Source: Leptolyngbya sp. NIES-2104
Lineage (GTDB): Bacteria > Cyanobacteriota > Cyanobacteriia > Leptolyngbyales > Leptolyngbyaceae
Length of the DNA: 64,000 nucleotides
Assembly: GCF_001485215.1 (NCBI RefSeq)
Contig: NZ_BBWW01000003.1
Coordinates: 124,001-188,000 of the forward strand
Reading direction: 5' to 3'
Positions 1-64,000 of the stretch are shown here, piece by piece (positions within the stretch are counted from its first letter, which is position 1; every line of letters starts with the position of its first letter). The position numbers and the translations under genes were made by a program. Under the pieces are notes generated by a model. It was not told where the DNA came from. It did no database searches and saw only the letters and a program-made list of their open reading frames with translations.

Positions 1-255
1 AAGGATCTGAAAGAAGTTGAGCGTTGACCATCATTACGCTCAAGTTAGATCAGACAAGAATTCAATACAGCTTCCATCAGACGGACAACAACAAAGATTG
101 GCAAGCGATCGCAAACGATTACTCCGGCAATAATTGAGGACGCATTTTTAGGGCTGCAACCCCTGAAAATTCCAAACTCCTCTTCAAAACTTTCATTGAC
201 GATTTAGCTAAGACGATCACTCAACCTATCAACTCAAATATTGAGAGAGAACATC
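1..255. other. Left edge, no complete gene
   Basis: No complete gene is visible. Frame 1 opens with eight codons and a TGA at 25-27, which could be the tail of a gene lying outside the window but is too short to support. A weak hairpin-like stretch (TTTTTAGGG and CCCCTGAAAA) lies at about 146-170. The promoter of the secreted-protein gene at 256 should lie in the last 100 bases, but I see no convincing -35/-10 pair. Confidence 0.3.
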
Positions 256-633
256 ATGAAAGCATTCCTCACTCGTTCCGCAATTCTTCTGGCTTTGGTA
301 ACTAGCACGACCGCTCATTTCGCCCTCTCTGCATCAGCCGATTCCACAGCTAGTTTGCTTCTCAGTTTGCAATGCGAAGGCGGATACAACGTCAACATCT
401 GGAAAACTAGAACATCAGGAGAACTCCTTTATCGCGCAACCAGTTCCAATGGAAATTTGAGCTTGGGAAGAGGAACAAGCCGAGCCACGGAAGGCGTTCG
501 AGTTTACAAGTTTCAGAATAGCAACTATGAATATTGGGTTTGGGATGGAACACTGAATAGTCAGCAAGCTGGAACACTAGAAGTGTACAAAAACAACAGG
601 ATTCAACGGCAATATGCGTGTATGCAACGTTAG
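256..633 (+). CDS. Small secreted protein of unknown function
   Basis: A 125-residue protein starting at ATG 256, preceded by GAGAGAGAAC as a weak ribosome site. Residues 1-30 form a typical Sec signal peptide: MKAFLTRS, then a hydrophobic core, then an ALSASA-like cleavage region. The mature part of about 95 residues is polar and rich in Asn, Ser, Tyr and Gly, with one Cys near each end (LQCEGG and YACMQR) that could form a disulfide closing a small beta-rich domain. Proteins with the same NVNIWKTRTSGELLYRA-type core occur in Leptolyngbya-like cyanobacteria as uncharacterised secreted proteins (from memory). The next gene, also secreted, begins 40 bases downstream. Function unknown. Confidence 0.75.
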   Translation: MKAFLTRSAILLALVTSTTAHFALSASADSTASLLLSLQCEGGYNVNIWKTRTSGELLYRATSSNGNLSLGRGTSRATEGVRVYKFQNSNYEYWVWDGTLNSQQAGTLEVYKNNRIQRQYACMQR

Positions 634-673
634 TTCGACTTTGCTTACTAAAACACTTATCAGGGGGTTCCCA

Positions 674-931
674 ATGAATCGGAAGCTTTTTTCAATCTCA
701 GCGACAATTCTGTTCGGCGTACTCTTACTGTTCAATTTTCCGTCCTTGGCTCAAGTCTATCCGCAAGTGATTCCCAGAGTCGAAGTGATCAAAACTGCTT
801 ACCGTTTGGTCATTAGCCGACCTCAAGACGATGTGTACGTCCTCTGTCCCACTGACTTCGAGCCTGAGTTGAACTATCTGCGGAATGTGAAGACGATTCA
901 GTGTAAGCCCTTTTCCAGTCTTCAGAAGTAA
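674..931 (+). CDS. Small exported hypothetical protein
   Basis: An 85-residue protein. The ATG at 674 is chosen because a GGGGG purine run lies just upstream and because the protein then begins with a clean signal peptide (MNRKLFSISATILFGVLLLF ending near SLAQ). An in-frame ATG at 614 would add 20 residues that overlap the preceding gene and hide the signal peptide. The mature part is about 60 residues with two Cys (VLCPTDF and TIQCKPF), again suggesting a disulfide. The gene is only 40 bases from the preceding secreted-protein gene and probably shares its transcript. No known domain is recognised. Confidence 0.6.
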   Translation: MNRKLFSISATILFGVLLLFNFPSLAQVYPQVIPRVEVIKTAYRLVISRPQDDVYVLCPTDFEPELNYLRNVKTIQCKPFSSLQK

Positions 932-1177
932 CTTCAAGCAAAATTAATGACTCATACGATCGCAGATGATCTGGATTGGTCGGAGCGGCACTGGCAGAGA
1001 AATCATCTCAATCGCACAGAACTCGATATGCGAGACGTTGTTGTGGGGCTGAGAGAAAATGCGATCTCATGGGTGCGGCTGTATGTAACTGTTCAGTGTG
1101 TCAATGGAAGAACGCGGTCAACAGCTTGGGTTACAACCGCTCGATTAGGTACAGTTGTCATTCTCTATCCTAGCATT

Positions 1178-3630
1178 ATGGGTGTCATGAAGCGGTTCAG
1201 AGATCGTCGTCAGCAGGCGCAACAATGGTATTCCGCTACTGATCTAGCTGGGTTGCTTGGACTGCCCACTGCGCCACACAATGTCACTCGCAAAGCTAAA
1301 CTCGAAGGCTGGCAATCGCGTCCACGTCAGGGGCGCGGAGGTGGTAATGAGTACGCGCTTAGCAGTCTGCCTGCGATCACACAAACTGCTTTAGCTGAGA
1401 GTAACGATCAAAAGGAGCAGAATTCTGCCACATCTTACCCGATCTCAACAGCCCAATCATCTCGGTTTGGATTGAGACCTGAAACAACTATCAGCGATCG
1501 CACTGATGCTTGGTTAGCAATCCTGAGATTGTACGAAACTGAGTTCAACCCTGCCCGCTCCAAAACCAAGTTAGAGCAAGATGTTGCATTTGTTGATGCT
1601 TATAATCAACAACAGTTAGACTTACCCGATTGGGTTTATGCGGTTCTGCCCAAACTCTCCCGCAGTTCACTCAAAGCCAAGCAGAAACTACGTCGTACCG
1701 CCGATCAAATCACAGCTCTCGGCGGCAAGTACGGGCATCGTCGCGGCACAGGCAGAATTGATGCAGACTCTGACCTTCAAGCTGCCATTAAAACCTGTCT
1801 TGCCGCAGGCGGAAAACATTGGGGCGCAAGCCAAATCTATGAAATCTTGCAGCTTGAGTTTGGGTTAGACCCCGGTGAGATTTCACTCGGTCAATTACGC
1901 GATTGGCTACGACGATTTCGTCTGAAACGTCCGCAGGAGTGGGCATTGTTCATGGCTCCAGACCGCGCTAAGGGATTAGTCAGCCCCGCATTTGGATCGC
2001 GATCGCAATCGGTGTTCTACCCCAATCACGTCTGGGAACTTGACTCGATGCGGGTAGATATCAATTGTAAGACTGAAGTTGCTGGAACAGTGCAGTTAAC
2101 TCGCGCCTTTGTGATTGCTTGCGTTGATGTCTTTACTCGACGTGTGATGCTACATGTCACCCATCACTCCGATGCGGAAGCGGTTTGTTTACTGATCGCT
2201 TCCGCGATTCTCAAGTGGGGCGTGCCTGACCACATTCGCACCGACCACGGCAAAGAGTATCTCAGTCGTCGGGTGCAGCGCTTTCTAGCGAACTTACGAG
2301 TAGAAACCGAAGATTTACGCTGCCTGCCCGGACATCCAGAGCAAAAGCCGTTTGTGGAACGCTTCAATCGCACTTTCCAGCATCGGGATTTGGTTAAAAA
2401 TCCCTTCTTTGTCGGGCGTAGTGTGAGCGTTGCCTTTGGCACAGCAAAGCTGCTCGTCAAACGCTACGATCGTCAGAGAATCGTCCTGCCATTGAACTCG
2501 CAATGTCGATCGACGAATTCCAGCGCTGGTGCAATCTCTGGTGCATTGAGTATGAACAACGTCCACACGGACGACCCGGAATTGGACTTGAAGGCAAATC
2601 TCCGCTCGAAGTGTTGGCAGAAGCAACGAGTCAAGGTTGGACACAGCGCACCATCCAAAATCCGCGTGAACTCGATTTCCTCATGATGGCAGCACCTGGG
2701 AAATCGGGACTACGAAAAGTTGGGCGACAAGGGATTTCGGTCGGAGGACGGCTTTATGTTGCGGCAGAACTGGCAACTTGGATTGGCAAGAGTGTCTATG
2801 TTTGCTTCAATCCACGAGAGCCGCGCACTGTTTATCTGTACACCAGTGCTGAACTGAGTCAATTCATCTGTTGTACCGTCTGGCGGGAAGCAGATGACGT
2901 GGATTTAGCTCAGGTTGCGAGTCGAGCGAGACATCTGTATGAAGTTCTACTGCGATCGGTCAACCAAATTCGCAAGCGTGGAAAAGCACTTCTTCGCAAA
3001 TTAGCGGCTGACCCATACCTACTGATTGATCAGACAGCCGAAGCATTAGAGCAAACAATCAACGCCCAACTCCACGATTATCCTGCAATTCAAGCAGTAA
3101 CAGCGGCGATCTCAGCGGCTGACCCTACCTCAAATAGTGAACCACCAATGATAGACCTTGAAGCTTACCATCAAGAACTCAAGCGATTAGAAGCCCAATC
3201 TCAGCAGCAAGCGATTCAACAGGAACAGCAGAGATCGTTGCGCTATGGACTAGAGCAATGGGTCGAGCGGTGGCAACAACAGCAACCTTGCCCAGAATTA
3301 GAACCGAGTGAATTAGAAATCGTGAAACAACGGTTCAATTCGACTGAAGGGAAGGGCTTTCTGGCTGCGGTGACGGCTTCTCCACTTGAAGAGCAGCGAT
3401 TTTGGGATTGGCTCAACGGGAAAACAATTACAACAAGTTCGATCATCGATCGTCGTCCTTTACTCGAAGCGGCACTCAAACAATGGCGTAATGATCAAGC
3501 AATTCCTAATCAGGATAAACAAATGCTACTCGACTACATTCGTGAACCTGAAGGATTGGGTGTTCTGAGAGCGTATACCAATTCCTCAGAAGAATACCAG
3601 TTTCAGATTTGGCTGAGTGCATCAGAGTGA
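1178..3630 (+). pseudogene. MuA-type DDE transposase, frameshifted
   Basis: Start candidates are ATG 1178 and ATG 1187. The open frame reaches back to 947, but the extra 77 residues do not look like the family. The N-terminal part (about 1200-1400) resembles a Mu-type DNA-binding domain (QQWYSATDLAGLLGLP). The integrase core shows all three catalytic acidic residues: Asp in VWELDSM (about 2040), Asp in RTDHGKEY (about 2250) and Glu in KPFVERFNRTFQ (about 2350). After GFVG-like FFVGRSV (about 2402-2421) the frame is lost. The C-terminal half, with the beta-barrel domain (GISVGGRLYVAAEL) and a glutamine-rich tail, continues in another frame, open from 2422 with an ATG at 2503, to the stop at 3630. 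One or more indels between about 2420 and 2500 are needed to join the halves. A programmed shift is possible, but no slippery heptamer was seen. Confidence 0.8.
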
Positions 3631-3669
3631 AAGTTTAGAGTTGTTCGTTGCAATCAAACATCATTTCAA

Positions 3670-4398
3670 ATGAGAACTATGCGCTACAAAATTGTTACTA
3701 CGAAAAACATTGTCAGCTTGTCGAGCGGCTTTCAGGAATCACACAAACGCGAAGTTGGAATTCCAAGAATGGGTTTGATTTACGCGCCCACAGGCTTTGG
3801 CAAAACCACTGCCGCTGCTTGGCTAGTCAATCGCGAAAATGGGGTGTATGTGCGAGCCGTTTCGCTCTGGTCGCCCTCAACCATGCTGATGGCAATGCTG
3901 GCAGAATTGTCGATCGCACCCCCACGGTATCCAGCCCAGATGTTACAAGCGATCGTTGATCAATTAAAGCTGAGCCAGCGTCCGCTTTTTATTGATGAAG
4001 CTGACTACCTGTTTCAAAACTCGCGCATGATCGATGCGGTACGAGATATTCACGATTTGACTGGGCTACCAGTGTGGTTGATTGGGTCACACAAACTCGA
4101 AAAGCAGCTTGCCCGACGCAAGATTATTGCCGGACGCATCTCACAGTGGGTGAACTTCTTGCCCTGTGATCTCGAAGATACCCAAAAGATTGCTCAGGAA
4201 CTGTGTCTGATTGAAGTACAAGCGGATTTGCTTGAACAACTACACAAAGCAGCCAAAGGAAGCATTCGTTTAATCACGGTGGGACTCAGCCGCATTGAAG
4301 CCTTTGCCCGCATCCACAAATGGGACAGCATCAATTCCACGCAATGGGCAGGGCTGCCCTTCTTCTTTACCCGGCAAGTGGACTATCAAGACGACTAA
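3670..4398 (+). CDS. MuB-type AAA+ ATPase, transposition target selector
   Basis: A 242-residue ATPase starting at ATG 3670, 40 bases after the transposase stop. Walker A is APTGFGKTTAA (about residues 39-49) and Walker B is PLFIDEADYL (about 105-114). A sensor-1-like Ser lies in WLIGSHKLEKQ. In Mu-like and Tn7-like elements such proteins bind target DNA as an ATP-dependent filament and activate or direct the transposase. The size and the position directly after the transposase fit this role. A hairpin terminator follows at 4407. Unlike its transposase partner, this gene appears intact. Confidence 0.85.
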   Translation: MRTMRYKIVTTKNIVSLSSGFQESHKREVGIPRMGLIYAPTGFGKTTAAAWLVNRENGVYVRAVSLWSPSTMLMAMLAELSIAPPRYPAQMLQAIVDQLKLSQRPLFIDEADYLFQNSRMIDAVRDIHDLTGLPVWLIGSHKLEKQLARRKIIAGRISQWVNFLPCDLEDTQKIAQELCLIEVQADLLEQLHKAAKGSIRLITVGLSRIEAFARIHKWDSINSTQWAGLPFFFTRQVDYQDD

Positions 4399-4406
4399 GG
4401 CGCGTT

Positions 4407-4423
4407 AAGCGCAGAGCGCTTTT
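4407..4423 (+). terminator. Hairpin after the ATPase gene
   Basis: AAGCGC-AGA-GCGCTT forms a perfect 6-bp stem with a 3-base loop, followed by further T residues, nine bases after the ATPase stop codon. It looks like a short intrinsic terminator or attenuator that would separate transposition genes from the three small genes downstream. Confidence 0.5.
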
Positions 4424-4459
4424 CCAAGGGAACCGCATTCTCTTCGCCACTGCAACATC

Positions 4460-4747
4460 ATGAATATCGAACGTCAAACGTTGATCGATCAATCCCTGAT
4501 TGGTGTGTTTTTATGCACGCAATTGCCGAGTGAGATTCCCACCTGGATCACGATCGAGAGGCGCATCGTAGAGCCTGGGTACTGGGGACAATTCGATTGG
4601 GACGACGAACACATTCAGAGCTTACTCGAACAGTCGAGCGAATGGCTCAACGTTTTACCTGTTTATCTTGCATCGCTCGGATTTGAAGGCGTTGAAGCAG
4701 TCGAGTGGAGAACGATCGATGAATATAGCTCATCCATGGAATCGTAA
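4460..4747 (+). CDS. Unknown small protein of the Mu-like element (1)
   Basis: A 95-residue acidic protein starting at ATG 4460. It is rich in Glu, Asp and Trp (for example WGQFDWDDEHIQ and VEAVEWRTIDEY) and has no signal peptide or membrane segment. Its stop is followed two bases later by the start of the next gene, so the two are probably translationally coupled. I do not recognise a domain. From context it may be an accessory or regulatory protein of the transposable element; its acidic character would allow a DNA-mimic or inhibitor role, but that is only a guess. Confidence 0.6.
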   Translation: MNIERQTLIDQSLIGVFLCTQLPSEIPTWITIERRIVEPGYWGQFDWDDEHIQSLLEQSSEWLNVLPVYLASLGFEGVEAVEWRTIDEYSSSMES

Positions 4748-4749
4748 CT

Positions 4750-5088
4750 ATGAGCAGTCTGATTACTTCCAACTCTAAGTCGCCAGAGCAATTTTATCAG
4801 CAACCCTGCTGGCTCGATATCTGGCTTGACCAATGCAGTACCACGCAACTGGAGTTCTGGAGTCGATTTGATGAGTTTGATGCGTTGGTTCTGCTATCCC
4901 TCCTTGAGCAAGCAGGCTTTGTGACTCGGCTTGGCGATCGTACTCCGCCACATTTCCGGGTTCATCCGACTTACTATCAGAGTCTTAGGTTGTACCGTGT
5001 TGACTTAAAGCCGCCAGTTCCAAGTGTGAAAACGGTAAAACGATATCAGAACACGCTGCCTTTTCGCAATACGGTGGGGCGGATGTGA
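4750..5088 (+). CDS. Unknown small protein of the Mu-like element (2)
   Basis: A 112-residue protein starting at ATG 4750, two bases after the preceding stop. The middle (FDALVLLSLLEQAGFVTRLG, then RVHPTYYQSLRLYRVDL) looks like a compact alpha/beta or winged-helix-like fold: two helices, a turn, then strands. The C-terminal tail is basic (VKTVKRYQN). This would suit a small DNA-binding regulator, but no family is recognised. The next gene begins six bases after its stop, giving a three-gene string. Confidence 0.55.
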   Translation: MSSLITSNSKSPEQFYQQPCWLDIWLDQCSTTQLEFWSRFDEFDALVLLSLLEQAGFVTRLGDRTPPHFRVHPTYYQSLRLYRVDLKPPVPSVKTVKRYQNTLPFRNTVGRM

Positions 5089-5094
5089 ACGAGT

Positions 5095-5352
5095 ATGCGA
5101 ATCTTGCAAACGTCTAGCATTGGTCAACTGCAAGCCTGCTCCAACACGAGCAATGAGCTAGCTCGACGAATTGTGTCACAGCTTTATCGATTCGACTATT
5201 TGCGGCTGCAACAGCAGTACCATCCGTATTTTGCAGGCAATGAAGATGTCTATTGCCTGGTCCGCAATACTGGAGCGAAAGCGCCATTGCTGTTCGCGTC
5301 TGGAGTTCTTTACGATCCGAATACGCACCAAATCTATCAAGCAAAAGGATAA
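5095..5352 (+). CDS. Unknown small protein of the Mu-like element (3)
   Basis: An 85-residue protein starting at ATG 5095, six bases after the preceding stop. It begins with a helical, Gln- and Asn-rich segment (SIGQLQACSNTSNELARR) and ends with an apparent beta-rich part (VYCLVRNTGAKAPLLF). No domain is recognised and no membrane segment is visible. It is the last gene before the repeat-containing, gene-free stretch that probably holds the right end of the element. Confidence 0.5.
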   Translation: MRILQTSSIGQLQACSNTSNELARRIVSQLYRFDYLRLQQQYHPYFAGNEDVYCLVRNTGAKAPLLFASGVLYDPNTHQIYQAKG

Positions 5353-5831
5353 ACTTTGAACGGGTTAGCAAGCTGTGATCAAAATAAGGATCAGCATCTG
5401 CGACACATTCGGTGATCGATCGTGATCCGATCAGTGCAATCGTAGCTGTCTATCTGTTCAAGAAAGCGCACAAGATAGAGAAAGATAGGGTTCGGGATAG
5501 TCTTAGAAACGAACAGATAGAGTTCGGGATAGAGTTCGATCTCTTTTGGGTCTACGTTCCAGTTGAATGTGCTTGAAGAGCTAGACATCGTAGGGGATTG
5601 AGCGACCTGAGATCGTGCCACAAGGGGTCAAAACTATTTCACACCGAACAAGAAATCAAGCCTTTCCAGCCTTCTCGGTTGAGCTTGAAAGGATATAAAG
5701 TGAACAATCAAGAAATTCTCAAAATTCTGCCCCGTCTAGGTTATAGCGATTGAGACTTGGAAATTGTAAGCGAGGTCAAAGATAGGGTTTGACATAGATC
5801 GAGATCTCGAATTACATCGATCTCTACAGAG
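5353..5831. other. Gene-free stretch with repeats, likely element end
   Basis: No convincing gene. Reverse-strand open frames at 5391-5621 arise from the GATAG repeats and do not look like protein. A 17-codon GTG frame at about 5701, preceded by AAAGGA, is too short to support. The stretch holds the three 20-bp repeats listed separately and AT-rich sequence. Confidence 0.4.
5481..5797 (+). repeat. Three copies of a GATAGgGTTcgggATAG repeat
   Basis: Copies lie at 5481-5500 (AAAGATAGGGTTCGGGATAG), 5513-5532 (ACAGATAGAGTTCGGGATAG) and 5778-5797 (AAAGATAGGGTTTGACATAG), all in the same orientation. The first two start 32 bases apart and differ at two positions; the third differs at three positions from the first. 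A shorter AAGATAGAG copy sits at 5472. Repeated 20-22 bp sites next to a Mu-like operon are what transposase-binding end sites look like, but they could also be iterons or regulator sites. Confidence 0.55.
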
Positions 5832-6317
5832 ATGGTGGCTCATCAGAATGAACTGACTGAAGCTTTAATGAGTAAAAAAACTTATTTTGGTGACAGAAAA
5901 TTTGAAGTTGAGCCGCAAAAATACCCTCGATTCAGAAAGTTTCGTGATCGTGCTAGTGAACGCGCAAAAAAGACTAAGGCGCTCGGCGACAAACCGAGCG
6001 CAAAATCTGAAACAACTGTTACCTATGACACAAACTTGTATGCTGCAAATACAGCAGAAGCGTGTGGTACTTACAATTATCCAAAGCCTAATGTCAATCC
6101 ACCGTATAACTATTATCAAATGAGTAATCCGGCTGGTTGGCTAACGAGTAACGGTTTTCACTTAACAAAATATTACGCGGCTTTTCTAGGTAGCTATGGG
6201 AATAGCTATACCCGTCCTACTTTCTACAGCGGTGTGCAGGGAACTTGCGATTCACCAAAATTTCGAGATGAAGGAAAAACAGAAACAGGTACAAAGAAAG
6301 GGTGGCTACTCGTATAA
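5832..6317 (+). CDS. Hypothetical Tyr-rich protein, possibly frameshifted
   Basis: A 161-residue frame from ATG 5832; ATG 5868 (MSKKTYFGDRKF) is an alternative start, and neither has a clear ribosome site. The N-terminal third is strongly basic (RFRKFRDRASERAKKTK). The remainder is rich in Tyr, Asn, Pro and Gly with two Cys. Right after the stop, the neighbouring frame continues with a similar Tyr/Trp-rich sequence (YFPYLGWEDYVYWWHRTY) to a TAA at 6427-6429. One missing base near 6300 (AAAGGGTGG) would join them into a protein of about 198 residues. No known domain, signal peptide or membrane segment. Confidence 0.45.
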   Translation: MVAHQNELTEALMSKKTYFGDRKFEVEPQKYPRFRKFRDRASERAKKTKALGDKPSAKSETTVTYDTNLYAANTAEACGTYNYPKPNVNPPYNYYQMSNPAGWLTSNGFHLTKYYAAFLGSYGNSYTRPTFYSGVQGTCDSPKFRDEGKTETGTKKGWLLV

Positions 6318-6433
6318 CATGATTATTCAGTTCAAGGAACCGAATCCTGAAATTTGGGAGAGCTATTATGGCTACTTTCCCTATCTTGGATGGGAAGATT
6401 ACGTTTACTGGTGGCACAGAACTTACTAACTCT

Positions 6434-7784
6434 AATGTCAAATAATCCCTAGAAAATCTCCAGCAAAACTGTTGAAGTAATTAGAGAACAGTTCAATAAT
6501 AGATTTGATGCACTGTAGCGTACTCCGCCTGAATCCCCAGTGTCTTGCTCAACTACTGTTGCAAGCTCCATAGCATTTGAACTTAATTGGCTCTGCTAAT
6601 CGCTGTTTCAACCGCTCCACTGCCCAAGCGAAAGCTAACCCTTGGTCTGCCTGTGCTACCAAATCAACTGATACCTGCGACAGATAGTGCATCTATGATA
6701 AAGCTAAAACCAGTTACAGAAGCAACGGTATGCGTAGTTAAATCGGCAATGAGTTCGTCCACTTTATTTTGCAGTTGAATCAGGTTCTGAAACAGTGCCC
6801 AGCGCAAATCCTTCTTCAAGTGCTGCCACAACCGTTCGATTGGATTCAATTCAGGACAATAAGGCGGTTGAAAGAGCAAAATAATGTTGTCAGGGATGAC
6901 CAGATCCTTGGCTTTATGGAAAGCCCCGTTATCGACTTGGAGAATGTTGAGACTATCGGGATAGGCTTGAGAGAATTGTTCAAGAAACAATTGGTAGCAC
7001 TCGCTATCAACATGCGTGAATTGCAGGAAGAACTGCTGTCCAGTGATTGGTTCTACTGCCCCATAGATCCAAAAGGCGTTGAACTGCCATTGCCAGATAC
7101 CCAATGGTTTCACGCCTAAACTTGTGATCAAGCGTCCAACTGTCGTCTTTAACCCAAACCGACTTTCGTCCTGGGCAAAGTAGCGAAGTTGCTTAAATTC
7201 CGGTTTTACAATTGCTGCATACTGTTTGAGCAGGATCAGGTCGTCGCTGAGGTTTGCTTAAATGCCTCAAGGGCTTCAGAATTCTGCTTGGCATGAACCG
7301 GACGGGCGGCTTTCAACTTTGCGCCCAAGCGATATCGCACCAGATGATGCACTGTCGCATACTCGGCTTCCACGTTCAAGGTTTCGGACAACCACTGCTG
7401 CACTTGCGTGTAACTGCCGAAGCCTGTCTCCGGATCATCCAAGCGCCGTTTTAAGCTGTCCACTGCCCAAGCCGGAATCACTTGGGGTCGTCCCGGACTG
7501 TGCCGAGTTTCGAGCAAGCCTGCGAGTCCGTTCTGCGGTACTGGCTCAACCAGCGTTGGACGCTGCCTCGATTCCGTCCGACGACTTTTGCAATTTCGCG
7601 AATGCTTATCGCATTTGGTAACTTCAGCAAGTACAACACTTGCAATCGCTCTTTTAGATTTGGATTGCGTTGCTGTTGAATTAAGGCTTCGAGTTCTGCT
7701 ACGGTTTCTCGGATTTCGATGCGGGTAACACCTGCCATTGCTGCTTTTCTCTATAGGGCAGAACTCAGTATCTCATTTGTCACT
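6434..7784 (-). mobile_element. IS630-family insertion sequence, degraded
   Basis: The only gene is a broken IS630-type transposase on the reverse strand. Candidate imperfect terminal inverted repeats are AATGTCAAATAAT at 6434-6446 and the complement of CTCATTTGTCACT at 7772-7784; 9 of 13 positions match. IS630 elements normally insert at TA, and a TA lies at 6433-6434. The ends are weak and should be treated as provisional. Confidence 0.5.
6664..7738 (-). pseudogene. IS630-family transposase in three frames
   Basis: The reading order on the reverse strand is 7738 to about 7500 (helix-turn-helix part: ISIREIAKVVGRNRGSVQRW), about 7517 to 7240 (linker part: GRPQVIPAWAVDSLKRRL), then about 7235 to 6664 (catalytic part). 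The catalytic Asp residues lie in AQDESRFGL and LQVDNGAFHK, and the Glu in NPIERLWQHLKK, so the DDE triad is preserved. Many cyanobacterial IS630 elements use one frameshift between two frames. Here two shifts are needed (near 7500 and near 7240), so this copy is probably dead. It lies between the Tyr-rich hypothetical and a truncated gene at 7888. Confidence 0.8.
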
Positions 7785-8084
7785 CTCTTTTTTCAATTTG
7801 GTATGAGCACCATGCAGCGATCGCGGTTGTGGGAGACTTGTCATTGTCGTTCGATTCCACATTCTATCAATCGAGGTCAGCAAAATCATGCCGTTATTTT
7901 TAGTCACCAGCGTCATGACCGAAGGGGTGGATTCTGCGATCGAGATCTTAGGGGTATTTCATAGCAGCATAGATTGAAATGACACTTGTAGAGGCTCTGC
8001 CCGATCGCAATCAATCACGAGATCAGATTTATGGGCATTCGATGCAGATCTACTGAAAAAGCTTTCGCTGATTCCTCCTGAATA
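7785..8084. other. Gene-poor stretch with one very short frame
   Basis: The only candidate is the 29-codon frame at 7888-7977 described separately. Nothing else recognisable is present. Confidence 0.4.
7888..7977 (+). pseudogene. Possible truncated cyanobacterial MPLFLVTS-type protein
   Basis: A 29-codon frame begins ATG 7888 with MPLFLVTSVMTEGVDSAIEI and ends at TGA 7975-7977. An N-terminus of this MPLFLVTS kind is found in longer uncharacterised cyanobacterial proteins (from memory). If so, only the start of such a gene is left here beside the insertion sequence. It is too short for a firm call. Confidence 0.25.
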
Positions 8085-8912
8085 TTAGATCTCAATCTGA
8101 CTGAGGAGCCGCATCGTTTCCAGACTTTCTCGTCCAGTCTGTTCTCGTCCCATCTGCTGATACCAGTGCTGCAACGATCGGAGGACTACATCTCGGAATG
8201 GATGACTGGAATCAAGCTGCATCAGTTCTTGAATCGCCGCACGTTGGGCTGCTCCTCGACTGAGTAATCTCAACCACAATGTCTCCGCAGTGGGGGGAAG
8301 TTCGCGGGTTAGCACGATCGTCGTACACCAAATTGGTGCTAGCTCATACAGTCCTGCAACATTGCGATGATTAGGTTCCGCACCCCAACCTGCTAATTGC
8401 TTTTCGGTCATACTGGGAACCACTACGATCAATTGCTTTTCGAGTTCCTCAGTTTCATCCTCACTGGAGTCCTCGATCATGGAGTCATCGCCAGACATTG
8501 CATCGATGGGAAGGATGCCACCATCGGATTCGACTTGCCAGCGCAACCCGTTGCCAAAACATTTTCTGAAGTTTCGAGTCGTGGGGATGGAGCGCAGCGT
8601 CTCGATGATGCACGGTGCAGTGATCAATGCTCCCAAAAGTCCCAGTGCTGTTCTGGATTGCTCTAAATTAGGTTCAAATAGCACATCGACTAGTTCTGCT
8701 TCTGCAACGATTTCAGGACTGACCCACACTGAGGGCTGATTTGCAGTCAATGTCTCTAAGACCGTCGTCCCGAAATTGGAGCGCGAAGGATATTTATGCA
8801 CTCTCAGAGTCGGAGCGCGGGGGACGGGTTCATCGAGGTAGACAGTTCCAAACTCGGCAAGTAAGGTCGCCCAGTAGTGTTGAGCAAAGCGAGTAAAGGA
8901 TGGGCGTGACAT
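8085..8912 (-). CDS. Conserved cyanobacterial protein of unknown function
   Basis: A 275-residue protein. The ATG at 8912 (MSRPSFTRF) is preferred over the TTG two codons upstream. The N-terminal half has VWVSPEIVAEAELVDVLFEP and a LGLLGALITAPCIIE stretch. The middle (about residues 145-160) is an acidic linker of Asp, Glu and Ser. The C-terminal half reads LIVVVPSMTEKQLAGWGAEP, then TTIVLTRELPPTAETLWLRL and LLSRGAAQRAAIQELMQL. The last segments resemble a large family of uncharacterised cyanobacterial proteins whose ends look like the tail of Rpn-type PD-(D/E)XK nuclease proteins (from memory). I see no clear nuclease motif, so no function is assigned. Monocistronic; an AT-rich gap of about 120 bases separates it from the divergent gene at 9037. 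Confidence 0.65.
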   Translation of the reverse strand: MSRPSFTRFAQHYWATLLAEFGTVYLDEPVPRAPTLRVHKYPSRSNFGTTVLETLTANQPSVWVSPEIVAEAELVDVLFEPNLEQSRTALGLLGALITAPCIIETLRSIPTTRNFRKCFGNGLRWQVESDGGILPIDAMSGDDSMIEDSSEDETEELEKQLIVVVPSMTEKQLAGWGAEPNHRNVAGLYELAPIWCTTIVLTRELPPTAETLWLRLLSRGAAQRAAIQELMQLDSSHPFRDVVLRSLQHWYQQMGREQTGRESLETMRLLSQIEI

Positions 8913-9036
8913 GATCAAACCTCGCAGTCAGTGTTACTACTTCTAATGCTAAAGCGAGTTGCCGTCAAGGCAAGATAAAGTGTTTGATCGAAGAGATTTG
9001 AACTAAAACTGTTCCCATTGCAGAATTTAACGTACA

Positions 9037-9567
9037 ATGAGCCGTCATTCTTGCACTTCAACGATTATGCCGCTTACTTCTGCCGTTAAAGTCCAGTTAC
9101 AACAAGAACATACTCGCTTACAGCAAGAACGCGATCGTCTGACTGAGACTGTGACCTCGCAAACTGCCGCCACTATTGATCAGCTCGTGCAGCACATTGA
9201 TCACCTGCTCGGAGTCCCGACGCAGATCGAGCCAACTTCCAAGGCTCAATCGGCTCAACCAAAATCGAAGCCTTCTACTGCCAAACCTTCCCAACCTGCA
9301 CCCAAGTCAACTGAGCTAGCTGGATTTGATGCCGCAAAGATTAAGCCAGCCTTCCAGTCCTCGAAACTGATGAATGCGATCGTCAAAGCGATCAAACCGA
9401 AACAGTCAAAATCGATCGACCAACTGCTTGAGGATCTCTATGAGCCATTCGATACGGCTGACCTAAAAAAAGCGAGAATGAGCGTCGCGATTGCTGCAAA
9501 TCATGCTGTTCGCAAAGGTCTATTGCAGAAAATTCAGGGCAAACCCGATCGGTTCGCTCGTGCCTGA
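9037..9567 (+). CDS. Coiled-coil hypothetical protein
   Basis: A 176-residue protein; ATG 9067 (MPLTSAVKVQLQQEHTRL) is an equally good start giving 166 residues. Residues 15-60 form a coiled coil (QQEHTRLQQERDRLTE). The centre is a Pro/Lys/Ser/Gln-rich disordered linker. The last 75 residues form a helical domain (FQSSKLMNAIVKAIKP, then DLKKARMSVAIAANHAVRKG, ending QKIQGKPDRFARA) that looks like a winged-helix DNA-binding or oligomerisation module. No function is assigned. It is divergent from the gene at 8912. Confidence 0.6.
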   Translation: MSRHSCTSTIMPLTSAVKVQLQQEHTRLQQERDRLTETVTSQTAATIDQLVQHIDHLLGVPTQIEPTSKAQSAQPKSKPSTAKPSQPAPKSTELAGFDAAKIKPAFQSSKLMNAIVKAIKPKQSKSIDQLLEDLYEPFDTADLKKARMSVAIAANHAVRKGLLQKIQGKPDRFARA

Positions 9568-9644
9568 TGGCGTGTCGGTAAAATCGAGGTCATCAGGGTT
9601 CAATGAGCCGGAACAACTCACGTCGCGCCGTTCTGAAAGGCGGG

Positions 9645-9893
9645 CTAAAACGCCTCAAAGCGGTCTTGCCACAGCACTTCATAAATCCCTCGTTCCAGTG
9701 CCTCATCTGTAGCTTGGCGCTGTTGTTGCCGTCGTTGGACTTCTTCCTTCCTCAAAGTTGGCATCATTCGTGCCTTGTACTGCTCGAATGGTTCTCGATA
9801 GAGATGATACTTCGAGGACAGTAGCGCCATTACGTCTGCCACCACTTGTTTGACCTCCGCCTCAGTAGGCGGGATAGCTCCTTGACATGCCAT
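9645..9893 (-). CDS. Conserved small hypothetical protein
   Basis: An 82-residue protein starting at ATG 9893 (MACQGAIPPTEAEVKQVV); a TTG at 9917 would add eight residues. It is fully helical by appearance, with a charged centre (MMPTLRKEEVQRRQQQRQ) and an acidic, aromatic end (YEVLWQDRFEAF). No membrane segment or known domain. It converges with the coiled-coil gene ending at 9567. The coherent composition supports a real protein, but function is unknown. Confidence 0.5.
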   Translation of the reverse strand: MACQGAIPPTEAEVKQVVADVMALLSSKYHLYREPFEQYKARMMPTLRKEEVQRRQQQRQATDEALERGIYEVLWQDRFEAF

Positions 9894-9906
9894 TGTTCTT
9901 CCCTCG

Positions 9907-10224
9907 TTATCTGTCAAAAATCATCAGGTTATTGTTAGGAGCAACCAGGAATCGATCGCTGTCGCGAACTTCCCTCCACTGCTTGTTTACGTGGCGCTTT
10001 GCGAACGCTTGGGCGCAACTTTGCTCCTTGTGCTGCGAATATAGCATGACCCATGAGCTAGGATCTCTAGCCTTCAAAATCCATGTCGTCACGACATCGA
10101 TTGAGCAGTATCGCTTGCACTCATTCATCGAGTCTGGCTCAATTGAGAACATCATCTGTCTGCAAATCGGGTATGAGACAAGTTGTGAATTGGGTTGTCG
10201 CTCATCTGGCAACGATCGCTGCAA
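9907..10224 (-). CDS. Possible hypothetical protein
   Basis: An open frame of 105 codons from a TTG; the first ATG is at about 10155 (MMFSIEPDSMNECKRY). Its second half (WVMLYSQHKEQSCAQAFAKR) looks protein-like. Its stop lies 14 bases upstream of the ATG of the gene at 9893. No domain is recognised and there is no clear ribosome site. A forward frame over the same bases is of similar length, so the call is weak. Confidence 0.3.
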   Translation of the reverse strand: MQRSLPDERQPNSQLVSYPICRQMMFSIEPDSMNECKRYCSIDVVTTWILKARDPSSWVMLYSQHKEQSCAQAFAKRHVNKQWREVRDSDRFLVAPNNNLMIFDR

Positions 10225-10313
10225 TCAGCGGAACAATTTGGAGGTTACATTTAAATCAAATGGCGATGGGCATGAGCAAAGCAATCCTTGATCCATTGCT
10301 CCCCTCGTTGAAT

Positions 10314-10571
10314 TCAATCCCGCTTTTGGGAATCCGCAGCATCGTTGTGCCCATACGCAAAATAATCCAAAGACTGCTGGTAAAGCTCAGCAAATTTCGT
10401 CAACTCAATCACATCGATCCGACGCTCGCCCGATTCGCATTTCGAGACGTAAGATTGTGGGACGTTCAGACAGGTGGCGACATCCCGCTGCGTTAGCCCA
10501 GCAGCGCGACGTGCCGCTTTCAGTCGTTGTAAAAAGGCTTGATACTGGTCAGAATACACGGAGCCGCTCAT
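10314..10571 (-). CDS. XRE-family transcriptional regulator
   Basis: An 85-residue protein consisting almost wholly of one Cro/C1-type helix-turn-helix domain. The start at ATG 10571 (MSGSVYSDQYQAFLQRLKAA) is chosen because upstream codons run through the operator. The helix-turn-helix is LTQRDVATCLNVPQSYVSKC, followed by ESGERRIDVIELTKFAELY, the usual fourth and fifth helices. A perfect inverted repeat lies 27-47 bases upstream of the start, consistent with autorepression. No toxin-like partner is obvious beside it. Confidence 0.85.
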   Translation of the reverse strand: MSGSVYSDQYQAFLQRLKAARRAAGLTQRDVATCLNVPQSYVSKCESGERRIDVIELTKFAELYQQSLDYFAYGHNDAADSQKRD

Positions 10572-10597
10572 GACGAGCAAGCTACAGGGTCTAGCAT

Positions 10598-10618
10598 AAT
10601 ATCCCAAAATCGGATATT
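10598..10618. promoter_or_regulatory. Inverted repeat, likely XRE operator
   Basis: AATATCC-CAAAATC-GGATATT: perfect 7-bp arms with a 7-base spacer, 27 bases upstream of the XRE regulator's ATG. The position and symmetry fit a binding site for the dimeric regulator over its own promoter. Confidence 0.55.
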
Positions 10619-10798
10619 TTAGGAGGACGGCATTCCTGACTGATTTCCATACCCAGCAATCTTAAGTTGGAGCTGCCGACTGGACGATCAATCGATCTCA
10701 CTTGGCTTAAACCCGTCGTGCTGAGTCGATCCTTCAACTTGTCCAATCCCGGTTAGCGTTGAGCAATCATCAGATCTTGAACCTTTGAGGAGCATGGC

Positions 10799-10969
10799 AT
10801 GAGTTTGCCCGTGAGTGACCTGTCTGAAAAGCGAGAACCGCTCAGCGATCGCAAAGTCTGGGTTGATGCCAAAGCTCTCACGATTTATGGAGTGCTAGTG
10901 GGTGAATCTCGCAACGATGCGGATCACTTTGACATTCGACAACCAAATTGTGGACGACGAGACTTCTGA
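10799..10969 (+). CDS. Possible 56-residue hypothetical protein
   Basis: ATG 10799 is preceded by TTTGAGGAGC, a fair ribosome site. The frame reads MSLPVSDLSEKREPLSDRKV and ends at TGA 10967. No domain is recognised. It lies 67 bases before the broken membrane glycosyltransferase and could be a remnant. Confidence 0.3.
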   Translation: MSLPVSDLSEKREPLSDRKVWVDAKALTIYGVLVGESRNDADHFDIRQPNCGRRDF

Positions 10970-11036
10970 CAAACCCTTTCACACTCGTTCGGGGGGTGCA
11001 GCGACTTTTGAGTTCACATCATCAACGCTTTCAACA

Positions 11037-12662
11037 ATGCGACAGCTTTGGAAGTTTCTCATTGATCGGCGCGCTGGCTTTGCGATACTGATCATCCTGG
11101 GCATCTGTTTCCGCTTTTTCAACCTCGATCATCATCCTACTGGGGCGACGAATTCTTCTCGTTGCTGCGACTTTCCGGCTACACTCAACGCGAACTGATT
11201 AGCAATGTGTTTACTGGGACGCTGATGCAGATTTGGGATCTGAACCTTTATCAAAGCGTTCACAATGACAGGACGTGGCTCGATACCGTGCGAAGTTTAG
11301 CGATCGAAGATGCTCAGCATCCGTCGCTGTATTATGTTCTCCTACGCTTCTGGAGCGAACGCTTCAGAGACTCCATCGCCGCGATTCGCAGTTTCTCCAG
11401 TCTCCTAAGCCTCTTGGTGTTGCCTGCCGTTTACTGGCTGAGCCTTGAACTATTCGCGCTCCCCCTGGCTGCGTGGTTTGCAGTGGCACTGGTCTGTGTA
11501 TCTCCGCTTCACGTTCTCACTGCTCAAGAAGTTCGAGAATATGGATTCTGGACGGTGACCATTTTACTTTCGTCGCTGCTCTTACTGCGAGCAATGCGCC
11601 GCCCGCAGCGACAAACTTGGATCTCGTATGCTTTCAGTTGCACAATCGGGTTGTACACCTTTCCCATGACCGTTTTCGTTATAGTCAGCCATGCCCTGTA
11701 TCTAGGGAAAATGGAAGCTTTCCAGCTAAGCAAAACGGTTAAAGCATTTCTGCTCGCCATCGGTGGCGCTGCGATCGCGTTTTTGCCCTGGGCACTCGTG
11801 ATCTGGCAGTCGCGGCAGCAGATTATCGACACGAATCTCTGGTCGAGCTATCCAATGACCCTGATTGAGCGCTGGGGCAATTATGGGTTTAATCTGGCAC
11901 TCTCCTTTGTGGCAATTCCGCATGCCTTTTCTAAGCTGCCTCACGCTGAGATTGCGATCAGGCTATGGCTCACCATTCCACCCGTCGTCCTGGCAACGAT
12001 TTGGATCAGTGCTGATGCCTTGTATTTCCTAATGATCAAAGCACCGCCCGCTGGTTCCTGTTGTCTCTGATAGGAGTCACGTTTGTCGCCCTCTTTCTAC
12101 CCGATGTTCTCACCGATTCACGTCGATCCACGGCTTATCGCTATCTGATGCCTTGTTATCTGGGCTACATCTTGCCATTGCCTACTTGATGGCGGTGAAG
12201 CTCAGTGCGACAAAACGACGACCGCGCCACAGGTGCGGTCTGATTTCTGGCTTACTCTTGTTTGCTGTAGTGACGGGAGCAGTTCACGTACAAGTCGAAG
12301 GGGGTCTAAATTACTACCGGGAACTAGAGCATCCCCGAATTGCCCAAATCATTAATGCAGCACCGCATCCGCTGTTGATCGGAAGTATCAATCGCGCTCC
12401 CAATCGCCTTCCTGGTACAGATGGATCGCTCGGCGTACTGTTCACACTCTTGCATCGGCTAGAGCCATCCACCTGGGTTCAGCTTGTCGTCGAGCCACAA
12501 GTTCCAATCCTGCCTGAGGGCTATCAGTATTTTCTGTACAATCCGTCTGAGTCCTTGCTAGAGTCGTTGCGGCGAAAATATGGTCGCGCTTACAAGCGAG
12601 TTTGCAAGGAGAGTTGTGGCAGCTTAAACCGCGATGAATGGTTTGTGACTTCAACGCATTGA
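11037..12662 (+). pseudogene. GT39-like membrane glycosyltransferase, three frameshifts
   Basis: The start is ATG 11037 (MRQLWKFLIDRRAGFAIL), beginning with a transmembrane segment. After FFNLDHH the frame shifts near 11140 and continues YWGDEFFSLLRLSGYTQREL, the acidic first-loop motif of GT39/PMT-type enzymes, then VRSLAIEDAQHPSLYYVLLR and about eight membrane segments. It shifts again near 12027 (ADALYF into NDQSTARWFLLSLIG) and near 12160 (AYRYLMPCYLG into LHLAIAYLMAVKLS), ending at 12662 with a soluble tail. Family members transfer sugars from lipid-linked donors at the membrane. Three single-base shifts with otherwise well-kept protein sequence mean recent decay or sequencing errors. 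Confidence 0.75.
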
Positions 12663-12927
12663 TAGAGTCGTCCCTTGCGCGATCGACAACAGTGAAGATC
12701 GACATCATAGAATTCTGCAAGCTAAAAGTTGTCTCCCGTCAATGACAGGAACTTGTCCACATTTGGTGATCGAGGGAGGTGTCTCGGAGAAAATGATGAA
12801 GCGTCAAATTGCCCACGTCTGTTGTGCTAGATTCAGTTGCATGAGAGTCGTCTACATCGTGATCATTAGAGTGTGTTTGAGAATCAAGCTGTCCTTTCTG
12901 TTGCTTGACGCGATTTCAATTTGGATT
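12663..12927. other. Intergenic, nothing recognised
   Basis: No gene, RNA or repeat was recognised between the broken glycosyltransferase and the 3' end of the PIN-domain gene. Confidence 0.4.
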
Positions 12928-13330
12928 TCAGCGGAGGGAGAGGATGGGAATGCTAGGAGTGCGATGGATGGATTTTTCCGGTTTTTCATTCGTGATAAAT
13001 TGATCTGCTTGCAGCGCAACAGCAGCGGCGATATGCAGGGCATCCATCGCGCCCAAACCGAACTGAGCGACCTCGCGTTCAGCCGCTTGTAGCATCGCAT
13101 CGAGATCCATCGCCCAATGCGAAACGATAGCTTCGCTACACAACGTGCCCGCAAAGTAAGCCTCGTAAAACGTGACCTCCGCTTGTTGTGGGTTATAGAC
13201 TGCTTTGGGAAGCAGTTCTAGTCTGAGAAACGGGCTACAGCAGAATTCACGATTGGGGTCTCTGAGGAGGTTGATCGACTGTTGCTGGCTGAGACCCGAA
13301 AACCCCTGTATCGATAAAGGTGCGAATCAT
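12928..13330 (-). pseudogene. PIN-domain toxin (VapC-like), broken near N-terminus
   Basis: The gene starts at ATG 13330 (MIRTFIDTGVF), overlapping the antitoxin stop as ATGA. The first Asp of the PIN site is present in FIDTG. The frame is lost after about ten codons, with a small gap relative to the family. It resumes as QQSINLLRDPNREFCCSPFL, then AVYNPQQAEVTFYEAYFAG, then GLGAMDALHIAAAVALQADQ, which holds the second and third conserved acidic positions, and FITNEKPEKSIHRT. VapC-type toxins are PIN RNases. The frame break should inactivate this one, leaving an orphan antitoxin. Confidence 0.7.
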
Positions 13331-13599
13331 CGGGCATCCTCACGGTAACCACCCCGCCGCTCAGCGACTTCTTGTTCAATTTGTTCATCTGTAAGGAGTG
13401 GAATGCCTGCTGCAATAATCTGATCCCGCCGATGTTGAAACTGGCTACGAGATGCAGCAAGAGGAACTTCAGCCGATTGCGGAGAGGGTTGGATCAGGAT
13501 AATCACTTCGACCGTCATCCCGACGGGAAGGTCAGGAGATTGGACTTGAATGAGTCCACCAGGTTGAACGACGACCGTTTGTTTGAGACGATTCAGCAT
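13327..13599 (-). CDS. Antitoxin-like protein of a VapBC-type pair
   Basis: A 90-residue protein from ATG 13599. The N-terminal half (VVVQPGGLIQVQSPDLPVGM, then TVEVIILIQ) has the beta-strand pattern of an AbrB/SpoVT-like swapped-hairpin antitoxin. The C-terminal half is helical and charged (IPLLTDEQIEQEVAERRGGY), as expected of the toxin-binding tail. Its TGA overlaps the ATG of the PIN toxin by four bases, so the two were translated together. The pair is typical of cyanobacterial plasmid toxin-antitoxin loci. Confidence 0.7.
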   Translation of the reverse strand: MLNRLKQTVVVQPGGLIQVQSPDLPVGMTVEVIILIQPSPQSAEVPLAASRSQFQHRRDQIIAAGIPLLTDEQIEQEVAERRGGYREDAR

Positions 13600-14072
13600 A
13601 GGATTGGGATCAGCGATGAATGAGGTGACGTGATTCTATTGTCTTCCAGATTATTCAATTGTTGAACAGGGCAAAAAATGGGTTTTTTCGTTGTTCGAGT
13701 GCAGTTGCAAACACGACGTGGAGCGAGTCTAACATGAGTCTTTTCAGGAAAAATGCTGAGGTTCAGAATGGTTTAAGACTCTCGACACCAAAATGAGCAA
13801 AACGCCAAAATTCGAGACTCGCAGATGTCCTATCGGATTGGAACAAAGCAGGAGCGATCGTAACGATAGATGATCTAGCAATAGCAAGCAGCAAAATGAC
13901 TTAAAGCTGCGTCAGGTCAATCTTCTTTTGTCTCGCGCATACTCCGATCGTCGGCTGCATGATAATTAGATCCTAGTAGTGCAGTTTCATCATTGTGATC
14001 ACTCGCCTCCAGCCATCTTGAGGCGAACGGGTTGAAGCAATTCGTGCGATCGCAAATCACGAGTTGCCTTGA
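13600..14072. other. 473-base gene-free stretch
   Basis: No open frame that looks like protein. One imperfect inverted repeat (GAGTCTT at about 13737 and AAGACTC at about 13777) and several HIP1-like GCGATCG sites are visible. The left part should contain the promoter of the antitoxin gene. Confidence 0.4.
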
Positions 14073-14909
14073 TTATGTCGAACCGAATCCTGCTTCTTGC
14101 AGGGCACGGTTCAATTCGGGCAAGACCCCCAGTTGAGTCGCCCAGGTTGCGAGATAGTCTTGATCCAAAGCGTTGCCTTGAACTTTCAACACACCCAAGA
14201 TGTCCTGCCACTGCTGAGTTGAATTGGTACTGGATCGCCAAACCAGCTTTTGCAGCACAATGTCTTCGGCAGAGCAGACAAAGATCGGCATGCCTGGAAG
14301 GTCGAGCAGTTGTCGCCGCTGCATCTGACTGTAGGCGAAGGGTTCGTTCTTGAGAATAAATAGATCTGCTTTTTCAATACTGCGATGGTCGAGCACATTA
14401 AATGACTTGCGGGGATCAGGGTCTGTAATCGCCTCGATCACGGCAGTTTCGCTAATGTAGAAATCTTCAGCCAGAAACGCATCGACTAGTGGTGGTACTT
14501 GGGGACGATTGATCTCAATCACGAAATCGATGTCGCGAGTATTGCGACTTTCGCCATAGATTGAACTGGCAAATGAGCCACCCACGTAGTACTCGATCTG
14601 TAAAGCATCAAGAATCGCAATGACTTTGCGGCTAAACGCGATCGGGTCAAGAATCATCGGTTCTGCCTCTGGATATTTCAAACAATTGATCCACTCGGCA
14701 CCAAGTCTTTTCAGTGCGACGGCTCGACAAGTTCGGGGTGTGACTCCAAGCGATCGCATTGCAATGTTAAAGGCACAATAGCGATCGACTCGTTCGGTCA
14801 AAGAGAGTTGCCGCAACCGCTCAAACAGAATCCAGTCAATTTCAGGACTGGTATCTTCGGACTGAGCGCGATATCCAGGGGGAAGTGAGAGCGCAGGAAT
14901 CAGCGGCAT
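14073..14909 (-). CDS. Nucleotidyltransferase-like protein (AbiEii-type fold)
   Basis: A 278-residue protein. ATG 14909 (MPLIPALSLPPGYRAQSEDT) is preferred because the 38 codons upstream do not look like coding sequence. The N-terminal third (DWILFERLRQLSLTERVDRY) is a small helical module. The nucleotidyltransferase part starts near residue 100: IEYYVGGSFASSIYGESRNT, then RDIDFVIEI (the G-S and DxD signature of the polymerase-beta fold), later ADLFILKNEPFAYSQMQRRQ and FVCSAEDIVLQKLVW. This pattern matches AbiEii/AbiGii-like and DUF6036-like proteins, some of which are toxins. No AbiEi-like antitoxin is adjacent, so a toxin role is unproven. Confidence 0.65.
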   Translation of the reverse strand: MPLIPALSLPPGYRAQSEDTSPEIDWILFERLRQLSLTERVDRYCAFNIAMRSLGVTPRTCRAVALKRLGAEWINCLKYPEAEPMILDPIAFSRKVIAILDALQIEYYVGGSFASSIYGESRNTRDIDFVIEINRPQVPPLVDAFLAEDFYISETAVIEAITDPDPRKSFNVLDHRSIEKADLFILKNEPFAYSQMQRRQLLDLPGMPIFVCSAEDIVLQKLVWRSSTNSTQQWQDILGVLKVQGNALDQDYLATWATQLGVLPELNRALQEAGFGST

Positions 14910-15070
14910 GAGTGAGAGAGAAATGAACCTGTCATGTCTATTTTCACGCAAAACTAACGATGAATGAAGACAAAATCCATAGATAGTCCTCAAATTGCTA
15001 GCAGCAGGCAACAGCCGACTCACTTCTCGTCCGCTGAACTACCCTAGAAGGAACAGCACAAGATTGAGCT

Positions 15071-15466
15071 ATGAAATTATTGACTTTCGCTGCATCCATT
15101 TTGATTGCAATGATGCCGCCTACACATGCAGCTGAATACGACGGTAAAACGATCGACGGCAGAAAACTCCCTGCCAAAGTTTATTCCTCTGCGACGGGTG
15201 GCGTGTTTGAAGCTCAAGTCAAGTTCCAGCGAGATTGGGCAACGATTTACTTCGTGAATGGCGGTCAACTCGTCATTCGGCTGAGTCAGCCGATCATTCG
15301 CGACCCCAATAATATAATTGGGTATGGACAAGTCGGACAGCTTCCATTGGGACGCTCGTTGAGCATCGGCATTGGTGCTGACCCGGCTTTGAATGGGAGC
15401 GTGACTGCTGGCGGAGGCACTTTAGCTGACCTCTGGACTATTCGCTTGTTGCCGGAAACTCCGTAA
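15071..15466 (+). CDS. Small secreted hypothetical protein
   Basis: A 131-residue protein starting at ATG 15071 after AGGAACAGCACAAGATT. Residues 1-20 (MKLLTFAASILIAMMPPTHA) form a clear signal peptide with an AxA-like cleavage site before AEYDGKT. The mature part is beta-rich and Gly-rich (VFEAQVKFQRDWATIYFVNG) and ends with GGGTLADLWTIRLLPETP. It has no Cys. Function unknown; likely periplasmic or extracellular. It is divergent from the nucleotidyltransferase-like gene. Confidence 0.65.
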   Translation: MKLLTFAASILIAMMPPTHAAEYDGKTIDGRKLPAKVYSSATGGVFEAQVKFQRDWATIYFVNGGQLVIRLSQPIIRDPNNIIGYGQVGQLPLGRSLSIGIGADPALNGSVTAGGGTLADLWTIRLLPETP

Positions 15467-15539
15467 GTGTCAGAAGCGCGATCGCTCAGTGAGCAATGAA
15501 TCCTTTCTGATCACTCTCACACGTCACGAATTTCTGAGC

Positions 15540-15576
15540 TTGACAAGCTGCTTTTTTCTTGTAGAGTATTTGTACT
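15540..15576 (+). promoter_or_regulatory. Promoter with overlapping palindrome for the S24 gene
   Basis: TTGACA at 15540-15545 is a perfect -35 element. With a 16-base spacer, TAGAGT at 15562-15567 can serve as -10. The short palindrome AGTA-TTTG-TACT at 15565-15576 overlaps it, 14 bases before the start codon. It resembles but does not match the cyanobacterial LexA box, whose spacing is wider. It is a candidate autoregulatory site. Confidence 0.4.
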
Positions 15577-15589
15577 ACTATATGAGAAC

Positions 15590-16258
15590 ATGATGGTTCC
15601 TCTCACACCCGCGCAACAGCGTCTTGTCGATTGGTTGGCAAACTATTTGCGCCGATTCCAATGCAGTCCCGTCGTTCGGGAGATGATCGTGGGGTTGGAC
15701 TATACCTCGCCAGATCCAGTTCAATCGCTGGTCGCAATCCTGGTGAGAAAAGGCGTGTTGGTTCAAGTTGGACAGATCTCGCGAACGATTCGATTTACTG
15801 AAGCATGGCGACACGAGAACGGCGAAAGGTATGGTCTTACCGTTCCTAACTTTCGGCTCCCGATTCTGGGAACGATCTCGGCGCATCGCTTGGTGGAAAT
15901 TTTTCCAGATGCACCGATTGAATGGCTAGAGTTGCCTGGACGTAAACCGAAGGGAAGCGATGCGTGGTACGTGCTACAAGTTCGCGGCGATAGTATGATC
16001 GGTGCTTTGATCGACCACAATGATTTGATTATCATACGTCCAGAACCGAATGCTCGAACCCTCAAAGCAGGGACGATCGTGGCTGCGAGGGAAAGAACAC
16101 GAACGACTTTGAAGTATTTTTATCGACAGGGCGATCAGGTGACGCTACAACCTGCCAATGCTGCTTATCCTCCGACGATTGTTCCTGCTGACGAAGTCGA
16201 GATTCAAGGAGTGTATGTAGGATTGGTGCGGAAATTGTGGGAGGACAGTTATCGATGA
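15590..16258 (+). CDS. LexA-like S24-family repressor/peptidase
   Basis: A 222-residue protein from ATG 15590 (a second ATG follows directly). Residues 5-70 form a LexA-type winged helix (LTPAQQRLVDWLANYL, then SPVVREMIVGL, PVQSLVAILVRKGVLVQVG). The C-terminal S24 peptidase domain keeps the nucleophile Ser in VRGDSMIGALIDHNDLII and the Lys in RTTLKYFYRQGD. At the autocleavage region it reads LPILGTISAHRLVE, where LexA has LPxxGxxxAG, so the Ala-Gly bond is replaced by Ala-His. Self-cleavage may be altered or lost. It is probably a plasmid paralogue of the SOS repressor. The next gene overlaps its stop by four bases. Confidence 0.8.
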   Translation: MMVPLTPAQQRLVDWLANYLRRFQCSPVVREMIVGLDYTSPDPVQSLVAILVRKGVLVQVGQISRTIRFTEAWRHENGERYGLTVPNFRLPILGTISAHRLVEIFPDAPIEWLELPGRKPKGSDAWYVLQVRGDSMIGALIDHNDLIIIRPEPNARTLKAGTIVAARERTRTTLKYFYRQGDQVTLQPANAAYPPTIVPADEVEIQGVYVGLVRKLWEDSYR

Positions 16259-16623
16259 CGTATAGTACTTGCAATGTAGATTTAGAGCTATCCGAAGTAG
16301 AGCTGGAAGACGATCGTGAAGATTGGGATTGTGCTGAGTATGATGACTGGATGACCGAGCAGTACTCTGAGCTTGCAGAGTATTACCAGCAGGTTTCAGA
16401 TGATGAACTAGCATTACGGCACGATCGCATCGTGAGCGATTACGAGTTTCAGGCACGCGGCGGCTTTTTGCCTGGAGATACAGTGATGGCAGAAGTAGAG
16501 CCTGGATGCTGGTCGCGCAGTACAGTGCTGCTGGTGGGCATATCGGTCTTAGTTGTCGTTGTCGAGCGATCAACTGTAATTCAAGTTGCACAACAACTGA
16601 ATGCTTTGTGGCTAGATGAGTAG
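16255..16623 (+). CDS. Acidic membrane-anchored partner of the S24 regulator
   Basis: A 122-residue protein starting at ATG 16255 in an ATGA overlap with the S24 gene stop, so translation is coupled. The first 60 residues are extremely acidic and rich in Tyr (ELEDDREDWDCAEYDDWMTE). The tail contains one hydrophobic segment (TVLLVGISVLVVVVE, about residues 92-106) that could anchor it in the membrane. No domain is recognised. The tight coupling to a LexA-like protein suggests a joint function, for example a binding partner controlling the regulator. Confidence 0.6.
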   Translation: MTYSTCNVDLELSEVELEDDREDWDCAEYDDWMTEQYSELAEYYQQVSDDELALRHDRIVSDYEFQARGGFLPGDTVMAEVEPGCWSRSTVLLVGISVLVVVVERSTVIQVAQQLNALWLDE

Positions 16624-16745
16624 GAAAGGCTTGCAGAGAGCTTTGAACACGAAAATGAAATCGATCGCGCTTCCACTCTCCGCTCTCACCAAGAATATAG
16701 CTTCACGAGAAACTGAAGAATTACAGTCAAACTAGCAGCATTTCT

Positions 16746-18138
16746 TCAAACGAGCCATTCAACAGAACAGAGAACTTCACAGGCATATTTTCTTCTTTCA
16801 TAAGAGGTTAAAGTATCGTCCTGGCAAATCATACATGACTTTAATTTGTTTACCAATTGCGAGCACTGATCCACAGTAATTGTAATTTCCATCAGACTGA
16901 GAGTGACTGCTTCAAATAGTTTCATATCTCCTTGGCATAATATGTCTGCTAGGCTAAATACTACATCTGAATCACCGTAGAAGATTTGTCGGAAGACTTT
17001 TACAATTGGATAGCGAAAGGTTCAGTTCTGACTGTAGTGGCTTAGTATGTATTCTAAATCTTGAGTTAGCAATTGGCTCTTGAATTGATTACCTACAGAT
17101 GAAGTTGATTGCTGTAAAAATTCTTCGACACTTTGTTTAATCTCATTGATCAAGAAATCTTCTACTTCAATGGCGTTTCCTTAGTGAAAAAGCTTAACTT
17201 TCTTCTCAGGATTTTGCTCGACTTCCTTTTGTTGTTTGGTCCGCGCCGTTTTTCCTAAAATTAGATTTGCATAGCCTGTAAGATAATCATCCTTGCTACC
17301 GAGACTAGACCCCAGAATAATCATGGCAGCGTCTTGAGCAGCAGGATTTACTTCTAATAAAGCATCAGCAAGCTTCAAGCAAGCTCTTTCGCCTCGTATA
17401 GTTTCAAGGATGTTGAGTATTGTTTCTGTAATTCTATTGAGATTAGACTCCTTAAGTACCTTCCTCGCTTCTCTTGAGAAAACACTATCAACTTCACCTA
17501 TTGCATCAAATTTCCCAAAAGCTATCTCCAAGAGGTATTCAATAAGTTGACCATCATGAGTACTTTTCCACTCATTCAAGGCATAAGCTAATAAAAGATA
17601 TATCTGATAAGAATAGAAGCTATTACATCCATCTTCAAATTCAATCAAAGATTCAATGAGTCTTTCTTGAAATTGCCGCACTTGCTCATCTTGGCTCGAC
17701 CGCATCTCTGTTTTTCCCATCCATAATAAAATCACTTCTTTCCACAATGAATCAAAAATTTGATAAGTTCCTTTGCGAGGATTATGAGGAACATGATTTA
17801 GAAAAAAGCTCCAATCGTCGATCGCTAGTGCTGCAAAATACTCCTAAAATGTTGGGTGAAAGAATGTATAGACTTTTTCAGAGAACTTATCAGAATTTCT
17901 AGCGACTTGTAGCCAGCCAAGATTGAGAGCCAACCAGAAATTAGAACCCTCCTTATCAGGATCACCGAGTTCAGAAAATACCAACTCATACGATAGACGG
18001 AATGGTGATGCTTCCTCATCTAAAGCACGACACGCTAATCGACCAAGAGCTTGATTGAGCTTCTCTTGTTTAGTAACTGTGTTTGAAGAATACACATAGT
18101 TCAGAGCTTGCTTTCTCCACTTAGCTCGATTCCATAAC
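16746..18138 (-). pseudogene. NACHT-type NTPase, C-terminal remnant with nonsense codons
   Basis: One reverse frame can be read from about 18138 to a final TGA at 16746-16748 without any frameshift, but it contains internal stops at 17844 (TAG), 17181 (TAA) and 17022 (TGA). The protein reads NRAKWRKQALNYVYSSNTV, ARNSDKFSEKVYTFFHPTF-stop-EYFAALAI, SLWKEVILLWMGKTE, then helical HEAT-like sequence. FFHPTFQEYFAALAI and the WKEVILLW motif are typical of cyanobacterial NACHT proteins (STAND NTPases linked to defence or signalling) just after the NTPase domain. The NTPase domain itself is missing: upstream of 18138 the sequence switches abruptly to a VIT-family gene. Confidence 0.7.
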
Positions 18139-18705
18139 TAAACTAAGATTGGACATCAAGCCATCATTTGCTCCTAACACAGCCGCTCTGAGAGTATTGC
18201 CTCCAGCAGTACGATGTCTCCTTCGATCTGGGCGAGCACGTACCCGTGTAGCGGAGCTATCGTACTGCCTTCGATGCCTTGCGATGAATTGTTGCTAATC
18301 GCTTGTAGTCGTCGAGCATGAGAGCGTTCTTCGATCGAGAGTCGTGTGCTATGAGTATCAGGCTAAACATCATAGCTATGACTATCCACCTGCTCCATTG
18401 CGTTGATGGTCGGCAAGACAAATTGTGGACTAAACCATTTGGCTAACAATGCTAGCAGACTCGCAAAGCGAGAGCCGAAGGCACCGCGTTCTCCAGCCAA
18501 TTCGACGCTGTGGAATCGGATAACCTGCACGTCGTAGTTTTTCTTCCTAAACTTCGGCATGAGCTTGTTCAGTCAACGCAAGGCGACGATAAACTTCAGC
18601 CAGGGCAGGTTGTTTCTCAGCTTGAGACAGCGCTCGGTAGAGAAAAGCAATGCCCGATTTCGTCTTGTCAGTTTTCGAGACAGCGATCGACATCAGCAGG
18701 AGAGC
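18139..18705 (-). pseudogene. VIT/CCC1-family iron transporter with ferritin-like domain, remnant
   Basis: Pieced together on the reverse strand: GIAFLYRALSQAEKQPALAE, VYRRLALTEQAHAEV-stop-EEKLR (Trp to stop), RAGYPIPQRRIGWRTR, then after a shift LLAKWFSPQFVLPTINAMEQ and VDSHSYDV. After another break come IEERSHARRLQAISNNSSQG, IEGSTIA, and then HRTAGGNTLRAAVLGANDGL with MSNLSLVM. This order is a ferritin-like (rubrerythrin-type) domain followed by the start of the VIT1/CCC1 membrane domain, as in MbfA-like iron or manganese exporters. The membrane domain is cut off where the NACHT remnant begins. At least two frameshifts and a nonsense codon are present. Confidence 0.7.
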
Positions 18706-18720
18706 GCATCATGATGAACT

Positions 18721-19210
18721 TCAACGAGTAGCTACCGTAACGATAGCGGACATTCCCGGCATGAGGCGCGATTCCACGCCTCGAATGCTGTCCGGTTCAA
18801 ACACGAGCTTCACCGGAACGCGCTGGACGATTTTAGTAAAGTTTCCAGTCGCATTGTCGGGAGGGAGTAACGCAAACTTGGCTCCAGAGGCTGGAGAAAG
18901 ACTATCGATTTTGCCTTTGAAGAGTTGATCGGGAAAGGCATCGAGCTTAATTTCGACTTCCTGTCCCGGCTGCATCTTTGCGAGTTGTGCTTCTTTGAAA
19001 TTTGCGACAATCCAAGGCTGTGTTGAGACCACAGACATTAGTGTTTGACCGGGTTGAACTCGTTGCCTAACCTGAGCCGTTTTATTGCCAATCTGACCAG
19101 CAACCGGGGTGGTAACCGTGGTGTAGGACAATTGCAGTTGAGCGTTTTCGACTTGTGCCTGAGCTTGTTTGACGGCAGCGATCGCAGCTTGATACTGTCG
19201 CTGATTGACT
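18721..19210 (-). pseudogene. EmrA/HlyD-type membrane fusion protein, C-terminal half
   Basis: The frame contains RQYQAAIAAVKQAQAQVENA, LSYTTVTTPVAGQIGNKTAQ, PGQTLMSVVSTQPWIVANFK, PGQEVEIKLDAFPDQLFKGK, and ends with RLMPGMSAIVTVATR and TGA at 18721. This is the lipoyl/beta-barrel half of EmrA-like fusion proteins, which link inner-membrane pumps of the MFS type to TolC. The N-terminal anchor and first lipoyl half are absent. Near 19205 the sequence joins a fragment of an EamA permease on the opposite strand. Nonfunctional as it stands. Confidence 0.75.
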
Positions 19211-19365
19211 ATGCTGCGTTTTACGTCGCGTTAGTTCCCGTTTTTGGTGTTGCGAGTGCAATGATCTTAATGGGTGAACAGCCAAGTTTTGTTCAATGGA
19301 TTGGCGCTGTGTTTGTGATCGCATCCTCTTACTGTGCGAATCGCCTGCGCTCCTCATCCGCATGA
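19205..19365 (+). pseudogene. EamA-family permease, C-terminal fragment
   Basis: The last 50 or so codons of a drug/metabolite transporter remain: DYAAFYVALVPVFGVASAMI, LMGEQPSFVQWIGAVFVIAS, ending SYCANRLRSSSA at 19365. These are the final two membrane helices of an EamA domain. The rest is missing and the fragment abuts the EmrA-like stump on the other strand, so a deletion or inversion has fused two unrelated genes. Confidence 0.7.
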
Positions 19366-19390
19366 GAAAGCCCTAACTATCCTTAATCCA

Positions 19391-19846
19391 TCATCGCTTA
19401 ACATAAGCGACTAGGGAAACACCTAACACAACGAACACTACTCCAGCAATTCGAGTCGGACTGGCAGCGTATTTCGTCAGCCCGATCGCACCGTAATGAT
19501 CGAGAAACAGAGCCGCAATCATCTGACCTGCGATCGTTAATGCCAAGGCAAGTGCGGCTCCAATTCTCGGTGTGGCGAAAATCGTTGACCAAACATACAA
19601 CGTGCCCAAGCACCCCCCAATCCACATCCACCACGAGGTTTGTGCCAAAGAAGTCGTTGCAGGCAGTGAGTACCGCGACAGCAAGCAAATCACAAGCGAT
19701 GCCAGAGTCCCCGCCAAATAAGAAACAAACGTCACTTGCATCGGTTCGCCAACATATCGACGCAGCAACGTGTTCAGCGCGACTTGAACAGGTAGAATTG
19801 CCCCGCCTGCAAGTGCTGCCAGCAGGTAAATGGATCGTCCTTCCAT
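19391..19846 (-). CDS. DMT-superfamily transporter (DUF606/YdcZ-like)
   Basis: A 151-residue membrane protein from ATG 19846 (MEGRSIYLLAALAGGAILPV). Upstream codons in the same frame run through the operator region and are not used. About five membrane helices are visible, with the family pattern GAILPVQVALNTLLRRYVGE, QVTFVSYLAGTLASLVICLL, WWMWIGGCLGTLYVWSTIF and IAGVVFVVLGVSLVAYVKR. DUF606 proteins are small inner-membrane transporters of unknown substrate in the drug/metabolite superfamily. It is divergent from a MarR regulator with two related operators between them, so it is the likely MarR target. Confidence 0.8.
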   Translation of the reverse strand: MEGRSIYLLAALAGGAILPVQVALNTLLRRYVGEPMQVTFVSYLAGTLASLVICLLSRYSLPATTSLAQTSWWMWIGGCLGTLYVWSTIFATPRIGAALALALTIAGQMIAALFLDHYGAIGLTKYAASPTRIAGVVFVVLGVSLVAYVKR

Positions 19847-19862
19847 ACAAAATCCTCTTGTA

Positions 19863-19922
19863 TATCTTGATATCAAGATACTCAATATCAAGATTATGAT
19901 CAAGTAGTTTGATGTCAAGATA
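19863..19922. promoter_or_regulatory. MarR operators between transporter and regulator
   Basis: TATCTTGATATCAAGATA at 19863-19880 is a perfect 18-bp palindrome. A related copy, TTGATGTCAAGATA, lies at 19909-19922, and a half site ATATCAAGAT at about 19885. They lie in the 108 bases between the two divergent starts, the right arrangement for a MarR dimer repressing both genes. Confidence 0.7.
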
Positions 19923-19954
19923 TTGAATGTCGAGAGATTCACAGGAAGCAGACG

Positions 19955-20458
19955 ATGCAACTTGACCCGGTTGACCAAATTTTGGCGCAGTGGCAGCGGG
20001 AGCGTCCGGATTTGGATGTTTCTCCAATGGGCATCATTGGACGCATGGGACGGTTATCGAAGCATTTAGAACGAGCGATTCAAGTTACGTTTTCAGAATT
20101 TGGATTGACGATCGCAGAATTCGATGTGCTGGCAGCATTACGGCGTTCTGGTCAGCCTTATCAACTTTCGCCAACTGAGTTATTTCAGACGCTGATGGTT
20201 ACTTCTGGAACGATGACGCATCGGATCGATCGCTTAGAGAAAGTTGAGCTAGTTCAGCGGATTCCTGATCCAAACGATCGACGAGGAACGCTGATTCAAC
20301 TAACCAATAAAGGCTTTGATGTGATTGAGAAAGCGGTTGAAGCTCACGTGACGAACGAGCATCTTGCCCTGAGTGCTTTAGAGCAGTCGGAACGTGAAGC
20401 CCTCGCGGGTCTGCTGCGTAAGCTATTAATTTCGTTTGAAGTACAGCAAGATGATTGA
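19955..20458 (+). CDS. MarR-family transcriptional regulator
   Basis: A 167-residue protein from ATG 19955, ten bases after AGGAAG. Winged-helix domain: LTIAEFDVLAALRRSG, then LSPTELFQTLMVTSGTMTHR (recognition helix), RIDRLEKVELVQRIPDPNDR and RGTLIQLTNKG (the wing, with the conserved DxRG-like DRRG). The N- and C-terminal helices form the dimer interface. It has an upstream palindrome shared with the DUF606 transporter. The acetyltransferase gene begins 42 bases after its stop. Confidence 0.88.
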   Translation: MQLDPVDQILAQWQRERPDLDVSPMGIIGRMGRLSKHLERAIQVTFSEFGLTIAEFDVLAALRRSGQPYQLSPTELFQTLMVTSGTMTHRIDRLEKVELVQRIPDPNDRRGTLIQLTNKGFDVIEKAVEAHVTNEHLALSALEQSEREALAGLLRKLLISFEVQQDD

Positions 20459-20500
20459 AGCGAATTGGCAGAGCAGTCGTTTACAGGGAGTGGTAAAGGT

Positions 20501-20989
20501 ATGCAGTTTGAACTCGCATCCGATCAACATAAGCGTATATTCGCTGAATGGAACCAAGTCAGTCGTCTTGAAGAACGAACTTGTCGCCCAATTCTGAATG
20601 GAAAGCGAGTTCCTCCAGACCATGAAGTGATCACATTTTCGTTCAGGATGGATGGAATCGATGAATTAGTCGGACGGTTTGCCTATTTTGATATCAACTG
20701 CCGGAATCGATCGGCTGAGTTTGGCTACATGGTCAATCCGAAATTGCGGCGACGAGGAATCGGAGCACAGATGCTAGACATCGCCATCACGCATTTGTTT
20801 TCGACAACGACACTGAACAAGTTATATTGTCAAACGGCTGAGTTCAATTTGGCATCGATCAAGCTGCTTGAAAAACTAAATTTCCACCGAGATGGAGTGT
20901 TGCGAGAACATCATGAATTAGATGGAAAGCTTTGGGACGACTATATCTACAGTGTTCTACGGCTTGAATGGAGAGAAGTGCAGAGATGA
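20501..20989 (+). CDS. GNAT acetyltransferase (RimJ/RimL-like)
   Basis: A 162-residue protein. ATG 20501 (MQFELASDQHKRIFAEWN) follows GGGAGTGGTAAAGG; a TTG at 20465 is less likely. The acetyl-CoA-binding motif is FGYMVNPKLRRRGIGAQMLD, followed by CQTAEFNLASIKLLEKLNFH and the usual end REHHELDGKLWDDYIYSVLR. This pattern is that of ribosomal-protein-Ser/Ala-type acetyltransferases and many small-molecule acetyltransferases. The gene is in line with the MarR gene, 42 bases away. Confidence 0.82.
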   Translation: MQFELASDQHKRIFAEWNQVSRLEERTCRPILNGKRVPPDHEVITFSFRMDGIDELVGRFAYFDINCRNRSAEFGYMVNPKLRRRGIGAQMLDIAITHLFSTTTLNKLYCQTAEFNLASIKLLEKLNFHRDGVLREHHELDGKLWDDYIYSVLRLEWREVQR

Positions 20990-21106
20990 CAAACGAAAAA
21001 TAAAAGTTCGTCGCTGTGGTTCAAAAAAGCTGTGCTGGATTTGCCATGTCGTTTTGCGATCGCACTCGATTTTCGCATTTCATCGCAAAACAACTCATTG
21101 CAAGAC

Positions 21107-21799
21107 TCATACCTGCAAGACTGCGACTCTACAAAGTTCTAAACCCTCTGAGCTATACCCTGAGTGTACTGCCGTCACTTCAAAGCCCCAGACAGCCAAA
21201 TTTTGATCGATCCAACCCTGGGTCAAATCATCGTCGCGATTGCGGTACTGAGAAATCATCAACCGTCCATTTTGGGCAACAAACTCTCTGACCAGTCGAT
21301 CGACAAATTGCTGTTGATAGTTGCGTGGCACATAGTCAAGTTCTGTCCGCACATAGTCGAATCGGTGTGGTGGTGTCCAATTCCAGGCATTCCCAACATA
21401 GAAGTTATTCGCATAGGTGGGTAGACGTTTCTGAGCTAGAGCAACGAGTTCCGCTGAGTAATCAAGCCCGTAAGGAACTAATTCCACTCCCTTCAAGTGT
21501 GACCAGGCGACTAAACATTCCAGCAAGTATCCATTTGCACAACCCATATCGAGATACTGTCCGGGTCGGTCAACTGCTGCTAGGTTTGCCACTCGCAGTT
21601 GTGTCCATTCCTCAAATGTGCCGCTTTTTCCAGATTGCTGCCAAGGAGTCGATGCAGTTGTGTAGGCGCACTCTAGAATTTGCTGAAGCTCATCGAACCA
21701 AGCTCCTAGCTCTGATGGGGTCACTGCATCAAACACGAACCCACAGTGACAGCGTTGAGCCGTTTCATTGACATTTTGTAAGCAACGAGGGCATCGCAT
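21107..21799 (-). CDS. SAM-dependent methyltransferase with N-terminal zinc ribbon
   Basis: A 230-residue protein from ATG 21799 (MRCPRCLQNV). The first 25 residues carry four Cys (CPRC and CHC plus neighbours) resembling a zinc ribbon. The methyltransferase motif I is YLDMGCANGYLLECLV; later LVPYGLDYSAELVALAQKRL and FYVGNAWNWTPPHRFDYVRT follow the class I fold. The substrate is unknown. Its start lies within the tail of a truncated O-methyltransferase, so its natural upstream region appears to have been replaced. Confidence 0.75.
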   Translation of the reverse strand: MRCPRCLQNVNETAQRCHCGFVFDAVTPSELGAWFDELQQILECAYTTASTPWQQSGKSGTFEEWTQLRVANLAAVDRPGQYLDMGCANGYLLECLVAWSHLKGVELVPYGLDYSAELVALAQKRLPTYANNFYVGNAWNWTPPHRFDYVRTELDYVPRNYQQQFVDRLVREFVAQNGRLMISQYRNRDDDLTQGWIDQNLAVWGFEVTAVHSGYSSEGLELCRVAVLQV

Positions 21800-22106
21800 T
21801 GTAAAACCCAATTATAGCTTTGGAATGCTGCACTTGGAAGCTGCGATCGCGCTCAACCGTGATCATCTCTGAGTCCTGATCCATGCCGTCGAGTAACCAA
21901 GCTGTAGAAACGCCTGTACCCGTACCTAGTTCCAGAAAACGTCCCGCAGGCTTACTCGCTGCTAATGTTCTCAACAAAACACCTGTGAGTGGCTCAGAGG
22001 TCATCTGAAAATCGATCGCACTCGTGTCTGCTAAAGTCTTCTCGATCGTCTTGGGAATTTTAATATCTTTCTGTTGGTCTAAAGTTTCCACGGTTGTTGT
22101 CTCCAT
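21765..22106 (-). pseudogene. O-methyltransferase, truncated
   Basis: The gene starts at ATG 22106 and reads DIKIPKTIEKTLADTSAIDF, QMTSEPLTGVLLRTLAASKP, AGRFLELGTGTGVSTAWLLD (motif I), ending around SEMITVERDRSF. Beyond about 21820 it runs into the start region of the zinc-ribbon methyltransferase in another frame and stops at 21765. About half of a normal class I O-methyltransferase is missing, including motifs after the first acidic residue. It overlaps the preceding nucleotidyltransferase stop by 28 bases. Confidence 0.65.
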
Positions 22107-22945
22107 CCTAATTTTCGTTTTGCTGAGGCAGTATCGACTTGCGGCATCTGGATCTCGACCAGTTCCACCGTTTCTCGAACTAATACTTCAAGCTGATCCA
22201 CTGCAATAAAAGGCTCGTCGTGAAACAAGCTTTCGAGACGACTGCCAAGATTCTCGGGAGCAATCTCCATCTGCTCGATAAACCTACTCATCCGTTTGAA
22301 CTGGAACGTTGAATAATATAAGCGGTTCAACCCAGACAGCACACCGAGCAGATTTTGGGCTGAATCAACTAAAATTTGGTGATACCAGAGCGTTGTATCC
22401 CGCTTGGCAAGTTTTTCTTGCATTCCCCAAACAGCGAAGAATTTTAGATGCTTCTCCACCATTGTTTGCGCGAGTTGATCGGGATAGTTGGCGACTTTCG
22501 CTTTCCACTGTTCAATCAAAGTTTCACCGTGTAGCGGAATCCCAATCAAGGTTCCGTGTAGCATTTTCATAATTGGAGAAGGAACCTCAAACCGCTCTAA
22601 AACGCTCGATATCTCCGCTTCCCATTGCGCGATCGTGGCGTGAGCAAATTGGAATTCGATGCCGTTCATCAGAAAACTCTCGCCAAACGCACCGTCTTGT
22701 CGATTTCCCAAAATCTCGATCAGTTCTGCCCCTTGATTCTGCTGACGCGCAAGCTGTAGTTCAGCTTCAAAAGGTAACTCGTCATAGTAAAGGCACACGT
22801 CACAATCCGAGTATTCATCGCATAGCCCTTCTGCAACCGAGCCTGTCACCATTACTGCTTTCGTTTTTGGGTTCGCGATGTAGGCTTTGACATTGCCTTT
22901 GGCTAATTCCAATAAGTACTGAGTTCGATTCGGCATAGTATCCAT
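22079..22945 (-). CDS. Nucleotidyltransferase-domain protein
   Basis: A 288-residue protein from ATG 22945 (a second ATG at 22936 is possible). The nucleotidyltransferase signature is VMVTGSVAEGLCDEYSDCDV near residue 32, with a further acidic site in ELPFEAELQL and GIEFQFAHATIAQWE. The C-terminal half is helical (TTLWYHQILVDSAQNLLGVL), like a DUF4037 or kanamycin-nucleotidyltransferase-type tail. It probably transfers AMP or another nucleotide to a small molecule or protein; the target is unknown. The truncated methyltransferase overlaps its end. Confidence 0.72.
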   Translation of the reverse strand: MDTMPNRTQYLLELAKGNVKAYIANPKTKAVMVTGSVAEGLCDEYSDCDVCLYYDELPFEAELQLARQQNQGAELIEILGNRQDGAFGESFLMNGIEFQFAHATIAQWEAEISSVLERFEVPSPIMKMLHGTLIGIPLHGETLIEQWKAKVANYPDQLAQTMVEKHLKFFAVWGMQEKLAKRDTTLWYHQILVDSAQNLLGVLSGLNRLYYSTFQFKRMSRFIEQMEIAPENLGSRLESLFHDEPFIAVDQLEVLVRETVELVEIQMPQVDTASAKRKLGWRQQPWKL

Positions 22946-22998
22946 AAGAAATAAGCTTCTGAACTAGCGAGGGCAGAAAGCCGATGCTGTGCGAATGA

Positions 22999-23346
22999 CT
23001 AGGAGAGCGCGTACTCTGTATGCTCACGCACATGGGGCGGGTGAAAGGCAAGCACGATCGAGGATTTGGGAATCTCTGCGGCGACAAGTTCAGGCGTGAT
23101 GCCGTGGTCAAGTCCATCGTGGTGGAGCCAGAGTTTATCGCCACGGATTTCAGCGTCGAACACCAGCGCATGAATCCGTTTTTTACCGCTCCACCCCTCG
23201 GTGATGATCAGATAACGGGTGTGATTGTCGCTGACAATGACTTTGCTGGTGGTGCCGTCATTGGCGCGATTCAGAATTTCACAGTAGCTTTGCAAAATCG
23301 GGTTTAGAGCTTGCTGATACTGATCTAATACACTTCGGGTATCCAT
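22999..23346 (-). CDS. XisI-family protein
   Basis: A 115-residue protein from ATG 23346 (MDTRSVLDQYQQALNPILQS). Family features: YLIITEGWSGKKRIHALVFD, AEIRGDKLWLHHDGLDHGIT, ELVAAEIPKSSIVLAFHPPH, ending REHTEYALS. XisI was named as a controlling factor for fdxN-element excision in heterocystous cyanobacteria, but homologues are widespread, usually beside XisH. No XisH is present here. The frame upstream is open and continuous with a histidine-kinase remnant, so a fused protein could also be made; XisI alone is the more sensible unit. Confidence 0.8.
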   Translation of the reverse strand: MDTRSVLDQYQQALNPILQSYCEILNRANDGTTSKVIVSDNHTRYLIITEGWSGKKRIHALVFDAEIRGDKLWLHHDGLDHGITPELVAAEIPKSSIVLAFHPPHVREHTEYALS

Positions 23347-23379
23347 TGAATGAGTGAAAGATTCTATGGTTTGGCAATG

Positions 23380-23901
23380 CCGCGCTTGAGAGCGACGATC
23401 GGAATCATCGCGATCGCGAATTCCCGTCAGCCCTAACCCTGGTCGGATGGTCTGAGGATCGAAGCCACAGCCATTGTCTCGGACGCTAATCTGAACTTGC
23501 TCAGGGGCGTAGCTAAGATTGATTTGAACCGTTTGAGCATTGGCATGACGCAACGCATTCGTGAGCGATTCTTGAGCAATCCGCAATAGATTCAAACTGA
23601 TGGGCGCATCTAAATAGTAAGGCATTCCCTCTACGTTCAGCGCAATCTGAACTGTGGTTCCAGTCGTCATTTGTTCGATCAATCGGGCGATCGCATCTGG
23701 TAGGCTATTGGCGGCAGAATCTGTATGATAAAGCAACCAAACGGATCGACGGGCTTCGCTTAGTCCTTGTTTGGCTAATTCCTGAGCGCGAGTGATGCAG
23801 GCTTGCGTTTGTTGCGGTTGGAGCGTTAAACCTTCAGCGAACTGCAAGACCTGCTCTGCCGCCTTGAAAATATCCAGCAGCGAAGCACTATCTCTCGACA
23901 T
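23380..23901 (-). pseudogene. Histidine kinase remnant (NarL-partner type)
   Basis: The piece covers the dimerisation helix and part of the ATPase domain: TQACITRAQELAKQGLSEAR (His is absent from the usual site in this piece), SVWLLYHTDSAANSLPDAIA, SLNLLRIAQESLTNALRHAN (N box), VQISVRDNGCGFDPQTIRPG (G1 box) and LGLTGIRDR (G2 box). It lacks the sensor and the start of the kinase core at its N-terminus and stops short after the G2 box, where it runs in frame into XisI. No response regulator is adjacent. Probably inactive. Confidence 0.65.
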
Positions 23902-24453
23902 AAATCACTTGTGCAGTTGATAGAATTTCTTTGCGTCGAATTCAGTTTTCGCTTTGCTCGATCAGGGGTTTGACCAATACATCAACGCTGCGCCCAAAGA
24001 TGGTTTGTGACGTACCCGACTCTGATGCTACGCATATAGAAGCGGGCTTCCCATTTCATCCGCCGCTGCCTCTACCATCCGAGAATGGTGTTGGTCTTAC
24101 GCAGCGTCCGGAGGTTTGACAAGCCATCCTGTCTTGACTCTCATCGTACCGAAGCACGATCCGGGCAGACTCCCTGCGCCCCAAGGAGTTAAGTTCTATT
24201 CGTCCTTGTCGTATGGCTTGCTCATGGCTCCCAGTGACAACTCGGCTTCCCTAGCGACAATCTCGCTGTGGTAAGCATATGACTGCTACTGTAACCTGTC
24301 TGTTCGAGAGGCTAGGTAGGTCAGCGACCTCATGAGTAGTCTATCAGTTTTTCTCGCTCCGTTGATGAGAAATTGGCGATTCCTCATCTTTGCCCGACCC
24401 AAAGCTTACCAAAATTTGCGTTGTGCCAGAATTGAAGTTGCATGAAGACTGCC
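23902..24453 (-). other. Gene-free stretch with probable IS200/IS605-like remnant
   Basis: On the reverse strand about 24335-24040 is open for long stretches without a start (HEQAIRQGRIELNSLGRRES, then RIVLRYDESQDRMACQTSGR, CVRPTPFSDGRGSGG and stop). It is followed by a GC-rich tail containing GGAAGCCCGCTTCTATATG. The combination resembles the end of TnpB-type genes and the structured right end of IS200/IS605 elements in cyanobacteria, as I remember them. No TnpB zinc finger or catalytic motif is present, so identification is tentative. Confidence 0.35.
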
Positions 24454-24798
24454 TCACTGCCTCGATATACGATCGCCCTGTGCTTTCGGCACTGAAATCA
24501 CCAAAAACCGCACCTCTGACTCCGATTCGTTGCGGAACTGATGTGCAACATTGGGCGGGATCTCAATACCTTGATGTGATCGCAATCGATAGCAGTGTCC
24601 CTCGATCTCAAGCACCGCTTCACCCTGCAAAATGTAGAAGAACTGACGAGAATGCTCGTGAAAATGGCGCTGCTCAGATTGACCCGGCGGCACACATTCC
24701 TCAATGATGCTGAAGTCGTCGCGCTTTAATAAATGCCACCCGCGACATCCCTCGCCCCAAGGATACTGCTCTGCATTCGTCACATCGACAATGTTCAT
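24454..24798 (-). CDS. Cupin-domain protein
   Basis: A 114-residue single-cupin protein from ATG 24798. The two cupin motifs are PPGQSEQRHFHEHSRQFFYI and LQGEAVLEI, then GIEIPPNVAHQFRNESESEV. The metal-binding residues His, His, Gln/Glu in motif 1 and His in motif 2 are all visible. Such small cupins include sugar-phosphate isomerase-like, dioxygenase-like and regulatory members; nothing here decides which. It is monocistronic and divergent from katG, with about 260 bases between them. Confidence 0.8.
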   Translation of the reverse strand: MNIVDVTNAEQYPWGEGCRGWHLLKRDDFSIIEECVPPGQSEQRHFHEHSRQFFYILQGEAVLEIEGHCYRLRSHQGIEIPPNVAHQFRNESESEVRFLVISVPKAQGDRISRQ

Positions 24799-25028
24799 GC
24801 GACCTCAGTTCTACCCTGCGCTCATTGTAATCTTTTGGCACTTTACGATCGAGACCGCTGTTCAATCCAAATTCGCATCTGGGCTTCGGAAAGGTGGTAA
24901 GTACGATCGCATTTGTTACAATTGCTTAAAAAACACCTAAAGTAAAGTCATACCGACTATGATTAAGCTCATAACCACTTCACGCTAATTCAAACCTTTT
25001 TCCCGGTCGCTCTCATTCGCAACCGTAA

Positions 25029-27254
<2,226 letters not shown>

Positions 27255-27283
27255 CCTCAGCGTGTGAAGACGATGGTCATTGG

Positions 27284-27412
27284 ACGATCTCAGGTTAAGG
27301 CGGTACAGACTTGTAGAAACATAGCGCTGATGCCCAACTGAGAGATCGATCGTCTCACGATCTCAGGTTAAGGCGGTACAGACTTGTAGAAACCCTTGAC
27401 GCGGGTAGAAAC
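27284..27412 (+). repeat. 37-bp direct repeat, two exact copies plus a deleted third
   Basis: Exact copies occupy 27284-27320 and 27357-27393; each starts ACGATCTCAGGTTAAGGCGG and ends ACAGACTTGTAGAAAC. They are separated by a unique 36-base segment. A third, shortened copy at 27401-27412 (GCGGGTAGAAAC) equals the repeat end with TACAGACTT removed. The repeat length, the spacer-like gap and the GAAAC end are all CRISPR-like, but no cas gene is in the window. A simple tandem duplication is an alternative. Confidence 0.7.
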
Positions 27413-27428
27413 TAGTCATAGAGATGAG

Positions 27429-27459
27429 GGCGGTGTTTCAACTATCTTGAAACACCGCC
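27429..27459. terminator. Strong bidirectional terminator
   Basis: GGCGGTGTTTCA and TGAAACACCGCC form a perfect 12-bp stem with a 7-base loop (ACTATCT), followed by TTAGCTTT. It lies between katG (+) and the membrane protein ending at 27466 (-), so it can end transcripts from both sides. Confidence 0.8.
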
Positions 27460-27465
27460 TTAGCT

Positions 27466-27909
27466 TTAGCTACGAAGTACACCACTGCGGATCACTGGAA
27501 TCAAGAAGGTTGCACTAAAGACTGTATTTGAAACAGCATTAAGCCAGAAACCTGTAGCGATCGACAAACCGCTATCGATCACGTACCAAATAACGATCGA
27601 TGCCGTCATCCCAAGCCAAATCCGTTGACTGACCTGCTTTTCAAGCTGATTTGCCACTTGAACCACTGCCATCACCGTCAAACTCCAACCTATCGTCACG
27701 GCTCCCAGGACTGCAAGGCTAAAGCGCATATAGGGGTCGAGATCAAGTTCTCCCGGACCGTTCAGCACGTCAAACAAGATACGCACTGGAGCGCTTGTGG
27801 CTTCAAAACCACCTCCGGCAAGAATCATTCCAAATAAGCCTGCCGCTACACACCATCCTGTCATCCAGGCTAAATTGAGTGGCTTTGTTGCTGGAAGCAT
27901 CTGAGTCAT
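27466..27909 (-). CDS. Four-helix membrane protein of unknown function
   Basis: A 147-residue protein from ATG 27909, preceded by an AGGAGGAA ribosome site. Four membrane helices are visible: LAWMTGWCVAAGLFGMILAG, MRFSLAVLGAVTIGWSLTVM, IWLGMTASIVIWYVIDSGLS and FWLNAVSNTVFSATFLIPVI. No family is recognised with certainty. The gene is divergent from a TetR regulator with two operator copies between them and is its probable target. Confidence 0.7.
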   Translation of the reverse strand: MTQMLPATKPLNLAWMTGWCVAAGLFGMILAGGGFEATSAPVRILFDVLNGPGELDLDPYMRFSLAVLGAVTIGWSLTVMAVVQVANQLEKQVSQRIWLGMTASIVIWYVIDSGLSIATGFWLNAVSNTVFSATFLIPVIRSGVLRS

Positions 27910-27943
27910 AGTTCTTCCTCCTTAAAACTCCTGTAATCTATAA

Positions 27944-27990
27944 ATACGAGAATTACCTCGCATTCATAAAATACGAGAACTACCTCGCGT
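27944..27990. promoter_or_regulatory. Duplicated TetR operator
   Basis: ATACGAGAATTACCTCGCAT (27944-27963) and ATACGAGAACTACCTCGCGT (27971-27990) are near-identical, 27 bases apart, and each contains the inverted arms CGAG and CTCG. They lie between the divergent membrane-protein and TetR genes, the usual place for an autoregulatory TetR site. Confidence 0.7.
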
Positions 27991-28013
27991 TTGTCAACCC
28001 ACAATTTGAACGA

Positions 28014-28649
28014 ATGACCGACAGCCCCCAATCCACTCCAATCTGGCGCGTTCCTCAACAAGCCCGTAGCTGGGAACGCTTCCATCGCATTCTCGACGCA
28101 GCGGCTGAGTTGTTTACCGAGATCGGCTATGAATCCGTCACAACTGACGAAATTGCGGCAAGAGCCAATACCTCTGTTGGCGGGCTATATCGATTCTTTC
28201 CGGACAAACTCGCTGTTTTTCATGCGTTGCTCGATCGCTATCTCACCCAATTGAGAGAACTATCGGCAGCGCTCCACACAGAAGAAGCGATGCAGGTCAC
28301 GCTCGATGTGTATGTGAATCAATTAGTGGATGCCTTTGATCAGTTTGTCAGTGCCAATCCTGGGTTCCGTACCGTGTTTGTTCAGTCTCGCTTGATTCCG
28401 ACCACGATCGCAATGAGTGCAGCCTTCTATCAAGAGCTTGCACAACAGTTCACGGTTTATTTTGCGGTTCGTAATCCGACTTTAGAGCCAAGTCATCGAG
28501 AGCTAATTGCGACTATCAGTGTTGAAGTTGCCTGTACGCTAGATATCCTCGCTGTATCGCGCGATAGCACCTTTCAACACCAAGTCCTGATAGAAACTAA
28601 GAAGTTACTCATTGCTTATTTAGGACAGTATTTTCCAGATCGCTCTTGA
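28014..28649 (+). CDS. TetR-family regulator
   Basis: A 211-residue protein from ATG 28014. The N-terminal helix-turn-helix is RILDAAAELFTEIGYESVTT, DEIAARANTSVGGLYRFFPD, KLAVFHALLDRYL, the standard TetR_N pattern with SVGGLYRFFPDK as recognition helix. The all-helical C-terminal domain (about residues 75-211) should bind a small ligand. It is divergent from the four-helix membrane protein across duplicated operators. Its stop is two bases from the convergent glycosyltransferase stop. Confidence 0.9.
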   Translation: MTDSPQSTPIWRVPQQARSWERFHRILDAAAELFTEIGYESVTTDEIAARANTSVGGLYRFFPDKLAVFHALLDRYLTQLRELSAALHTEEAMQVTLDVYVNQLVDAFDQFVSANPGFRTVFVQSRLIPTTIAMSAAFYQELAQQFTVYFAVRNPTLEPSHRELIATISVEVACTLDILAVSRDSTFQHQVLIETKKLLIAYLGQYFPDRS

Positions 28650-28651
28650 TG

Positions 28652-29935
28652 CTAGTTTTCGTTGCAAAAAGCTCCACACTTCTCCAGTTCTTGTACGATC
28701 GCAACCGCATTCGCGACCCCATCTTCGGCTTGGATTTTTGCTCCGAGTTCGGTAGCACGTTGACGCATTGCTCGATCACTTACAGCCTGATGAATGGCTT
28801 CTGCCAATCTTTCAGCCGTGAGTTTTTTACGGGGAATCGGGGCTGTCCCGACTCCTAATTCTGCAACGCGCTGCCCCCAAAAGGGCTGATCGCCAAAGAA
28901 GGGAATCACAACGATCGGAATTCCTGCTCTAAGTCCAACAGCGGTCGTTCCTGCACCCCCATGATGCACCACTGCTGCAACACGAGGAAAGAGCCAAGAA
29001 TGCGGAATTGAATCGACCATAAAAACCGTATCCGGTAGGTCACTCTTTCTCAGACCATTCCACCCCGACTGCAAGAGGGCGCGTTGCCCGGTGAGTTGGA
29101 TCGCTTGTAAGACTAGCTCTGCTGTTTCTTCTGGGTCGCGACTGACCATACTCCCAAACCCGATAAACACCGGCGGAGACCCTCGCTGTAGAAATTCTAG
29201 CAAGGCAGGGGGCGGAGTCCAATCGGGTGCTTCGTCTAAGAACCAGTAGCCTGTGATGTGAGTATGCTGCCAATCCGAGGGTTTTGCAATCACAGATGAA
29301 CTCAATCCATACAGAATCGGATAACGCTGAAACTGAGCCGAATCGTAAGATCCCCAAAATGGAGCGATCGGCAAATCGAGCACTTGCTGTCGAGCTAATT
29401 CGTCGCCTGCACGAGAACCCTGCCACATGATTTGTCGAAACAAGTGATGGGATAATCGATTGACAACCCCACCCAGTTTCGCGATCGACTGAGGAAACAG
29501 AATCGCAGGAAAAGCGTTTGTCGGTGTAAAGGGAAAGATATATGCCTGAAGCAAAGGGATCTTCAGCTTTTCGGCAAGGGCAAGACTAAGAAAGAGTCCT
29601 CCGACACCCGCAACCAGTAACTCCATGCTTTGACAAGCAGCTAAACCACCCTCTGCCCAATCGACGGCGGCTTGTTGAGACGCTTTTGCTGTACGAGCAT
29701 TAATCGCAAGAAAATTTCCACTCTCAAGCAACTTACGATTTTCTGGGTCTTCCATGAAGGCTTGAACATTCCCTTTCACGGGACAGAACTCTAGCCCGTA
29801 AGCAGTGACTAGCTCTTCAAAATTCTCATGCGTGATCAGTCGTACCTGATGACCGACTGCTTTCAAGCCCTTGCCTAGAGCAATGTAAGGCTGAACATCT
29901 CCTCGACTTCCCATTGCAATGATTGCAATTCGCAT
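28652..29935 (-). CDS. UDP-sugar glycosyltransferase, GT1/sterol-glucosyltransferase type
   Basis: A 427-residue GT-B enzyme from ATG 29935. The N-terminal domain starts MRIAIIAMGSRGDVQPYIAL, the GT28-like loop typical of sterol 3-beta-glucosyltransferase-like proteins. The donor-binding region reads PPVFIGFGSMVSRDPEETAE, later VAAVVHHGGAGTTAVGLRAG and IPIVVIPFFGDQPFWGQRV. It transfers a sugar from a nucleotide donor to a lipid or other small hydrophobic acceptor that cannot be deduced. It is complete, and divergent from a second TetR regulator that probably controls it. Confidence 0.87.
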   Translation of the reverse strand: MRIAIIAMGSRGDVQPYIALGKGLKAVGHQVRLITHENFEELVTAYGLEFCPVKGNVQAFMEDPENRKLLESGNFLAINARTAKASQQAAVDWAEGGLAACQSMELLVAGVGGLFLSLALAEKLKIPLLQAYIFPFTPTNAFPAILFPQSIAKLGGVVNRLSHHLFRQIMWQGSRAGDELARQQVLDLPIAPFWGSYDSAQFQRYPILYGLSSSVIAKPSDWQHTHITGYWFLDEAPDWTPPPALLEFLQRGSPPVFIGFGSMVSRDPEETAELVLQAIQLTGQRALLQSGWNGLRKSDLPDTVFMVDSIPHSWLFPRVAAVVHHGGAGTTAVGLRAGIPIVVIPFFGDQPFWGQRVAELGVGTAPIPRKKLTAERLAEAIHQAVSDRAMRQRATELGAKIQAEDGVANAVAIVQELEKCGAFCNEN

Positions 29936-29984
29936 GAACGATACTCCCTCTTGATTGCTCGCTGTGGAACTTGCGACTAAGATA

Positions 29985-29998
29985 TGAATTATTACTCA
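29985..29998. promoter_or_regulatory. Imperfect palindrome, candidate TetR site
   Basis: TGAATTATTACTCA (matching 5 of 7 symmetric pairs) lies between the glycosyltransferase and the second TetR gene, about 50 bases from each start. An upstream ATG at 29984 falls inside it, which is why the TetR start is placed at 30053. Confidence 0.4.
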
Positions 29999-30052
29999 CA
30001 TTTTAAGCACGATCGCTTCCCTCCACAACTCGCATTTCTACGAGACTTCCCC

Positions 30053-30691
30053 ATGCCTTCTAAACCCTCAGCAATCCCGCGCAAACTTCCAAAACAAGAG
30101 CGATCGCACTTCACGGTTGAAGCGATTCTCACCGCAACAACTCACATTTTGACGGAACAGGGGTATGACCAATTGACGACGAATCGAGTGGCGGAACGAG
30201 CAGGGGTGAGTATCGGTTCGCTGTACCAATACTTTCCGAATAAGCAAGCTTTGATTTTTGCATTGGCAGAGCATCATGCCAATGCAATGATGCAGTTGGC
30301 GCAACAGCATTTAGAAGGGCTGAGCGACCCCTTACGGGTATCTCGAAGAGATCGCACGATTCCAGGGGTACTAAGTCAGATCGTCAAAGCAGCATTAGCA
30401 GCTCATGCCGTCAATCCAAAACTTCATCGCGTGCTGCACGAACAGATTCCGCATAGCGAGATAATGCAACGCCTAGATCAAGCAAAAATGGAGAATCTAT
30501 TGCGATCGTTTCTCGCGCAACGCTCCGATCAGCTTCAACCGAAAAATCTAGAATTAGCCGTTTTTATGGTGGAGCGCACGATCCGAGCTTTGATTCATGG
30601 GGCGATGATCGATCGTCCTGAGTTACTCAAAACTGAGGAATTTGAACAAGAACTGCTGCGTATGTTGTTAGTTTATTTAGTCAAAAGGTGA
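30053..30691 (+). CDS. TetR-family regulator
   Basis: A 212-residue protein. ATG 30053 (MPSKPSAIPRKLPKQERSHF) is preferred over the one at 29984, which sits in a likely operator. DNA-binding domain: FTVEAILTATTHILTEQGYD, QLTTNRVAERAGVSIGSLYQ, YFPNKQALIFALAEHHANA. C-terminal ligand domain: IVKAALAAHAVNPKLHRVLH, later LELAVFMVERTIRALIHGAM, which matches the TetR_C domain found near lipid and hydrophobic-compound genes. It is divergent from the glycosyltransferase. Confidence 0.9.
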   Translation: MPSKPSAIPRKLPKQERSHFTVEAILTATTHILTEQGYDQLTTNRVAERAGVSIGSLYQYFPNKQALIFALAEHHANAMMQLAQQHLEGLSDPLRVSRRDRTIPGVLSQIVKAALAAHAVNPKLHRVLHEQIPHSEIMQRLDQAKMENLLRSFLAQRSDQLQPKNLELAVFMVERTIRALIHGAMIDRPELLKTEEFEQELLRMLLVYLVKR

Positions 30692-30805
30692 CGAGGCGCA
30701 ATTGAAGGTTTTCTAAGCAGGTGGTTTATTTTTTATCGCTTTGAGCATAACCTATCATGTGAGCTATGGCATCGAGCACATGAGGGCATATCTAGATTCC
30801 ACGTT

Positions 30806-31781
30806 ATGCACTGTAGCGACTGTTATCCACACATTTTTCAGGAAATCAATATGCCGCCGCCAGAAGTCTTGCCAAATCATGTTCTGATTCGAGTCAAAGC
30901 AACCAGTGTGAATCCAGTGGATTGCAAAATTCGCCAAGGTGCTGTGCCGGATATTTCACCTGAATTCCCTGCGATTCTGCATGGAGACGTTGCTGGAGTG
31001 GTCGAAGCAGTTGGGGAAGGCGTTCAGCGTTTTAGCGTTGGCGATGAAGTCTATGGTTGTGCGGGTGGTGTTAGAGGTATGGGAGGCACATTGGCAGAAT
31101 TCATGCTGGCTGATGCTGATTTGATTGCGAAGAAGCCGCGATCGCTGGGCATGAGAGAAGCCGCAGCATTACCTCTAGTTGCCATTACTGCCTGGGAAGG
31201 ATTACGCGATCGCACTTCAATTCAATCTGTCAGAGTGTTCTGGTCTATGGTGGCACAGGGGGTGTGGCTCACATGGGGATGCAACTTGAGGAACTGGCGG
31301 GTGCAAAGGTCTTTGCAACAGTTTCATCGGATGAGAAAGCCAACTCGCAAAAAGCTTGGGGGCAGATGTTACCATCAATTACCAAAGGCAACCCGTTGAA
31401 GAGTACGTTGCAGAACAGACCAATGGTGAGGGATTCGATGTGGTTTTCGACACGGTTGGCAACAACAAACTGCAAAACGCTTTCAGGGCAGCAAAGTTAA
31501 ATGGCATAGTCGTCTCAGTGGTGTCTTTATCATCGCAAGATCTCACATTGCTGCACGCGAAAGGGCTGACGTTGCACCTTGTCTATATGTTGATCCCGAT
31601 GTTGCTTGGGATTGGTAGAAAGCGTCATGGTCAAATATTGACAGAATTGACACAGCTTGTTGATGAAGAAAAACTATACCCGTTGCTTGATCCTAAAGAG
31701 TTTAGTTTTGCCGAAGTTGCTGAAGCACATCGACACGCTGAATCTGGGAATGCAGCGGGCAAAGTAACATTAACTGCTTAG
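30806..31781 (+). pseudogene. MDR-type quinone oxidoreductase, two frameshifts
   Basis: The start is ATG 30806. The N-terminal catalytic-fold domain is intact: VLIRVKATSVNPVDCKIRQG, AILHGDVAGVVEAVGEGVQR, FSVGDEVYGCAGGV, REAAALPLVAITAWEGLRDR. One base is lost near 31225, after which SVLVYGGTGGVAHMGMQ (NADPH-binding loop) and GAKVFATVSSDEKA continue in another frame. A second shift near 31350 leads into KSLGADVTINYQRQPVEEYV and the intact C-terminus ending AGKVTLTA at 31781. Family members reduce quinones or alpha,beta-unsaturated carbonyls with NADPH and lack structural zinc, as here. It would be a complete enzyme of about 325 residues if both shifts are errors. Confidence 0.8.
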
Positions 31782-31848
31782 ATGCTTGGGATTGCAATCT
31801 AGCAATGCCCGTAACCCGCCGCGAATAGTTCTCGGACTCAACCAATAG

Positions 31849-31882
31849 CCTGTCAATGGTAGCATTCACGGGCATTGACAGG
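31849..31882. terminator. Hairpin between convergent genes
   Basis: CCTGTCAATG and CATTGACAGG form a perfect 10-bp stem with a 14-base loop. A competing pairing exists between CAATGCCCGT (about 31803) and ACGGGCATTG (about 31868). It lies between the oxidoreductase (+) and the HTH-acetyltransferase (-), both of which end nearby, so it is most likely a shared terminator. Confidence 0.55.
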
Positions 31883-31912
31883 TTATTAGTACAATTGCTT
31901 CTTGAAATCAAC

Positions 31913-32860
31913 CTAAACAAGCTTTAACTCCATCTGAATATTACAGCGCTGATAGGGTGAAGGTTGACCGACTATTTTCCGAAACCCTAGCTTTTGGTAA
32001 AGCTTAATTGCAGGCTCCAAGATTGTATTGCTCTCTAGAAAGACTGTTTCTGCTCTTAGTTCACGCGCTTTATTGATCGCTGCTTGCCCCAAAAGCCAAC
32101 CGATCCCCTTGCCTTTAGCTTTTTCTGTGACTGCCATTTTTGCCAATTCGTAGCGATTCTCATCCAGCTTAATTAAGGCACAAGTCCCAACAATTTCGTC
32201 GTGATGCCGTGCCATGAAGATGTGTCCACCCGGCTTTAAAATCTTTTCATCTGGGCGATCGAGAGATTGGTGATCTGCTTCTTCTAGCTGAAAGTATTTT
32301 TCAATCCATTCGTAGTTCAAACGTTGGAAATCATGGTGAAATTCTGGCAGATACTCGATAATCTCAACAGATTTCTGTTCACGCGCTTTTCGCACTGCTT
32401 GGACACGATCGAAAAAGCTTTGGTTAGTCAGTAGAAATTCAGTCTCTGCGATCGCATTCCAGAGATCGTGTTGTGATTCCAACGAAAGTTCCTCAACCGC
32501 CTGGTTCACGTCAACACACTGCTGTTCAAGGTGAGGAATCAATTGCTTTCCAGCATCAGAGAGTCTAACAATGCTCACTCGCGCGTCCCGACTGTGCTTT
32601 TCAGTGATTGCAAATCCTCGGTTGCTCATCTCCTTCACAATCTGGCTGACAGAAGCATGAGAGTGTCCAATCAGTTGAGCGATTTCGGTCACTGCTGCAC
32701 TCTCCTGCTGCGACAACACGTAGAAAACAGGAAACCATTTTGGATCGAGCGCAACATTATAAAGCGTGTAGATTTTTGCGGCATCCTCGGTCAATCGATC
32801 GCTCAATCGCCGCAAACGACTACCTAGCGCTACTTTACCAATCTGAGAGTAGAGATTCAT
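31913..32860 (-). CDS. Fused MarR-type regulator and GNAT acetyltransferase
   Basis: A 315-residue two-domain protein from ATG 32860. Residues 1-145 are a MarR winged helix (ESAAVTEIAQLIGHSHASVS, QIVKEMSNRGFAITEKHSRD, ARVSIVRLSDAGKQL). Residues about 165-315 are a GNAT domain: HIFMARHHDEIVGTCALIKL, YELAKMAVTEKAKGKGIGWL with the acetyl-CoA loop KGKGIG, and TILEPAIKLYQKLGFRKIVG. Such HTH-GNAT fusions are widespread. The regulator presumably senses or modifies its inducer. An 8-bp-arm inverted repeat directly upstream suggests autoregulation. Confidence 0.88.
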   Translation of the reverse strand: MNLYSQIGKVALGSRLRRLSDRLTEDAAKIYTLYNVALDPKWFPVFYVLSQQESAAVTEIAQLIGHSHASVSQIVKEMSNRGFAITEKHSRDARVSIVRLSDAGKQLIPHLEQQCVDVNQAVEELSLESQHDLWNAIAETEFLLTNQSFFDRVQAVRKAREQKSVEIIEYLPEFHHDFQRLNYEWIEKYFQLEEADHQSLDRPDEKILKPGGHIFMARHHDEIVGTCALIKLDENRYELAKMAVTEKAKGKGIGWLLGQAAINKARELRAETVFLESNTILEPAIKLYQKLGFRKIVGQPSPYQRCNIQMELKLV

Positions 32861-32863
32861 ATT

Positions 32864-32893
32864 TATGTAAGCAATTACGTAAATACTTACATA
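32864..32893. promoter_or_regulatory. Operator of the HTH-GNAT gene
   Basis: TATGTAAG (32864-32871) and CTTACATA (32886-32893) are perfect 8-bp inverted arms, with a further internal TTACGTAA palindrome at about 32875-32882. The block starts three bases upstream of the start codon and so would block initiation when bound. Confidence 0.65.
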
Positions 32894-33042
32894 TTATCAT
32901 AAGGGTTTAGGAAAAATTGCAGGCTAGCGTCCCGACCCACCCACCGCAAACAGCTTCTCGCACTTAGCAGAGTTGTTGGGTCAGGGAAATCAAGCCTTAT
33001 TGCTGACCGAGCTAAAAAAGCTCCAACGCCAGATTGAGTAGG

Positions 33043-33798
33043 TTACTGAAAACCACCATTACTGTACAGCAGTTGTCCATTGATCCATCCTCCTTCTTTG
33101 GAACACAGAAATTTGACCAGATTTGCACAGTCTTGCGGCATCCCGACGCGATTTAACAAAGTTCTAGATTGCATTTCAGTTTTGAGGTCTGTGGACATCC
33201 AGCCCGTATCTGTTGCACCTGGATTAATTACGTTCGCTGCGATGCCCAACGCTCTGAACTCCTGAGCCGAAGCCAGCACGATTCGATCCATCGCACCCTT
33301 GCTTGCACCATAGGGAAGATTGCCCGCCGTATGGTCGCTGGTAATGGCAACAATCCGCCCAGTTCCGAATTCTCCTTGGAACCGTTTACCAAACTCTCTC
33401 ACCAATAACCAGGTTGCACGGGCATTGATCGCAAAATGTAAATCAAAGCTCTCCACCGAAGTAGACAGAATATCGCTATCCACAGAATGGCAATGAGACA
33501 TGACCAATGCGCTGACCGTTCCCAAATCACGCTCAATCGCATTGAATATCTGTTCAGCAGAATCGACTAAGGACAAATCAACCTCGATCGCTGTGGAGCG
33601 CACACCAAAGCTCTCAACTTTGTTGCGAAGTAACTGAACTTCTTTTGGGTTGCTGCCCCAAGGCATTGACACATCATAGGGCTGCCAATAGGTCAGGGCG
33701 ACATCCCAACCTGATTGTGCTAATTCTTTGGCGATCGAAGACCCAATGCCAATATTCCTACTTGCACCCGTCACAAGAACAATTGGTCGTTGAGTCAT
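33043..33798 (-). CDS. Short-chain dehydrogenase/reductase
   Basis: A 251-residue classical SDR from ATG 33798 (MTQRPIVLVTGASRNIGIGS). The glycine-rich cofactor loop TGASRNIGIG is at residues 10-19. The active site follows RIVAITSDHTAGN with Tyr and Lys in LPYGASKGAMDRI. The C-terminal part is complete (GMPQDCANLVKFLCSKEGGW, INGQLLYSNGGFQ). Ser is replaced or shifted in the TSDHTAG position of the catalytic triad, which is common enough. The substrate cannot be deduced. It is followed downstream by no coupled gene; the methyltransferase lies upstream on the same strand, 45 bases away. Confidence 0.85.
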   Translation of the reverse strand: MTQRPIVLVTGASRNIGIGSSIAKELAQSGWDVALTYWQPYDVSMPWGSNPKEVQLLRNKVESFGVRSTAIEVDLSLVDSAEQIFNAIERDLGTVSALVMSHCHSVDSDILSTSVESFDLHFAINARATWLLVREFGKRFQGEFGTGRIVAITSDHTAGNLPYGASKGAMDRIVLASAQEFRALGIAANVINPGATDTGWMSTDLKTEMQSRTLLNRVGMPQDCANLVKFLCSKEGGWINGQLLYSNGGFQ

Positions 33799-33843
33799 AC
33801 ATTTCTCCACGAGCAAGAATTAAGAGGCAGTCTAATGATAAAG

Positions 33844-34641
33844 TTAGCTGGCGGAATACGACCAGATCTCAAACTTCGCTTCAGACGATAACTCAGTTTC
33901 GAGCGAATCGTAATGTTCAGCACAAAATGCTTCAAACTCTTTCATGACCAGAGCGAAGACTTCATCGGTTACTCGCCAACAAAGTCCATATGCCCGCAAT
34001 TTGAAAAAACCTAGAAGTTCCTCAACCGTGTTGCTCACCGTCCATTTTTTTGCAACTCTACAAGTCGATCGATAACCTTTGCTATGAAAATACTCCTCAA
34101 CATTGATCTCCTCGGTTACTTTGTTTACAGGCTTTGATTCTTGCAACCCTTCATACTTAGATAGAATCGTTCGGAAATATTGCTCAAATTCCATCCGAGC
34201 AGGGGGCGTAATCCATTGTGCATTCAGATAAAAGCCTCCTATTTTCAGAACGCGATCGATCTCATCGAGAAAGGTCTTCCAATCAGAGACGGTATGAACC
34301 ATGTGAACTGTTAACACGACATCAAAACTCTGATCTGGAAACGGCAATTCCGAAGCATCAGCATGGATCAGGCTCAGATTTCGAGGAACTTCTGGCAATT
34401 TTTGGCGAAGCTGATCCAGCATTTCTTGAGATACATCAATGCCAGTAACACTGTAGCCCCGTCTGACGAACGGTAGGACATTCAAGCCAGTACCGACACC
34501 TGTTTCCAAAAACGATGTTTCAGGCGATGCACTCACTAATTCAATAATAAAGTCCGCAACTTCTTCAGCAACTGACTCTGTCAACCAGCGAGTTTGATCG
34601 TAGATATCAGCAATCATGTCATAGTAGTTGCGTTTTGCCAT
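33844..34641 (-). CDS. Class I SAM-dependent methyltransferase
   Basis: A 265-residue protein from ATG 34641 (MAKRNYYDMIADIYDQTRWL). Motif I: SFLETGVGTGLNVLPFVRRG; motif II region: YSVTGIDVSQEMLDQLRQKL; motif IV: LPFPDQSFDVVLTVHMVHTV. This is the UbiE/COQ5-like Methyltransf_11 pattern. The C-terminal half (about residues 150-265) is a helical lid that should bind the substrate. The acceptor is unknown. It is transcribed in the same direction as the downstream SDR, so both may act in one pathway. Confidence 0.85.
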   Translation of the reverse strand: MAKRNYYDMIADIYDQTRWLTESVAEEVADFIIELVSASPETSFLETGVGTGLNVLPFVRRGYSVTGIDVSQEMLDQLRQKLPEVPRNLSLIHADASELPFPDQSFDVVLTVHMVHTVSDWKTFLDEIDRVLKIGGFYLNAQWITPPARMEFEQYFRTILSKYEGLQESKPVNKVTEEINVEEYFHSKGYRSTCRVAKKWTVSNTVEELLGFFKLRAYGLCWRVTDEVFALVMKEFEAFCAEHYDSLETELSSEAKFEIWSYSAS

Positions 34642-34719
34642 TCTGCCAAACCTCTTATAGCACTCTCAAACTACCTTAACGCTGCTTGACTGATCTCTTT
34701 TCAGTAAAAAATTTTAAAG

Positions 34720-35040
34720 TCATAGGTCGGAAAGGCTTGGATGGTCATCTGGGCGGCGACCTAGCGACCAGTGATATTTCCGGTCAGCTTCCGCGATCGG
34801 GAGATCGTTGATGCTAGCAATCCGGCGACGCATAAAGCCGTGTTCGTCAAACTCCCAGTTCTCGTTGCCGTAAGAACGATACCAGTGCCCAGAGTCATCA
34901 TGCCACTCATAGGCAAATCGAACAGCAATACGATTGTCATGAAAAGCCCATAGCTCTTTGATCAGACGGTAATCTAGCTCCTTGCTCCACTTGCGGGCGA
35001 GAAACTGATTCGGCAAAGAAACTGTGAAAGAGGTTGCCAG
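34720..35040 (-). pseudogene. DUF1348 (NTF2/SnoaL-like) fragment
   Basis: About 100 C-terminal codons remain: [80 protein letters not shown] and [16 protein letters not shown]. This is the highly conserved end of DUF1348 proteins, small NTF2-fold proteins of unknown catalytic role. The N-terminal third is missing; instead the frame runs back into the antisense-shifted end of the porin gene at about 35040. It is a truncation scar left behind the porin. Confidence 0.75.
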
Positions 35041-35044
35041 AATG

Positions 35045-36622
35045 CTAGAAAGAGAATACTGTTCGCAGAGTGCCAGTAAAAATTGTGCCATTGCTGTTCT
35101 GATTGCCTGCACTGGTGACAACTTGAAGTAATGGGGTGACTCGAATGTTGTGATTAATCGGAATGCTGACAAATGCCTCGAAATTCGTCTGAGTTGCATT
35201 TCCAATTTCATCTGCAATAAAGGGTTGTCCGACTGCAATGCCCGCAAGATTGCCTGGACGTAAAACATCGGGAAAAGCAACACCTGCCATCCAATAATGC
35301 GGATTGATCTTGCCAAAGATTGTACGGTCATAGCTGCCAGATCCATACCGTCCGAATACAGCAAGGTTCGGAGCAATTTGATATTCAAAGTTCACTCCAA
35401 ATACATCAAAGCGATTGTTGTAAACCTCTCCGCCTGCGTACTGCAATCGAACTGCAAAAGCTCTCGAAGGAGCATACTCGAATTCAGCCGTGTATTGGTA
35501 AGTGTCTCCAAAGATGCCGCGATCGCCGCCTTGACTCGCGTAAAGCAACGGCAGAAATGAAGCCCCACCCCGAATGATGCCCTGATTACTCGGATTCGCG
35601 GCATCGACCGCTGAGTACACAGCCCGCAAGCTAAAAGCTCCACCCCCCGGATTCCAATTGATTGCACCCCCCGCGCTCGGTCCATCCGTGGATAACAGAA
35701 GTAAATTATTTACAAATGCTTGGGTGCTAAAGTCGCGGAAACTAACATTGGCGTAACGATTGCGATCGACATAATCACTGGTGCGGATTTCAGGACCGAT
35801 CGACACTCGTAAATCCGAAGTGGGATTGAACGAGTAAACTAAGCGACCCATTTCAAGCGTACCGCGAGTCGGCGGCTTCACCGAGAAATCTAACACACTA
35901 CCAAATGTGGGTTCTAAAAATCCGGTTGCATTCGTCGTTCGTCCACCGCTCCCGGTTTCGAGCAAGACCCTGAGCGAATCTGTCCCGGTAAAGCTTGTAT
36001 TTAAGTCCAACGCCACCCGTGATAGAACTGTTGCATTCGGTTGCTGCTCTGTAATCCTGCGTCCTTGAGCATCGACAATCTGTTCCCCTTCAAAGCCCCC
36101 TGCGTTGGGCGCCATGATAATTTGTCCACGCAATTTTGTTGTAGTTGAAAATTGCTGCTTCTCAAGTTGAGTCGTTCGAGCTTCAAGAGAATCGATTCGT
36201 CCGCGTAACGTGGATAGCTCTGCTGCAAATTCTTGCTGTAATCGTTCGAGTCTTGTGCGATCGTCGAAACTCACAACATTAGCAGTTGAGCTTGCAATTA
36301 GTTCAGCCATGCGATTTAGACAAGCATTCAGACCTGCCGCAAATTCGTATCGAGTCAACGCACGATTCCCGCGAAAGGTACGTTCTGCCTCTGGCAGCGC
36401 TGCGCGACCAGCGTCACCCGTAATGCAGCCATAACGTTCAATTAGCGATCGCAGTGCTTCAAATGCCCAATCCGTTGATCGCACATCCGCAAGCTGATTC
36501 ACCGAAGTCACTTGTCCCGTCAAAGTCGGCTCACTCGCTTGTTCCATTCGATTAGATTGCGCGATCGCAGGCTGCACCCAAAGCAAAGCGATTAGAGCAA
36601 TCCAGCTAGAAGTTTGCTTCAT
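35045..36622 (-). CDS. SLH-domain OprB-type outer-membrane porin
   Basis: A 525-residue protein from ATG 36622. A signal peptide of about 21 residues ends at AIAQ. An SLH domain follows ([49 protein letters not shown]), then a coiled coil ([20 protein letters not shown], about residues 125-160), then a carbohydrate-porin/OprB beta-barrel ending in the Phe-terminal strand GTLRTVFSF. Cyanobacterial members anchor to peptidoglycan through SLH and pass small solutes; many are annotated as iron-uptake porins. It is complete. It lies 28 bases downstream of the DUF2269-like gene on the same strand. Confidence 0.9.
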
Positions 36623-36650
36623 TGGTACATCTCATTTTGAGTTTAAGAAG

Positions 36651-37163
36651 TTAAGTTGTCGTCCGTGTCGTCTTGCGCTTACCCCAAGGTTTCACTGTTG
36701 AAATGGCAATGATGATTAACAATGCGAGTGTCTGTAAAGCTCCACCGATCGCGACGACACTTTGCAGCGATAGGTAGCTCGGATTTTGTAAAGCCTGCGA
36801 TCGCGCCACTTCTGAAATTGCAGTCATTTCCTTTGTCCAAGGACCGAGCCAAACGGAACCTACGACGATCAGAATCAGCGTCACAAGTTGTTTTGCCATG
36901 ACCCAGAAGTGCTTGAAGAATCCCCAATTCGTAAAAGCACACAGCAGCGCCCCAGTCACCACCGACAGAATCGCGGACGGAACGATCACGAACTCGCCCA
37001 GCAGATTACGAGCCGTGTTAATTCCGTAGATTCCATCACCATCGTTCAGACTGCGAAAACTCAGCGCTAAAACAACCGAGCATAGTGCGGTTCCAAACCA
37101 CAATCCGCCTGAAGCAATGTGGAGGCTGAGCAGCCAGTTACGTTGCTTGACGTTTAATTTCAT
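36651..37163 (-). CDS. DUF2269-like membrane protein (copy 1)
   Basis: A 170-residue protein from ATG 37163 with four helices: NWLLSLHIASGGLWFGTALC, NLLGEFVIVPSAILSVVTGA, FWVMAKQLVTLILIVVGSVW and GALQTLALLIIIAISTVKPW. The His in LHIASGGLW and the pattern VIVPSAILSVVTG match small integral-membrane proteins of the DUF2269 kind. A second copy with the same order lies at 57941-58537. Function unknown. It is divergent from a MarR regulator with matching inverted sites between them. Confidence 0.72.
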   Translation of the reverse strand: MKLNVKQRNWLLSLHIASGGLWFGTALCSVVLALSFRSLNDGDGIYGINTARNLLGEFVIVPSAILSVVTGALLCAFTNWGFFKHFWVMAKQLVTLILIVVGSVWLGPWTKEMTAISEVARSQALQNPSYLSLQSVVAIGGALQTLALLIIIAISTVKPWGKRKTTRTTT

Positions 37164-37191
37164 TGTTAATCCCCCAAAGTTAACCGCCTGA

Positions 37192-37288
37192 TAGTTAGTT
37201 ACCTAATTAAAATCAAAGCGCAACCCATTTGTTGCTGTCAAGGGGTTGGCAATCTTTTTTTAGCGCCTTACAATAAGGTGGCTAACTA
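37192..37288. promoter_or_regulatory. Paired MarR-type sites
   Basis: TAGTTAGTTACCT (37192-37204) and AGGTGGCTAACTA (37276-37288) are inverted copies of each other with two mismatches. One lies next to each of the divergent promoters (DUF2269-like and MarR), a good arrangement for co-regulation by the MarR protein. Confidence 0.55.
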
Positions 37289-37299
37289 CTGAAAATGCA

Positions 37300-37830
37300 A
37301 TGCAAGTCTTTCCCGAACGAGACTCTTTTGAGTCGCTTGAGCGCGAGTTTGCCGACTTTGATGCAGCCTCGATCGAGACCTGTCTGGGGTTTCTGAATGC
37401 GACAGCAGAGGTCTATGCAGCGTTTGATGCTCACTTCGACCGCTATGGATTATCAGCGGGAAAATTCACGATATTGATGCAGCTCTACAGCGCCAATCAA
37501 GACATTCCACCCTCCGAGTTTGCTGAACGTGCGAACGTGACTCGTGCCACGATTACGGGTTTACTGGATGGACTGGAACGGGAAGGATTAGTGAAGCGCA
37601 AACCGCATCCGAACGATCGCCGAATGTTGACGGTTCACCTCACACAAAAAGGACGCAACTTGATTCAACGGATGTTGCCAGACCATTTTTGTCGCACAAA
37701 GAAGTTGATGTCAAATCTGTCCGAGACTGAGAAGAAGACCTTCGTGAAGCTGCTAAAGAAACTTTGTGATGGGACTTCAGCATTTTCTGAACCGCATACT
37801 TCTGAAGCAGACGAAACAGAATCAAAGTAG
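37300..37830 (+). CDS. MarR-family transcriptional regulator
   Basis: A 176-residue protein; ATG 37300 (MQVFPERDSFESLEREFADF), with an overlapping alternative ATG at 37295 in another frame. Winged helix: LSAGKFTILMQLYSANQDIP, PSEFAERANVTRATITGLLD (recognition helix), GLEREGLVKRKPHPNDRRML and TVHLTQKGRNLIQRML. The C-terminal tail is long and charged. It is divergent from the DUF2269-like gene and probably represses it. Confidence 0.88.
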   Translation: MQVFPERDSFESLEREFADFDAASIETCLGFLNATAEVYAAFDAHFDRYGLSAGKFTILMQLYSANQDIPPSEFAERANVTRATITGLLDGLEREGLVKRKPHPNDRRMLTVHLTQKGRNLIQRMLPDHFCRTKKLMSNLSETEKKTFVKLLKKLCDGTSAFSEPHTSEADETESK

Positions 37831-38270
37831 CGATCGCAAGCACTATCTCTAGTTGTTCTGCTCATCGGCTGTGACGCATCGTGGGATAGGGACAAAATTG
37901 AGCGATCGCAGTTTGAGGAATAGTGAGCGATCGTATTACCTTCAACGGTAGCGGAGATTCACTTATTGACCGAGCATACGAGGCTTGTAGAGAGAACTTG
38001 GCGATCGGTGAATCTGATAGATAAGTTTCCGCGAAATAGTTCTGTTCGTGTAGATGTGCGTCCTTTTCCCGTGAAATCGAAAAGTCTAACAGGCTGTAGA
38101 CGAAAGAAATCTTCCTGGCAGCGATCGCGGAAGTTGGATGCAGCAAAACAGCAAGACATCCAATTCAAGCCACTGTTCATGCCGATCTGTGAGTACTTGC
38201 CACAATATTCTGAGTTTGTTGCTAAGCCAAGAGTTGTGCCATTGATTGCCCATCCTACATATCCCCAAAA
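37831..38270. other. 440-base stretch without a supported gene
   Basis: Several overlapping short frames exist in both directions, none with protein-like composition or a ribosome site. HIP1-type GCGATCG sites recur. Nothing else recognised. Confidence 0.4.
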
Positions 38271-38693
38271 CTAAGCTCCAACAAACTCAGAAAACTTGCA
38301 GCGGTTTTGCATCGTTTGCAAAGCACGATCAACTGCTTCTACAAGATTTCTCCACTTAGAGCAAGCAATGTATCGCTCACAAGGTGCATCCACTCCTGCA
38401 ATCTGAAATACTTGGTCAACGGCATAGAAGACAGCCCATACAGAATGCACTTCAGCTATATCCATGAGAAAAAGACCGATCGTAGAATAAGGTTCTGTGG
38501 CTAAACCAGCACTGACATAAACACATTGAAGTAATGCGCTTAAACGATTCGCGTCTGTTCGTGGCAAAGTTTCCTGATCAAGCCAATCCTGCAACTGGGT
38601 TTCGGCGTTCGCTATCTGATGAAAAGTTCTGAGCAGTTCATTTCTGATACATGGATATTCTAAGTTGTATGGTGTACTAAGTTTTGCGTCCAT
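38271..38693 (-). CDS. Conserved hypothetical protein
   Basis: A 140-residue soluble protein from ATG 38693 (MDAKLSTPYNLEYPCIRNEL); a frame extension of ten codons upstream is unlikely. It is helical with conserved-looking segments LLRTFHQIANAETQLQDWLD, YSTIGLFLMDIAEVHSVWAV, FYAVDQVFQIAGVDAPCERY and IACSKWRNLVEAVDRALQTM. Four Cys are spread through the second half. The composition is clearly that of a real protein, possibly an SCO4402-like protein, but no function can be assigned. Confidence 0.6.
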   Translation of the reverse strand: MDAKLSTPYNLEYPCIRNELLRTFHQIANAETQLQDWLDQETLPRTDANRLSALLQCVYVSAGLATEPYSTIGLFLMDIAEVHSVWAVFYAVDQVFQIAGVDAPCERYIACSKWRNLVEAVDRALQTMQNRCKFSEFVGA

Positions 38694-38755
38694 AACGGTT
38701 CTGTGAGAAATCCAAATCTCCAAAGTAAGATCCCATTGCTAGACTTCAGCTTGAT

Positions 38756-39110
38756 TCAGTGAACTTTGGCAATGGCATCAACGCTCCCATCGTTAACAAG
38801 CCGCCCATCCTCCATGTACACAATGCGTGCAGCGAAGCTGGTCCCTGCGGGTGCGGCAATATCTAAAATTCAGTTATCATGTGTCACCAGCAAAATCGTG
38901 CAGCCCTGCTCTTTAGCGAGCTTTTGCATGAGTTCGACCGCATCACGTCCAGACTTCTTATCGAGTGCTGCGGTCGGCTCATCCGCTAAGACAATTTTGG
39001 GCTGGCTTACCAATGCACGAGCGATCGCAACTCTCTGTTTTTGTCCACCTGATAAGCTATCCGCATAATAATCGACTCGCTGCTGTAGCCCTACCGCTTG
39101 CAGCATTAGC
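38756..39110 (-). pseudogene. DevA-type ABC ATPase fragment
   Basis: The fragment reads VGLQQRVDYYADSLSGGQKQ (ABC signature), RVAIARALVSQPKIVLADEP (Walker B), TAALDKKSGRDAVELMQKLA, TILLVTHDN-stop-ILDIA, and after a short insertion RIVYMEDGRLV, ending near 38756. The two complete DevA proteins in the window are nearly identical over this part. Here the Walker A half is gone, joined directly to an SDR stump near 39110, and a TGA replaces the Arg codon after THDN. It is a third, dead DevA copy. Confidence 0.8.
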
Positions 39111-39620
39111 CAGAGCTTCAGATGTCCCTTCCAGGGCAAATTTAGCGCCACAGTAGAGGCTGCTTCCCCCAAATCCGACTAATCCTGCTGTAGATGACAT
39201 ATTTACAATGTGACCGTTGCCTTGCTGACGCATCACAGGCAAGACTGTTCGCATCAGACGAAGTGCCCCAAAGAAGTTGGTTTCAAAAAATTGGTGCATC
39301 TGATCATCACTCACTTCTTCGAGTGCGGCAATAAGTCCGTGTCCAGCATTGTTGACTAGCACATCAATTCGACCAAAGGTCGCGATCGCAGTATCAACGG
39401 CTGCTTGAATCTCTTGAGGCGATGTAACATCTAGACGAACCGCCTTTGCGGTTTCCGGATAGGGTTCAATCAAAGCACGAAGTTGCTCTGGTTCACGAGC
39501 AGTCGCAAGTAGGAAGTCGCCCTGCTTCAACACCGCTTCTGCTAGGGCACGCCCGAATCCGCTTGAGCATCCTGTAATCAACCAAACTTTAGAAGCGACG
39601 CGATTTTTATCTAAGTTCAT
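39105..39620 (-). pseudogene. Short-chain dehydrogenase, C-terminally truncated
   Basis: The gene starts at ATG 39620. Cofactor motif KVWLITGCSSGFGRALAEAV, then RIDVLVNNAGHGLIAALEEV, then the active site NMSSTAGLVGFGGSSLYCGA with Tyr and Lys in YCGAKFALEG. After GTSEALA (about 39105) the sequence runs into the DevA fragment in another frame and stops at 39057. The substrate-binding third is missing. It is divergent from a LysR regulator, which was probably its activator. Confidence 0.75.
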
Positions 39621-39713
39621 TTGTTTCCTCCAATGCAGTTAAAGCACGACTGTGATTCTGTAACTTACTTTCCACGTTAAGCAGCTTCAATAAATATGTC
39701 CAATACGATTTTT

Positions 39714-39728
39714 GTCTTAGACTAAGAC
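39714..39728. promoter_or_regulatory. LysR-type palindrome
   Basis: GTCTTAG-A-CTAAGAC is a perfect 15-bp palindrome 20 bases before the LysR start, in the gap to the divergent SDR. Its dyad symmetry and position fit a LysR-type binding site. Confidence 0.65.
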
Positions 39729-39748
39729 TTAAAACCTATTAATCAACA

Positions 39749-40645
39749 ATGGAACTTCGACACTTGCGTTACTTCGTGACGGTAGCTGAGGAACTTCATT
39801 TTGGTCGCGCTGCCCAACGACTCCAAATCGCCCAGCCGCCGCTCAGCCAGCAAATTCGTCAACTCGAACAAGAACTCGGTGTCGAGTTGTTGTATCGAAC
39901 GAAGCGAACCGTCCGACTGACTGAAGCAGGACTCGCCTTCTTACAGCAGGCGCGACAGATTCTCGTGCAATCTGAGCAAGCGATCGAGATCGCCCAACGT
40001 GCCAGTCGCGGTGAAGTGGGTCGGTTAGCGATCGGGTTTGTGGGATCTGCCACGTGTAGCCTACTACCTGATGTCGTGCGGTCATTTCGCCGTCAGTTTC
40101 CTGATGTCCGGTTGCTGCTGCATGAAATGACCACGAGCGAGCAAGTTGCAGCACTGCATGACGATCGCATTCAACTTGGCTTTCTCTGTCCGCCCATCAG
40201 TGATGACGAACTCAGCGTAGAAACGGTTTTACAAGAATCGTTCGTGGCGGTCTTGCCAGAGGCACATCCGCTCGCGACCCAAACCCAACTGTCATTAGCA
40301 TCGCTCGCCGAGGAGTCCTTCATTTTATCTCCGCGTCATCTAGGAAGCGGCTTTCATAATCAGATTATCCGGTTATGTCAACAAGCAGGATTTAGTCCCC
40401 AGGTCGCTCAGGAAGCGATTCAGATGCAAACGATTATCAGCTTAGTGGCAGCGGAATTAGGGGTTGCGCTTGTGCCATCTTCGCTCCAGACTTTGCAACG
40501 AGCCGGGATCGTTTACAAACCGCTTGAAGACCAAACACTCGATGTCAAGTTGGCAGTGGTTTGGCAAAGTGCAAACACCTCGCCCGTGCTCCACCAATTT
40601 CTAGCGCAATCAAGAGCCGCTGCACGATTGAGTACAACACACTAA
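39749..40645 (+). CDS. LysR-family transcriptional regulator
   Basis: A 298-residue LysR protein from ATG 39749. The helix-turn-helix is MELRHLRYFVTVAEELHFGR, AAQRLQIAQPPLSQQIRQLE, QELGVELLYRTKRTVRLTEA. The effector domain (about residues 90-298) is complete: VGRLAIGFVGSATCSLLPDV, LGFLCPPISDDEL, IISLVAAELGVALVPSSLQT. The subgroup resembles BenM/CatM-like regulators of aromatic-compound or oxidoreductase genes. It is divergent from the truncated SDR across a perfect palindrome. Confidence 0.92.
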   Translation: MELRHLRYFVTVAEELHFGRAAQRLQIAQPPLSQQIRQLEQELGVELLYRTKRTVRLTEAGLAFLQQARQILVQSEQAIEIAQRASRGEVGRLAIGFVGSATCSLLPDVVRSFRRQFPDVRLLLHEMTTSEQVAALHDDRIQLGFLCPPISDDELSVETVLQESFVAVLPEAHPLATQTQLSLASLAEESFILSPRHLGSGFHNQIIRLCQQAGFSPQVAQEAIQMQTIISLVAAELGVALVPSSLQTLQRAGIVYKPLEDQTLDVKLAVVWQSANTSPVLHQFLAQSRAAARLSTTH

Positions 40646-40678
40646 GCTGTTGAGGCTGAGCGAGACGCTTGTACTTTC

Positions 40679-41585
40679 TCAATTGATAGATGCGCCCTGT
40701 TGAAATTGTCTAGGGGTCACGCCGACGAGACGCTTAAAGTGCCGATGGAGATGACTTTGATCCAGAAATCCCACCGTTTGAGCAATTTCTGCGATCGACT
40801 GTTTTCGTTGCAGCAGAAGTTCTTTCGCCCGTTCAATTCGACAGTGAATCACGAACTGTCGCGGACTCATCCCGATCGAGTGTTTAAAGCATTCACAGAA
40901 ATGATGTGAACTGAGTTGAACTAGTGTTGCAAGTTCTTCTAATCCCAAGTTTTTCTCTAAGTGAGCTTGGATATAGTCAATCACTTGTCTTTGTTTGTAA
41001 TGCGATAGCCCACCGAGCGAGATCAGTGTAATTGCCTGTTGAGCGGTATAGCGCTGTAGGAGATGAACAATCAAAGCATTTGCCATTGTTTCAGCATAGA
41101 GCCGACTCTCATGCTTGTCCTGTTGCAGTGAAGCTCTCAGTGCAATTCTTATTTGATGAATTAAGGGATCAGTCATTGCGAACTGCTGCCGCAGTTCAAC
41201 CGACTTCACACCAAACGATTCTTCAGCCGTTTGTGCAAATCGCATCAAATTCTAGAAAAATCACTTCGACAGGGGCATCCCACTGAGAACGAGTTCTCGA
41301 TCGTGCAGGCGTAATGATAATGTCACTTGGCTTTAATTGTGCTTGCTGATGCTGCTCCGCTCGATGCTCCATCTGAGTTGAGGGAGAAACTTCGGTGTAG
41401 ATTGCAATGCCATGCTGTTCTGCTGCAACTTCTGGGATGACGCTTGGCGGTAAGCGATCGTACACCAAATGAATCCCGCTCCAACCCGCCTCTAGACTGG
41501 TCAAACGCGGTAGTTGAGAAAAAACTCGCTGGTAAGCGCTCTCTTTCTCTTTGACAAAATCCGTTACTGCTGAATTGGGTTCCAT
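40679..41585 (-). pseudogene. AraC-family regulator, frameshifted
   Basis: The N-terminal part from ATG 41585 reads SGIHLVYDRLPPSVIPEVAA and SDIIITPARSRTRSQWDAPV, an AraC-type ligand-domain pattern ending VEVIFLEFDA. One base is out near 41240, after which RFAQTAEESFGVKSVELRQQ continues in another frame through the two C-terminal helix-turn-helix motifs: LEELATLVQLSSHHFCECFK and IAEIAQTVGFLDQSHLHRHF, ending TPRQFQQGASIN at 40679. It would be about 300 residues without the shift. The divergent or adjacent targets are unclear; proline dehydrogenase lies upstream on the same strand, 24 bases away. Confidence 0.8.
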
Positions 41586-41609
41586 ACGCTTGTTAGTTTA
41601 TTAGATGGT

Positions 41610-42578
41610 TTAGGAGCTTACAAAATTTAGCTTTGCAGCATCAACGATCGCTTGATAAATGTTCGGTGGGTATTCCGCTAACCGATTGCACAGATACAGA
41701 TGCCATTCTTGACCATACGGCAAGTACACACGAGTTCGATACCCCTGATTCCGCATCGCTGCTAATCGTTCCTGAGCAACTCCTTTGAGCATTTCAAACT
41801 CAATGCTGCTTTGAGCTAATTTCTGATCTTGAATCAATCGGTGCGCGTGTTCGAGCGGGAGTGGATCGAGCAATGCGGGGTCATGTGTCGCGATCGAGCA
41901 AGGATGCCTACTCGTCAACAGTCGTTCCATCAATTGTCGGTAAGACTCGTCAAGTTCAGCCCCACGAGGTTTTGCAACTTCAGTCGGAGCCACATAAGCG
42001 CCTTTGACCAATCGAATTTTGCCAGGACGCTGCAACACCGCTTCTAAATCGTCCGCAGTGCGATGAAGATAAGCTTGGAGCGTGATGCCAACATTGTTAA
42101 ACGTTTTGCAGAGTCGCTGATGAATTTCTAGAATCAAGCTTGTACGATCGACACCTTCCATACTAATCATCATTTCGAGTCCTGCGCTCTCGGCTGCTTC
42201 AGCTAAAATGCAAGCGTTCTGGTATGCCAACTCAGGATCAATTACCAAACCAATATGCGACAGATCGAGAGAAATCGACGAGTCTAAATTTTGAGTTGCG
42301 ATCGCATCTATAACTCTCAGAAATTCTTGTGTCGCTTGCTGTGCTATGTCGCTGTCGCGAGTACTTTCGCCCATGTAATCGATTGTGACAGCAAATCCTT
42401 GCTGATTGAGTGATCTTGCAGTTTCTACGCACTCGATTAACGTTTCTCCACCAATAAAACGCCGAGCGGCATGAAGCAAAGGTTGATAAAGCGAGGGATG
42501 CTGAAGAACGTAAGCTTTGATCTCCTCGTTCAATGCGATTTGCTTCAGGATTTCTGCGACTTCATGCTCGATTGTCAT
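41610..42578 (-). CDS. Proline dehydrogenase (stand-alone PRODH)
   Basis: A 322-residue protein from ATG 42578. It has the TIM-barrel PRODH domain: GFAVTIDYMGESTRDSDIAQ, ISLDLSHIGLVIDPELAYQN, LEMMISMEGVDRTSLILEIH, GKIRLVKGAYVAPTEVAKPR, and the FAD/proline site GYRTRVYLPYGQEWHLYLCN with RLAEYPPNIYQAI. It oxidises proline to pyrroline-5-carboxylate and passes electrons to quinone. No P5C dehydrogenase gene is beside it. The frameshifted AraC gene follows 24 bases downstream, and a TetR gene lies 71 bases upstream. Confidence 0.9.
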   Translation of the reverse strand: MTIEHEVAEILKQIALNEEIKAYVLQHPSLYQPLLHAARRFIGGETLIECVETARSLNQQGFAVTIDYMGESTRDSDIAQQATQEFLRVIDAIATQNLDSSISLDLSHIGLVIDPELAYQNACILAEAAESAGLEMMISMEGVDRTSLILEIHQRLCKTFNNVGITLQAYLHRTADDLEAVLQRPGKIRLVKGAYVAPTEVAKPRGAELDESYRQLMERLLTSRHPCSIATHDPALLDPLPLEHAHRLIQDQKLAQSSIEFEMLKGVAQERLAAMRNQGYRTRVYLPYGQEWHLYLCNRLAEYPPNIYQAIVDAAKLNFVSS

Positions 42579-42649
42579 AAGATCTCCTCGATTAACATCT
42601 CAATTGATTCTCACATTTCTTCTTCAATCAAACGACTGATTAGATTCAT

Positions 42650-43267
42650 TCACGATCGCATCCCCGGACTGAGAAACTTAACCAGTTGTTCGGTCGTAGC
42701 TTGAATCTCAGATGGGTCGCTGCTTTTCAGTAACGCATGGGGTTGTCCCGCTTCAGTCTGAACTCGAACTAACACAGCAATCACCAAATCGAATTTCCAT
42801 CTCAGGTGCGATCGCGACTGCTCCGGCAGCACCCGTTGCAGCACGTCTAAAAATGCCTCAGTCGCCGCCGCAAATTCCTCGTTAGCAATACTCTGAATCG
42901 GTTTCGGTTCCGTGCGACATCGCCCCATAAACTGCGATCGCACGAATTGAGTCTCTTCATCTTGGCACAGCATTTCTAGATTCGGCTTCAAGAGCGCAGT
43001 TAGAATGTCCTCTACTGACGGCACTTCAGGCTTTGCTTTCAGGTCTGCTAACAGACTCAACTCTCGCTCCACGACTGGACGAGCCAATTGCGCGACCACG
43101 GCTCGAAACAACTCTTCCTTCGACCCAAAATGGTAGTGAACTGCTGCGAGGTTCACCCCCGCTTCACTTACCACATTGCGTAACGTGGTTCCAGCAAAGC
43201 CTTGTTCTGCAAATAGGCGTTGGGCAACAGTAATAATTTGCGTCTTGGTATCGGTTGAAGGAGTCAC
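42650..43267 (-). CDS. TetR-family regulator
   Basis: A 205-residue protein starting with GTG 43267. DNA-binding domain: IITVAQRLFAEQGFAGTTLR, NVVSEAGVNLAAVHYHFGSK, EELFRAVVAQLARPV; the C-terminal region resembles the CecR/YbiH-type TetR_C domain. Three related sites (a perfect palindrome, a second imperfect copy and an AAACGTTT core) lie in the gap to the divergent P450 gene, so it most likely represses itself and the P450-DevBCA-sigma operon. Confidence 0.88.
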   Translation of the reverse strand: MTPSTDTKTQIITVAQRLFAEQGFAGTTLRNVVSEAGVNLAAVHYHFGSKEELFRAVVAQLARPVVERELSLLADLKAKPEVPSVEDILTALLKPNLEMLCQDEETQFVRSQFMGRCRTEPKPIQSIANEEFAAATEAFLDVLQRVLPEQSRSHLRWKFDLVIAVLVRVQTEAGQPHALLKSSDPSEIQATTEQLVKFLSPGMRS

Positions 43268-43365
43268 GGTGTCTTATGTTGGTGCAAATTTGATCAATCG
43301 AAAATGGCTCAGTTGCCGAATGAATCCAGCTTATCAGCTAAATCAGATTCGCCCATTGCAATTAA

Positions 43366-43511
43366 TTCAAACGTATGTTTTAATCATTTCAAACGTTCGT
43401 TTGAATGAATTCAATAAATGATTCCAGTCTAACTCTTGAGATTTCGATTGTATAGACGGATTTTGAGAAGTTTCTTGAAGCGAGTCACTCAAGCTGAATG
43501 TTAAAACGTTT
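43366..43511. promoter_or_regulatory. TetR operators for the P450 operon
   Basis: TTCAAACGTTCGTTTGAA at 43388-43405 is a perfect 18-bp palindrome. TTCAAACGTATGTTTTAA at 43366-43383 is a second, imperfect copy 22 bases away. AAACGTTT at 43504-43511, 23 bases before the P450 start, is a third core. Together they place TetR sites at both divergent promoters. Confidence 0.7.
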
Positions 43512-43533
43512 GTCTAAATTTTAGGAGCCTGTC

Positions 43534-44805
43534 ATGTCTGCCGAAAATACCGAAGCGCTAAAGTGTCCGATCGAGCATTTGCGCTCCCCGGATCAGTTCA
43601 ATCCCTTCACACCTCAATTTCATCAAAACCCCCATGCTGCGTTTCTAGCAGCGCGACAAGAGCAACCCGTGTTCTTCAGTCCGGTGATGAATCTATGGGT
43701 GGTGACTCGCTATGATGACTTGAAGACAGTCATGAAAGACGATCGAACGTTTGCATCGGGTGGAGCGTTTTCGTCGGGTGCATTAGCTTCCCCGGAGGCG
43801 CTGCGAGTGCTAGGAGGGTTAGATCACCCAATTTTTCAGTACTCACTGGTCAATGCTGATCCACCGATTCATGCTCGGTTTCGCAGTAACTTCCAGCGTG
43901 CCTTTACCGCACGTCAAGTTGCGATTTTAGAACCGCAGATTCGTGAACTGATTCATCAGCTACTCATTGATCTGAGAACAAATCAGCGGGTTGAAGTAAT
44001 CAAAACCTTCTGCGATCCGTTACCGCTACTCACAATCTGTCGTTTGATGGGACTCCCGGACGAAGACGCACCCGACATCAAGCGCTGGGGCATCGATTAT
44101 ATTCGCGCCCAGATGCCGGGTTGGAGCATCGAAGAACAACAATTGATCGGACAAAGCATCGCTGACTACTATGACTATATGCTGAAGCAGGTCAAGTATT
44201 ATGCAACTCACCCAGCCGAGAATCTGATCAGTGGGTTGATTGAAGCGCGGCAGAACAACGATGAGCCATTAAGTGATGAAGAGATTGCGGGGTTGACCTG
44301 TAATCTAGTATTTGCGGGGCACGAAACCACAGCGGCACTTCTTGGAAACACACTGTATAGTCTCCTGAATCAACGCGAGCTTTGGAATTATTTTTGCAAA
44401 CACGTCGATCGCATTACTACTGCTGTCGATGAATTTATACGACATGGTGGTCCGGCGGTTGGACTGTATCGTCGTACCACTCATGATGTTGTACTGGGTG
44501 AGGTAACAATTCCCAAAGATTCTATGGTGTGGATTGCATACCTAGCGGGCAATCATGACCCAGAACAGTTTCCTAAGCCTGAACGCTTGGACTGCGATCG
44601 CCAGAATGCTGCGGGCAACCTCAGTTTTGGGCATGGCATTCATTACTGCGTGGGCGCACCGTTAGCCAAGCTCGAACTGCGCGTCGTAATCGAGGAGCTT
44701 ACCCAACACTATCCTAGTCTCCGCTTAGAACCTGGTCAGATGATTACACCGACCCCAAATTTCATGCTCCGCTCATATCAAGAGATGATTCTGGCGATCG
44801 ACTAA
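43534..44805 (+). CDS. Cytochrome P450
   Basis: A 423-residue soluble bacterial P450 from ATG 43534, preceded by TAGGAGCC. I-helix with the acid-alcohol pair: LVFAGHETTAALLGNTLYSL. K-helix ExxR: AVDEFIRHGGPAVGLYRRT. Haem loop: LSFGHGIHYCVGAPLAKLEL with the Cys ligand. It should hydroxylate or epoxidise a small hydrophobic molecule using electrons from ferredoxin; no dedicated redox partner is encoded nearby. The next gene starts 14 bases downstream and the genes up to the sigma factor are all in line, so the P450 probably acts with an exporter. Confidence 0.95.
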   Translation: MSAENTEALKCPIEHLRSPDQFNPFTPQFHQNPHAAFLAARQEQPVFFSPVMNLWVVTRYDDLKTVMKDDRTFASGGAFSSGALASPEALRVLGGLDHPIFQYSLVNADPPIHARFRSNFQRAFTARQVAILEPQIRELIHQLLIDLRTNQRVEVIKTFCDPLPLLTICRLMGLPDEDAPDIKRWGIDYIRAQMPGWSIEEQQLIGQSIADYYDYMLKQVKYYATHPAENLISGLIEARQNNDEPLSDEEIAGLTCNLVFAGHETTAALLGNTLYSLLNQRELWNYFCKHVDRITTAVDEFIRHGGPAVGLYRRTTHDVVLGEVTIPKDSMVWIAYLAGNHDPEQFPKPERLDCDRQNAAGNLSFGHGIHYCVGAPLAKLELRVVIEELTQHYPSLRLEPGQMITPTPNFMLRSYQEMILAID

Positions 44806-44818
44806 TTGGAGAAAGAAG

Positions 44819-45223
44819 ATGGCAAAAACATGGCAAGAAAAACTTAACGCGAAAAAACAGCCCAAGCTTCAAATCATGGAAAAACCAATGGCAGGAGTTT
44901 CCGCAGGCGGTACTCTCTTTTTTCCAACCCCACAGCTCATCAAAGAGTTTATCGACACGATTCCTGAAGGGCAATCAATGTTGATCGCGCAACTGCGTCA
45001 GCAACTCGCCCAAGCTCATCAAGGCGATAACAGTTGTCCACTTTCTACCTCTACCTCTGCTCGAATCGTCGCTGAAGCTGCCTGGGAAGAAATCGAAGCA
45101 GGCAAAGCTTCGGAACAAGTCACACCCTTCTGGCGCGTGATTGAACCCGATTCCAGCCTTGCTCAAAAGCTCGCTTGTGGCTCCGAATTTATTGAGGCGA
45201 TGCGGAAGCAAGAAGGAATTTAG
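44819..45223 (+). CDS. MGMT/Atl1-like hypothetical protein
   Basis: A 134-residue protein from ATG 44819, after GGAGAAAGAAG. It reads GGTLFFPTPQLIKEFIDTIP, then EGQSMLIAQLRQQLAQAHQG, NSCPLSTSTSARIVAEAAWE and VTPFWRVIEPDSSLAQKLAC. This order (an entry strand, a winged-helix-like part with a CP motif, then PFWRVI) resembles an uncharacterised family similar to the DNA-binding domain of O6-methylguanine methyltransferases and Atl1, as I recall it. The alkyl-accepting PCHR motif is absent, so no methyltransferase activity is expected. It is the second gene of the P450 operon. Confidence 0.55.
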   Translation: MAKTWQEKLNAKKQPKLQIMEKPMAGVSAGGTLFFPTPQLIKEFIDTIPEGQSMLIAQLRQQLAQAHQGDNSCPLSTSTSARIVAEAAWEEIEAGKASEQVTPFWRVIEPDSSLAQKLACGSEFIEAMRKQEGI

Positions 45224-45259
45224 TAACGACAAAATGTCAATCAAGATTAGGAACAGCAC

Positions 45260-46438
45260 ATGACGCAAAATCAGATAGTTCGCGCAAGATGGCTACCCGC
45301 TCGGAACTTTTTAATGCTTGGTGCTGTTGTGCTGCTGGGGGGACTGGGAGGATACACGTTCTGGAGATCGCAGTCAGCGCCTCAAGTGGCTCAACCAACA
45401 GTCACTCCCCAATTACAATCCGTCACTGCTTTGGGCTACCTAGAGCCACGTGGTCGAGTGATCAAACTATCTGCGCCCGCATCATCAGGGAGTACGAATC
45501 GGGTTGAACGATTGCTGGTTAAACAGGGCGATCGCGTTCGAGCTGGACAAATTATTGCGATTCTCGATGGTTACGATCGCCTACAAGCAGCACTCACGGA
45601 AGCTCAGGAACAAGTGAAAGTCGCTCAGTCAAATCTAGCTGTGGTGAAAGCAGGTGCGAAACAAGGCGAGGTGGATGCTCAACAGTCTGAAATTCAACGA
45701 TTAGCAGCACAGCGTCAAGGAGATGTCAAAGCGCAATCGGCAATCGTCGCGAGACTTCAAGCAGAATTACAGAACGCTGAGGCAGAAGCAAAACGGTTTA
45801 ATCTGCTTTATCAGCAAGGAGCGGTTTCAGCCTCAGTCCGTGACAATCGCGCTCTAACGTTATCCACGGCTCAACGCAATCTACAAGAAGCTCAGGTTGT
45901 GTTAGAGCGAATTCAATCGACCCGATCGCCGGAACTAAATGCCGCTCAAGCAACCCTCGATCGCATTGCAGAAGTGCGTCCGGTGGATGTTGAGGCAGCA
46001 CAATCACAAGTCGATCGAGCGATCGCAATTGTTCAACAAGCTAAATCACAGCTTGACTTAGCCTCAGTTCGCGCTCCGAAAGGTGGAGTCGTGCTGGAAG
46101 TTCACACTCGTCCTGGGGAATTGATTGCGCCAGAAGGCATTGTGGAATTAGGGGATACCGAGCAAATGACTGCGCTGATAGAGGTCTATGAAACTGAAAT
46201 CGAGAAGGTAAAACTGGGACAATCCGCAAAACTATTTTCGGATAGCTTTTCTGAACCGCTTTTCGGCACGGTGAGCGAAGTTGGTGTAAAGGTCAAACGT
46301 CAGAACGTCATTAATTCTGATACTTCGGCAAACATCGATGCGCGAGTCGTTGAGGTGCGAGTGCAGCTTAATTCGGATTCAATGCAGAAAGTCGCTGGAC
46401 TGACAAATTTACAGGTGACTGGAGAGATTCAGCAATGA
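45260..46438 (+). CDS. devB: DevB-type membrane fusion protein
   Basis: A 392-residue HlyD-family protein from ATG 45260. An N-terminal anchor helix (LMLGAVVLLGGLGGYTFW) is followed by a lipoyl half (SVTALGYLEPRGRVIKLSAP), a long coiled coil (residues about 95-240), the second lipoyl half (LASVRAPKGGVVLEVHTRPG) and a beta-barrel (MTALIEVYETEIEKVKLGQS). DevB-type proteins link the DevC/DevA pump to a TolC-like outer-membrane channel. The stop overlaps the DevC start by four bases (ATGA). The second copy is at 54438-55616. Confidence 0.9.
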   Translation: MTQNQIVRARWLPARNFLMLGAVVLLGGLGGYTFWRSQSAPQVAQPTVTPQLQSVTALGYLEPRGRVIKLSAPASSGSTNRVERLLVKQGDRVRAGQIIAILDGYDRLQAALTEAQEQVKVAQSNLAVVKAGAKQGEVDAQQSEIQRLAAQRQGDVKAQSAIVARLQAELQNAEAEAKRFNLLYQQGAVSASVRDNRALTLSTAQRNLQEAQVVLERIQSTRSPELNAAQATLDRIAEVRPVDVEAAQSQVDRAIAIVQQAKSQLDLASVRAPKGGVVLEVHTRPGELIAPEGIVELGDTEQMTALIEVYETEIEKVKLGQSAKLFSDSFSEPLFGTVSEVGVKVKRQNVINSDTSANIDARVVEVRVQLNSDSMQKVAGLTNLQVTGEIQQ

Positions 46439-47628
46439 CAATTCTCTCGTTCAAACGTCGCTCTTGGGAGTTCTTACGCGATCGTACTCCGCTCGGTTGG
46501 CTGCAACTAAAGAAAAACAAAGGACGATTACTCGTTGCAGTGGCTGGAATTGGGTTTGCAGACTTACTGATGTTTGCTCAGTTAGGGATTCAAGATGCGT
46601 TGTTTGATAGCAATACCTTACTCAATCGAGGCATGGATGCGGACATTGTGATTCGCAGCGCTCAATATCGGGATTTGAATCTAGCAGACACTTTACCGCG
46701 TCGTCGGCTGTATCAAGTCCAATCAATCCCAGGTGTGCAATCTGCTGAGCCATTGTATGTCGATCGAGTTGTGTGGAGAAATCCCCAAACTCGCCGTAGA
46801 ACTCAATTAACACTGGTGGGGCAAAGTCTCGATCGTCCTGTCTTGAACTTTCCAGAGGTCAATCAGAATCTCGACAAGCTGAAACAACCGGATATGTTTT
46901 TATTCGATCGCTTAACGCGCGGCGACTACAGCCAAGTCATCGAACAATCCAACCAAGGGCAAAAAATCGAAACCGAGATTGGTCGTCGAACGATTCGGAT
47001 TGCTGGCTTGTTTGCGCTCGGAGCCTCTTTTGCTACCGATGGAACTCTAATCACAAGTTCAGAGAACTTCTTGCGATTCTTTCCACAACGCAGTGCTGGA
47101 CAAGTCACATTAGGGTTAGTCAAAGTTAAACCGGGTATAAACCCAGATCGAGTGCTGGCTCAAATCAGAGCAATTTTGCCACCCGATACGATCGCGTCAA
47201 CGAAAGCGGAATTCGTCGAGTTAGAGAAAGCATATTGGCAGAAAACGACTCCGATCGGGGTTGTCTTCACCTTTGGAACCATCATGGCGTTTGTGGTTGG
47301 CATTGTGATTGTGTTTCAGATCCTTTCAACGGATGTGAATGAGCACATGAGCGAGTATGCCACCTTCAAAGCGATGGGATACCGCGATCGCTATTTACTG
47401 CTCATCGTGTTTGAAGAGGCTGTAATTCTAGCAACGCTGGGATTTGTTCCCGGTCTTGCTTTAGCATTGGGTCAATACGCTCTCATTCGCAATGTGGCAG
47501 CTTTACCAATCAGTATGACCTTGACGCGGTTTGTTCTGGTCTTTGTGCTGACGTTAGTGATGTGTACGGTATCGGGCATGATTGCCACGCGCAGAACTCG
47601 ATCGGCTGACCCAGCGGATAGTTTCTAA
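46435..47628 (+). CDS. devC: DevC-type ABC permease
   Basis: A 397-residue MacB/FtsX-like permease from ATG 46435, overlapping devB. The first helix is in RLLVAVAGIGFADLLMFAQL, followed by a large periplasmic domain (about residues 70-260) and three C-terminal helices: VVFTFGTIMAFVVGIVIVFQ, LLIVFEEAVILATLGFVPGL and FVLVFVLTLVMCTVSGMIAT. DevC forms the inner-membrane part of a DevBCA exporter, known in Anabaena for glycolipid export and in other cyanobacteria for stress-related export. DevA starts nine bases downstream. Confidence 0.9.
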   Translation: MTILSFKRRSWEFLRDRTPLGWLQLKKNKGRLLVAVAGIGFADLLMFAQLGIQDALFDSNTLLNRGMDADIVIRSAQYRDLNLADTLPRRRLYQVQSIPGVQSAEPLYVDRVVWRNPQTRRRTQLTLVGQSLDRPVLNFPEVNQNLDKLKQPDMFLFDRLTRGDYSQVIEQSNQGQKIETEIGRRTIRIAGLFALGASFATDGTLITSSENFLRFFPQRSAGQVTLGLVKVKPGINPDRVLAQIRAILPPDTIASTKAEFVELEKAYWQKTTPIGVVFTFGTIMAFVVGIVIVFQILSTDVNEHMSEYATFKAMGYRDRYLLLIVFEEAVILATLGFVPGLALALGQYALIRNVAALPISMTLTRFVLVFVLTLVMCTVSGMIATRRTRSADPADSF

Positions 47629-47636
47629 GAGAACTC

Positions 47637-48344
47637 ATGAATCAAGGATCTAGAGCAGTTCAGTCTGCGATCGTCGTTGAGCAATTGAATCATTTCTTTG
47701 GTACAGGTGAATTGCGAAAGCAAGCTTTGTTTGAGATCAATTTGTCGATCGCATCAGGTGAAATTGTCATTCTCACCGGACCATCAGGATCTGGAAAAAC
47801 GACTTTACTTTCGTTGATGGGTGGTCTACGCTCTCCTCAATTGGGTAGTCTTCGCATTTTGGATACAGAATTAGTCGGGGCAGCAAAACAAGTTGCGGTA
47901 GAAGCACGTCGCTCCTGTGGATACATCTTTCAGGCACACAACTTACATAGCAGTCTCACGGCTCAAGAAAACGTGATGATGGGGCTGGAAGTTCACGGAA
48001 GCTACTCGCGTTTAGAACGGCGCGATCGAGCCATCGAAATGCTATCCCTGGTCGGTTTAGAACAGCGAACACAGTATTATCCAGAAAGCTTATCCGGTGG
48101 ACAAAAGCAAAGGGTTGCCATTGCTCGTGCTTTAGTCAGTCGTCCGAAGATTGTTCTAGCTGATGAACCGACTGCTGCACTCGACAAACAATCCGGTCGC
48201 GATGTTGTTGACCTGATGCAAAAACTGGCTAAGGAACAAGGCTGCACGATTCTGATGGTGACGCATGATAACCGCATTCTCGATGTTGCCAATCGCATCG
48301 TCTACATGGAAGATGGCAAATTGGTGAAGGCTCTAGAGAGTTGA
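47637..48344 (+). CDS. devA: DevA-type ABC ATPase
   Basis: A 235-residue ATPase from ATG 47637. Walker A: VILTGPSGSGKTTLLSLMGG. Q-loop: CGYIFQAHNLHSSLTAQENV. Signature: LSGGQKQRVAIARALVSR. Walker B: PKIVLADEPTAALDKQSGRD. H-loop: CTILMVTHDNRILDVANRIV. It is a MacB/LolD-like ATPase that energises DevC. Its stop lies five bases before the sigma-factor ATG at 48350, so the sigma factor is translated from the same transcript. Confidence 0.93.
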   Translation: MNQGSRAVQSAIVVEQLNHFFGTGELRKQALFEINLSIASGEIVILTGPSGSGKTTLLSLMGGLRSPQLGSLRILDTELVGAAKQVAVEARRSCGYIFQAHNLHSSLTAQENVMMGLEVHGSYSRLERRDRAIEMLSLVGLEQRTQYYPESLSGGQKQRVAIARALVSRPKIVLADEPTAALDKQSGRDVVDLMQKLAKEQGCTILMVTHDNRILDVANRIVYMEDGKLVKALES

Positions 48345-48349
48345 AGCAA

Positions 48350-49285
48350 ATGGACACAACAAAGCTGTATCTGAACGAGATTGGCAGGGCGGCACGTTTA
48401 ACACCTGAAGAAGAAATTCTGTACGGGCAACAGGTTCAACAGTTAGAGAAGCTATATGAGATTCAGCAGCAGTTGTCGCAACGATTAGAACGAGCAGCAA
48501 CATTAGAAGAATGGCAGAATGCAGCCAATCTGTCAGGTCATCAGTTACAGCAAGTCATTTCAAACGGTGAACGAGCGAAGCGTAAAATGATCGAAGCAAA
48601 CTTACGCTTAGTTGTTTCGATCGCACAACGCTACCAGCACCGCCACCTCGAACTTCAAGATTTGATTCAAGAAGGCAATATCGGCTTACAGCGAAGTGTT
48701 GATAAATTTGATCCAGGCAAGGGGTATCGATTTTCGACGTATGCGTATTGGTGGATTCGGCAAGCGATTACTAGAGCGATCGCGCTTAAAAGCCGTGCGA
48801 TTCGACGACCCCTTCATCTCACTGAAAAACTCAACGCGATTCAGAAAACTCAGCAAGCCTTGGCGCAAAAACTCGGTCGCATGGCAACCTTGAACGAAGT
48901 TGCCCAGGAGTTATCAATCTCCATGTTGAAGCTTCGAGAGTTGTTGATGGCTAACCGCACTATAATTTCGCTGGATCAGTCGATCGGCAAAGACCAAGAA
49001 GGCAGTTGGAGCGATCTGCTGCCTGATGAAGCCTCAAATTCAGAAGATGAGGTCACGCGCTCAATGCTACAGCAAGATCTCGTCAGCTTACTTGGAATGC
49101 TACCCACAAAGCAGCGTCAAGTGATTACGCTGAGATTTGGACTAGAAGACGGTCAAGCATTAAGTTTGGCTCAAGCGAGTCGTTGTTTGAACTGTAGTCG
49201 AGAAACAGTACGATTACTGGAGAAAGCAGCAATCAAAACGCTACAGCAACACAAACCACGGTTACAAGAGTACATTGTCGGTTGA
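48350..49285 (+). CDS. RpoD-like (group 2-type) sigma factor, left module
   Basis: A 311-residue sigma-70 protein; ATG 48350 (MDTTKLYLNEIGRAARLTPE) follows the DevA stop by five bases. Region 1.2 is at the start. Region 2: [60 protein letters not shown] (2.3-2.4). Region 3 and region 4.2 (QALSLAQASRCLNCSRETVR) follow. It lacks a long N-terminal region 1.1. It resembles cyanobacterial SigB/C/D-type factors, used for stress responses. It is the last gene of the P450-DevBCA operon and overlaps the convergent AI-2E permease by 24 bases. Confidence 0.92.
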   Translation: MDTTKLYLNEIGRAARLTPEEEILYGQQVQQLEKLYEIQQQLSQRLERAATLEEWQNAANLSGHQLQQVISNGERAKRKMIEANLRLVVSIAQRYQHRHLELQDLIQEGNIGLQRSVDKFDPGKGYRFSTYAYWWIRQAITRAIALKSRAIRRPLHLTEKLNAIQKTQQALAQKLGRMATLNEVAQELSISMLKLRELLMANRTIISLDQSIGKDQEGSWSDLLPDEASNSEDEVTRSMLQQDLVSLLGMLPTKQRQVITLRFGLEDGQALSLAQASRCLNCSRETVRLLEKAAIKTLQQHKPRLQEYIVG

Positions 49286-50317
49286 GGAATGCTCACGCCT
49301 TTGAACACTTTCCGCCAACCGCTTCGTCAAGTTAGCCATTGGAACCACCAACACTAAGCCTAAAAGCCCCCCGAATTTTGCGCCAATCAGCAGTGAGAGA
49401 AATACGATCGCAGGATTAAGTCCAGTAAGTCCTCCCATCAGTCGCGGAGCAATCACCGTTTCATTGATTTGTCCCAAGATCAGGGCAGGAATTAAGACTT
49501 TCAACCCCAGCCAAAAATTCTGCGAAGCAAGCAGGAGGCTAATGATAGTCACCGTAAAACCACCGCCCAACGGAATAAAACTTGCAATGCCAATCATTAA
49601 TCCAAATAAAAGCCCAAACGGAATTTGCAACACTAAAAACGTTGTCATCAGAACCGCACTTTGAATCGCTGAAATCGTTGCCTGCCCTGAAAAATATCCT
49701 TGGAAGCTCTGATGAATCGATTCTCTGACCTTCCAAGCACTAGGCAGCCAACTCATCATTCCTGCCCACAGGCTTCTGCCACTGAATAGAAAAAAGATCG
49801 TTAAGACGATCGTCAGCAACAGATTTACCGCGCTGTTTACCGTCTCGATCGTCGCTGTGACAATCTGCCGAGGGAGTGTTTCAAGAAATTGTTCAATTTG
49901 ATTGGCTAACTCAACGGTTAGCTGACTGATATCAACGGGAAGATACTGAGTAATCGGAAGTTGATCCAAGTTCTGAATCTGATTTTTTGCTTGCTCTAGC
50001 CAAGTCGGGAGTCGATCGATGAATTCATCCAGTTGTTGAATTACCAGTGGAATGAGAATGAATCCGAATACGCCAACCAGTACTAAAGTCAACGCTAACG
50101 TGACGATGGTTGCCCAACGATGAGACATCTGGCGCGATTCCAGAAAGGTGATTGGATAGTTGAGTAGAAAAGCAATTAAGCCTGACGCGATCGTAATATT
50201 CGTGATCGGTTGCAGAAGCTGACCTAACCACAGAATGAGTACGGCGTTTAACAGCAGAATAGGGAACGTTAGTCCAAGACTGAATCTGTGAGAAAGGGAG
50301 TGAATTAAGGAGGTCAT
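49262..50317 (-). CDS. AI-2E/PerM-family membrane protein
   Basis: A 351-residue protein from ATG 50317 with about eight helices in the family layout: ILLLNAVLILWLGQLLQPIT, SGLIAFLLNYPITFLESRQM, WATIVTLALTLVLVGVFGFI, a soluble helical stretch (about residues 95-160), then LTIVLTIFFLFSGRSLWAGM, YFSGQATISAIQSAVLMTTF, FGLMIGIASFIPLGGGFTVT and LIGAKFGGLLGLVLVVPMAN. Members export autoinducer-2-like or other small molecules, or act as ion antiporters; substrate unknown. It sits exactly between the two DevBCA-sigma modules, with the right module's direction. Confidence 0.88.
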   Translation of the reverse strand: MTSLIHSLSHRFSLGLTFPILLLNAVLILWLGQLLQPITNITIASGLIAFLLNYPITFLESRQMSHRWATIVTLALTLVLVGVFGFILIPLVIQQLDEFIDRLPTWLEQAKNQIQNLDQLPITQYLPVDISQLTVELANQIEQFLETLPRQIVTATIETVNSAVNLLLTIVLTIFFLFSGRSLWAGMMSWLPSAWKVRESIHQSFQGYFSGQATISAIQSAVLMTTFLVLQIPFGLLFGLMIGIASFIPLGGGFTVTIISLLLASQNFWLGLKVLIPALILGQINETVIAPRLMGGLTGLNPAIVFLSLLIGAKFGGLLGLVLVVPMANLTKRLAESVQRREHSSTDNVLL

Positions 50318-50558
50318 TTGTATTGAGGGTGTAAAAGAGTTGAACAGAGCGCTTCACTTTGAAAGACTAGGGCATCGAGCAAGCTTTTTGCGCTGAAATC
50401 GGTAATTGAGTCTGGTCAAAAGCTTCGAGAAATTGAAGCGGTAAACGACTCTGGCTCGGCTCATGCCTTTTACAGAGGCTGAAGTCAAGTAGCCGCGATA
50501 GTGTAAATGATTTGATACGAATCCTTCTGCAAACACCAAACTCAGTGCGTTGATGTAT

Positions 50559-50657
50559 TTACTTTTGAGTTGGAGTTGCTAAACCGATTGTCGATAAACA
50601 ACCTGCAATGACAATCAGGCACTGCCAACCAAGCCGTTTTGAAATACGGTGAAACAT
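50559..50657 (-). CDS. Very small membrane peptide, 32 residues
   Basis: ATG 50657 (AGGTCTAAG upstream) to TAA 50559. It reads MFHRISKRLGWQCLIVIAGC and then LSTIGLATPTQK: a basic head, one membrane helix (CLIVIAGCLSTIGLA) and a short polar tail. It starts 27 bases after the right sigma-factor stop, so it is probably co-transcribed with it. Its topology is like that of other single-helix peptides that bind membrane transporters, but I recognise no family. Confidence 0.45.
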   Translation of the reverse strand: MFHRISKRLGWQCLIVIAGCLSTIGLATPTQK

Positions 50658-50684
50658 CTTAGACCTATTGAGGTAATTGAAAAA

Positions 50685-51620
50685 TCAAATACTGATGTAA
50701 GCTTTTAGGTGTGAGTCGCACTGTCGTAGTGTCGAAATTGCTTGCTTTTCGAGTAATCTGACGGTTTCGAGACTGCACTGAAGTTTTTGACTCACTTGCC
50801 TTAAGCTCATCTCTTCTCCCGTTTCCAATCCAAATCGTAGAGACAATACTCTCTGTTGCTGAGATGGGAGGGTTGCCAGAAGTTGTGTTAAGTCGTCTTT
50901 CAAGCACACATCAACCAGCAAGACTTCGGGTAGAGGGTGATCGTCTTCGATCACATTCTCTAATTCGTACTCATGTTCAGGATCGATCGTTTCGTTGAGC
51001 GATCGCAACGGTTGAGCTGCACAAAGATACGATCGCACTGTTTCAGCCGGAAGATTGACCTGTTGAGCGATCGCTTCAAGAGAGGCAGGTTTTCCAATTT
51101 GCTGAATGATCTGCTGCTGTGCTTTTTTGATTCTATTGATTTGGTCGAGTGTTTGCAGCGGAAGCCGAATCGCACGACTTTTTTGAGCGATCGCTCTCGT
51201 AATTGCTTGCCAAATCCACCAGTAGGCATAGGTTGAAAAGCGGTAGCCTTTAGTGGGGTCAAATTTCTCAACCGCTTTCTGCAACCCGATGTTACCTTCT
51301 TGAATCAAATCGAGTAAGTCGAGGTTGCGCCCAGTATGGTGTTTGGCAATGTTGACCACGAAGCGCAAATTTGCCTCAATCATGCGTCGTTTAGCAATTT
51401 CTCCGGTCATCAAAGCTTTCAGCAAATCGGACGAAGAAAGATGGACAGCAGTACACCATTCGAGTTGAGTAGGTGAACGTTGAAGTTCTTTCGTTAAGCG
51501 ATCGCGCACCTGAAGCAAGGACTGTAACTGTTGAACTTGTTGCCCGTACTGTACTTCTTCAATTCGAGTCAGACGGCGAATTCGACCAATTTGATTGAGA
51601 TAAACCGCAACTAAATCCAT
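50685..51620 (-). CDS. RpoD-like (group 2-type) sigma factor, right module
   Basis: A 311-residue sigma-70 protein from ATG 51620. Region 2: [60 protein letters not shown]. In region 2.4 the Arg that nearly all RpoD-like proteins have in WWIRQ is Trp (WWIWQ); this position helps melt the -10 element. Region 3 and 4.2 ([20 protein letters not shown]) are normal. The two sigma factors of the window are clear paralogues but only partly alike. It is transcribed in the same direction as the right DevBCA set, 349 bases downstream of its DevA, with a small membrane-peptide ORF in between. Confidence 0.92.
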
Positions 51621-51650
51621 CGTTATACCTCCAGAGTTCAGAATTATTAA

Positions 51651-51758
51651 TTACTGCGAGATGCCATAGTGAGCAATCCCACCTGTGATTGCCGCTGCTG
51701 CAACGACGAGCAACAAGGTTTGTTGGTTCGTGAGCTTAGGTAACAATGCAAAACTCAT
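51651..51758 (-). CDS. Very small membrane peptide, 35 residues
   Basis: ATG 51758 to TAA 51651. It reads MSFALLPKLTNQQTLLLVVA and then AAAITGGIAHYGISQ: a short amphipathic head, one strongly hydrophobic helix (TLLLVVAAAAITGGIA) and a polar tail. It ends 30 bases before the right sigma-factor start. No ribosome site is obvious. The clean peptide shape and its position support a real gene, but no family is recognised. Confidence 0.5.
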   Translation of the reverse strand: MSFALLPKLTNQQTLLLVVAAAAITGGIAHYGISQ

Positions 51759-51858
51759 GAATTTAATATGCGGAAAAATCAGTTGATCGAACGCTAATCA
51801 TCATATGAAACGAGTTTGCTGTTGTCATGAAGCAATACTCCCAAAGTTTAATTGGTGC

Positions 51859-51884
51859 AAATGACTCACTGCAGTGGGAGATTT
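51859..51884. promoter_or_regulatory. Palindrome upstream of the sigma-factor unit
   Basis: CACTGCAGTG (51867-51876) is a perfect 10-bp palindrome inside the longer imperfect dyad running from AAAT at 51859 to ATTT at 51881. It lies about 100 bases upstream of the 35-residue peptide gene and 85 bases after the DevA stop (51969). It could be an operator for the sigma-factor unit or a terminator for DevA. Confidence 0.45.
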
Positions 51885-51968
51885 GTCCTACTGAGAATCA
51901 ATTGCCGTGGCTCTTCAAGTGATTGCTTGACAAATTCATTCTCACAGCCATCCTCAAACAGTCGATAG

Positions 51969-52718
51969 CTATCGAACTTTTGCAGCCGCATCAGGATGAT
52001 CAGCAAGGCGACCATCTTCCATGTAAACAATGCGATCGGCAACATCTAAGATCCGATTGTCATGAGTCACAAGTAAAATGGTGCAACCTTGCTCTTTCGC
52101 GAGTCTTTGCATAATCTCAACTACGTCTCGACCCGATTTCTTATCCAGTGCGGCAGTCGGCTCATCTGCTAAGACGATTTTGGGATAACTGACCAACGCT
52201 CTTGCGATCGCGACTCTCTGTTTCTGTCCGCCCGATAAATTATCCGCATAGTAGTCAATGCGTTCACCCAGTCCTACGGCTCTCAACATCTCAGATGCGA
52301 GTTCATCTAAGTTTTGCCCCTCGTAGCGATCGTCGTGTAGCTCCAGCGACATTCGCACATTCTGTTTTGCCGTTAGGAACGTAAGTAAGTTGTGGGCTTG
52401 AAAGATGTATCCAATGTTTGATCGCAACCGCGTTAAGTCTTTTTTGTTAGCTCCTAAAATCTCCTGCCCTAGAATCTTGAGGCTTCCTTCTTGCGCAGAT
52501 CGTAATCCACCCATGAGCGTCAGCAGCGTTGTTTTACCAGAACCCGAAGGACCTGTCATGATCACAATCTCACCGGGTTGAATCGCCAAATTGATATCAA
52601 ACAATGCTTGCTTTCGCAAACTGCCTTCTCCAAAGTAATGATTGAGATTCTGAGCAACGATCGCGGGAGGCGAAGGTTGAATCAGTTGAGTTTGAACCAC
52701 TTGATCAGATTGAAACAT
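51969..52718 (-). CDS. devA: DevA-type ABC ATPase (right module)
   Basis: A 249-residue ATPase from ATG 52718, with Walker A VIMTGPSGSGKTTLLTLMGG, Q-loop IGYIFQAHNLLTFLTAKQNV, signature LSGGQKQRVAIARALVSYPK, Walker B IVLADEPTAALDKKSGRD and H-loop CTILLVTHDNRILDVADRIV. It is closely related to the left DevA and to the fragment at 38756. The tail is ADHPDAAAKVR. It is preceded by the DUF2721 gene (27 bases). Confidence 0.93.
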   Translation of the reverse strand: MFQSDQVVQTQLIQPSPPAIVAQNLNHYFGEGSLRKQALFDINLAIQPGEIVIMTGPSGSGKTTLLTLMGGLRSAQEGSLKILGQEILGANKKDLTRLRSNIGYIFQAHNLLTFLTAKQNVRMSLELHDDRYEGQNLDELASEMLRAVGLGERIDYYADNLSGGQKQRVAIARALVSYPKIVLADEPTAALDKKSGRDVVEIMQRLAKEQGCTILLVTHDNRILDVADRIVYMEDGRLADHPDAAAKVR

Positions 52719-52745
52719 GATGATTTTCCTAATTCATCAAACGGT

Positions 52746-53243
52746 TTAGACTCCACCCTTCACTAATGTCATGATCCATTTCATTTCGGTGTGAATGGCG
52801 CGATGCGATACATGAACCTCAAAACTTGTCAAAATTACACTGAGCGATAATGAGCCAGTTCCTAGTAAAAACAAGATCAGCGCGATCGTAGCAACACTCA
52901 TTGCATCAGATAGCCTCGCGATCGCAATCACAAACATCGATAAAAGGAACAACAAAATTGCGCCGTAAATCATCAAAGCGGTGTATTGCAGCAAGCGATG
53001 ACGATGAGCGAGATTGATCAGTTGTCGATCGATCATCGAAACCGCTTGATCATAAAGACGAACCGGGACATCATTGCTTGCTAAGAACTCTGCTCGTTCT
53101 CGAACTAAAGCTCTGATGCGATTCCCAATCTCACCGTAGCGCCCCAAAATCCCGTTCAGCACGAGCGTACAGGTGGAAACCATCACCGTTGGAGCAATAA
53201 TCATTTGAATGCTTTGTGCGACTGCTTCAATGCTCACAAACAC
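52746..53243 (-). CDS. DUF2721 membrane protein
   Basis: A 165-residue protein starting with GTG 53243. Three helices: IQMIIAPTVMVSTCTLVLNG, LQYTALMIYGAILLFLLSMF and MSVATIALILFLLGTGSLSL. A charged segment between (NRIRALVRERAEFLASNDVP) is typical of the family. DUF2721 proteins are short membrane proteins of unknown role in cyanobacteria. Its place inside the right devC-devA operon (four bases after devC) suggests a part in that exporter; the left module has no equivalent. Confidence 0.8.
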   Translation of the reverse strand: MFVSIEAVAQSIQMIIAPTVMVSTCTLVLNGILGRYGEIGNRIRALVRERAEFLASNDVPVRLYDQAVSMIDRQLINLAHRHRLLQYTALMIYGAILLFLLSMFVIAIARLSDAMSVATIALILFLLGTGSLSLSVILTSFEVHVSHRAIHTEMKWIMTLVKGGV

Positions 53244-53246
53244 TCC

Positions 53247-54428
53247 TCAAAAGATATCAGCCGGATCAGCAGACTGGAGTTTTCGTAGTGCGACTCCACC
53301 CGAAGCCGTACACATCGCGATCGTTAATAGTAAAACCAGCGTGGCACGTCCCCACGTCATGTCAATTGGTAGCAGGGTTGCAGAAGCCGCAATCACGTAA
53401 AACCCAGTAGACAGTAAAAATCCAGGGATAAATCCTAGTACCGCTAGAATGAGCGACTCTTGAATCAGAATTCCGACCAAATAGCGATCGCTGTATCCCA
53501 TTGCTTTCAGCGTGGCGTACTCAGACAAGTGATCCGAAACATCAGAGTAAAGAATCTGGTAAACAATCACAATGCCCACAATGAACCCGATCACCGTTCC
53601 GAATCCAAAGATAAATCCGGTCGGCGTACTTGATGACCAATACTGTTTTTCGCGGTCTCCAAACTCTTTGCGCGTCAGCACCAGAACATCTTGCGGCAAA
53701 TAAGCCCGAATCGCCGCTTGAACTTGCTCAAGGTTTGCACCCGGTTTTAGTCGGATCACACCGACATCGTACTGATCGGCTTGGCGCTCAGGAAACAACC
53801 GGAGAAACGTCGAGTCGCTGGTAATCATCGTGCCGTCTGAGCCAAATGAAACCCCCAACGTAAACAGTCCTGCAACCCAAAGCTGCTTGTCGTTAACTTG
53901 GGTTGAAACAAGTCCTCCAGGCTGATAGACCGCATTGATATCGCCAAACTCAGCCCGACTTGCACGATCGAACAAAACGCGATCGAGCGGTTTAATCGCC
54001 TCAATCTGATTTGCAATTTCTGGTAATTGAAATACGTTTTCTGTGGGATTGACTCCGATCGTCAATGCGGTTCGTTCTTGCTGTGGATTTTGCAAATTTC
54101 GCCAAGTCGCCCGACCAAAATACAATCCTGAAATGGATTGAACTTGCTCAAATGATGCGGCTTGATACAATCGCTCTCTCGGAAACGGTTTCAGTGAATT
54201 CAACGCCTCAGAAATCGGATTGATGACAAACAGATCTCCATGCAGAGAATCCTGAGTCATTGCGGCAGAATTGTAAAGCGTCTCGTTTAAGCCCATCTGA
54301 ACGAACATCAATAGATCTGCAAAAGCAATACCTGCGAGTGCGACTGCAAGCCGATTCTTTTCGCGTTTGACTTGCAGCCAAGCTAACGGAGTTTTACGCA
54401 AGAGCTTAGAAAGTTTAGATAGCATCAT
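53247..54428 (-). CDS. devC: DevC-type ABC permease (right module)
   Basis: A 393-residue permease from ATG 54428. It begins LRKTPLAWLQVKREKNRLAV, then the first helix ALAGIAFADLLMFVQMGLNE, a periplasmic domain, and the C-terminal helices TGFIFGFGTVIGFIVGIVIV, LVGILIQESLILAVLGFIPG and LVLLLTIAMCTASGGVALRK. It is a paralogue of the left DevC with the same ends (SADPADIF here, SADPADSF there). It starts nine bases after the DevB stop. Confidence 0.9.
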   Translation of the reverse strand: MMLSKLSKLLRKTPLAWLQVKREKNRLAVALAGIAFADLLMFVQMGLNETLYNSAAMTQDSLHGDLFVINPISEALNSLKPFPRERLYQAASFEQVQSISGLYFGRATWRNLQNPQQERTALTIGVNPTENVFQLPEIANQIEAIKPLDRVLFDRASRAEFGDINAVYQPGGLVSTQVNDKQLWVAGLFTLGVSFGSDGTMITSDSTFLRLFPERQADQYDVGVIRLKPGANLEQVQAAIRAYLPQDVLVLTRKEFGDREKQYWSSSTPTGFIFGFGTVIGFIVGIVIVYQILYSDVSDHLSEYATLKAMGYSDRYLVGILIQESLILAVLGFIPGFLLSTGFYVIAASATLLPIDMTWGRATLVLLLTIAMCTASGGVALRKLQSADPADIF

Positions 54429-54437
54429 TCACCTGCA

Positions 54438-55616
54438 CTAATCGAGTAAAATTCGAGCTTTCACCTGCAAATTGGTGAGTGCTGCCGCTCGTTGGCTGCT
54501 TTCGGGCGTGAGTTGGACTCTCACGCGCACCACCCGCTGTTCTAAGTTCTCTCCAGGCGTTCCACTGGTGACTTGCTGACGCTGCACTTGTGGTTCAATG
54601 AGGAAAACTGTTCCTCGAAGCTCCCCACTTAGCGAGTCACTTTCGACGATCGCGTTTTGTCCCACTCGAATCTTTTCCACATCACTTTGATAGACTTCTG
54701 CGACCACTTGCATCGTGTCGGTTGCTCCGAGATCTGCAATGCCACTATCACCAACCATTTCTCCGGCTCTTGCATGAACATCGAGGATCTTGCCTACAAT
54801 GGGTGATCGAATCTCAGCCTTTTCGAGATCAGTCTCGGCACGTTGCAGCACTGCGATCGCGCTATTCACTTCCGTTTGAGCCGCTTGCACATCGGTGGGG
54901 CGAATTTCAGCAATCCGCTCTAAGTTCGCTTGCGCTTGTTGGATTTGTACTCGGAGTGTATCAGCGGTGCGATCGCGCGTGGCAAGGGTCGCATTCAATT
55001 GAGCTTGAGCCGTTTGCAGTGCTAATCGCTTTTGGTCAAACTGTGACGCAGAAATAGCTCCTGCTTGTCGTAATTGTTGAAATCGATCGTATTCAGATTG
55101 AGCGTTCTTCACCGTGGCTTGGCGCTCTGCGATCGTCGCTTGCTGCGTCGCAATCTCGCCCTGTAATTCTGCTTGTAATCGAGCAATCTCGGCACGTTGG
55201 GCTTCAATCTCGCCCCTTCTAGCACCGGCTTTCACCTGTGCTAATTTCGCTTGAGCAACTTGAACTTGTTCTTTGGCTTTCCGCACTTCATCTTGCAACT
55301 GATCGCGTGAATCCATCACGGCAATGATCTGATTTTTGCTGACCCGATCGCCTCGTTTAATCAACAGTTGAGCCACTCGATCGTTTCTCAGACTTGCTGA
55401 AGTAGACACTTTCACGACCTCCGAAGACGGCTGTAGCTCACCGAGAGCAGCCACTTGACGTGGTGGGGGCGGCGGTTGCTCAGTCTGTTCTTGACGGTTC
55501 GGCGCAAACTGAGAAACTGCGTAAAATGTGGAAGCTCCAACGATCGTGGTTGCTCCAATGAGTAGTGGAATCAACCAGCGTTTCGGCAACTTGGATAAAG
55601 ACAAACGGTTCATCAT
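54438..55616 (-). CDS. devB: DevB-type membrane fusion protein (right module)
   Basis: A 392-residue HlyD-family protein from ATG 55616. Anchor helix WLIPLLIGATTIVGASTFYA, a Pro-rich stretch (QTEQPPPPPRQVAALGELQP), first lipoyl half, long coiled coil with SQFDQKRLALQTAQAQLNAT, second lipoyl half EIRSPIVGKILDVHARAGEM and beta-barrel MQVVAEVYQSDVEKIRVGQN. It matches the left DevB in length exactly. It is the first gene of the right operon and divergent from a MarR regulator across shared operators. Confidence 0.9.
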   Translation of the reverse strand: MMNRLSLSKLPKRWLIPLLIGATTIVGASTFYAVSQFAPNRQEQTEQPPPPPRQVAALGELQPSSEVVKVSTSASLRNDRVAQLLIKRGDRVSKNQIIAVMDSRDQLQDEVRKAKEQVQVAQAKLAQVKAGARRGEIEAQRAEIARLQAELQGEIATQQATIAERQATVKNAQSEYDRFQQLRQAGAISASQFDQKRLALQTAQAQLNATLATRDRTADTLRVQIQQAQANLERIAEIRPTDVQAAQTEVNSAIAVLQRAETDLEKAEIRSPIVGKILDVHARAGEMVGDSGIADLGATDTMQVVAEVYQSDVEKIRVGQNAIVESDSLSGELRGTVFLIEPQVQRQQVTSGTPGENLEQRVVRVRVQLTPESSQRAAALTNLQVKARILLD

Positions 55617-55653
55617 GGTTGAGAAAGGTAGATTTGCATGTGGAGCATTAAAT

Positions 55654-55707
55654 CAATATATTTATATCAACATATTTATTTTAGGATGTCAACAAGTTGA
55701 TATATTG
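55654..55707. promoter_or_regulatory. MarR operators between devB and the regulator
   Basis: TCAACAAGTTGA at 55689-55700 is a perfect 12-bp palindrome; TTGATATATTG follows at 55697-55707. Inverted arms CAATATA (55654-55660) and TATATTG (55701-55707) flank a second TATATCAACATA site. They lie between the divergent devB and MarR genes, so MarR most likely controls the right DevBCA set. Confidence 0.65.
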
Positions 55708-55760
55708 AAAAAATCAGTCCACAATAAGAACAGATCCCTTTCATTGGTTTGAAGCTCACT

Positions 55761-56213
55761 GTGAACTCACGTCCGACCTACACCAAAATCCTCAATTTCT
55801 ACCGCGCTTACGTCACGATCGAAACTGCGTTCTATGCGGCGCTGTCTCAGTTCGGTCTAAGCTCTGCTCAGTGGGGTGTCCTCCGCTTTTTGCGTGAACA
55901 TCCCGGAGCGTCGGGAGCGGAGATTGCCCGCGATGCTAGAGTGACACCGCAAGCTGTCGCGACCATGCTGCAACGGTTAGAAAAAGCAGAATTAATTACA
56001 CGCCAATCAGCGGAACAAGGACGAGCATTCAATGCTTATCTCACCACTCAAGGGACTGAACTGTTACAGAAGGGCGATCAAATTGCAGAACAAATCGAAG
56101 CACAAGTGTTCGCTGACTTTAGCAACAAAGAAAAAGAGCAGTTTAATCAATACATACTACGCTGCATCAAGAATATTGAAGCTGAATTTGGAGGAAGCGC
56201 TAACAGCAAATGA
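55761..56213 (+). CDS. MarR-family transcriptional regulator
   Basis: A 150-residue protein; GTG 55761 (followed by NSRPTYTKILNFYRAYVTIE) is preferred over TTG 55749. Winged helix: LSSAQWGVLRFLREHPGASG, AEIARDARVTPQAVATMLQR (recognition helix), LEKAELITRQSAEQGRAFNA and the wing. The C-terminal helix ends FNQYILRCIKNIEAEFGGSA. It is divergent from the right devB. The adenosine-deaminase gene starts 51 bases after its stop and may share its transcript. Confidence 0.87.
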   Translation: MNSRPTYTKILNFYRAYVTIETAFYAALSQFGLSSAQWGVLRFLREHPGASGAEIARDARVTPQAVATMLQRLEKAELITRQSAEQGRAFNAYLTTQGTELLQKGDQIAEQIEAQVFADFSNKEKEQFNQYILRCIKNIEAEFGGSANSK

Positions 56214-56264
56214 ACTTCAACGATCGCGTCAATCAATCTGAGCAACCGTTCAAGGAGGTGAATC

Positions 56265-57293
56265 ATGACCGACAGTTGGAATCGCCCGATTCCCGAAGTT
56301 GTGGAAATGCCCAAAGCAGAATTACATCTGCATTTAGATGGTGCGCCGCGGTGGTCAGCAGTCCGAGCAGCACTCGATCGACACTACGGAACCATCCTTC
56401 CCGAAACTCCCATTTGGTATGAACCCCACTTCCGTTTTGCCAGCTTTGCCGAATTTGGTGCATTGTTTCGCGAATACACTCATGCCTGGTTGAGAACCCC
56501 GACAGGCTATACCGAACTGATTCGAGAAGTGCTAGACGCTTTAATCGCACAAAGCATCCGATATGCCGAAATCAACTTCAACGTGCGGTTAGTAGAAGAG
56601 TTCGGACAGTGTTTTGAAGCCGTTTTAGAAAGTCTTGCAATCGAAGCTGAACGTGCTAGAGCACAAGGCACGATTGTGCGCTGGTTTGCTGGCATCAGTC
56701 GCGATAAAGGCATCGATCAGGCAGCGTATTGGGTACAACGCATCTTACCGACTCCGCTGTTTGTTGGGTTCGACTTACATGGAATTGAACCGGGACATTC
56801 GGCGGCACTCTTTCAGCAGGTGTTTGCTCCCGCGCTGGAAGCAGGTAAAAAGCTGAAAGTTCATGCCGGGGAAATGGCAGGCGCAGACAGTATTCAATCG
56901 GCAATTCAAATCGGTGCGGTACAAATTGGACATGGATTGAGCGCGATCGCAGATCCTGAAGTGATAGCACTACTGCGCGATCTTCAGATTGTGATTGAAC
57001 TGTGCCCGACCTCAAACGAGCGCTTATGCAACATCCCCTCTTACCAATCTCACCCAATTTTTGAGCTAGACGCTGCTGAGGTATTAGTCACCATCAATTC
57101 TGACGATCCCACGTTCTTTGGCTGCAATCTCACTCAGGAAATGGTACGTTTAGTTCAGGAGCGAAATGCCACACTGACTGATCTCAAACGCTGGACTGAA
57201 AATGCTTTACACCACGCTGTGTTAGGTGAAGCAGAGCGATCGTCAATCCTTGCCGAACTTAACGAGTGGTTAACGACCAACTCTTACGCTTGA
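56265..57293 (+). CDS. Adenosine deaminase-family protein
   Basis: A 342-residue TIM-barrel amidohydrolase from ATG 56265, with a near-perfect ribosome site AAGGAGGTG. Metal ligands: HxH in KAELHLHLDGAPR, His in KVHAGEMAG, Asp in NSDDPTFFG. The HAGE and GHGLSAIADPEV motifs and the end EALTxxNxxx-like region fit the ADA/AMP deaminase-like family. It removes amino groups from adenosine or a related purine or modified base; residues that set substrate choice cannot be judged here. It probably belongs to a MarR-led unit. Confidence 0.9.
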   Translation: MTDSWNRPIPEVVEMPKAELHLHLDGAPRWSAVRAALDRHYGTILPETPIWYEPHFRFASFAEFGALFREYTHAWLRTPTGYTELIREVLDALIAQSIRYAEINFNVRLVEEFGQCFEAVLESLAIEAERARAQGTIVRWFAGISRDKGIDQAAYWVQRILPTPLFVGFDLHGIEPGHSAALFQQVFAPALEAGKKLKVHAGEMAGADSIQSAIQIGAVQIGHGLSAIADPEVIALLRDLQIVIELCPTSNERLCNIPSYQSHPIFELDAAEVLVTINSDDPTFFGCNLTQEMVRLVQERNATLTDLKRWTENALHHAVLGEAERSSILAELNEWLTTNSYA

Positions 57294-57445
57294 ACCGGAA
57301 ACACCTTGAGAGTCACTCCGTAATTCAAGATACTCTACCCAAACGTTCGGCAGATCTCCGGCTGTTCGAGTGGGCTAGATATTTAGGGAACTGAGATTGC
57401 TCGATTCTATAATGAGAGAGTTCTTTGCACACACCAGCAACTTTA

Positions 57446-57876
57446 ATGGAGATGCAGCTTAAAATTGAGGTCACTGAGAACCCAAAGCTTGATGAGACTG
57501 AATTTATGGTTCAACAGCTCATTCAATTCAACAGTCATCGGGCAGGCGACGGCAATTTTCGACAGTTAGCAGTTTTTCTACGAGATACTCAGGAGACAAT
57601 AGTGGGTGGGCTAATCGGCTCAATCTATTGGCAGTGGTTGTATATTGATGTTTTTTGGATAAGCGAGTCTCACCGAGGCGGTGGATATGGGTCTTCTCTC
57701 CTAGCGGCAGCAGAACAAGAAGCGATCGCACGCGGTTGTGAATATAGCTATTTTTGGATACGTTTAGCTTTCAGGCACCGGAATTTTATCAGAAGCTTGG
57801 TTATACTGTGTTTGGTGAGTTACCAGATTTTCCGATAGGACATCGCCGACTCTTCCTGAAGAAAGTGCTGCGGTAA
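57446..57876 (+). pseudogene. GNAT acetyltransferase with one-base frameshift
   Basis: The start is ATG 57446 (MEMQLKIEVTENPKLDETEF). The body reads GNFRQLAVFLRDTQETIVGG, LIGSIYWQWLYIDVFWISES, HRGGGYGSSLLAAAEQEAIA (acetyl-CoA loop RGGGYGS). At the TTTTT run near 57749 the frame is lost; with one more T it continues [40 protein letters not shown] to TAA 57874. The family has exactly this end. The in-frame reading ends early at 57838. A slip in a T run is typical of a sequencing error or a recent mutation. Confidence 0.8.
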
Positions 57877-57940
57877 GAACTCAGAATCTTCAATGGAGTC
57901 GGTAGTGGCGCAAAATTTCACAGGAGAAATCAGCAAAACC

Positions 57941-58537
57941 TTAACTTGCAGCGGATGGTTTTGCTTGCTTTTCTTTCGTAGCACGCCTGCCCCAAGGTTT
58001 AAGCACAGAAATTCCAACAATGACAAATAGAAATAGCACCTGAATTAGCGTTCCGAGAAGCACACCAATCGCATCAAACGAGTAGATCGGATTCTGAAAC
58101 GATCGCAGTCCTGCTGTACTCGAAATCGCCGTCGCTTCATTTGCCCAAGGAAATAAACAAAACGTTCCAAAGACAATCAGGGCAGTCGAGAGAACCCATT
58201 TTGTAATCACCCAGTAGAACTTGAAAAACCCGTAGTTTGTCTGCCAACACAAGCTCGTTGCCGTGATGACTGAGCCGATCGCAGACGGAATCACCACAAA
58301 ATCATCGAGCAGGTTAATCACGGAATTGAGCGCAAACAAAATATCAGGATTGGCGGTGTCTTTGTTTCGGAACGCGATCAGAAACATACTAAGAACTGCG
58401 CCCGTCCACAAAGTTGCAAAGCCGATGTGAAAGGATAGCACCCAGTTCTTTTGTTGCAGGCTCAGTTTGAAAGGTTTCTTGTCCTTTTGAGCGGTTCCAG
58501 ATTTTGGTGTTTTTTCACCCGTTTTGAGTGTTGTCAT
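57941..58537 (-). CDS. DUF2269-like membrane protein (copy 2)
   Basis: A 198-residue protein from ATG 58537 (MTTLKTGEKTPKSGTAQKDK) with a charged N-terminal tail and four helices: NWVLSFHIGFATLWTGAVLS, VINLLDDFVVIPSAIGSVIT, FYWVITKWVLSTALIVFGTF and GTLIQVLFLFVIVGISVLKP. It matches copy 1 at 36651 in helix order and in the motifs VIVPSAI/VVIPSAI and KPWG. Function unknown. The truncated AraC gene lies upstream on the same strand (142 bases) and was probably its activator. Confidence 0.7.
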   Translation of the reverse strand: MTTLKTGEKTPKSGTAQKDKKPFKLSLQQKNWVLSFHIGFATLWTGAVLSMFLIAFRNKDTANPDILFALNSVINLLDDFVVIPSAIGSVITATSLCWQTNYGFFKFYWVITKWVLSTALIVFGTFCLFPWANEATAISSTAGLRSFQNPIYSFDAIGVLLGTLIQVLFLFVIVGISVLKPWGRRATKEKQAKPSAAS

Positions 58538-58679
58538 AATTGTTCTGTTGAGCAAAGGATTTTCCTAAGAGAAAGCTCACCTTTTGGATTGGCTGTCTCT
58601 CAGTGGCAGTACGCTGAGTGTAGCGGTGTTGCTCTACCCGATGCTTGACGGAACTTGCTCAACTCTGTGCGGTTCTTGC

Positions 58680-59330
58680 TCAACTTGCTCTAAATTCTTT
58701 GGGAGTCACTCCGACCAATTGACGAAAAAGCCTCGTAAACGAACTGTGATTGTTGAAGCCGACGGCAAAGGCAATTTCAGAGATCGACATCTGCGTATTA
58801 AGTAATAATTGCTTGGCACGATCGATCCGGCAGCGTGTGAGGTATTGATGCGGAGCCATACCTGTTGACTGTTTGAACAACCGAGAGAAATGGTACTGGC
58901 TCAGGTTTAAGACATTCGCCAGTTCTGACAAGCTCAAGTCTTGATCGAGACGATCGAGGATGTAATCAGATACTTTCTGCAATTGAGGTTTGGACAATTG
59001 ACTATCATCGCGATCACGAGGTTGCCAGACTGCATATTGCTTGAGTAGATGAATCACTAACCCAGTCGCTAAAGATTCACCAAAGATTCGACCTGCTGGG
59101 TACTGTGCCTCGATATCTGCTTTCAGTGCGAGTCCAATTTGTTCGATTAAGCGATCGCGAATTCCGACTTGTGGAATTAATTCCACTCGTTTCAGTCGAA
59201 CAGTCTCCTGGGCAATCTGCTCAAAAAACTTGGGAGAAAAGCCAAGTAGGGAAAAGTCGCCCGCCCCATACCAGTGTGATGAGTACTGAACACCAGCTGG
59301 AATCAATAGCAGTTCACCCGGCTTGCAAGT
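58680..59330 (-). pseudogene. AraC-family regulator, N-terminally truncated
   Basis: The frame is open from just after a TGA near 59345: CTCKPGELLLIPAGVQYSSH, then WYGAGDFSLLGFSPKFFEQI, and through both C-terminal helix-turn-helix motifs: LSLSELANVLNLSQYHFSRL and ISEIAFAVGFNNHSSFTRLF, ending TPKEFRAS at 58680. The DNA-binding end is complete. About 75 N-terminal residues of a normal AraC protein of this type are missing, and no ATG precedes the preserved part; TTG 59306 would give 208 residues. The cut is near 59345. Confidence 0.65.
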
Positions 59331-59411
59331 GCAGAATTTTTGTCATATTTTCGTTTAAGTGAGAGTTAATTTCCCACGTTCGCCTTATTCCGGTTCTCGA
59401 TTCGTTGAAGT

Positions 59412-60320
59412 TTACCGATTCGTTCCAGGTTGAGGCGATGACAGCAACAAGATTCCTGTGATAATCAGCACGGCTCCCATCAGGCTCAACAGTGGAAATG
59501 GTTCTTTTAGAAGTAGAACTGCAACGATCGCAGCAAAAATCGGAGTTAATAGATTTAAGGTTGTCGTTAAAATCGGCGAAAGATGTTTTGCCGCATAGCT
59601 GTAACAGAGCGTTGGGACAACTGTAGATAATGTTCCAAGTCCTAACGCGATCCAGCCTGCATTTGTTGTGCCCAGATGAGACATCCAATCCGGTGAGGAA
59701 ACAACTGCGATCGGGGCAATCACGATCGAGCCTAATAGAAATGTTGTGAATGCCACTGCAACCGGATTCAAACTGCTGTTTTGACTAGCAGAATGCTTGA
59801 ACCAAGACACATAGCCGAGTGAGACACAAGCCGAAAGCAGTGCAAAGAACAACCCGGTTAAATAGGTTGAGCGATCGCCAGTTCCTTGCAGTTTTGGTAG
59901 AACAAACAGCACCAACCCAAAGAACGCAGTGAAGGCTCCAACACCTTCTCGAATCGCCACAGGTTTTCGCAGTACCACTTTCATCGCCAACCCGATCAGC
60001 GGCGAAAGTCCCACAATTAAAACGACATCACTCACAGGTGCAAGCTGAAAGGCTCGTACTGCGAACCAATAGTAAAACACCATCAAACTCGATAACCCTA
60101 GCCCGATTCGAGTTTGAATCAGCCTCAGAAATTGAATTCTTAGGGATTGATTGATGACCAGAATTGGAAGTGTCACCAGAACTGCAACCACTAATCGAAG
60201 TGCTAGAACTTCCAACGTTGTGAAATGGGGGAGAAGTTTGACGAATGTGCCCGTCAATCCCCAACCCAAAGCAGCGAAACACCCAGAAACGAGCGCAAAA
60301 GTACGCGAGGATGAACCCAT
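59412..60320 (-). CDS. EamA/DMT-family permease
   Basis: A 302-residue protein from ATG 60320 (MGSSSRTFALVSGCFAALGW); upstream codons to 60389 are not needed. Ten helices in two EamA repeats: ALGWGLTGTFVKLLPHFTTL, VLALRLVVAVLVTLPILVIN, FYYWFAVRAFQLAPVSDVVL; second repeat VSLGYVSWFKHSASQNSSLN, WIALGLGTLSTVVPTLCYSY, PILTTTLNLLTPIFAAIVAV. It exports or imports an unknown metabolite. It is the only complete EamA protein in the window. It is transcribed in the same direction as AzlD, 79 bases upstream. Confidence 0.87.
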   Translation of the reverse strand: MGSSSRTFALVSGCFAALGWGLTGTFVKLLPHFTTLEVLALRLVVAVLVTLPILVINQSLRIQFLRLIQTRIGLGLSSLMVFYYWFAVRAFQLAPVSDVVLIVGLSPLIGLAMKVVLRKPVAIREGVGAFTAFFGLVLFVLPKLQGTGDRSTYLTGLFFALLSACVSLGYVSWFKHSASQNSSLNPVAVAFTTFLLGSIVIAPIAVVSSPDWMSHLGTTNAGWIALGLGTLSTVVPTLCYSYAAKHLSPILTTTLNLLTPIFAAIVAVLLLKEPFPLLSLMGAVLIITGILLLSSPQPGTNR

Positions 60321-60399
60321 CTTCACACTTGAGTAAATCGGCTTCTCAGCGTAACGCAAAGTCGTACATCTTGCGACTTCTTTCAGCAATAGGTCAGGA

Positions 60400-60708
60400 T
60401 TAACGAACGAGCCATTGCCAAAGAAAAAATACCAACATCCCTGCCAGGATAGTCAGCAAGAGATTTTTCGTTCGATAACCAACGACGATCGCTGCAATCG
60501 CACCCATCAACCGAGCATTCAGCACCGTGTCGTCTACTGGCATCACCACGGTTGGAACCACGATCGCACTCAGAACGCTTGGCGGCACATAGCGCAACGC
60601 ATTCCTTAATTTTGGCGATAGTAAAATCCGCCCACTCATCCCCAATAGCGCATACCGCAAGCTGAAAGTCAGCAATGCCATTCCTACGATCAACGCTGCT
60701 TCGTTCAT
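60400..60708 (-). CDS. azlD: AzlD-type branched-chain amino acid transport subunit
   Basis: A 102-residue protein from ATG 60708, overlapping the AzlC stop as ATGA. Helices: EAALIVGMALLTFSLRYALL, VPPSVLSAIVVPTVVMPVDD, LMGAIAAIVVGYRTKNLLLT and ILAGMLVFFLWQWLVR. The pattern matches AzlD, the small partner of AzlC in branched-chain amino acid efflux. Its partner is reduced to a stump here, so it is probably not working. Confidence 0.8.
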   Translation of the reverse strand: MNEAALIVGMALLTFSLRYALLGMSGRILLSPKLRNALRYVPPSVLSAIVVPTVVMPVDDTVLNARLMGAIAAIVVGYRTKNLLLTILAGMLVFFLWQWLVR

Positions 60709-60875
60709 GCTTCACCTCGGTTGAATTTCCGCTCGATCACACATCCCGCCACGACCCCTACGATCGCTGATATCATTAGTCCTGATTGATGTGGAAATGA
60801 GTGCGTCAGCAATGAGGTGACTCCTGCAACGAAAACCGCCCCCCTCATCGCTACGGTGGTGAGATAAGGCAGAAT
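60705..60875 (-). pseudogene. azlC: AzlC C-terminal fragment
   Basis: About 55 codons remain: LTTVAMRGAVFVAGVTSLLT, HSFPHQSGLMISAIVGVVAG, CVIERKFNRGEA and TGA 60705 overlapping the AzlD start. This is the end of AzlC (last two helices). The other three quarters of the gene are missing; at about 60875 the sequence switches to the end of an HlyD-type gene. Confidence 0.65.
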
Positions 60876-61102
60876 CTTCGCAGTTTGACGTTCGCCACCA
60901 GCGACATTCCCGACTGTAATCGAATCGAACGCTCTCCCACCTGCAACGTTTGACGATCGATCTGGATCTTGGCGGGAAAGGTGTAGAGCGACTGAATCTG
61001 CGTTGGTGGAATTGCATCAGACCCAATCCATACGACTTTGCCTTGCTGCTGTCCCTGGCAGACTTGCACGGAAATGGCATGAACCAAAGTATAACTCATC
61101 AA
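60870..61102 (-). pseudogene. HlyD-family C-terminal fragment
   Basis: The frame from 61102 reads VQVCQGQQQGKVVWIGSDAI, IQSLYTFPAKIQIDRQTLQV, GERSIRLQSGMSLVANVKLR, the beta-barrel end of HlyD-type fusion proteins of toxin or peptide exporters (FPAKIQID and LQSGMSLVANVKLR are characteristic). After LRRF it runs into the AzlC stump. The frame begins right at the stop of the channel-like gene (61099), so its N-terminal 300 or more residues are gone. Confidence 0.65.
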
Positions 61103-63087
61103 GAAAATGAAACATCTGGGAACGCTTCAGCGATCGCCTGTACCCGCTTGAGTTGCAGTACAAGACGCTGCGCTTGATGAGAGTAGAGCAGCACGGGCAG
61201 CATTGTAGGTAGAGTCTTCATCGATTGAGTAGCGATCTCAATCTCGCAGCCTGTGATTCGTGCGATCGCCATAATGCTATCAAACTGTGCGTCTTTCGTC
61301 AGAACTTTAGTCACACGCACTCGCCAAGTCTTCGCTGCTATTTTCCCTTGTTCTACATTGCGTAAGCCTTCCATTGTGGCAATGACAACTAAGCGATCGC
61401 CATTTCCCAGACGCAGATCAGCCGAAGGCATCCATTGCTCTGGCTCCAGTTGGGCAGATTGATACAAAATGGGCACAATACCATACCCATAGCTCACATC
61501 TGAGAGCAGATGTCCGTGCAATGTATCAGTCTCAGTAATTTGATATTCGGCGACTAATACGGTTTGTCGATTTAGGCGAAACAGATTCAGGATGGTCTCA
61601 CCAAATGCTGCTGCTGCAAATGCTGCCGCAGACAAGCGATAAGCGCCCAGCACTCTTGCATAGGGAAGGAGTTGGCGAATACTGTTCCCAAAGCGTGGAT
61701 CAAAAATGCGAATCACTAGATTGAGTCTTGGATTCTGTTCCCGCGCCGTCAATGCAATTTCCAAATTCGCGACTTCATCATCGGTGCAAACAATCAGGCT
61801 CTTGGCAGTGCGTAAATTTGCTTTGGCTAAAATACTGGTGAGTTTGCCAGTTAACAACGGCATCGTTGGTAAAACTGTGGGTTCGATCGCGGTACTGTGA
61901 ATGCCGACTAAAGGCTGTTTCATTTCCTGAAGTAGAGTAGCAATGCGCTGCCCTACTCGCCCCAGTCCAACAATGAGAATATGGTCATCATTAGGAACGG
62001 GTGGACGACGCTTGAGCAATTGAAATTTGGCAGTAAGTAAGCGTTCTGTCAAGAGCGCATAGAGAACACCGACAAAAGCAGTACCTGCGATCGCCAGCAC
62101 TAAGCTAAAGACCCTCAATCCTAGCGGGATCGGTAGCTCTAGTCTGACTTGCCCAAATAAGTCACCATAGCCACCGAGCAGTAGAATCGCAGTGGTAAAG
62201 AACGCATCCTGAAGTGTGAGGTTCGGGTAATGCCACCAGAAAAGTAGCGTTCCGAGTAAGGTTAATGAGCCGATCGTTGCCCCTGAGACGATCGCGACTT
62301 TCTGAGTTTGGCTGCTACTTTGCCAGATCGGTTGTAATCCTTGTTTGATACTTTGATTTTTGAATAAACTTACAACAGTTGAAAAATCTATTTTCTGCTG
62401 TGATTTTTTGTGCCGTCTTTGCTGTGGGATTTCAGCCACTTCAGCGTAAGCGATCGTATCTCCTGCGCTAATGATTCGCTCTCGATCCCAATCATGAAAG
62501 GCAGATTGATTGCAGGACAGAACAATTCGAGTAGAGCTATTGAGTTCATACAGTTTACGGCGATCGCACCAAGCGTGATCTGGTACAATTTGCTGCTGCA
62601 CGATCCGCACGAGTTGATTGCTTAAGCGAAACAATCCAACCGTTTCCTGTTTGAGTGCAGCTAGAGCAAATGCTGGCGCGGGCAGTTGTGTCGCTTCAAA
62701 GGCAACAAAGTTTCCAAGTTGCTGTTCTAAAAGCTGATTCAAGTTTTGCTGGTCAGAGCGAATCACGAGGCGAACGGTAGAATTAAGCGATCGCGCCACA
62801 AAAGCCGCCTGCACATTCACCGTTTCACTACTTGTTACTAATAAAATTGCGTGGCATTGGGTAATTTTCGCTCGTTGAAGTACGTCCAGTTGCCGACAGT
62901 CTCCAATGACTAAATCATCTAACAGCGTCGGTAGTTCCGCCATTTCCCAGCTTTTGCTTGTAGCTTCTTCGATCGCAATCACCCTTACCCCAAATTCCTT
63001 GAGGTAGCGAACGCACTGCTGCCCCAAACTACCTAAACCGCAGACCAAAATAAACTCAGACGCTTCAGGCTGGATGTTCTCGGTCAT
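61099..63087 (-). CDS. RCK-pore-RCK potassium-channel-like protein
   Basis: A 662-residue protein from ATG 63087. RCK/TrkA-N domain 1: FILVCGLGSLGQQCVRYLKE (residues about 12-31), with a following TrkA-C-like part. Then two helices enclose a pore loop: VAIVSGATIGSLTLLGTLLF, FFTTAILLLGGYGDLFGQVR, FSLVLAIAGTAFVGVLYALL. The loop keeps GYGD of the K+ filter, but the usual Thr-Val before it is Leu-Gly. RCK domain 2: ILIVGLGRVGQRIATLLQEM. Similar cyanobacterial proteins are annotated as NAD-binding or K+-channel proteins, related to CASTOR/POLLUX. It probably passes K+ or another cation under nucleotide control. Confidence 0.82.
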   Translation of the reverse strand: MTENIQPEASEFILVCGLGSLGQQCVRYLKEFGVRVIAIEEATSKSWEMAELPTLLDDLVIGDCRQLDVLQRAKITQCHAILLVTSSETVNVQAAFVARSLNSTVRLVIRSDQQNLNQLLEQQLGNFVAFEATQLPAPAFALAALKQETVGLFRLSNQLVRIVQQQIVPDHAWCDRRKLYELNSSTRIVLSCNQSAFHDWDRERIISAGDTIAYAEVAEIPQQRRHKKSQQKIDFSTVVSLFKNQSIKQGLQPIWQSSSQTQKVAIVSGATIGSLTLLGTLLFWWHYPNLTLQDAFFTTAILLLGGYGDLFGQVRLELPIPLGLRVFSLVLAIAGTAFVGVLYALLTERLLTAKFQLLKRRPPVPNDDHILIVGLGRVGQRIATLLQEMKQPLVGIHSTAIEPTVLPTMPLLTGKLTSILAKANLRTAKSLIVCTDDEVANLEIALTAREQNPRLNLVIRIFDPRFGNSIRQLLPYARVLGAYRLSAAAFAAAAFGETILNLFRLNRQTVLVAEYQITETDTLHGHLLSDVSYGYGIVPILYQSAQLEPEQWMPSADLRLGNGDRLVVIATMEGLRNVEQGKIAAKTWRVRVTKVLTKDAQFDSIMAIARITGCEIEIATQSMKTLPTMLPVLLYSHQAQRLVLQLKRVQAIAEAFPDVSFS

Positions 63088-63276
63088 AGCTTTACGGCTG
63101 CGATTTGCTTGATTCTATTCTAAGAACAACGATTGGGTGATGTCAAAGAAAAATTCAGCTTTCTTAGCTTGTTTTTTGATTCAATACCGCTTCTGTTCGG
63201 GCAAGTAATGATCGCGACCACACGATTCTGATCTTGTCGGCTATCACCAGTTGGAGAAGGTTAGAATGCTGAGAAT

Positions 63277-63825
63277 TTATTTTCCGTAGTGATGCTCCAG
63301 CAACGTTCTTAGCATATCGACGATCGAGATTCCTTCTTCAACAGCCTGCGCTTTGATCGCTTTATGTAGCGGTTTCGGAATGTCTAAGGTAAGCCGCTTC
63401 ATCTTGACTGCCTTTCCAGAAGCTTGCTCTTTTTCTTTTGCTGCCTTTTTAGTAACTGGAGCAGCTTCCTCAGTGACAGGCTCGATCGTTTGCAGGTTCG
63501 TTGCTTTCCCAGCAGTATGAATCTGGTTTTCTGCCACCGACTCTTCCGCCACAGTAAGCTCGGCAACCTGCTCTTTTTCTTTGACCAACCTGTTAGCAAC
63601 GGGAGTCGTTTCCTCAGCGAAAGGTTCAGTCGATCGCGATTTAGCTGCGCTCTTCTTGGCAATACGGGCTGATTTTTCTGCTCCAGGTTCTTCAGTAATG
63701 CCAGGATCTACGACTGGAAGGGCTACTTCTGGAACCGGTGTGACTGCTTCGTTTTGGACTTGAGCAATGTCTTCCGTAGAAAGTGTTTCAGAAGGTGCAT
63801 CCACTTTGACTTTTTTCCTTGCCAT
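63277..63825 (-). CDS. Ribbon-helix-helix DNA-binding protein, plasmid maintenance type
   Basis: A 182-residue protein from ATG 63825. Most of it is a Lys/Glu/Ala/Pro-rich disordered arm with an internal duplication (TEPFAEETTPVANRLVKEKE against IEPVTEEAAPVTKKAAKEKE). The last 42 residues are a ribbon-helix-helix domain: MKRLTLDIPKPLHKAIKAQA, then VEEGISIVDMLRTLLEHHYG. This is the form of CopG/ParG/Omega-like plasmid proteins (copy control or partition). ATTTACAGAA repeats lie 69-131 bases upstream. A ParA gene may lie just outside the window. Confidence 0.75.
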   Translation of the reverse strand: MARKKVKVDAPSETLSTEDIAQVQNEAVTPVPEVALPVVDPGITEEPGAEKSARIAKKSAAKSRSTEPFAEETTPVANRLVKEKEQVAELTVAEESVAENQIHTAGKATNLQTIEPVTEEAAPVTKKAAKEKEQASGKAVKMKRLTLDIPKPLHKAIKAQAVEEGISIVDMLRTLLEHHYGK

Positions 63826-63893
63826 GTTTCTATTCGCTCGTCTACCTAAGTATCTATGTTTTGCGCTACGACGCTAAAGAAGTACTGTTCTGT

Positions 63894-63956
63894 ATTTACA
63901 GAAAAGCGCATTTACAGAATACCGTATTTACAGAAAAAAATTACAGATTTACAAAA
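63894..63956. repeat. Iteron-like repeats upstream of the RHH gene
   Basis: ATTTACAGAA occurs exactly at 63894, 63910 and 63926, a strict 16-base period, and ATTTACAAAA follows at 63947. A further TTACAG lies at 63941. Regular direct repeats beside a ribbon-helix-helix gene are the pattern of a plasmid partition centromere, a copy-control operator or an origin. They may continue past the right end of the window. Confidence 0.75.
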
Positions 63957-64000
63957 ATCACTGAAGCAACTTTTGCTGTATTCGTTTGCGTTGGAAAGAG

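Follow-up and report, generated by a model that had tools for sequence, protein, structure and literature searches.

A probable TetR-family switch at a cytochrome P450 gene upstream of a sigma-carrying DevBCA exporter operon in a cyanobacterium

A run of genes for a TetR-family repressor, a cytochrome P450, a small protein, a DevBCA exporter and a sigma factor raises the question of whether these genes work together and, if so, on what. The run lies in a 64,000-nucleotide stretch of DNA (the window), which is part of a 263,280-base contig in a genome of 6.39 Mb. A first-pass annotation had proposed that a ligand is sensed by TetR, modified by the P450 and exported by DevBCA, with the sigma factor amplifying the response. 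All of the genes that it had named are present in the window, and the chain of sensing, modification and export through TetR, P450 and DevBCA is plausible.

Layout of the locus

The features of the locus are as follows.

42650-43267, minus strand: TetR-family repressor with TetR_N and TetR_C_30 domains (domain search; putative PsrA-like DNA reading)
43356-43384, plus strand: proposed P450 promoter, TTGCAA-17-TTTAAT, with operator O1 in its spacer
43366-43383: predicted operator O1, TTCAAACGTATGTTTTAA, self-complementary at 14 of 18 positions
43388-43405: predicted operator O2, TTCAAACGTTCGTTTGAA, 22 bp from O1, self-complementary at 16 of 18 positions
43502-43518: weak third site, TAAAACGTTTGTCTAAA, with core AAACGTTT, near the P450 start codon
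43534-44805, plus strand: cytochrome P450 with intact catalytic motifs (PF00067 above cut-off; motif alignment)
44819-45223, plus strand: 134-aa protein, called MGMT-like in the first-pass annotation
45260-46438, plus strand: devB, membrane fusion protein (above its curated NCBIfam cut-off)
46435-47628, plus strand: devC, permease (above its curated NCBIfam cut-off)
47637-48344, plus strand: devA, ATPase (above its curated NCBIfam cut-off)
48341-49285, plus strand: sigma-70 factor of a putative exporter-linked clade; its start may be the ATG at 48350

The TetR and P450 genes are separated by 266 bp. All the genes from the P450 to the sigma factor are on the plus strand, with successive gaps of 13, 36, -4, 8 and -4 bp, so the idea that the P450 runs on without a gap holds only loosely: 13 bp separate it from the 134-aa gene, and a further 36 bp separate that gene from devB. 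Elsewhere in the window (947-4398, plus strand) a Mu-type integrase spread across two overlapping frames is followed by a small AAA gene, possibly the relic of a Tn7-like transposon.

A predicted tandem operator in the proposed P450 promoter

The three sites proposed between TetR and the P450 are present and related to each other. O2 had been described as a perfect 18-bp palindrome, which we reject in the strict sense because its perfect 8-bp arms flank a TT, giving the 16 of 18 listed above. Strictly perfect palindromes occur elsewhere in the window (18 bp at 19863-19880 and 16 bp at 59171-59186), so palindromy by itself says little. We therefore looked at rarity instead. An exact-match pattern drawn from O1 and O2, and hence circular for its own locus, has three matches in the 6.39-Mb genome, where 0.008 are expected from base composition. 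Two of these are O1 and O2; since the pattern was built from them, its rarity elsewhere is the informative part. The third falls inside a peptide-synthetase ORF with NRPS condensation and AMP-binding domains, and as it is the sole other exact operator we rejected a wider regulon for TetR in this genome. When compared to a consensus that was written after inspection of related loci, the 22-bp O1-O2 pair has one mismatch in total, a score that none of 300 dinucleotide shuffles of the region reached (the best had 9). Operator specificity at the TetR-P450 locus is strong, and the main pair is not a product of chance.

Single sites with up to 3 mismatches are mildly enriched in the window (16 found against 8.35 expected; 3 of 100 shuffles were equally high), so it is by its position that the third site is a candidate. 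Each of the five loci where this TetR accompanies a P450 has weak candidate sites (2 to 4 mismatches) that start 17-36 nt ahead of the P450 gene. A genome-wide enrichment at up to 3 mismatches (242 matches on both strands, compared to 102 for a reversed control) was set aside: the pattern is almost its own reverse complement, and words resembling CGATCG look, by eye, to be common in this genome.

The proposed P450 promoter does not appear in the output of a generic promoter scan, which performed at chance level (7 promoter-like sites with 6.7 expected, and 9 terminator-like sites with 6.3 expected). It emerges from comparison between loci: a TTGNNN-17-TTTAAT promoter (or a close variant) together with O1, at up to 3 mismatches, is found in 20 of the 26 intergenic regions beside related TetR genes, one locus (L126) contributing two regions. 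O1 begins exactly 11 nt after the start of the TTG in all 20. So placed, O1 fills the spacer of the proposed promoter and overlaps the -10 element, a position from which we infer repression by blocking of RNA polymerase. The regions that lack the register are those of L128 and L140, where O1 has 7 and 6 mismatches, and of L136, L141, L150 and L151, which have no such promoter. Among the five P450 loci four keep it, and L128 keeps the gene pair without O1 in register. A second operator at 22 bp is seen in the window and in many of the loci with RND efflux genes described below; its distance is 19 bp in L124 and L125, and it is absent in L126. Comparison of the sequences establishes the predicted operator, shows that it lies between -35 and -10, and links it to this TetR lineage; for TetR binding, repression and release, we rely on inference.

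A TetR protein predicted to read DNA like PsrA

The best PDB sequence match of the TetR protein is 2fbq (E = 9.2e-17), whose title names PA3006, and the recognition segment is AGVNLAAVNYHFGSK in 2fbq and AGVNLAAVHYHFGSK in the window TetR. PA3006 is PsrA, with the recognition sequence G/CAAAC(N2-4)GTTTG/C, according to the available part of PMC10304680; the available part of PMC13104628 gives the same site and adds that PsrA is released by oleic acid. O2 contains CAAAC-GTTC-GTTTG and so fits the published PsrA operator. On the other hand, the PsrA equivalog model (from Vibrio, NF053516) scores 100.5 bits on the window protein against a cut-off of 300. By these sequence comparisons TetR appears to read DNA like PsrA, and we use "PsrA-like" for DNA reading and not for identity with PsrA.

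An AlphaFold model of TetR (pLDDT 91) has NicR2 as its nearest fold (Z = 21.3, 2.3 Å over 186 residues), followed by PA3006 (Z = 17.8, 2.8 Å, 195 residues) and FadR (Z = 17.8, 2.6 Å, 178 residues). These matches bear on what the switch might sense. One reading of the locus is a lipid circuit, in which TetR would sense a long-chain fatty acid or acyl-CoA, the P450 would hydroxylate a fatty acid, and DevBCA would export an acyl lipid. The PsrA-type operator and recognition helix speak for it, as does the oleic acid response of PsrA (PMC13104628, in the part available), but the fold ranking, in which NicR2, a regulator of aromatic degradation, comes ahead of both PA3006 and FadR, speaks against it.

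Relatives of the switch face efflux or P450 genes

We searched 388 genomes of the class for relatives of TetR, at a cut-off of E = 1e-25 and scoring no more than 8 candidates from any one genome, and found them at 26 places in 22 genomes. The upstream side could be read at 25 loci, including the window; one (G346:C680), with its upstream side cut off, was left out. TetR faces an HlyD-type membrane fusion gene of RND-type efflux in 16 of the 25, with an AcrB-type partner in 14. The RND label comes from a Pfam check in one locus (L137) and from BLAST clustering in the others; L131 ends at a contig edge, and the fusion gene of L149 is interrupted. In five loci (the window, L124, L125, L126 and L128) TetR faces a P450, across an intervening small gene in the case of L126, and in the remaining four (L139, L150, L151 and L091) it faces something else or a cut contig.

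In an unrooted tree of 25 TetR sequences, the P450-linked proteins form one side of a branch with support of 100/100, together with L091, one of four rows entered without a group; L149 was entered as RND and confirmed afterwards. The tree is consistent with an exchange of targets under an old TetR switch, probably from RND efflux to P450, a direction that is our interpretation because the trees are unrooted. Two loci show further arrangements. The TetR of L091 (133-1889), which is 77% identical and comes with an exact O1, lies opposite a short ORF that may represent a further type of target. At 77% identity, this ORF matches the initial portion of a 4Fe-4S protein encoded in L264, close to a relative of the 134-aa protein. 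In L126 the small gene (4151-4729) is of YdeI/OmdA type, and this gene and the P450 each have an operator in promoter register upstream.

A P450 search of the same 388 genomes (1e-80, with up to 4 candidates scored per genome) gave six matches: the window, four proteins of 67-73% identity, and one of 38% that by eye lies beside a MarR-type gene. All five P450 genes of at least 67% identity in the 388 genomes, window included, adjoin this TetR. Two relatives of at least 70% were found among named genomes, Phormidium tenue FACHB-886 (taken as L128) and Pseudanabaena ULC068bin1 (taken as L126). P450 enzymes carry as signature motifs ExxR, an AGxET I-helix and the cysteine of the heme loop, and these are invariant in the five aligned proteins. 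Control of the P450 by TetR, as first proposed, is borne out by the gene pairing in 5 of 5 loci and the operator register in 4 of 5, and is well supported by sequence comparison because the operator pair is rare, the promoter register is shared, and the P450-facing TetR proteins form a clade.

The nearest solved relatives of the P450 are class-I enzymes, for example vitamin D and macrolide hydroxylases, many of them from antibiotic pathways. By their listed names these are not known fatty-acid enzymes, which again weighs against a lipid circuit. They speak for a tailoring role, in which TetR, the P450 and the 134-aa protein would complete and then export a secondary metabolite produced by genes at another place in the genome; NRPS genes are present in it. 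Domain searches recognised no biosynthetic gene among the immediate neighbours of the P450, however, and in its sister loci the switch is found opposite efflux systems, so we consider natural-product tailoring quite improbable.

A small protein that usually follows the P450

In four of the five P450 loci the 134-aa gene comes after the P450 and, judged by this conservation, appears to belong to the P450 unit there. L128 has a methyltransferase and no 134-aa gene, and in G113 the 134-aa gene is preceded by a methyltransferase and interrupted by an in-frame stop. The protein is also found in two genomes without this P450; a collection of plasmids gave no relatives at 1e-3. The case for calling it MGMT-like is weak. 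The match to the Pfam MGMT family (PF01035) has an E-value of 0.039 and 14.2 bits, under the gathering score of 27. The active-site cysteine of MGMT sits in a PCHR motif, and the stretch that we took as its equivalent reads TPFWR, with no cysteine, in all three aligned copies. A PDB search gave a single match, to an unrelated protein (E = 0.31), and the AlphaFold model (mean pLDDT 49.9) was too poor for a fold search. By sequence, the label is not justified.

The DevBCA exporter and its place behind the P450

The window proteins DevB, DevC and DevA score 332.3, 437.8 and 351.3 bits, above cut-offs of 129, 290.35 and 295.8, respectively. Their membership of the P450 unit is supported locally, by the same strand and a 36-bp gap, but DevBCA and the sigma gene follow the P450 in only 1 of the 5 P450 loci, that of the window. 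Two of the other contigs end soon after the last unit gene or P450 (1.4 kb beyond it in L125 and 4.7 kb in L128), so the absence of DevBCA there applies only to those stretches. We found no paper on DevBCA together with a P450 in cyanobacteria.

The genome has other DevBCA genes. A second operon (devB-devC-DUF2721-devA, then a sigma gene of the exporter-linked clade) occupies 50685-55616 of the window on the minus strand, convergent with the first, and the 3' remnant of a devA gene (38870-39172) overlaps a short SDR ORF (39057-39620), both on the minus strand, resembling a recombination scar. A chromosomal run in the same genome (L143, 8054-14958, minus strand) reads TetR-devB-GNAT-sigma-devC-devA-P450. 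Its TetR and P450 do not cluster with those of the window, so we rejected the idea that the chromosomal P450 is a copy of the window gene. Each of the eight genus genomes has the same type of chromosomal devC, set in a TetR-devB-(GNAT)-devC-devA cluster (in G021 the TetR and devB parts are off the contig). The chromosomal P450 (471 aa; no PDB match at 1e-40) follows devA in our strain only, one of six readable clusters in the genus.

These data bear on the simplest alternative to a joint function, which is that TetR controls only the P450 and the 134-aa protein, and that devBCA-sigma is an independent operon, brought to its place behind them by recombination on a busy contig. The four P450 loci without DevBCA downstream argue for it, as do the second devBCA-sigma operon and the devA remnant nearby. 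It has to be set against the common strand and 36-bp gap of the P450 unit and devB, the lack of any plus-strand terminator-like site between P450 and devB in the generic scan, and the second P450/DevBCA/sigma run on the strain's own chromosome. We regard such chance neighbourhood as less likely than not. Since the P450 unit lies directly upstream of DevBCA on a plasmid-sized contig, induction of the P450 probably reads through into the exporter.

A sigma factor clade associated with exporters

The window sigma factor has sigma-70 regions 1.2, 2, 3 and 4. In the chromosomal clusters of the genus, a sigma gene lies between devB or GNAT and devC in 5 of the 8, the G021 copy being partial, and the other 3 lack it. 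The window protein is 68-69% identical to four of these cluster sigmas, and at most 55% identical to the others among the matches listed. Four other genomes of the genus have close relatives of it in their devBCA clusters and, within the limits of our searches, lack this TetR and P450.

We made a tree of 41 sigma sequences, in which the genomes outside the genus are represented only by 26 loci, the best matches to the window sigma; the partial L218 was not entered, and L246-L248 were dropped as duplicates. Eight sigmas form a clade (support 99/99), and seven of them are in exporter operons, six with DevBCA and one with a heavy-metal RND pump, although the tree carries a long-branch warning that includes the two window sigmas, L245 and L219. 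The six DevBCA-linked sigmas are themselves a clade within the eight (99/95). L245, from our own genome (contig C2), is just upstream of, and on the same strand as, genes for a CusB-type fusion protein and a CusA/CzcA heavy-metal RND pump, with a metal ATPase and a CDF transporter nearby; the eighth member, L219, has no exporter beside it. On the same contig C2, L268 (3089-13953) covers a related sigma gene immediately before the CusB-type and CusA/CzcA genes, and close to them a metal P-type ATPase and a CDF transporter. At 1e-8 and within about 1.5 kb, we found no DevA, DevB or DevC beside the 26 sigmas from outside the genus, nor beside the sigmas of our own genome once four were set aside (both window sigmas, L245 and the sigma of the chromosomal DevBCA run). 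The other DevBCA loci of the genus that we examined (L144, L220-L227) have no sigma of the exporter-linked kind.

The sigma tree pairs the window sigma with the chromosomal one, whereas the DevC tree pairs the window's second DevC with the chromosomal DevC (98/96) and places the first DevC apart. Because of this conflict, we rejected the copying of a single devBCA-sigma cassette as the whole story, and conclude that at least two DevBCA lineages acquired the sigma, either through transfer or through recombination of adjacent cassettes. The proposal that the sigma factor amplifies the TetR response had only adjacency in its favour, and beyond that we found evidence neither for nor against it; relatives of the sigma track exporters and not TetR or P450. 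Its distribution suggests that it probably serves the exporter instead.

A proposed function for the locus

Our best explanation, to which we give a slightly better than even chance as a whole, is a PsrA-like TetR switch on the P450 with read-through into DevBCA and a protective role. TetR bound to the tandem operator inside the P450 promoter would block RNA polymerase until released by a small hydrophobic ligand. The target of this TetR and promoter is RND-type efflux in relatives, and in one TetR clade it is a P450, usually with the 134-aa protein. Induction of the P450 would read through into DevBCA; the P450 would oxidise a toxic hydrophobic compound; DevBCA would export the compound or its product, the job done in relatives by the RND pump; and the sigma factor would serve the exporter.

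Inducible handling of a toxic hydrophobic compound is thus the likely function. A protective role is our best guess because relatives have efflux under the same switch, because certain DevBCA paralogues confer drug resistance in Anabaena (PMC8277102, in the part available), and because no biosynthetic gene was recognised nearby. The lipid circuit is its main rival. It gains from the export of glycolipid by the heterocyst DevBCA of Anabaena, described in the same part of that source, and from a cyanobacterial RND system that exports free fatty acids (PMC4841976, in the part available), which may or may not correspond to the RND genes here. In view of the fold ranking and the P450 relatives, we consider the lipid circuit unlikely.

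A broader account, in which the switch exchanged its RND target for a P450, the pump function was rebuilt by a sigma-carrying DevBCA, and a class of RpoD-like exporter-operon sigmas was joined to unrelated exporters, is rather unlikely to be right in full. If it were, one stretch of DNA would unite a sensor, an oxidase, an exporter and an exporter-linked sigma, and this sigma class would have been joined to two DevBCA lineages and a heavy-metal RND pump. Regulatory rewiring could then be tested in a case where the regulated gene changes and the switch stays, and where the operator of a cyanobacterial TetR lineage is predicted precisely; and an RpoD-like sigma clade found mostly inside exporter operons would offer a simple route to an exporter's own transcription. 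Among the literature matches listed, with subscription papers mostly outside their scope, no title concerned either the rewired switch or the exporter-operon sigma.

Comparison with known systems

Divergent TetR/RND efflux operons, a layout that we take to be the AcrR/AcrAB arrangement, have a counterpart in most of the sister loci, where TetR faces its pump; in the window it faces a P450, and DevBCA lies further downstream. With PsrA of Pseudomonas (PA3006) the window TetR shares a near-identical recognition segment and the operator half-sites. It differs in scoring far below the cut-off of the sole PsrA equivalog model that it matched (Vibrio) and in having a tandem operator, and whereas the reported targets of PsrA are beta-oxidation genes (PMC13104628, in the part available), TetR proteins of the window type face RND or P450 genes. 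The window exporter resembles other cyanobacterial DevBCA (MacB-type) ABC exporters in that all three subunits exceed the curated cut-offs, and differs in having a P450 unit upstream and a sigma factor downstream. That sigma factor has the regions of the cyanobacterial group-2 sigma factors, but it scores slightly under the cut-off of TIGR02997, the model for cyanobacterial RpoD/SigA-type sigmas (369.8 against 384.5 bits), and belongs to a separate clade that is mostly in exporter operons. A sigma dedicated to an efflux operon is known in CnrH of Cupriavidus, which is of the ECF type and has anti-sigma partners. In both cases the sigma gene lies inside an efflux operon, but the window sigma is RpoD-like where CnrH is ECF.
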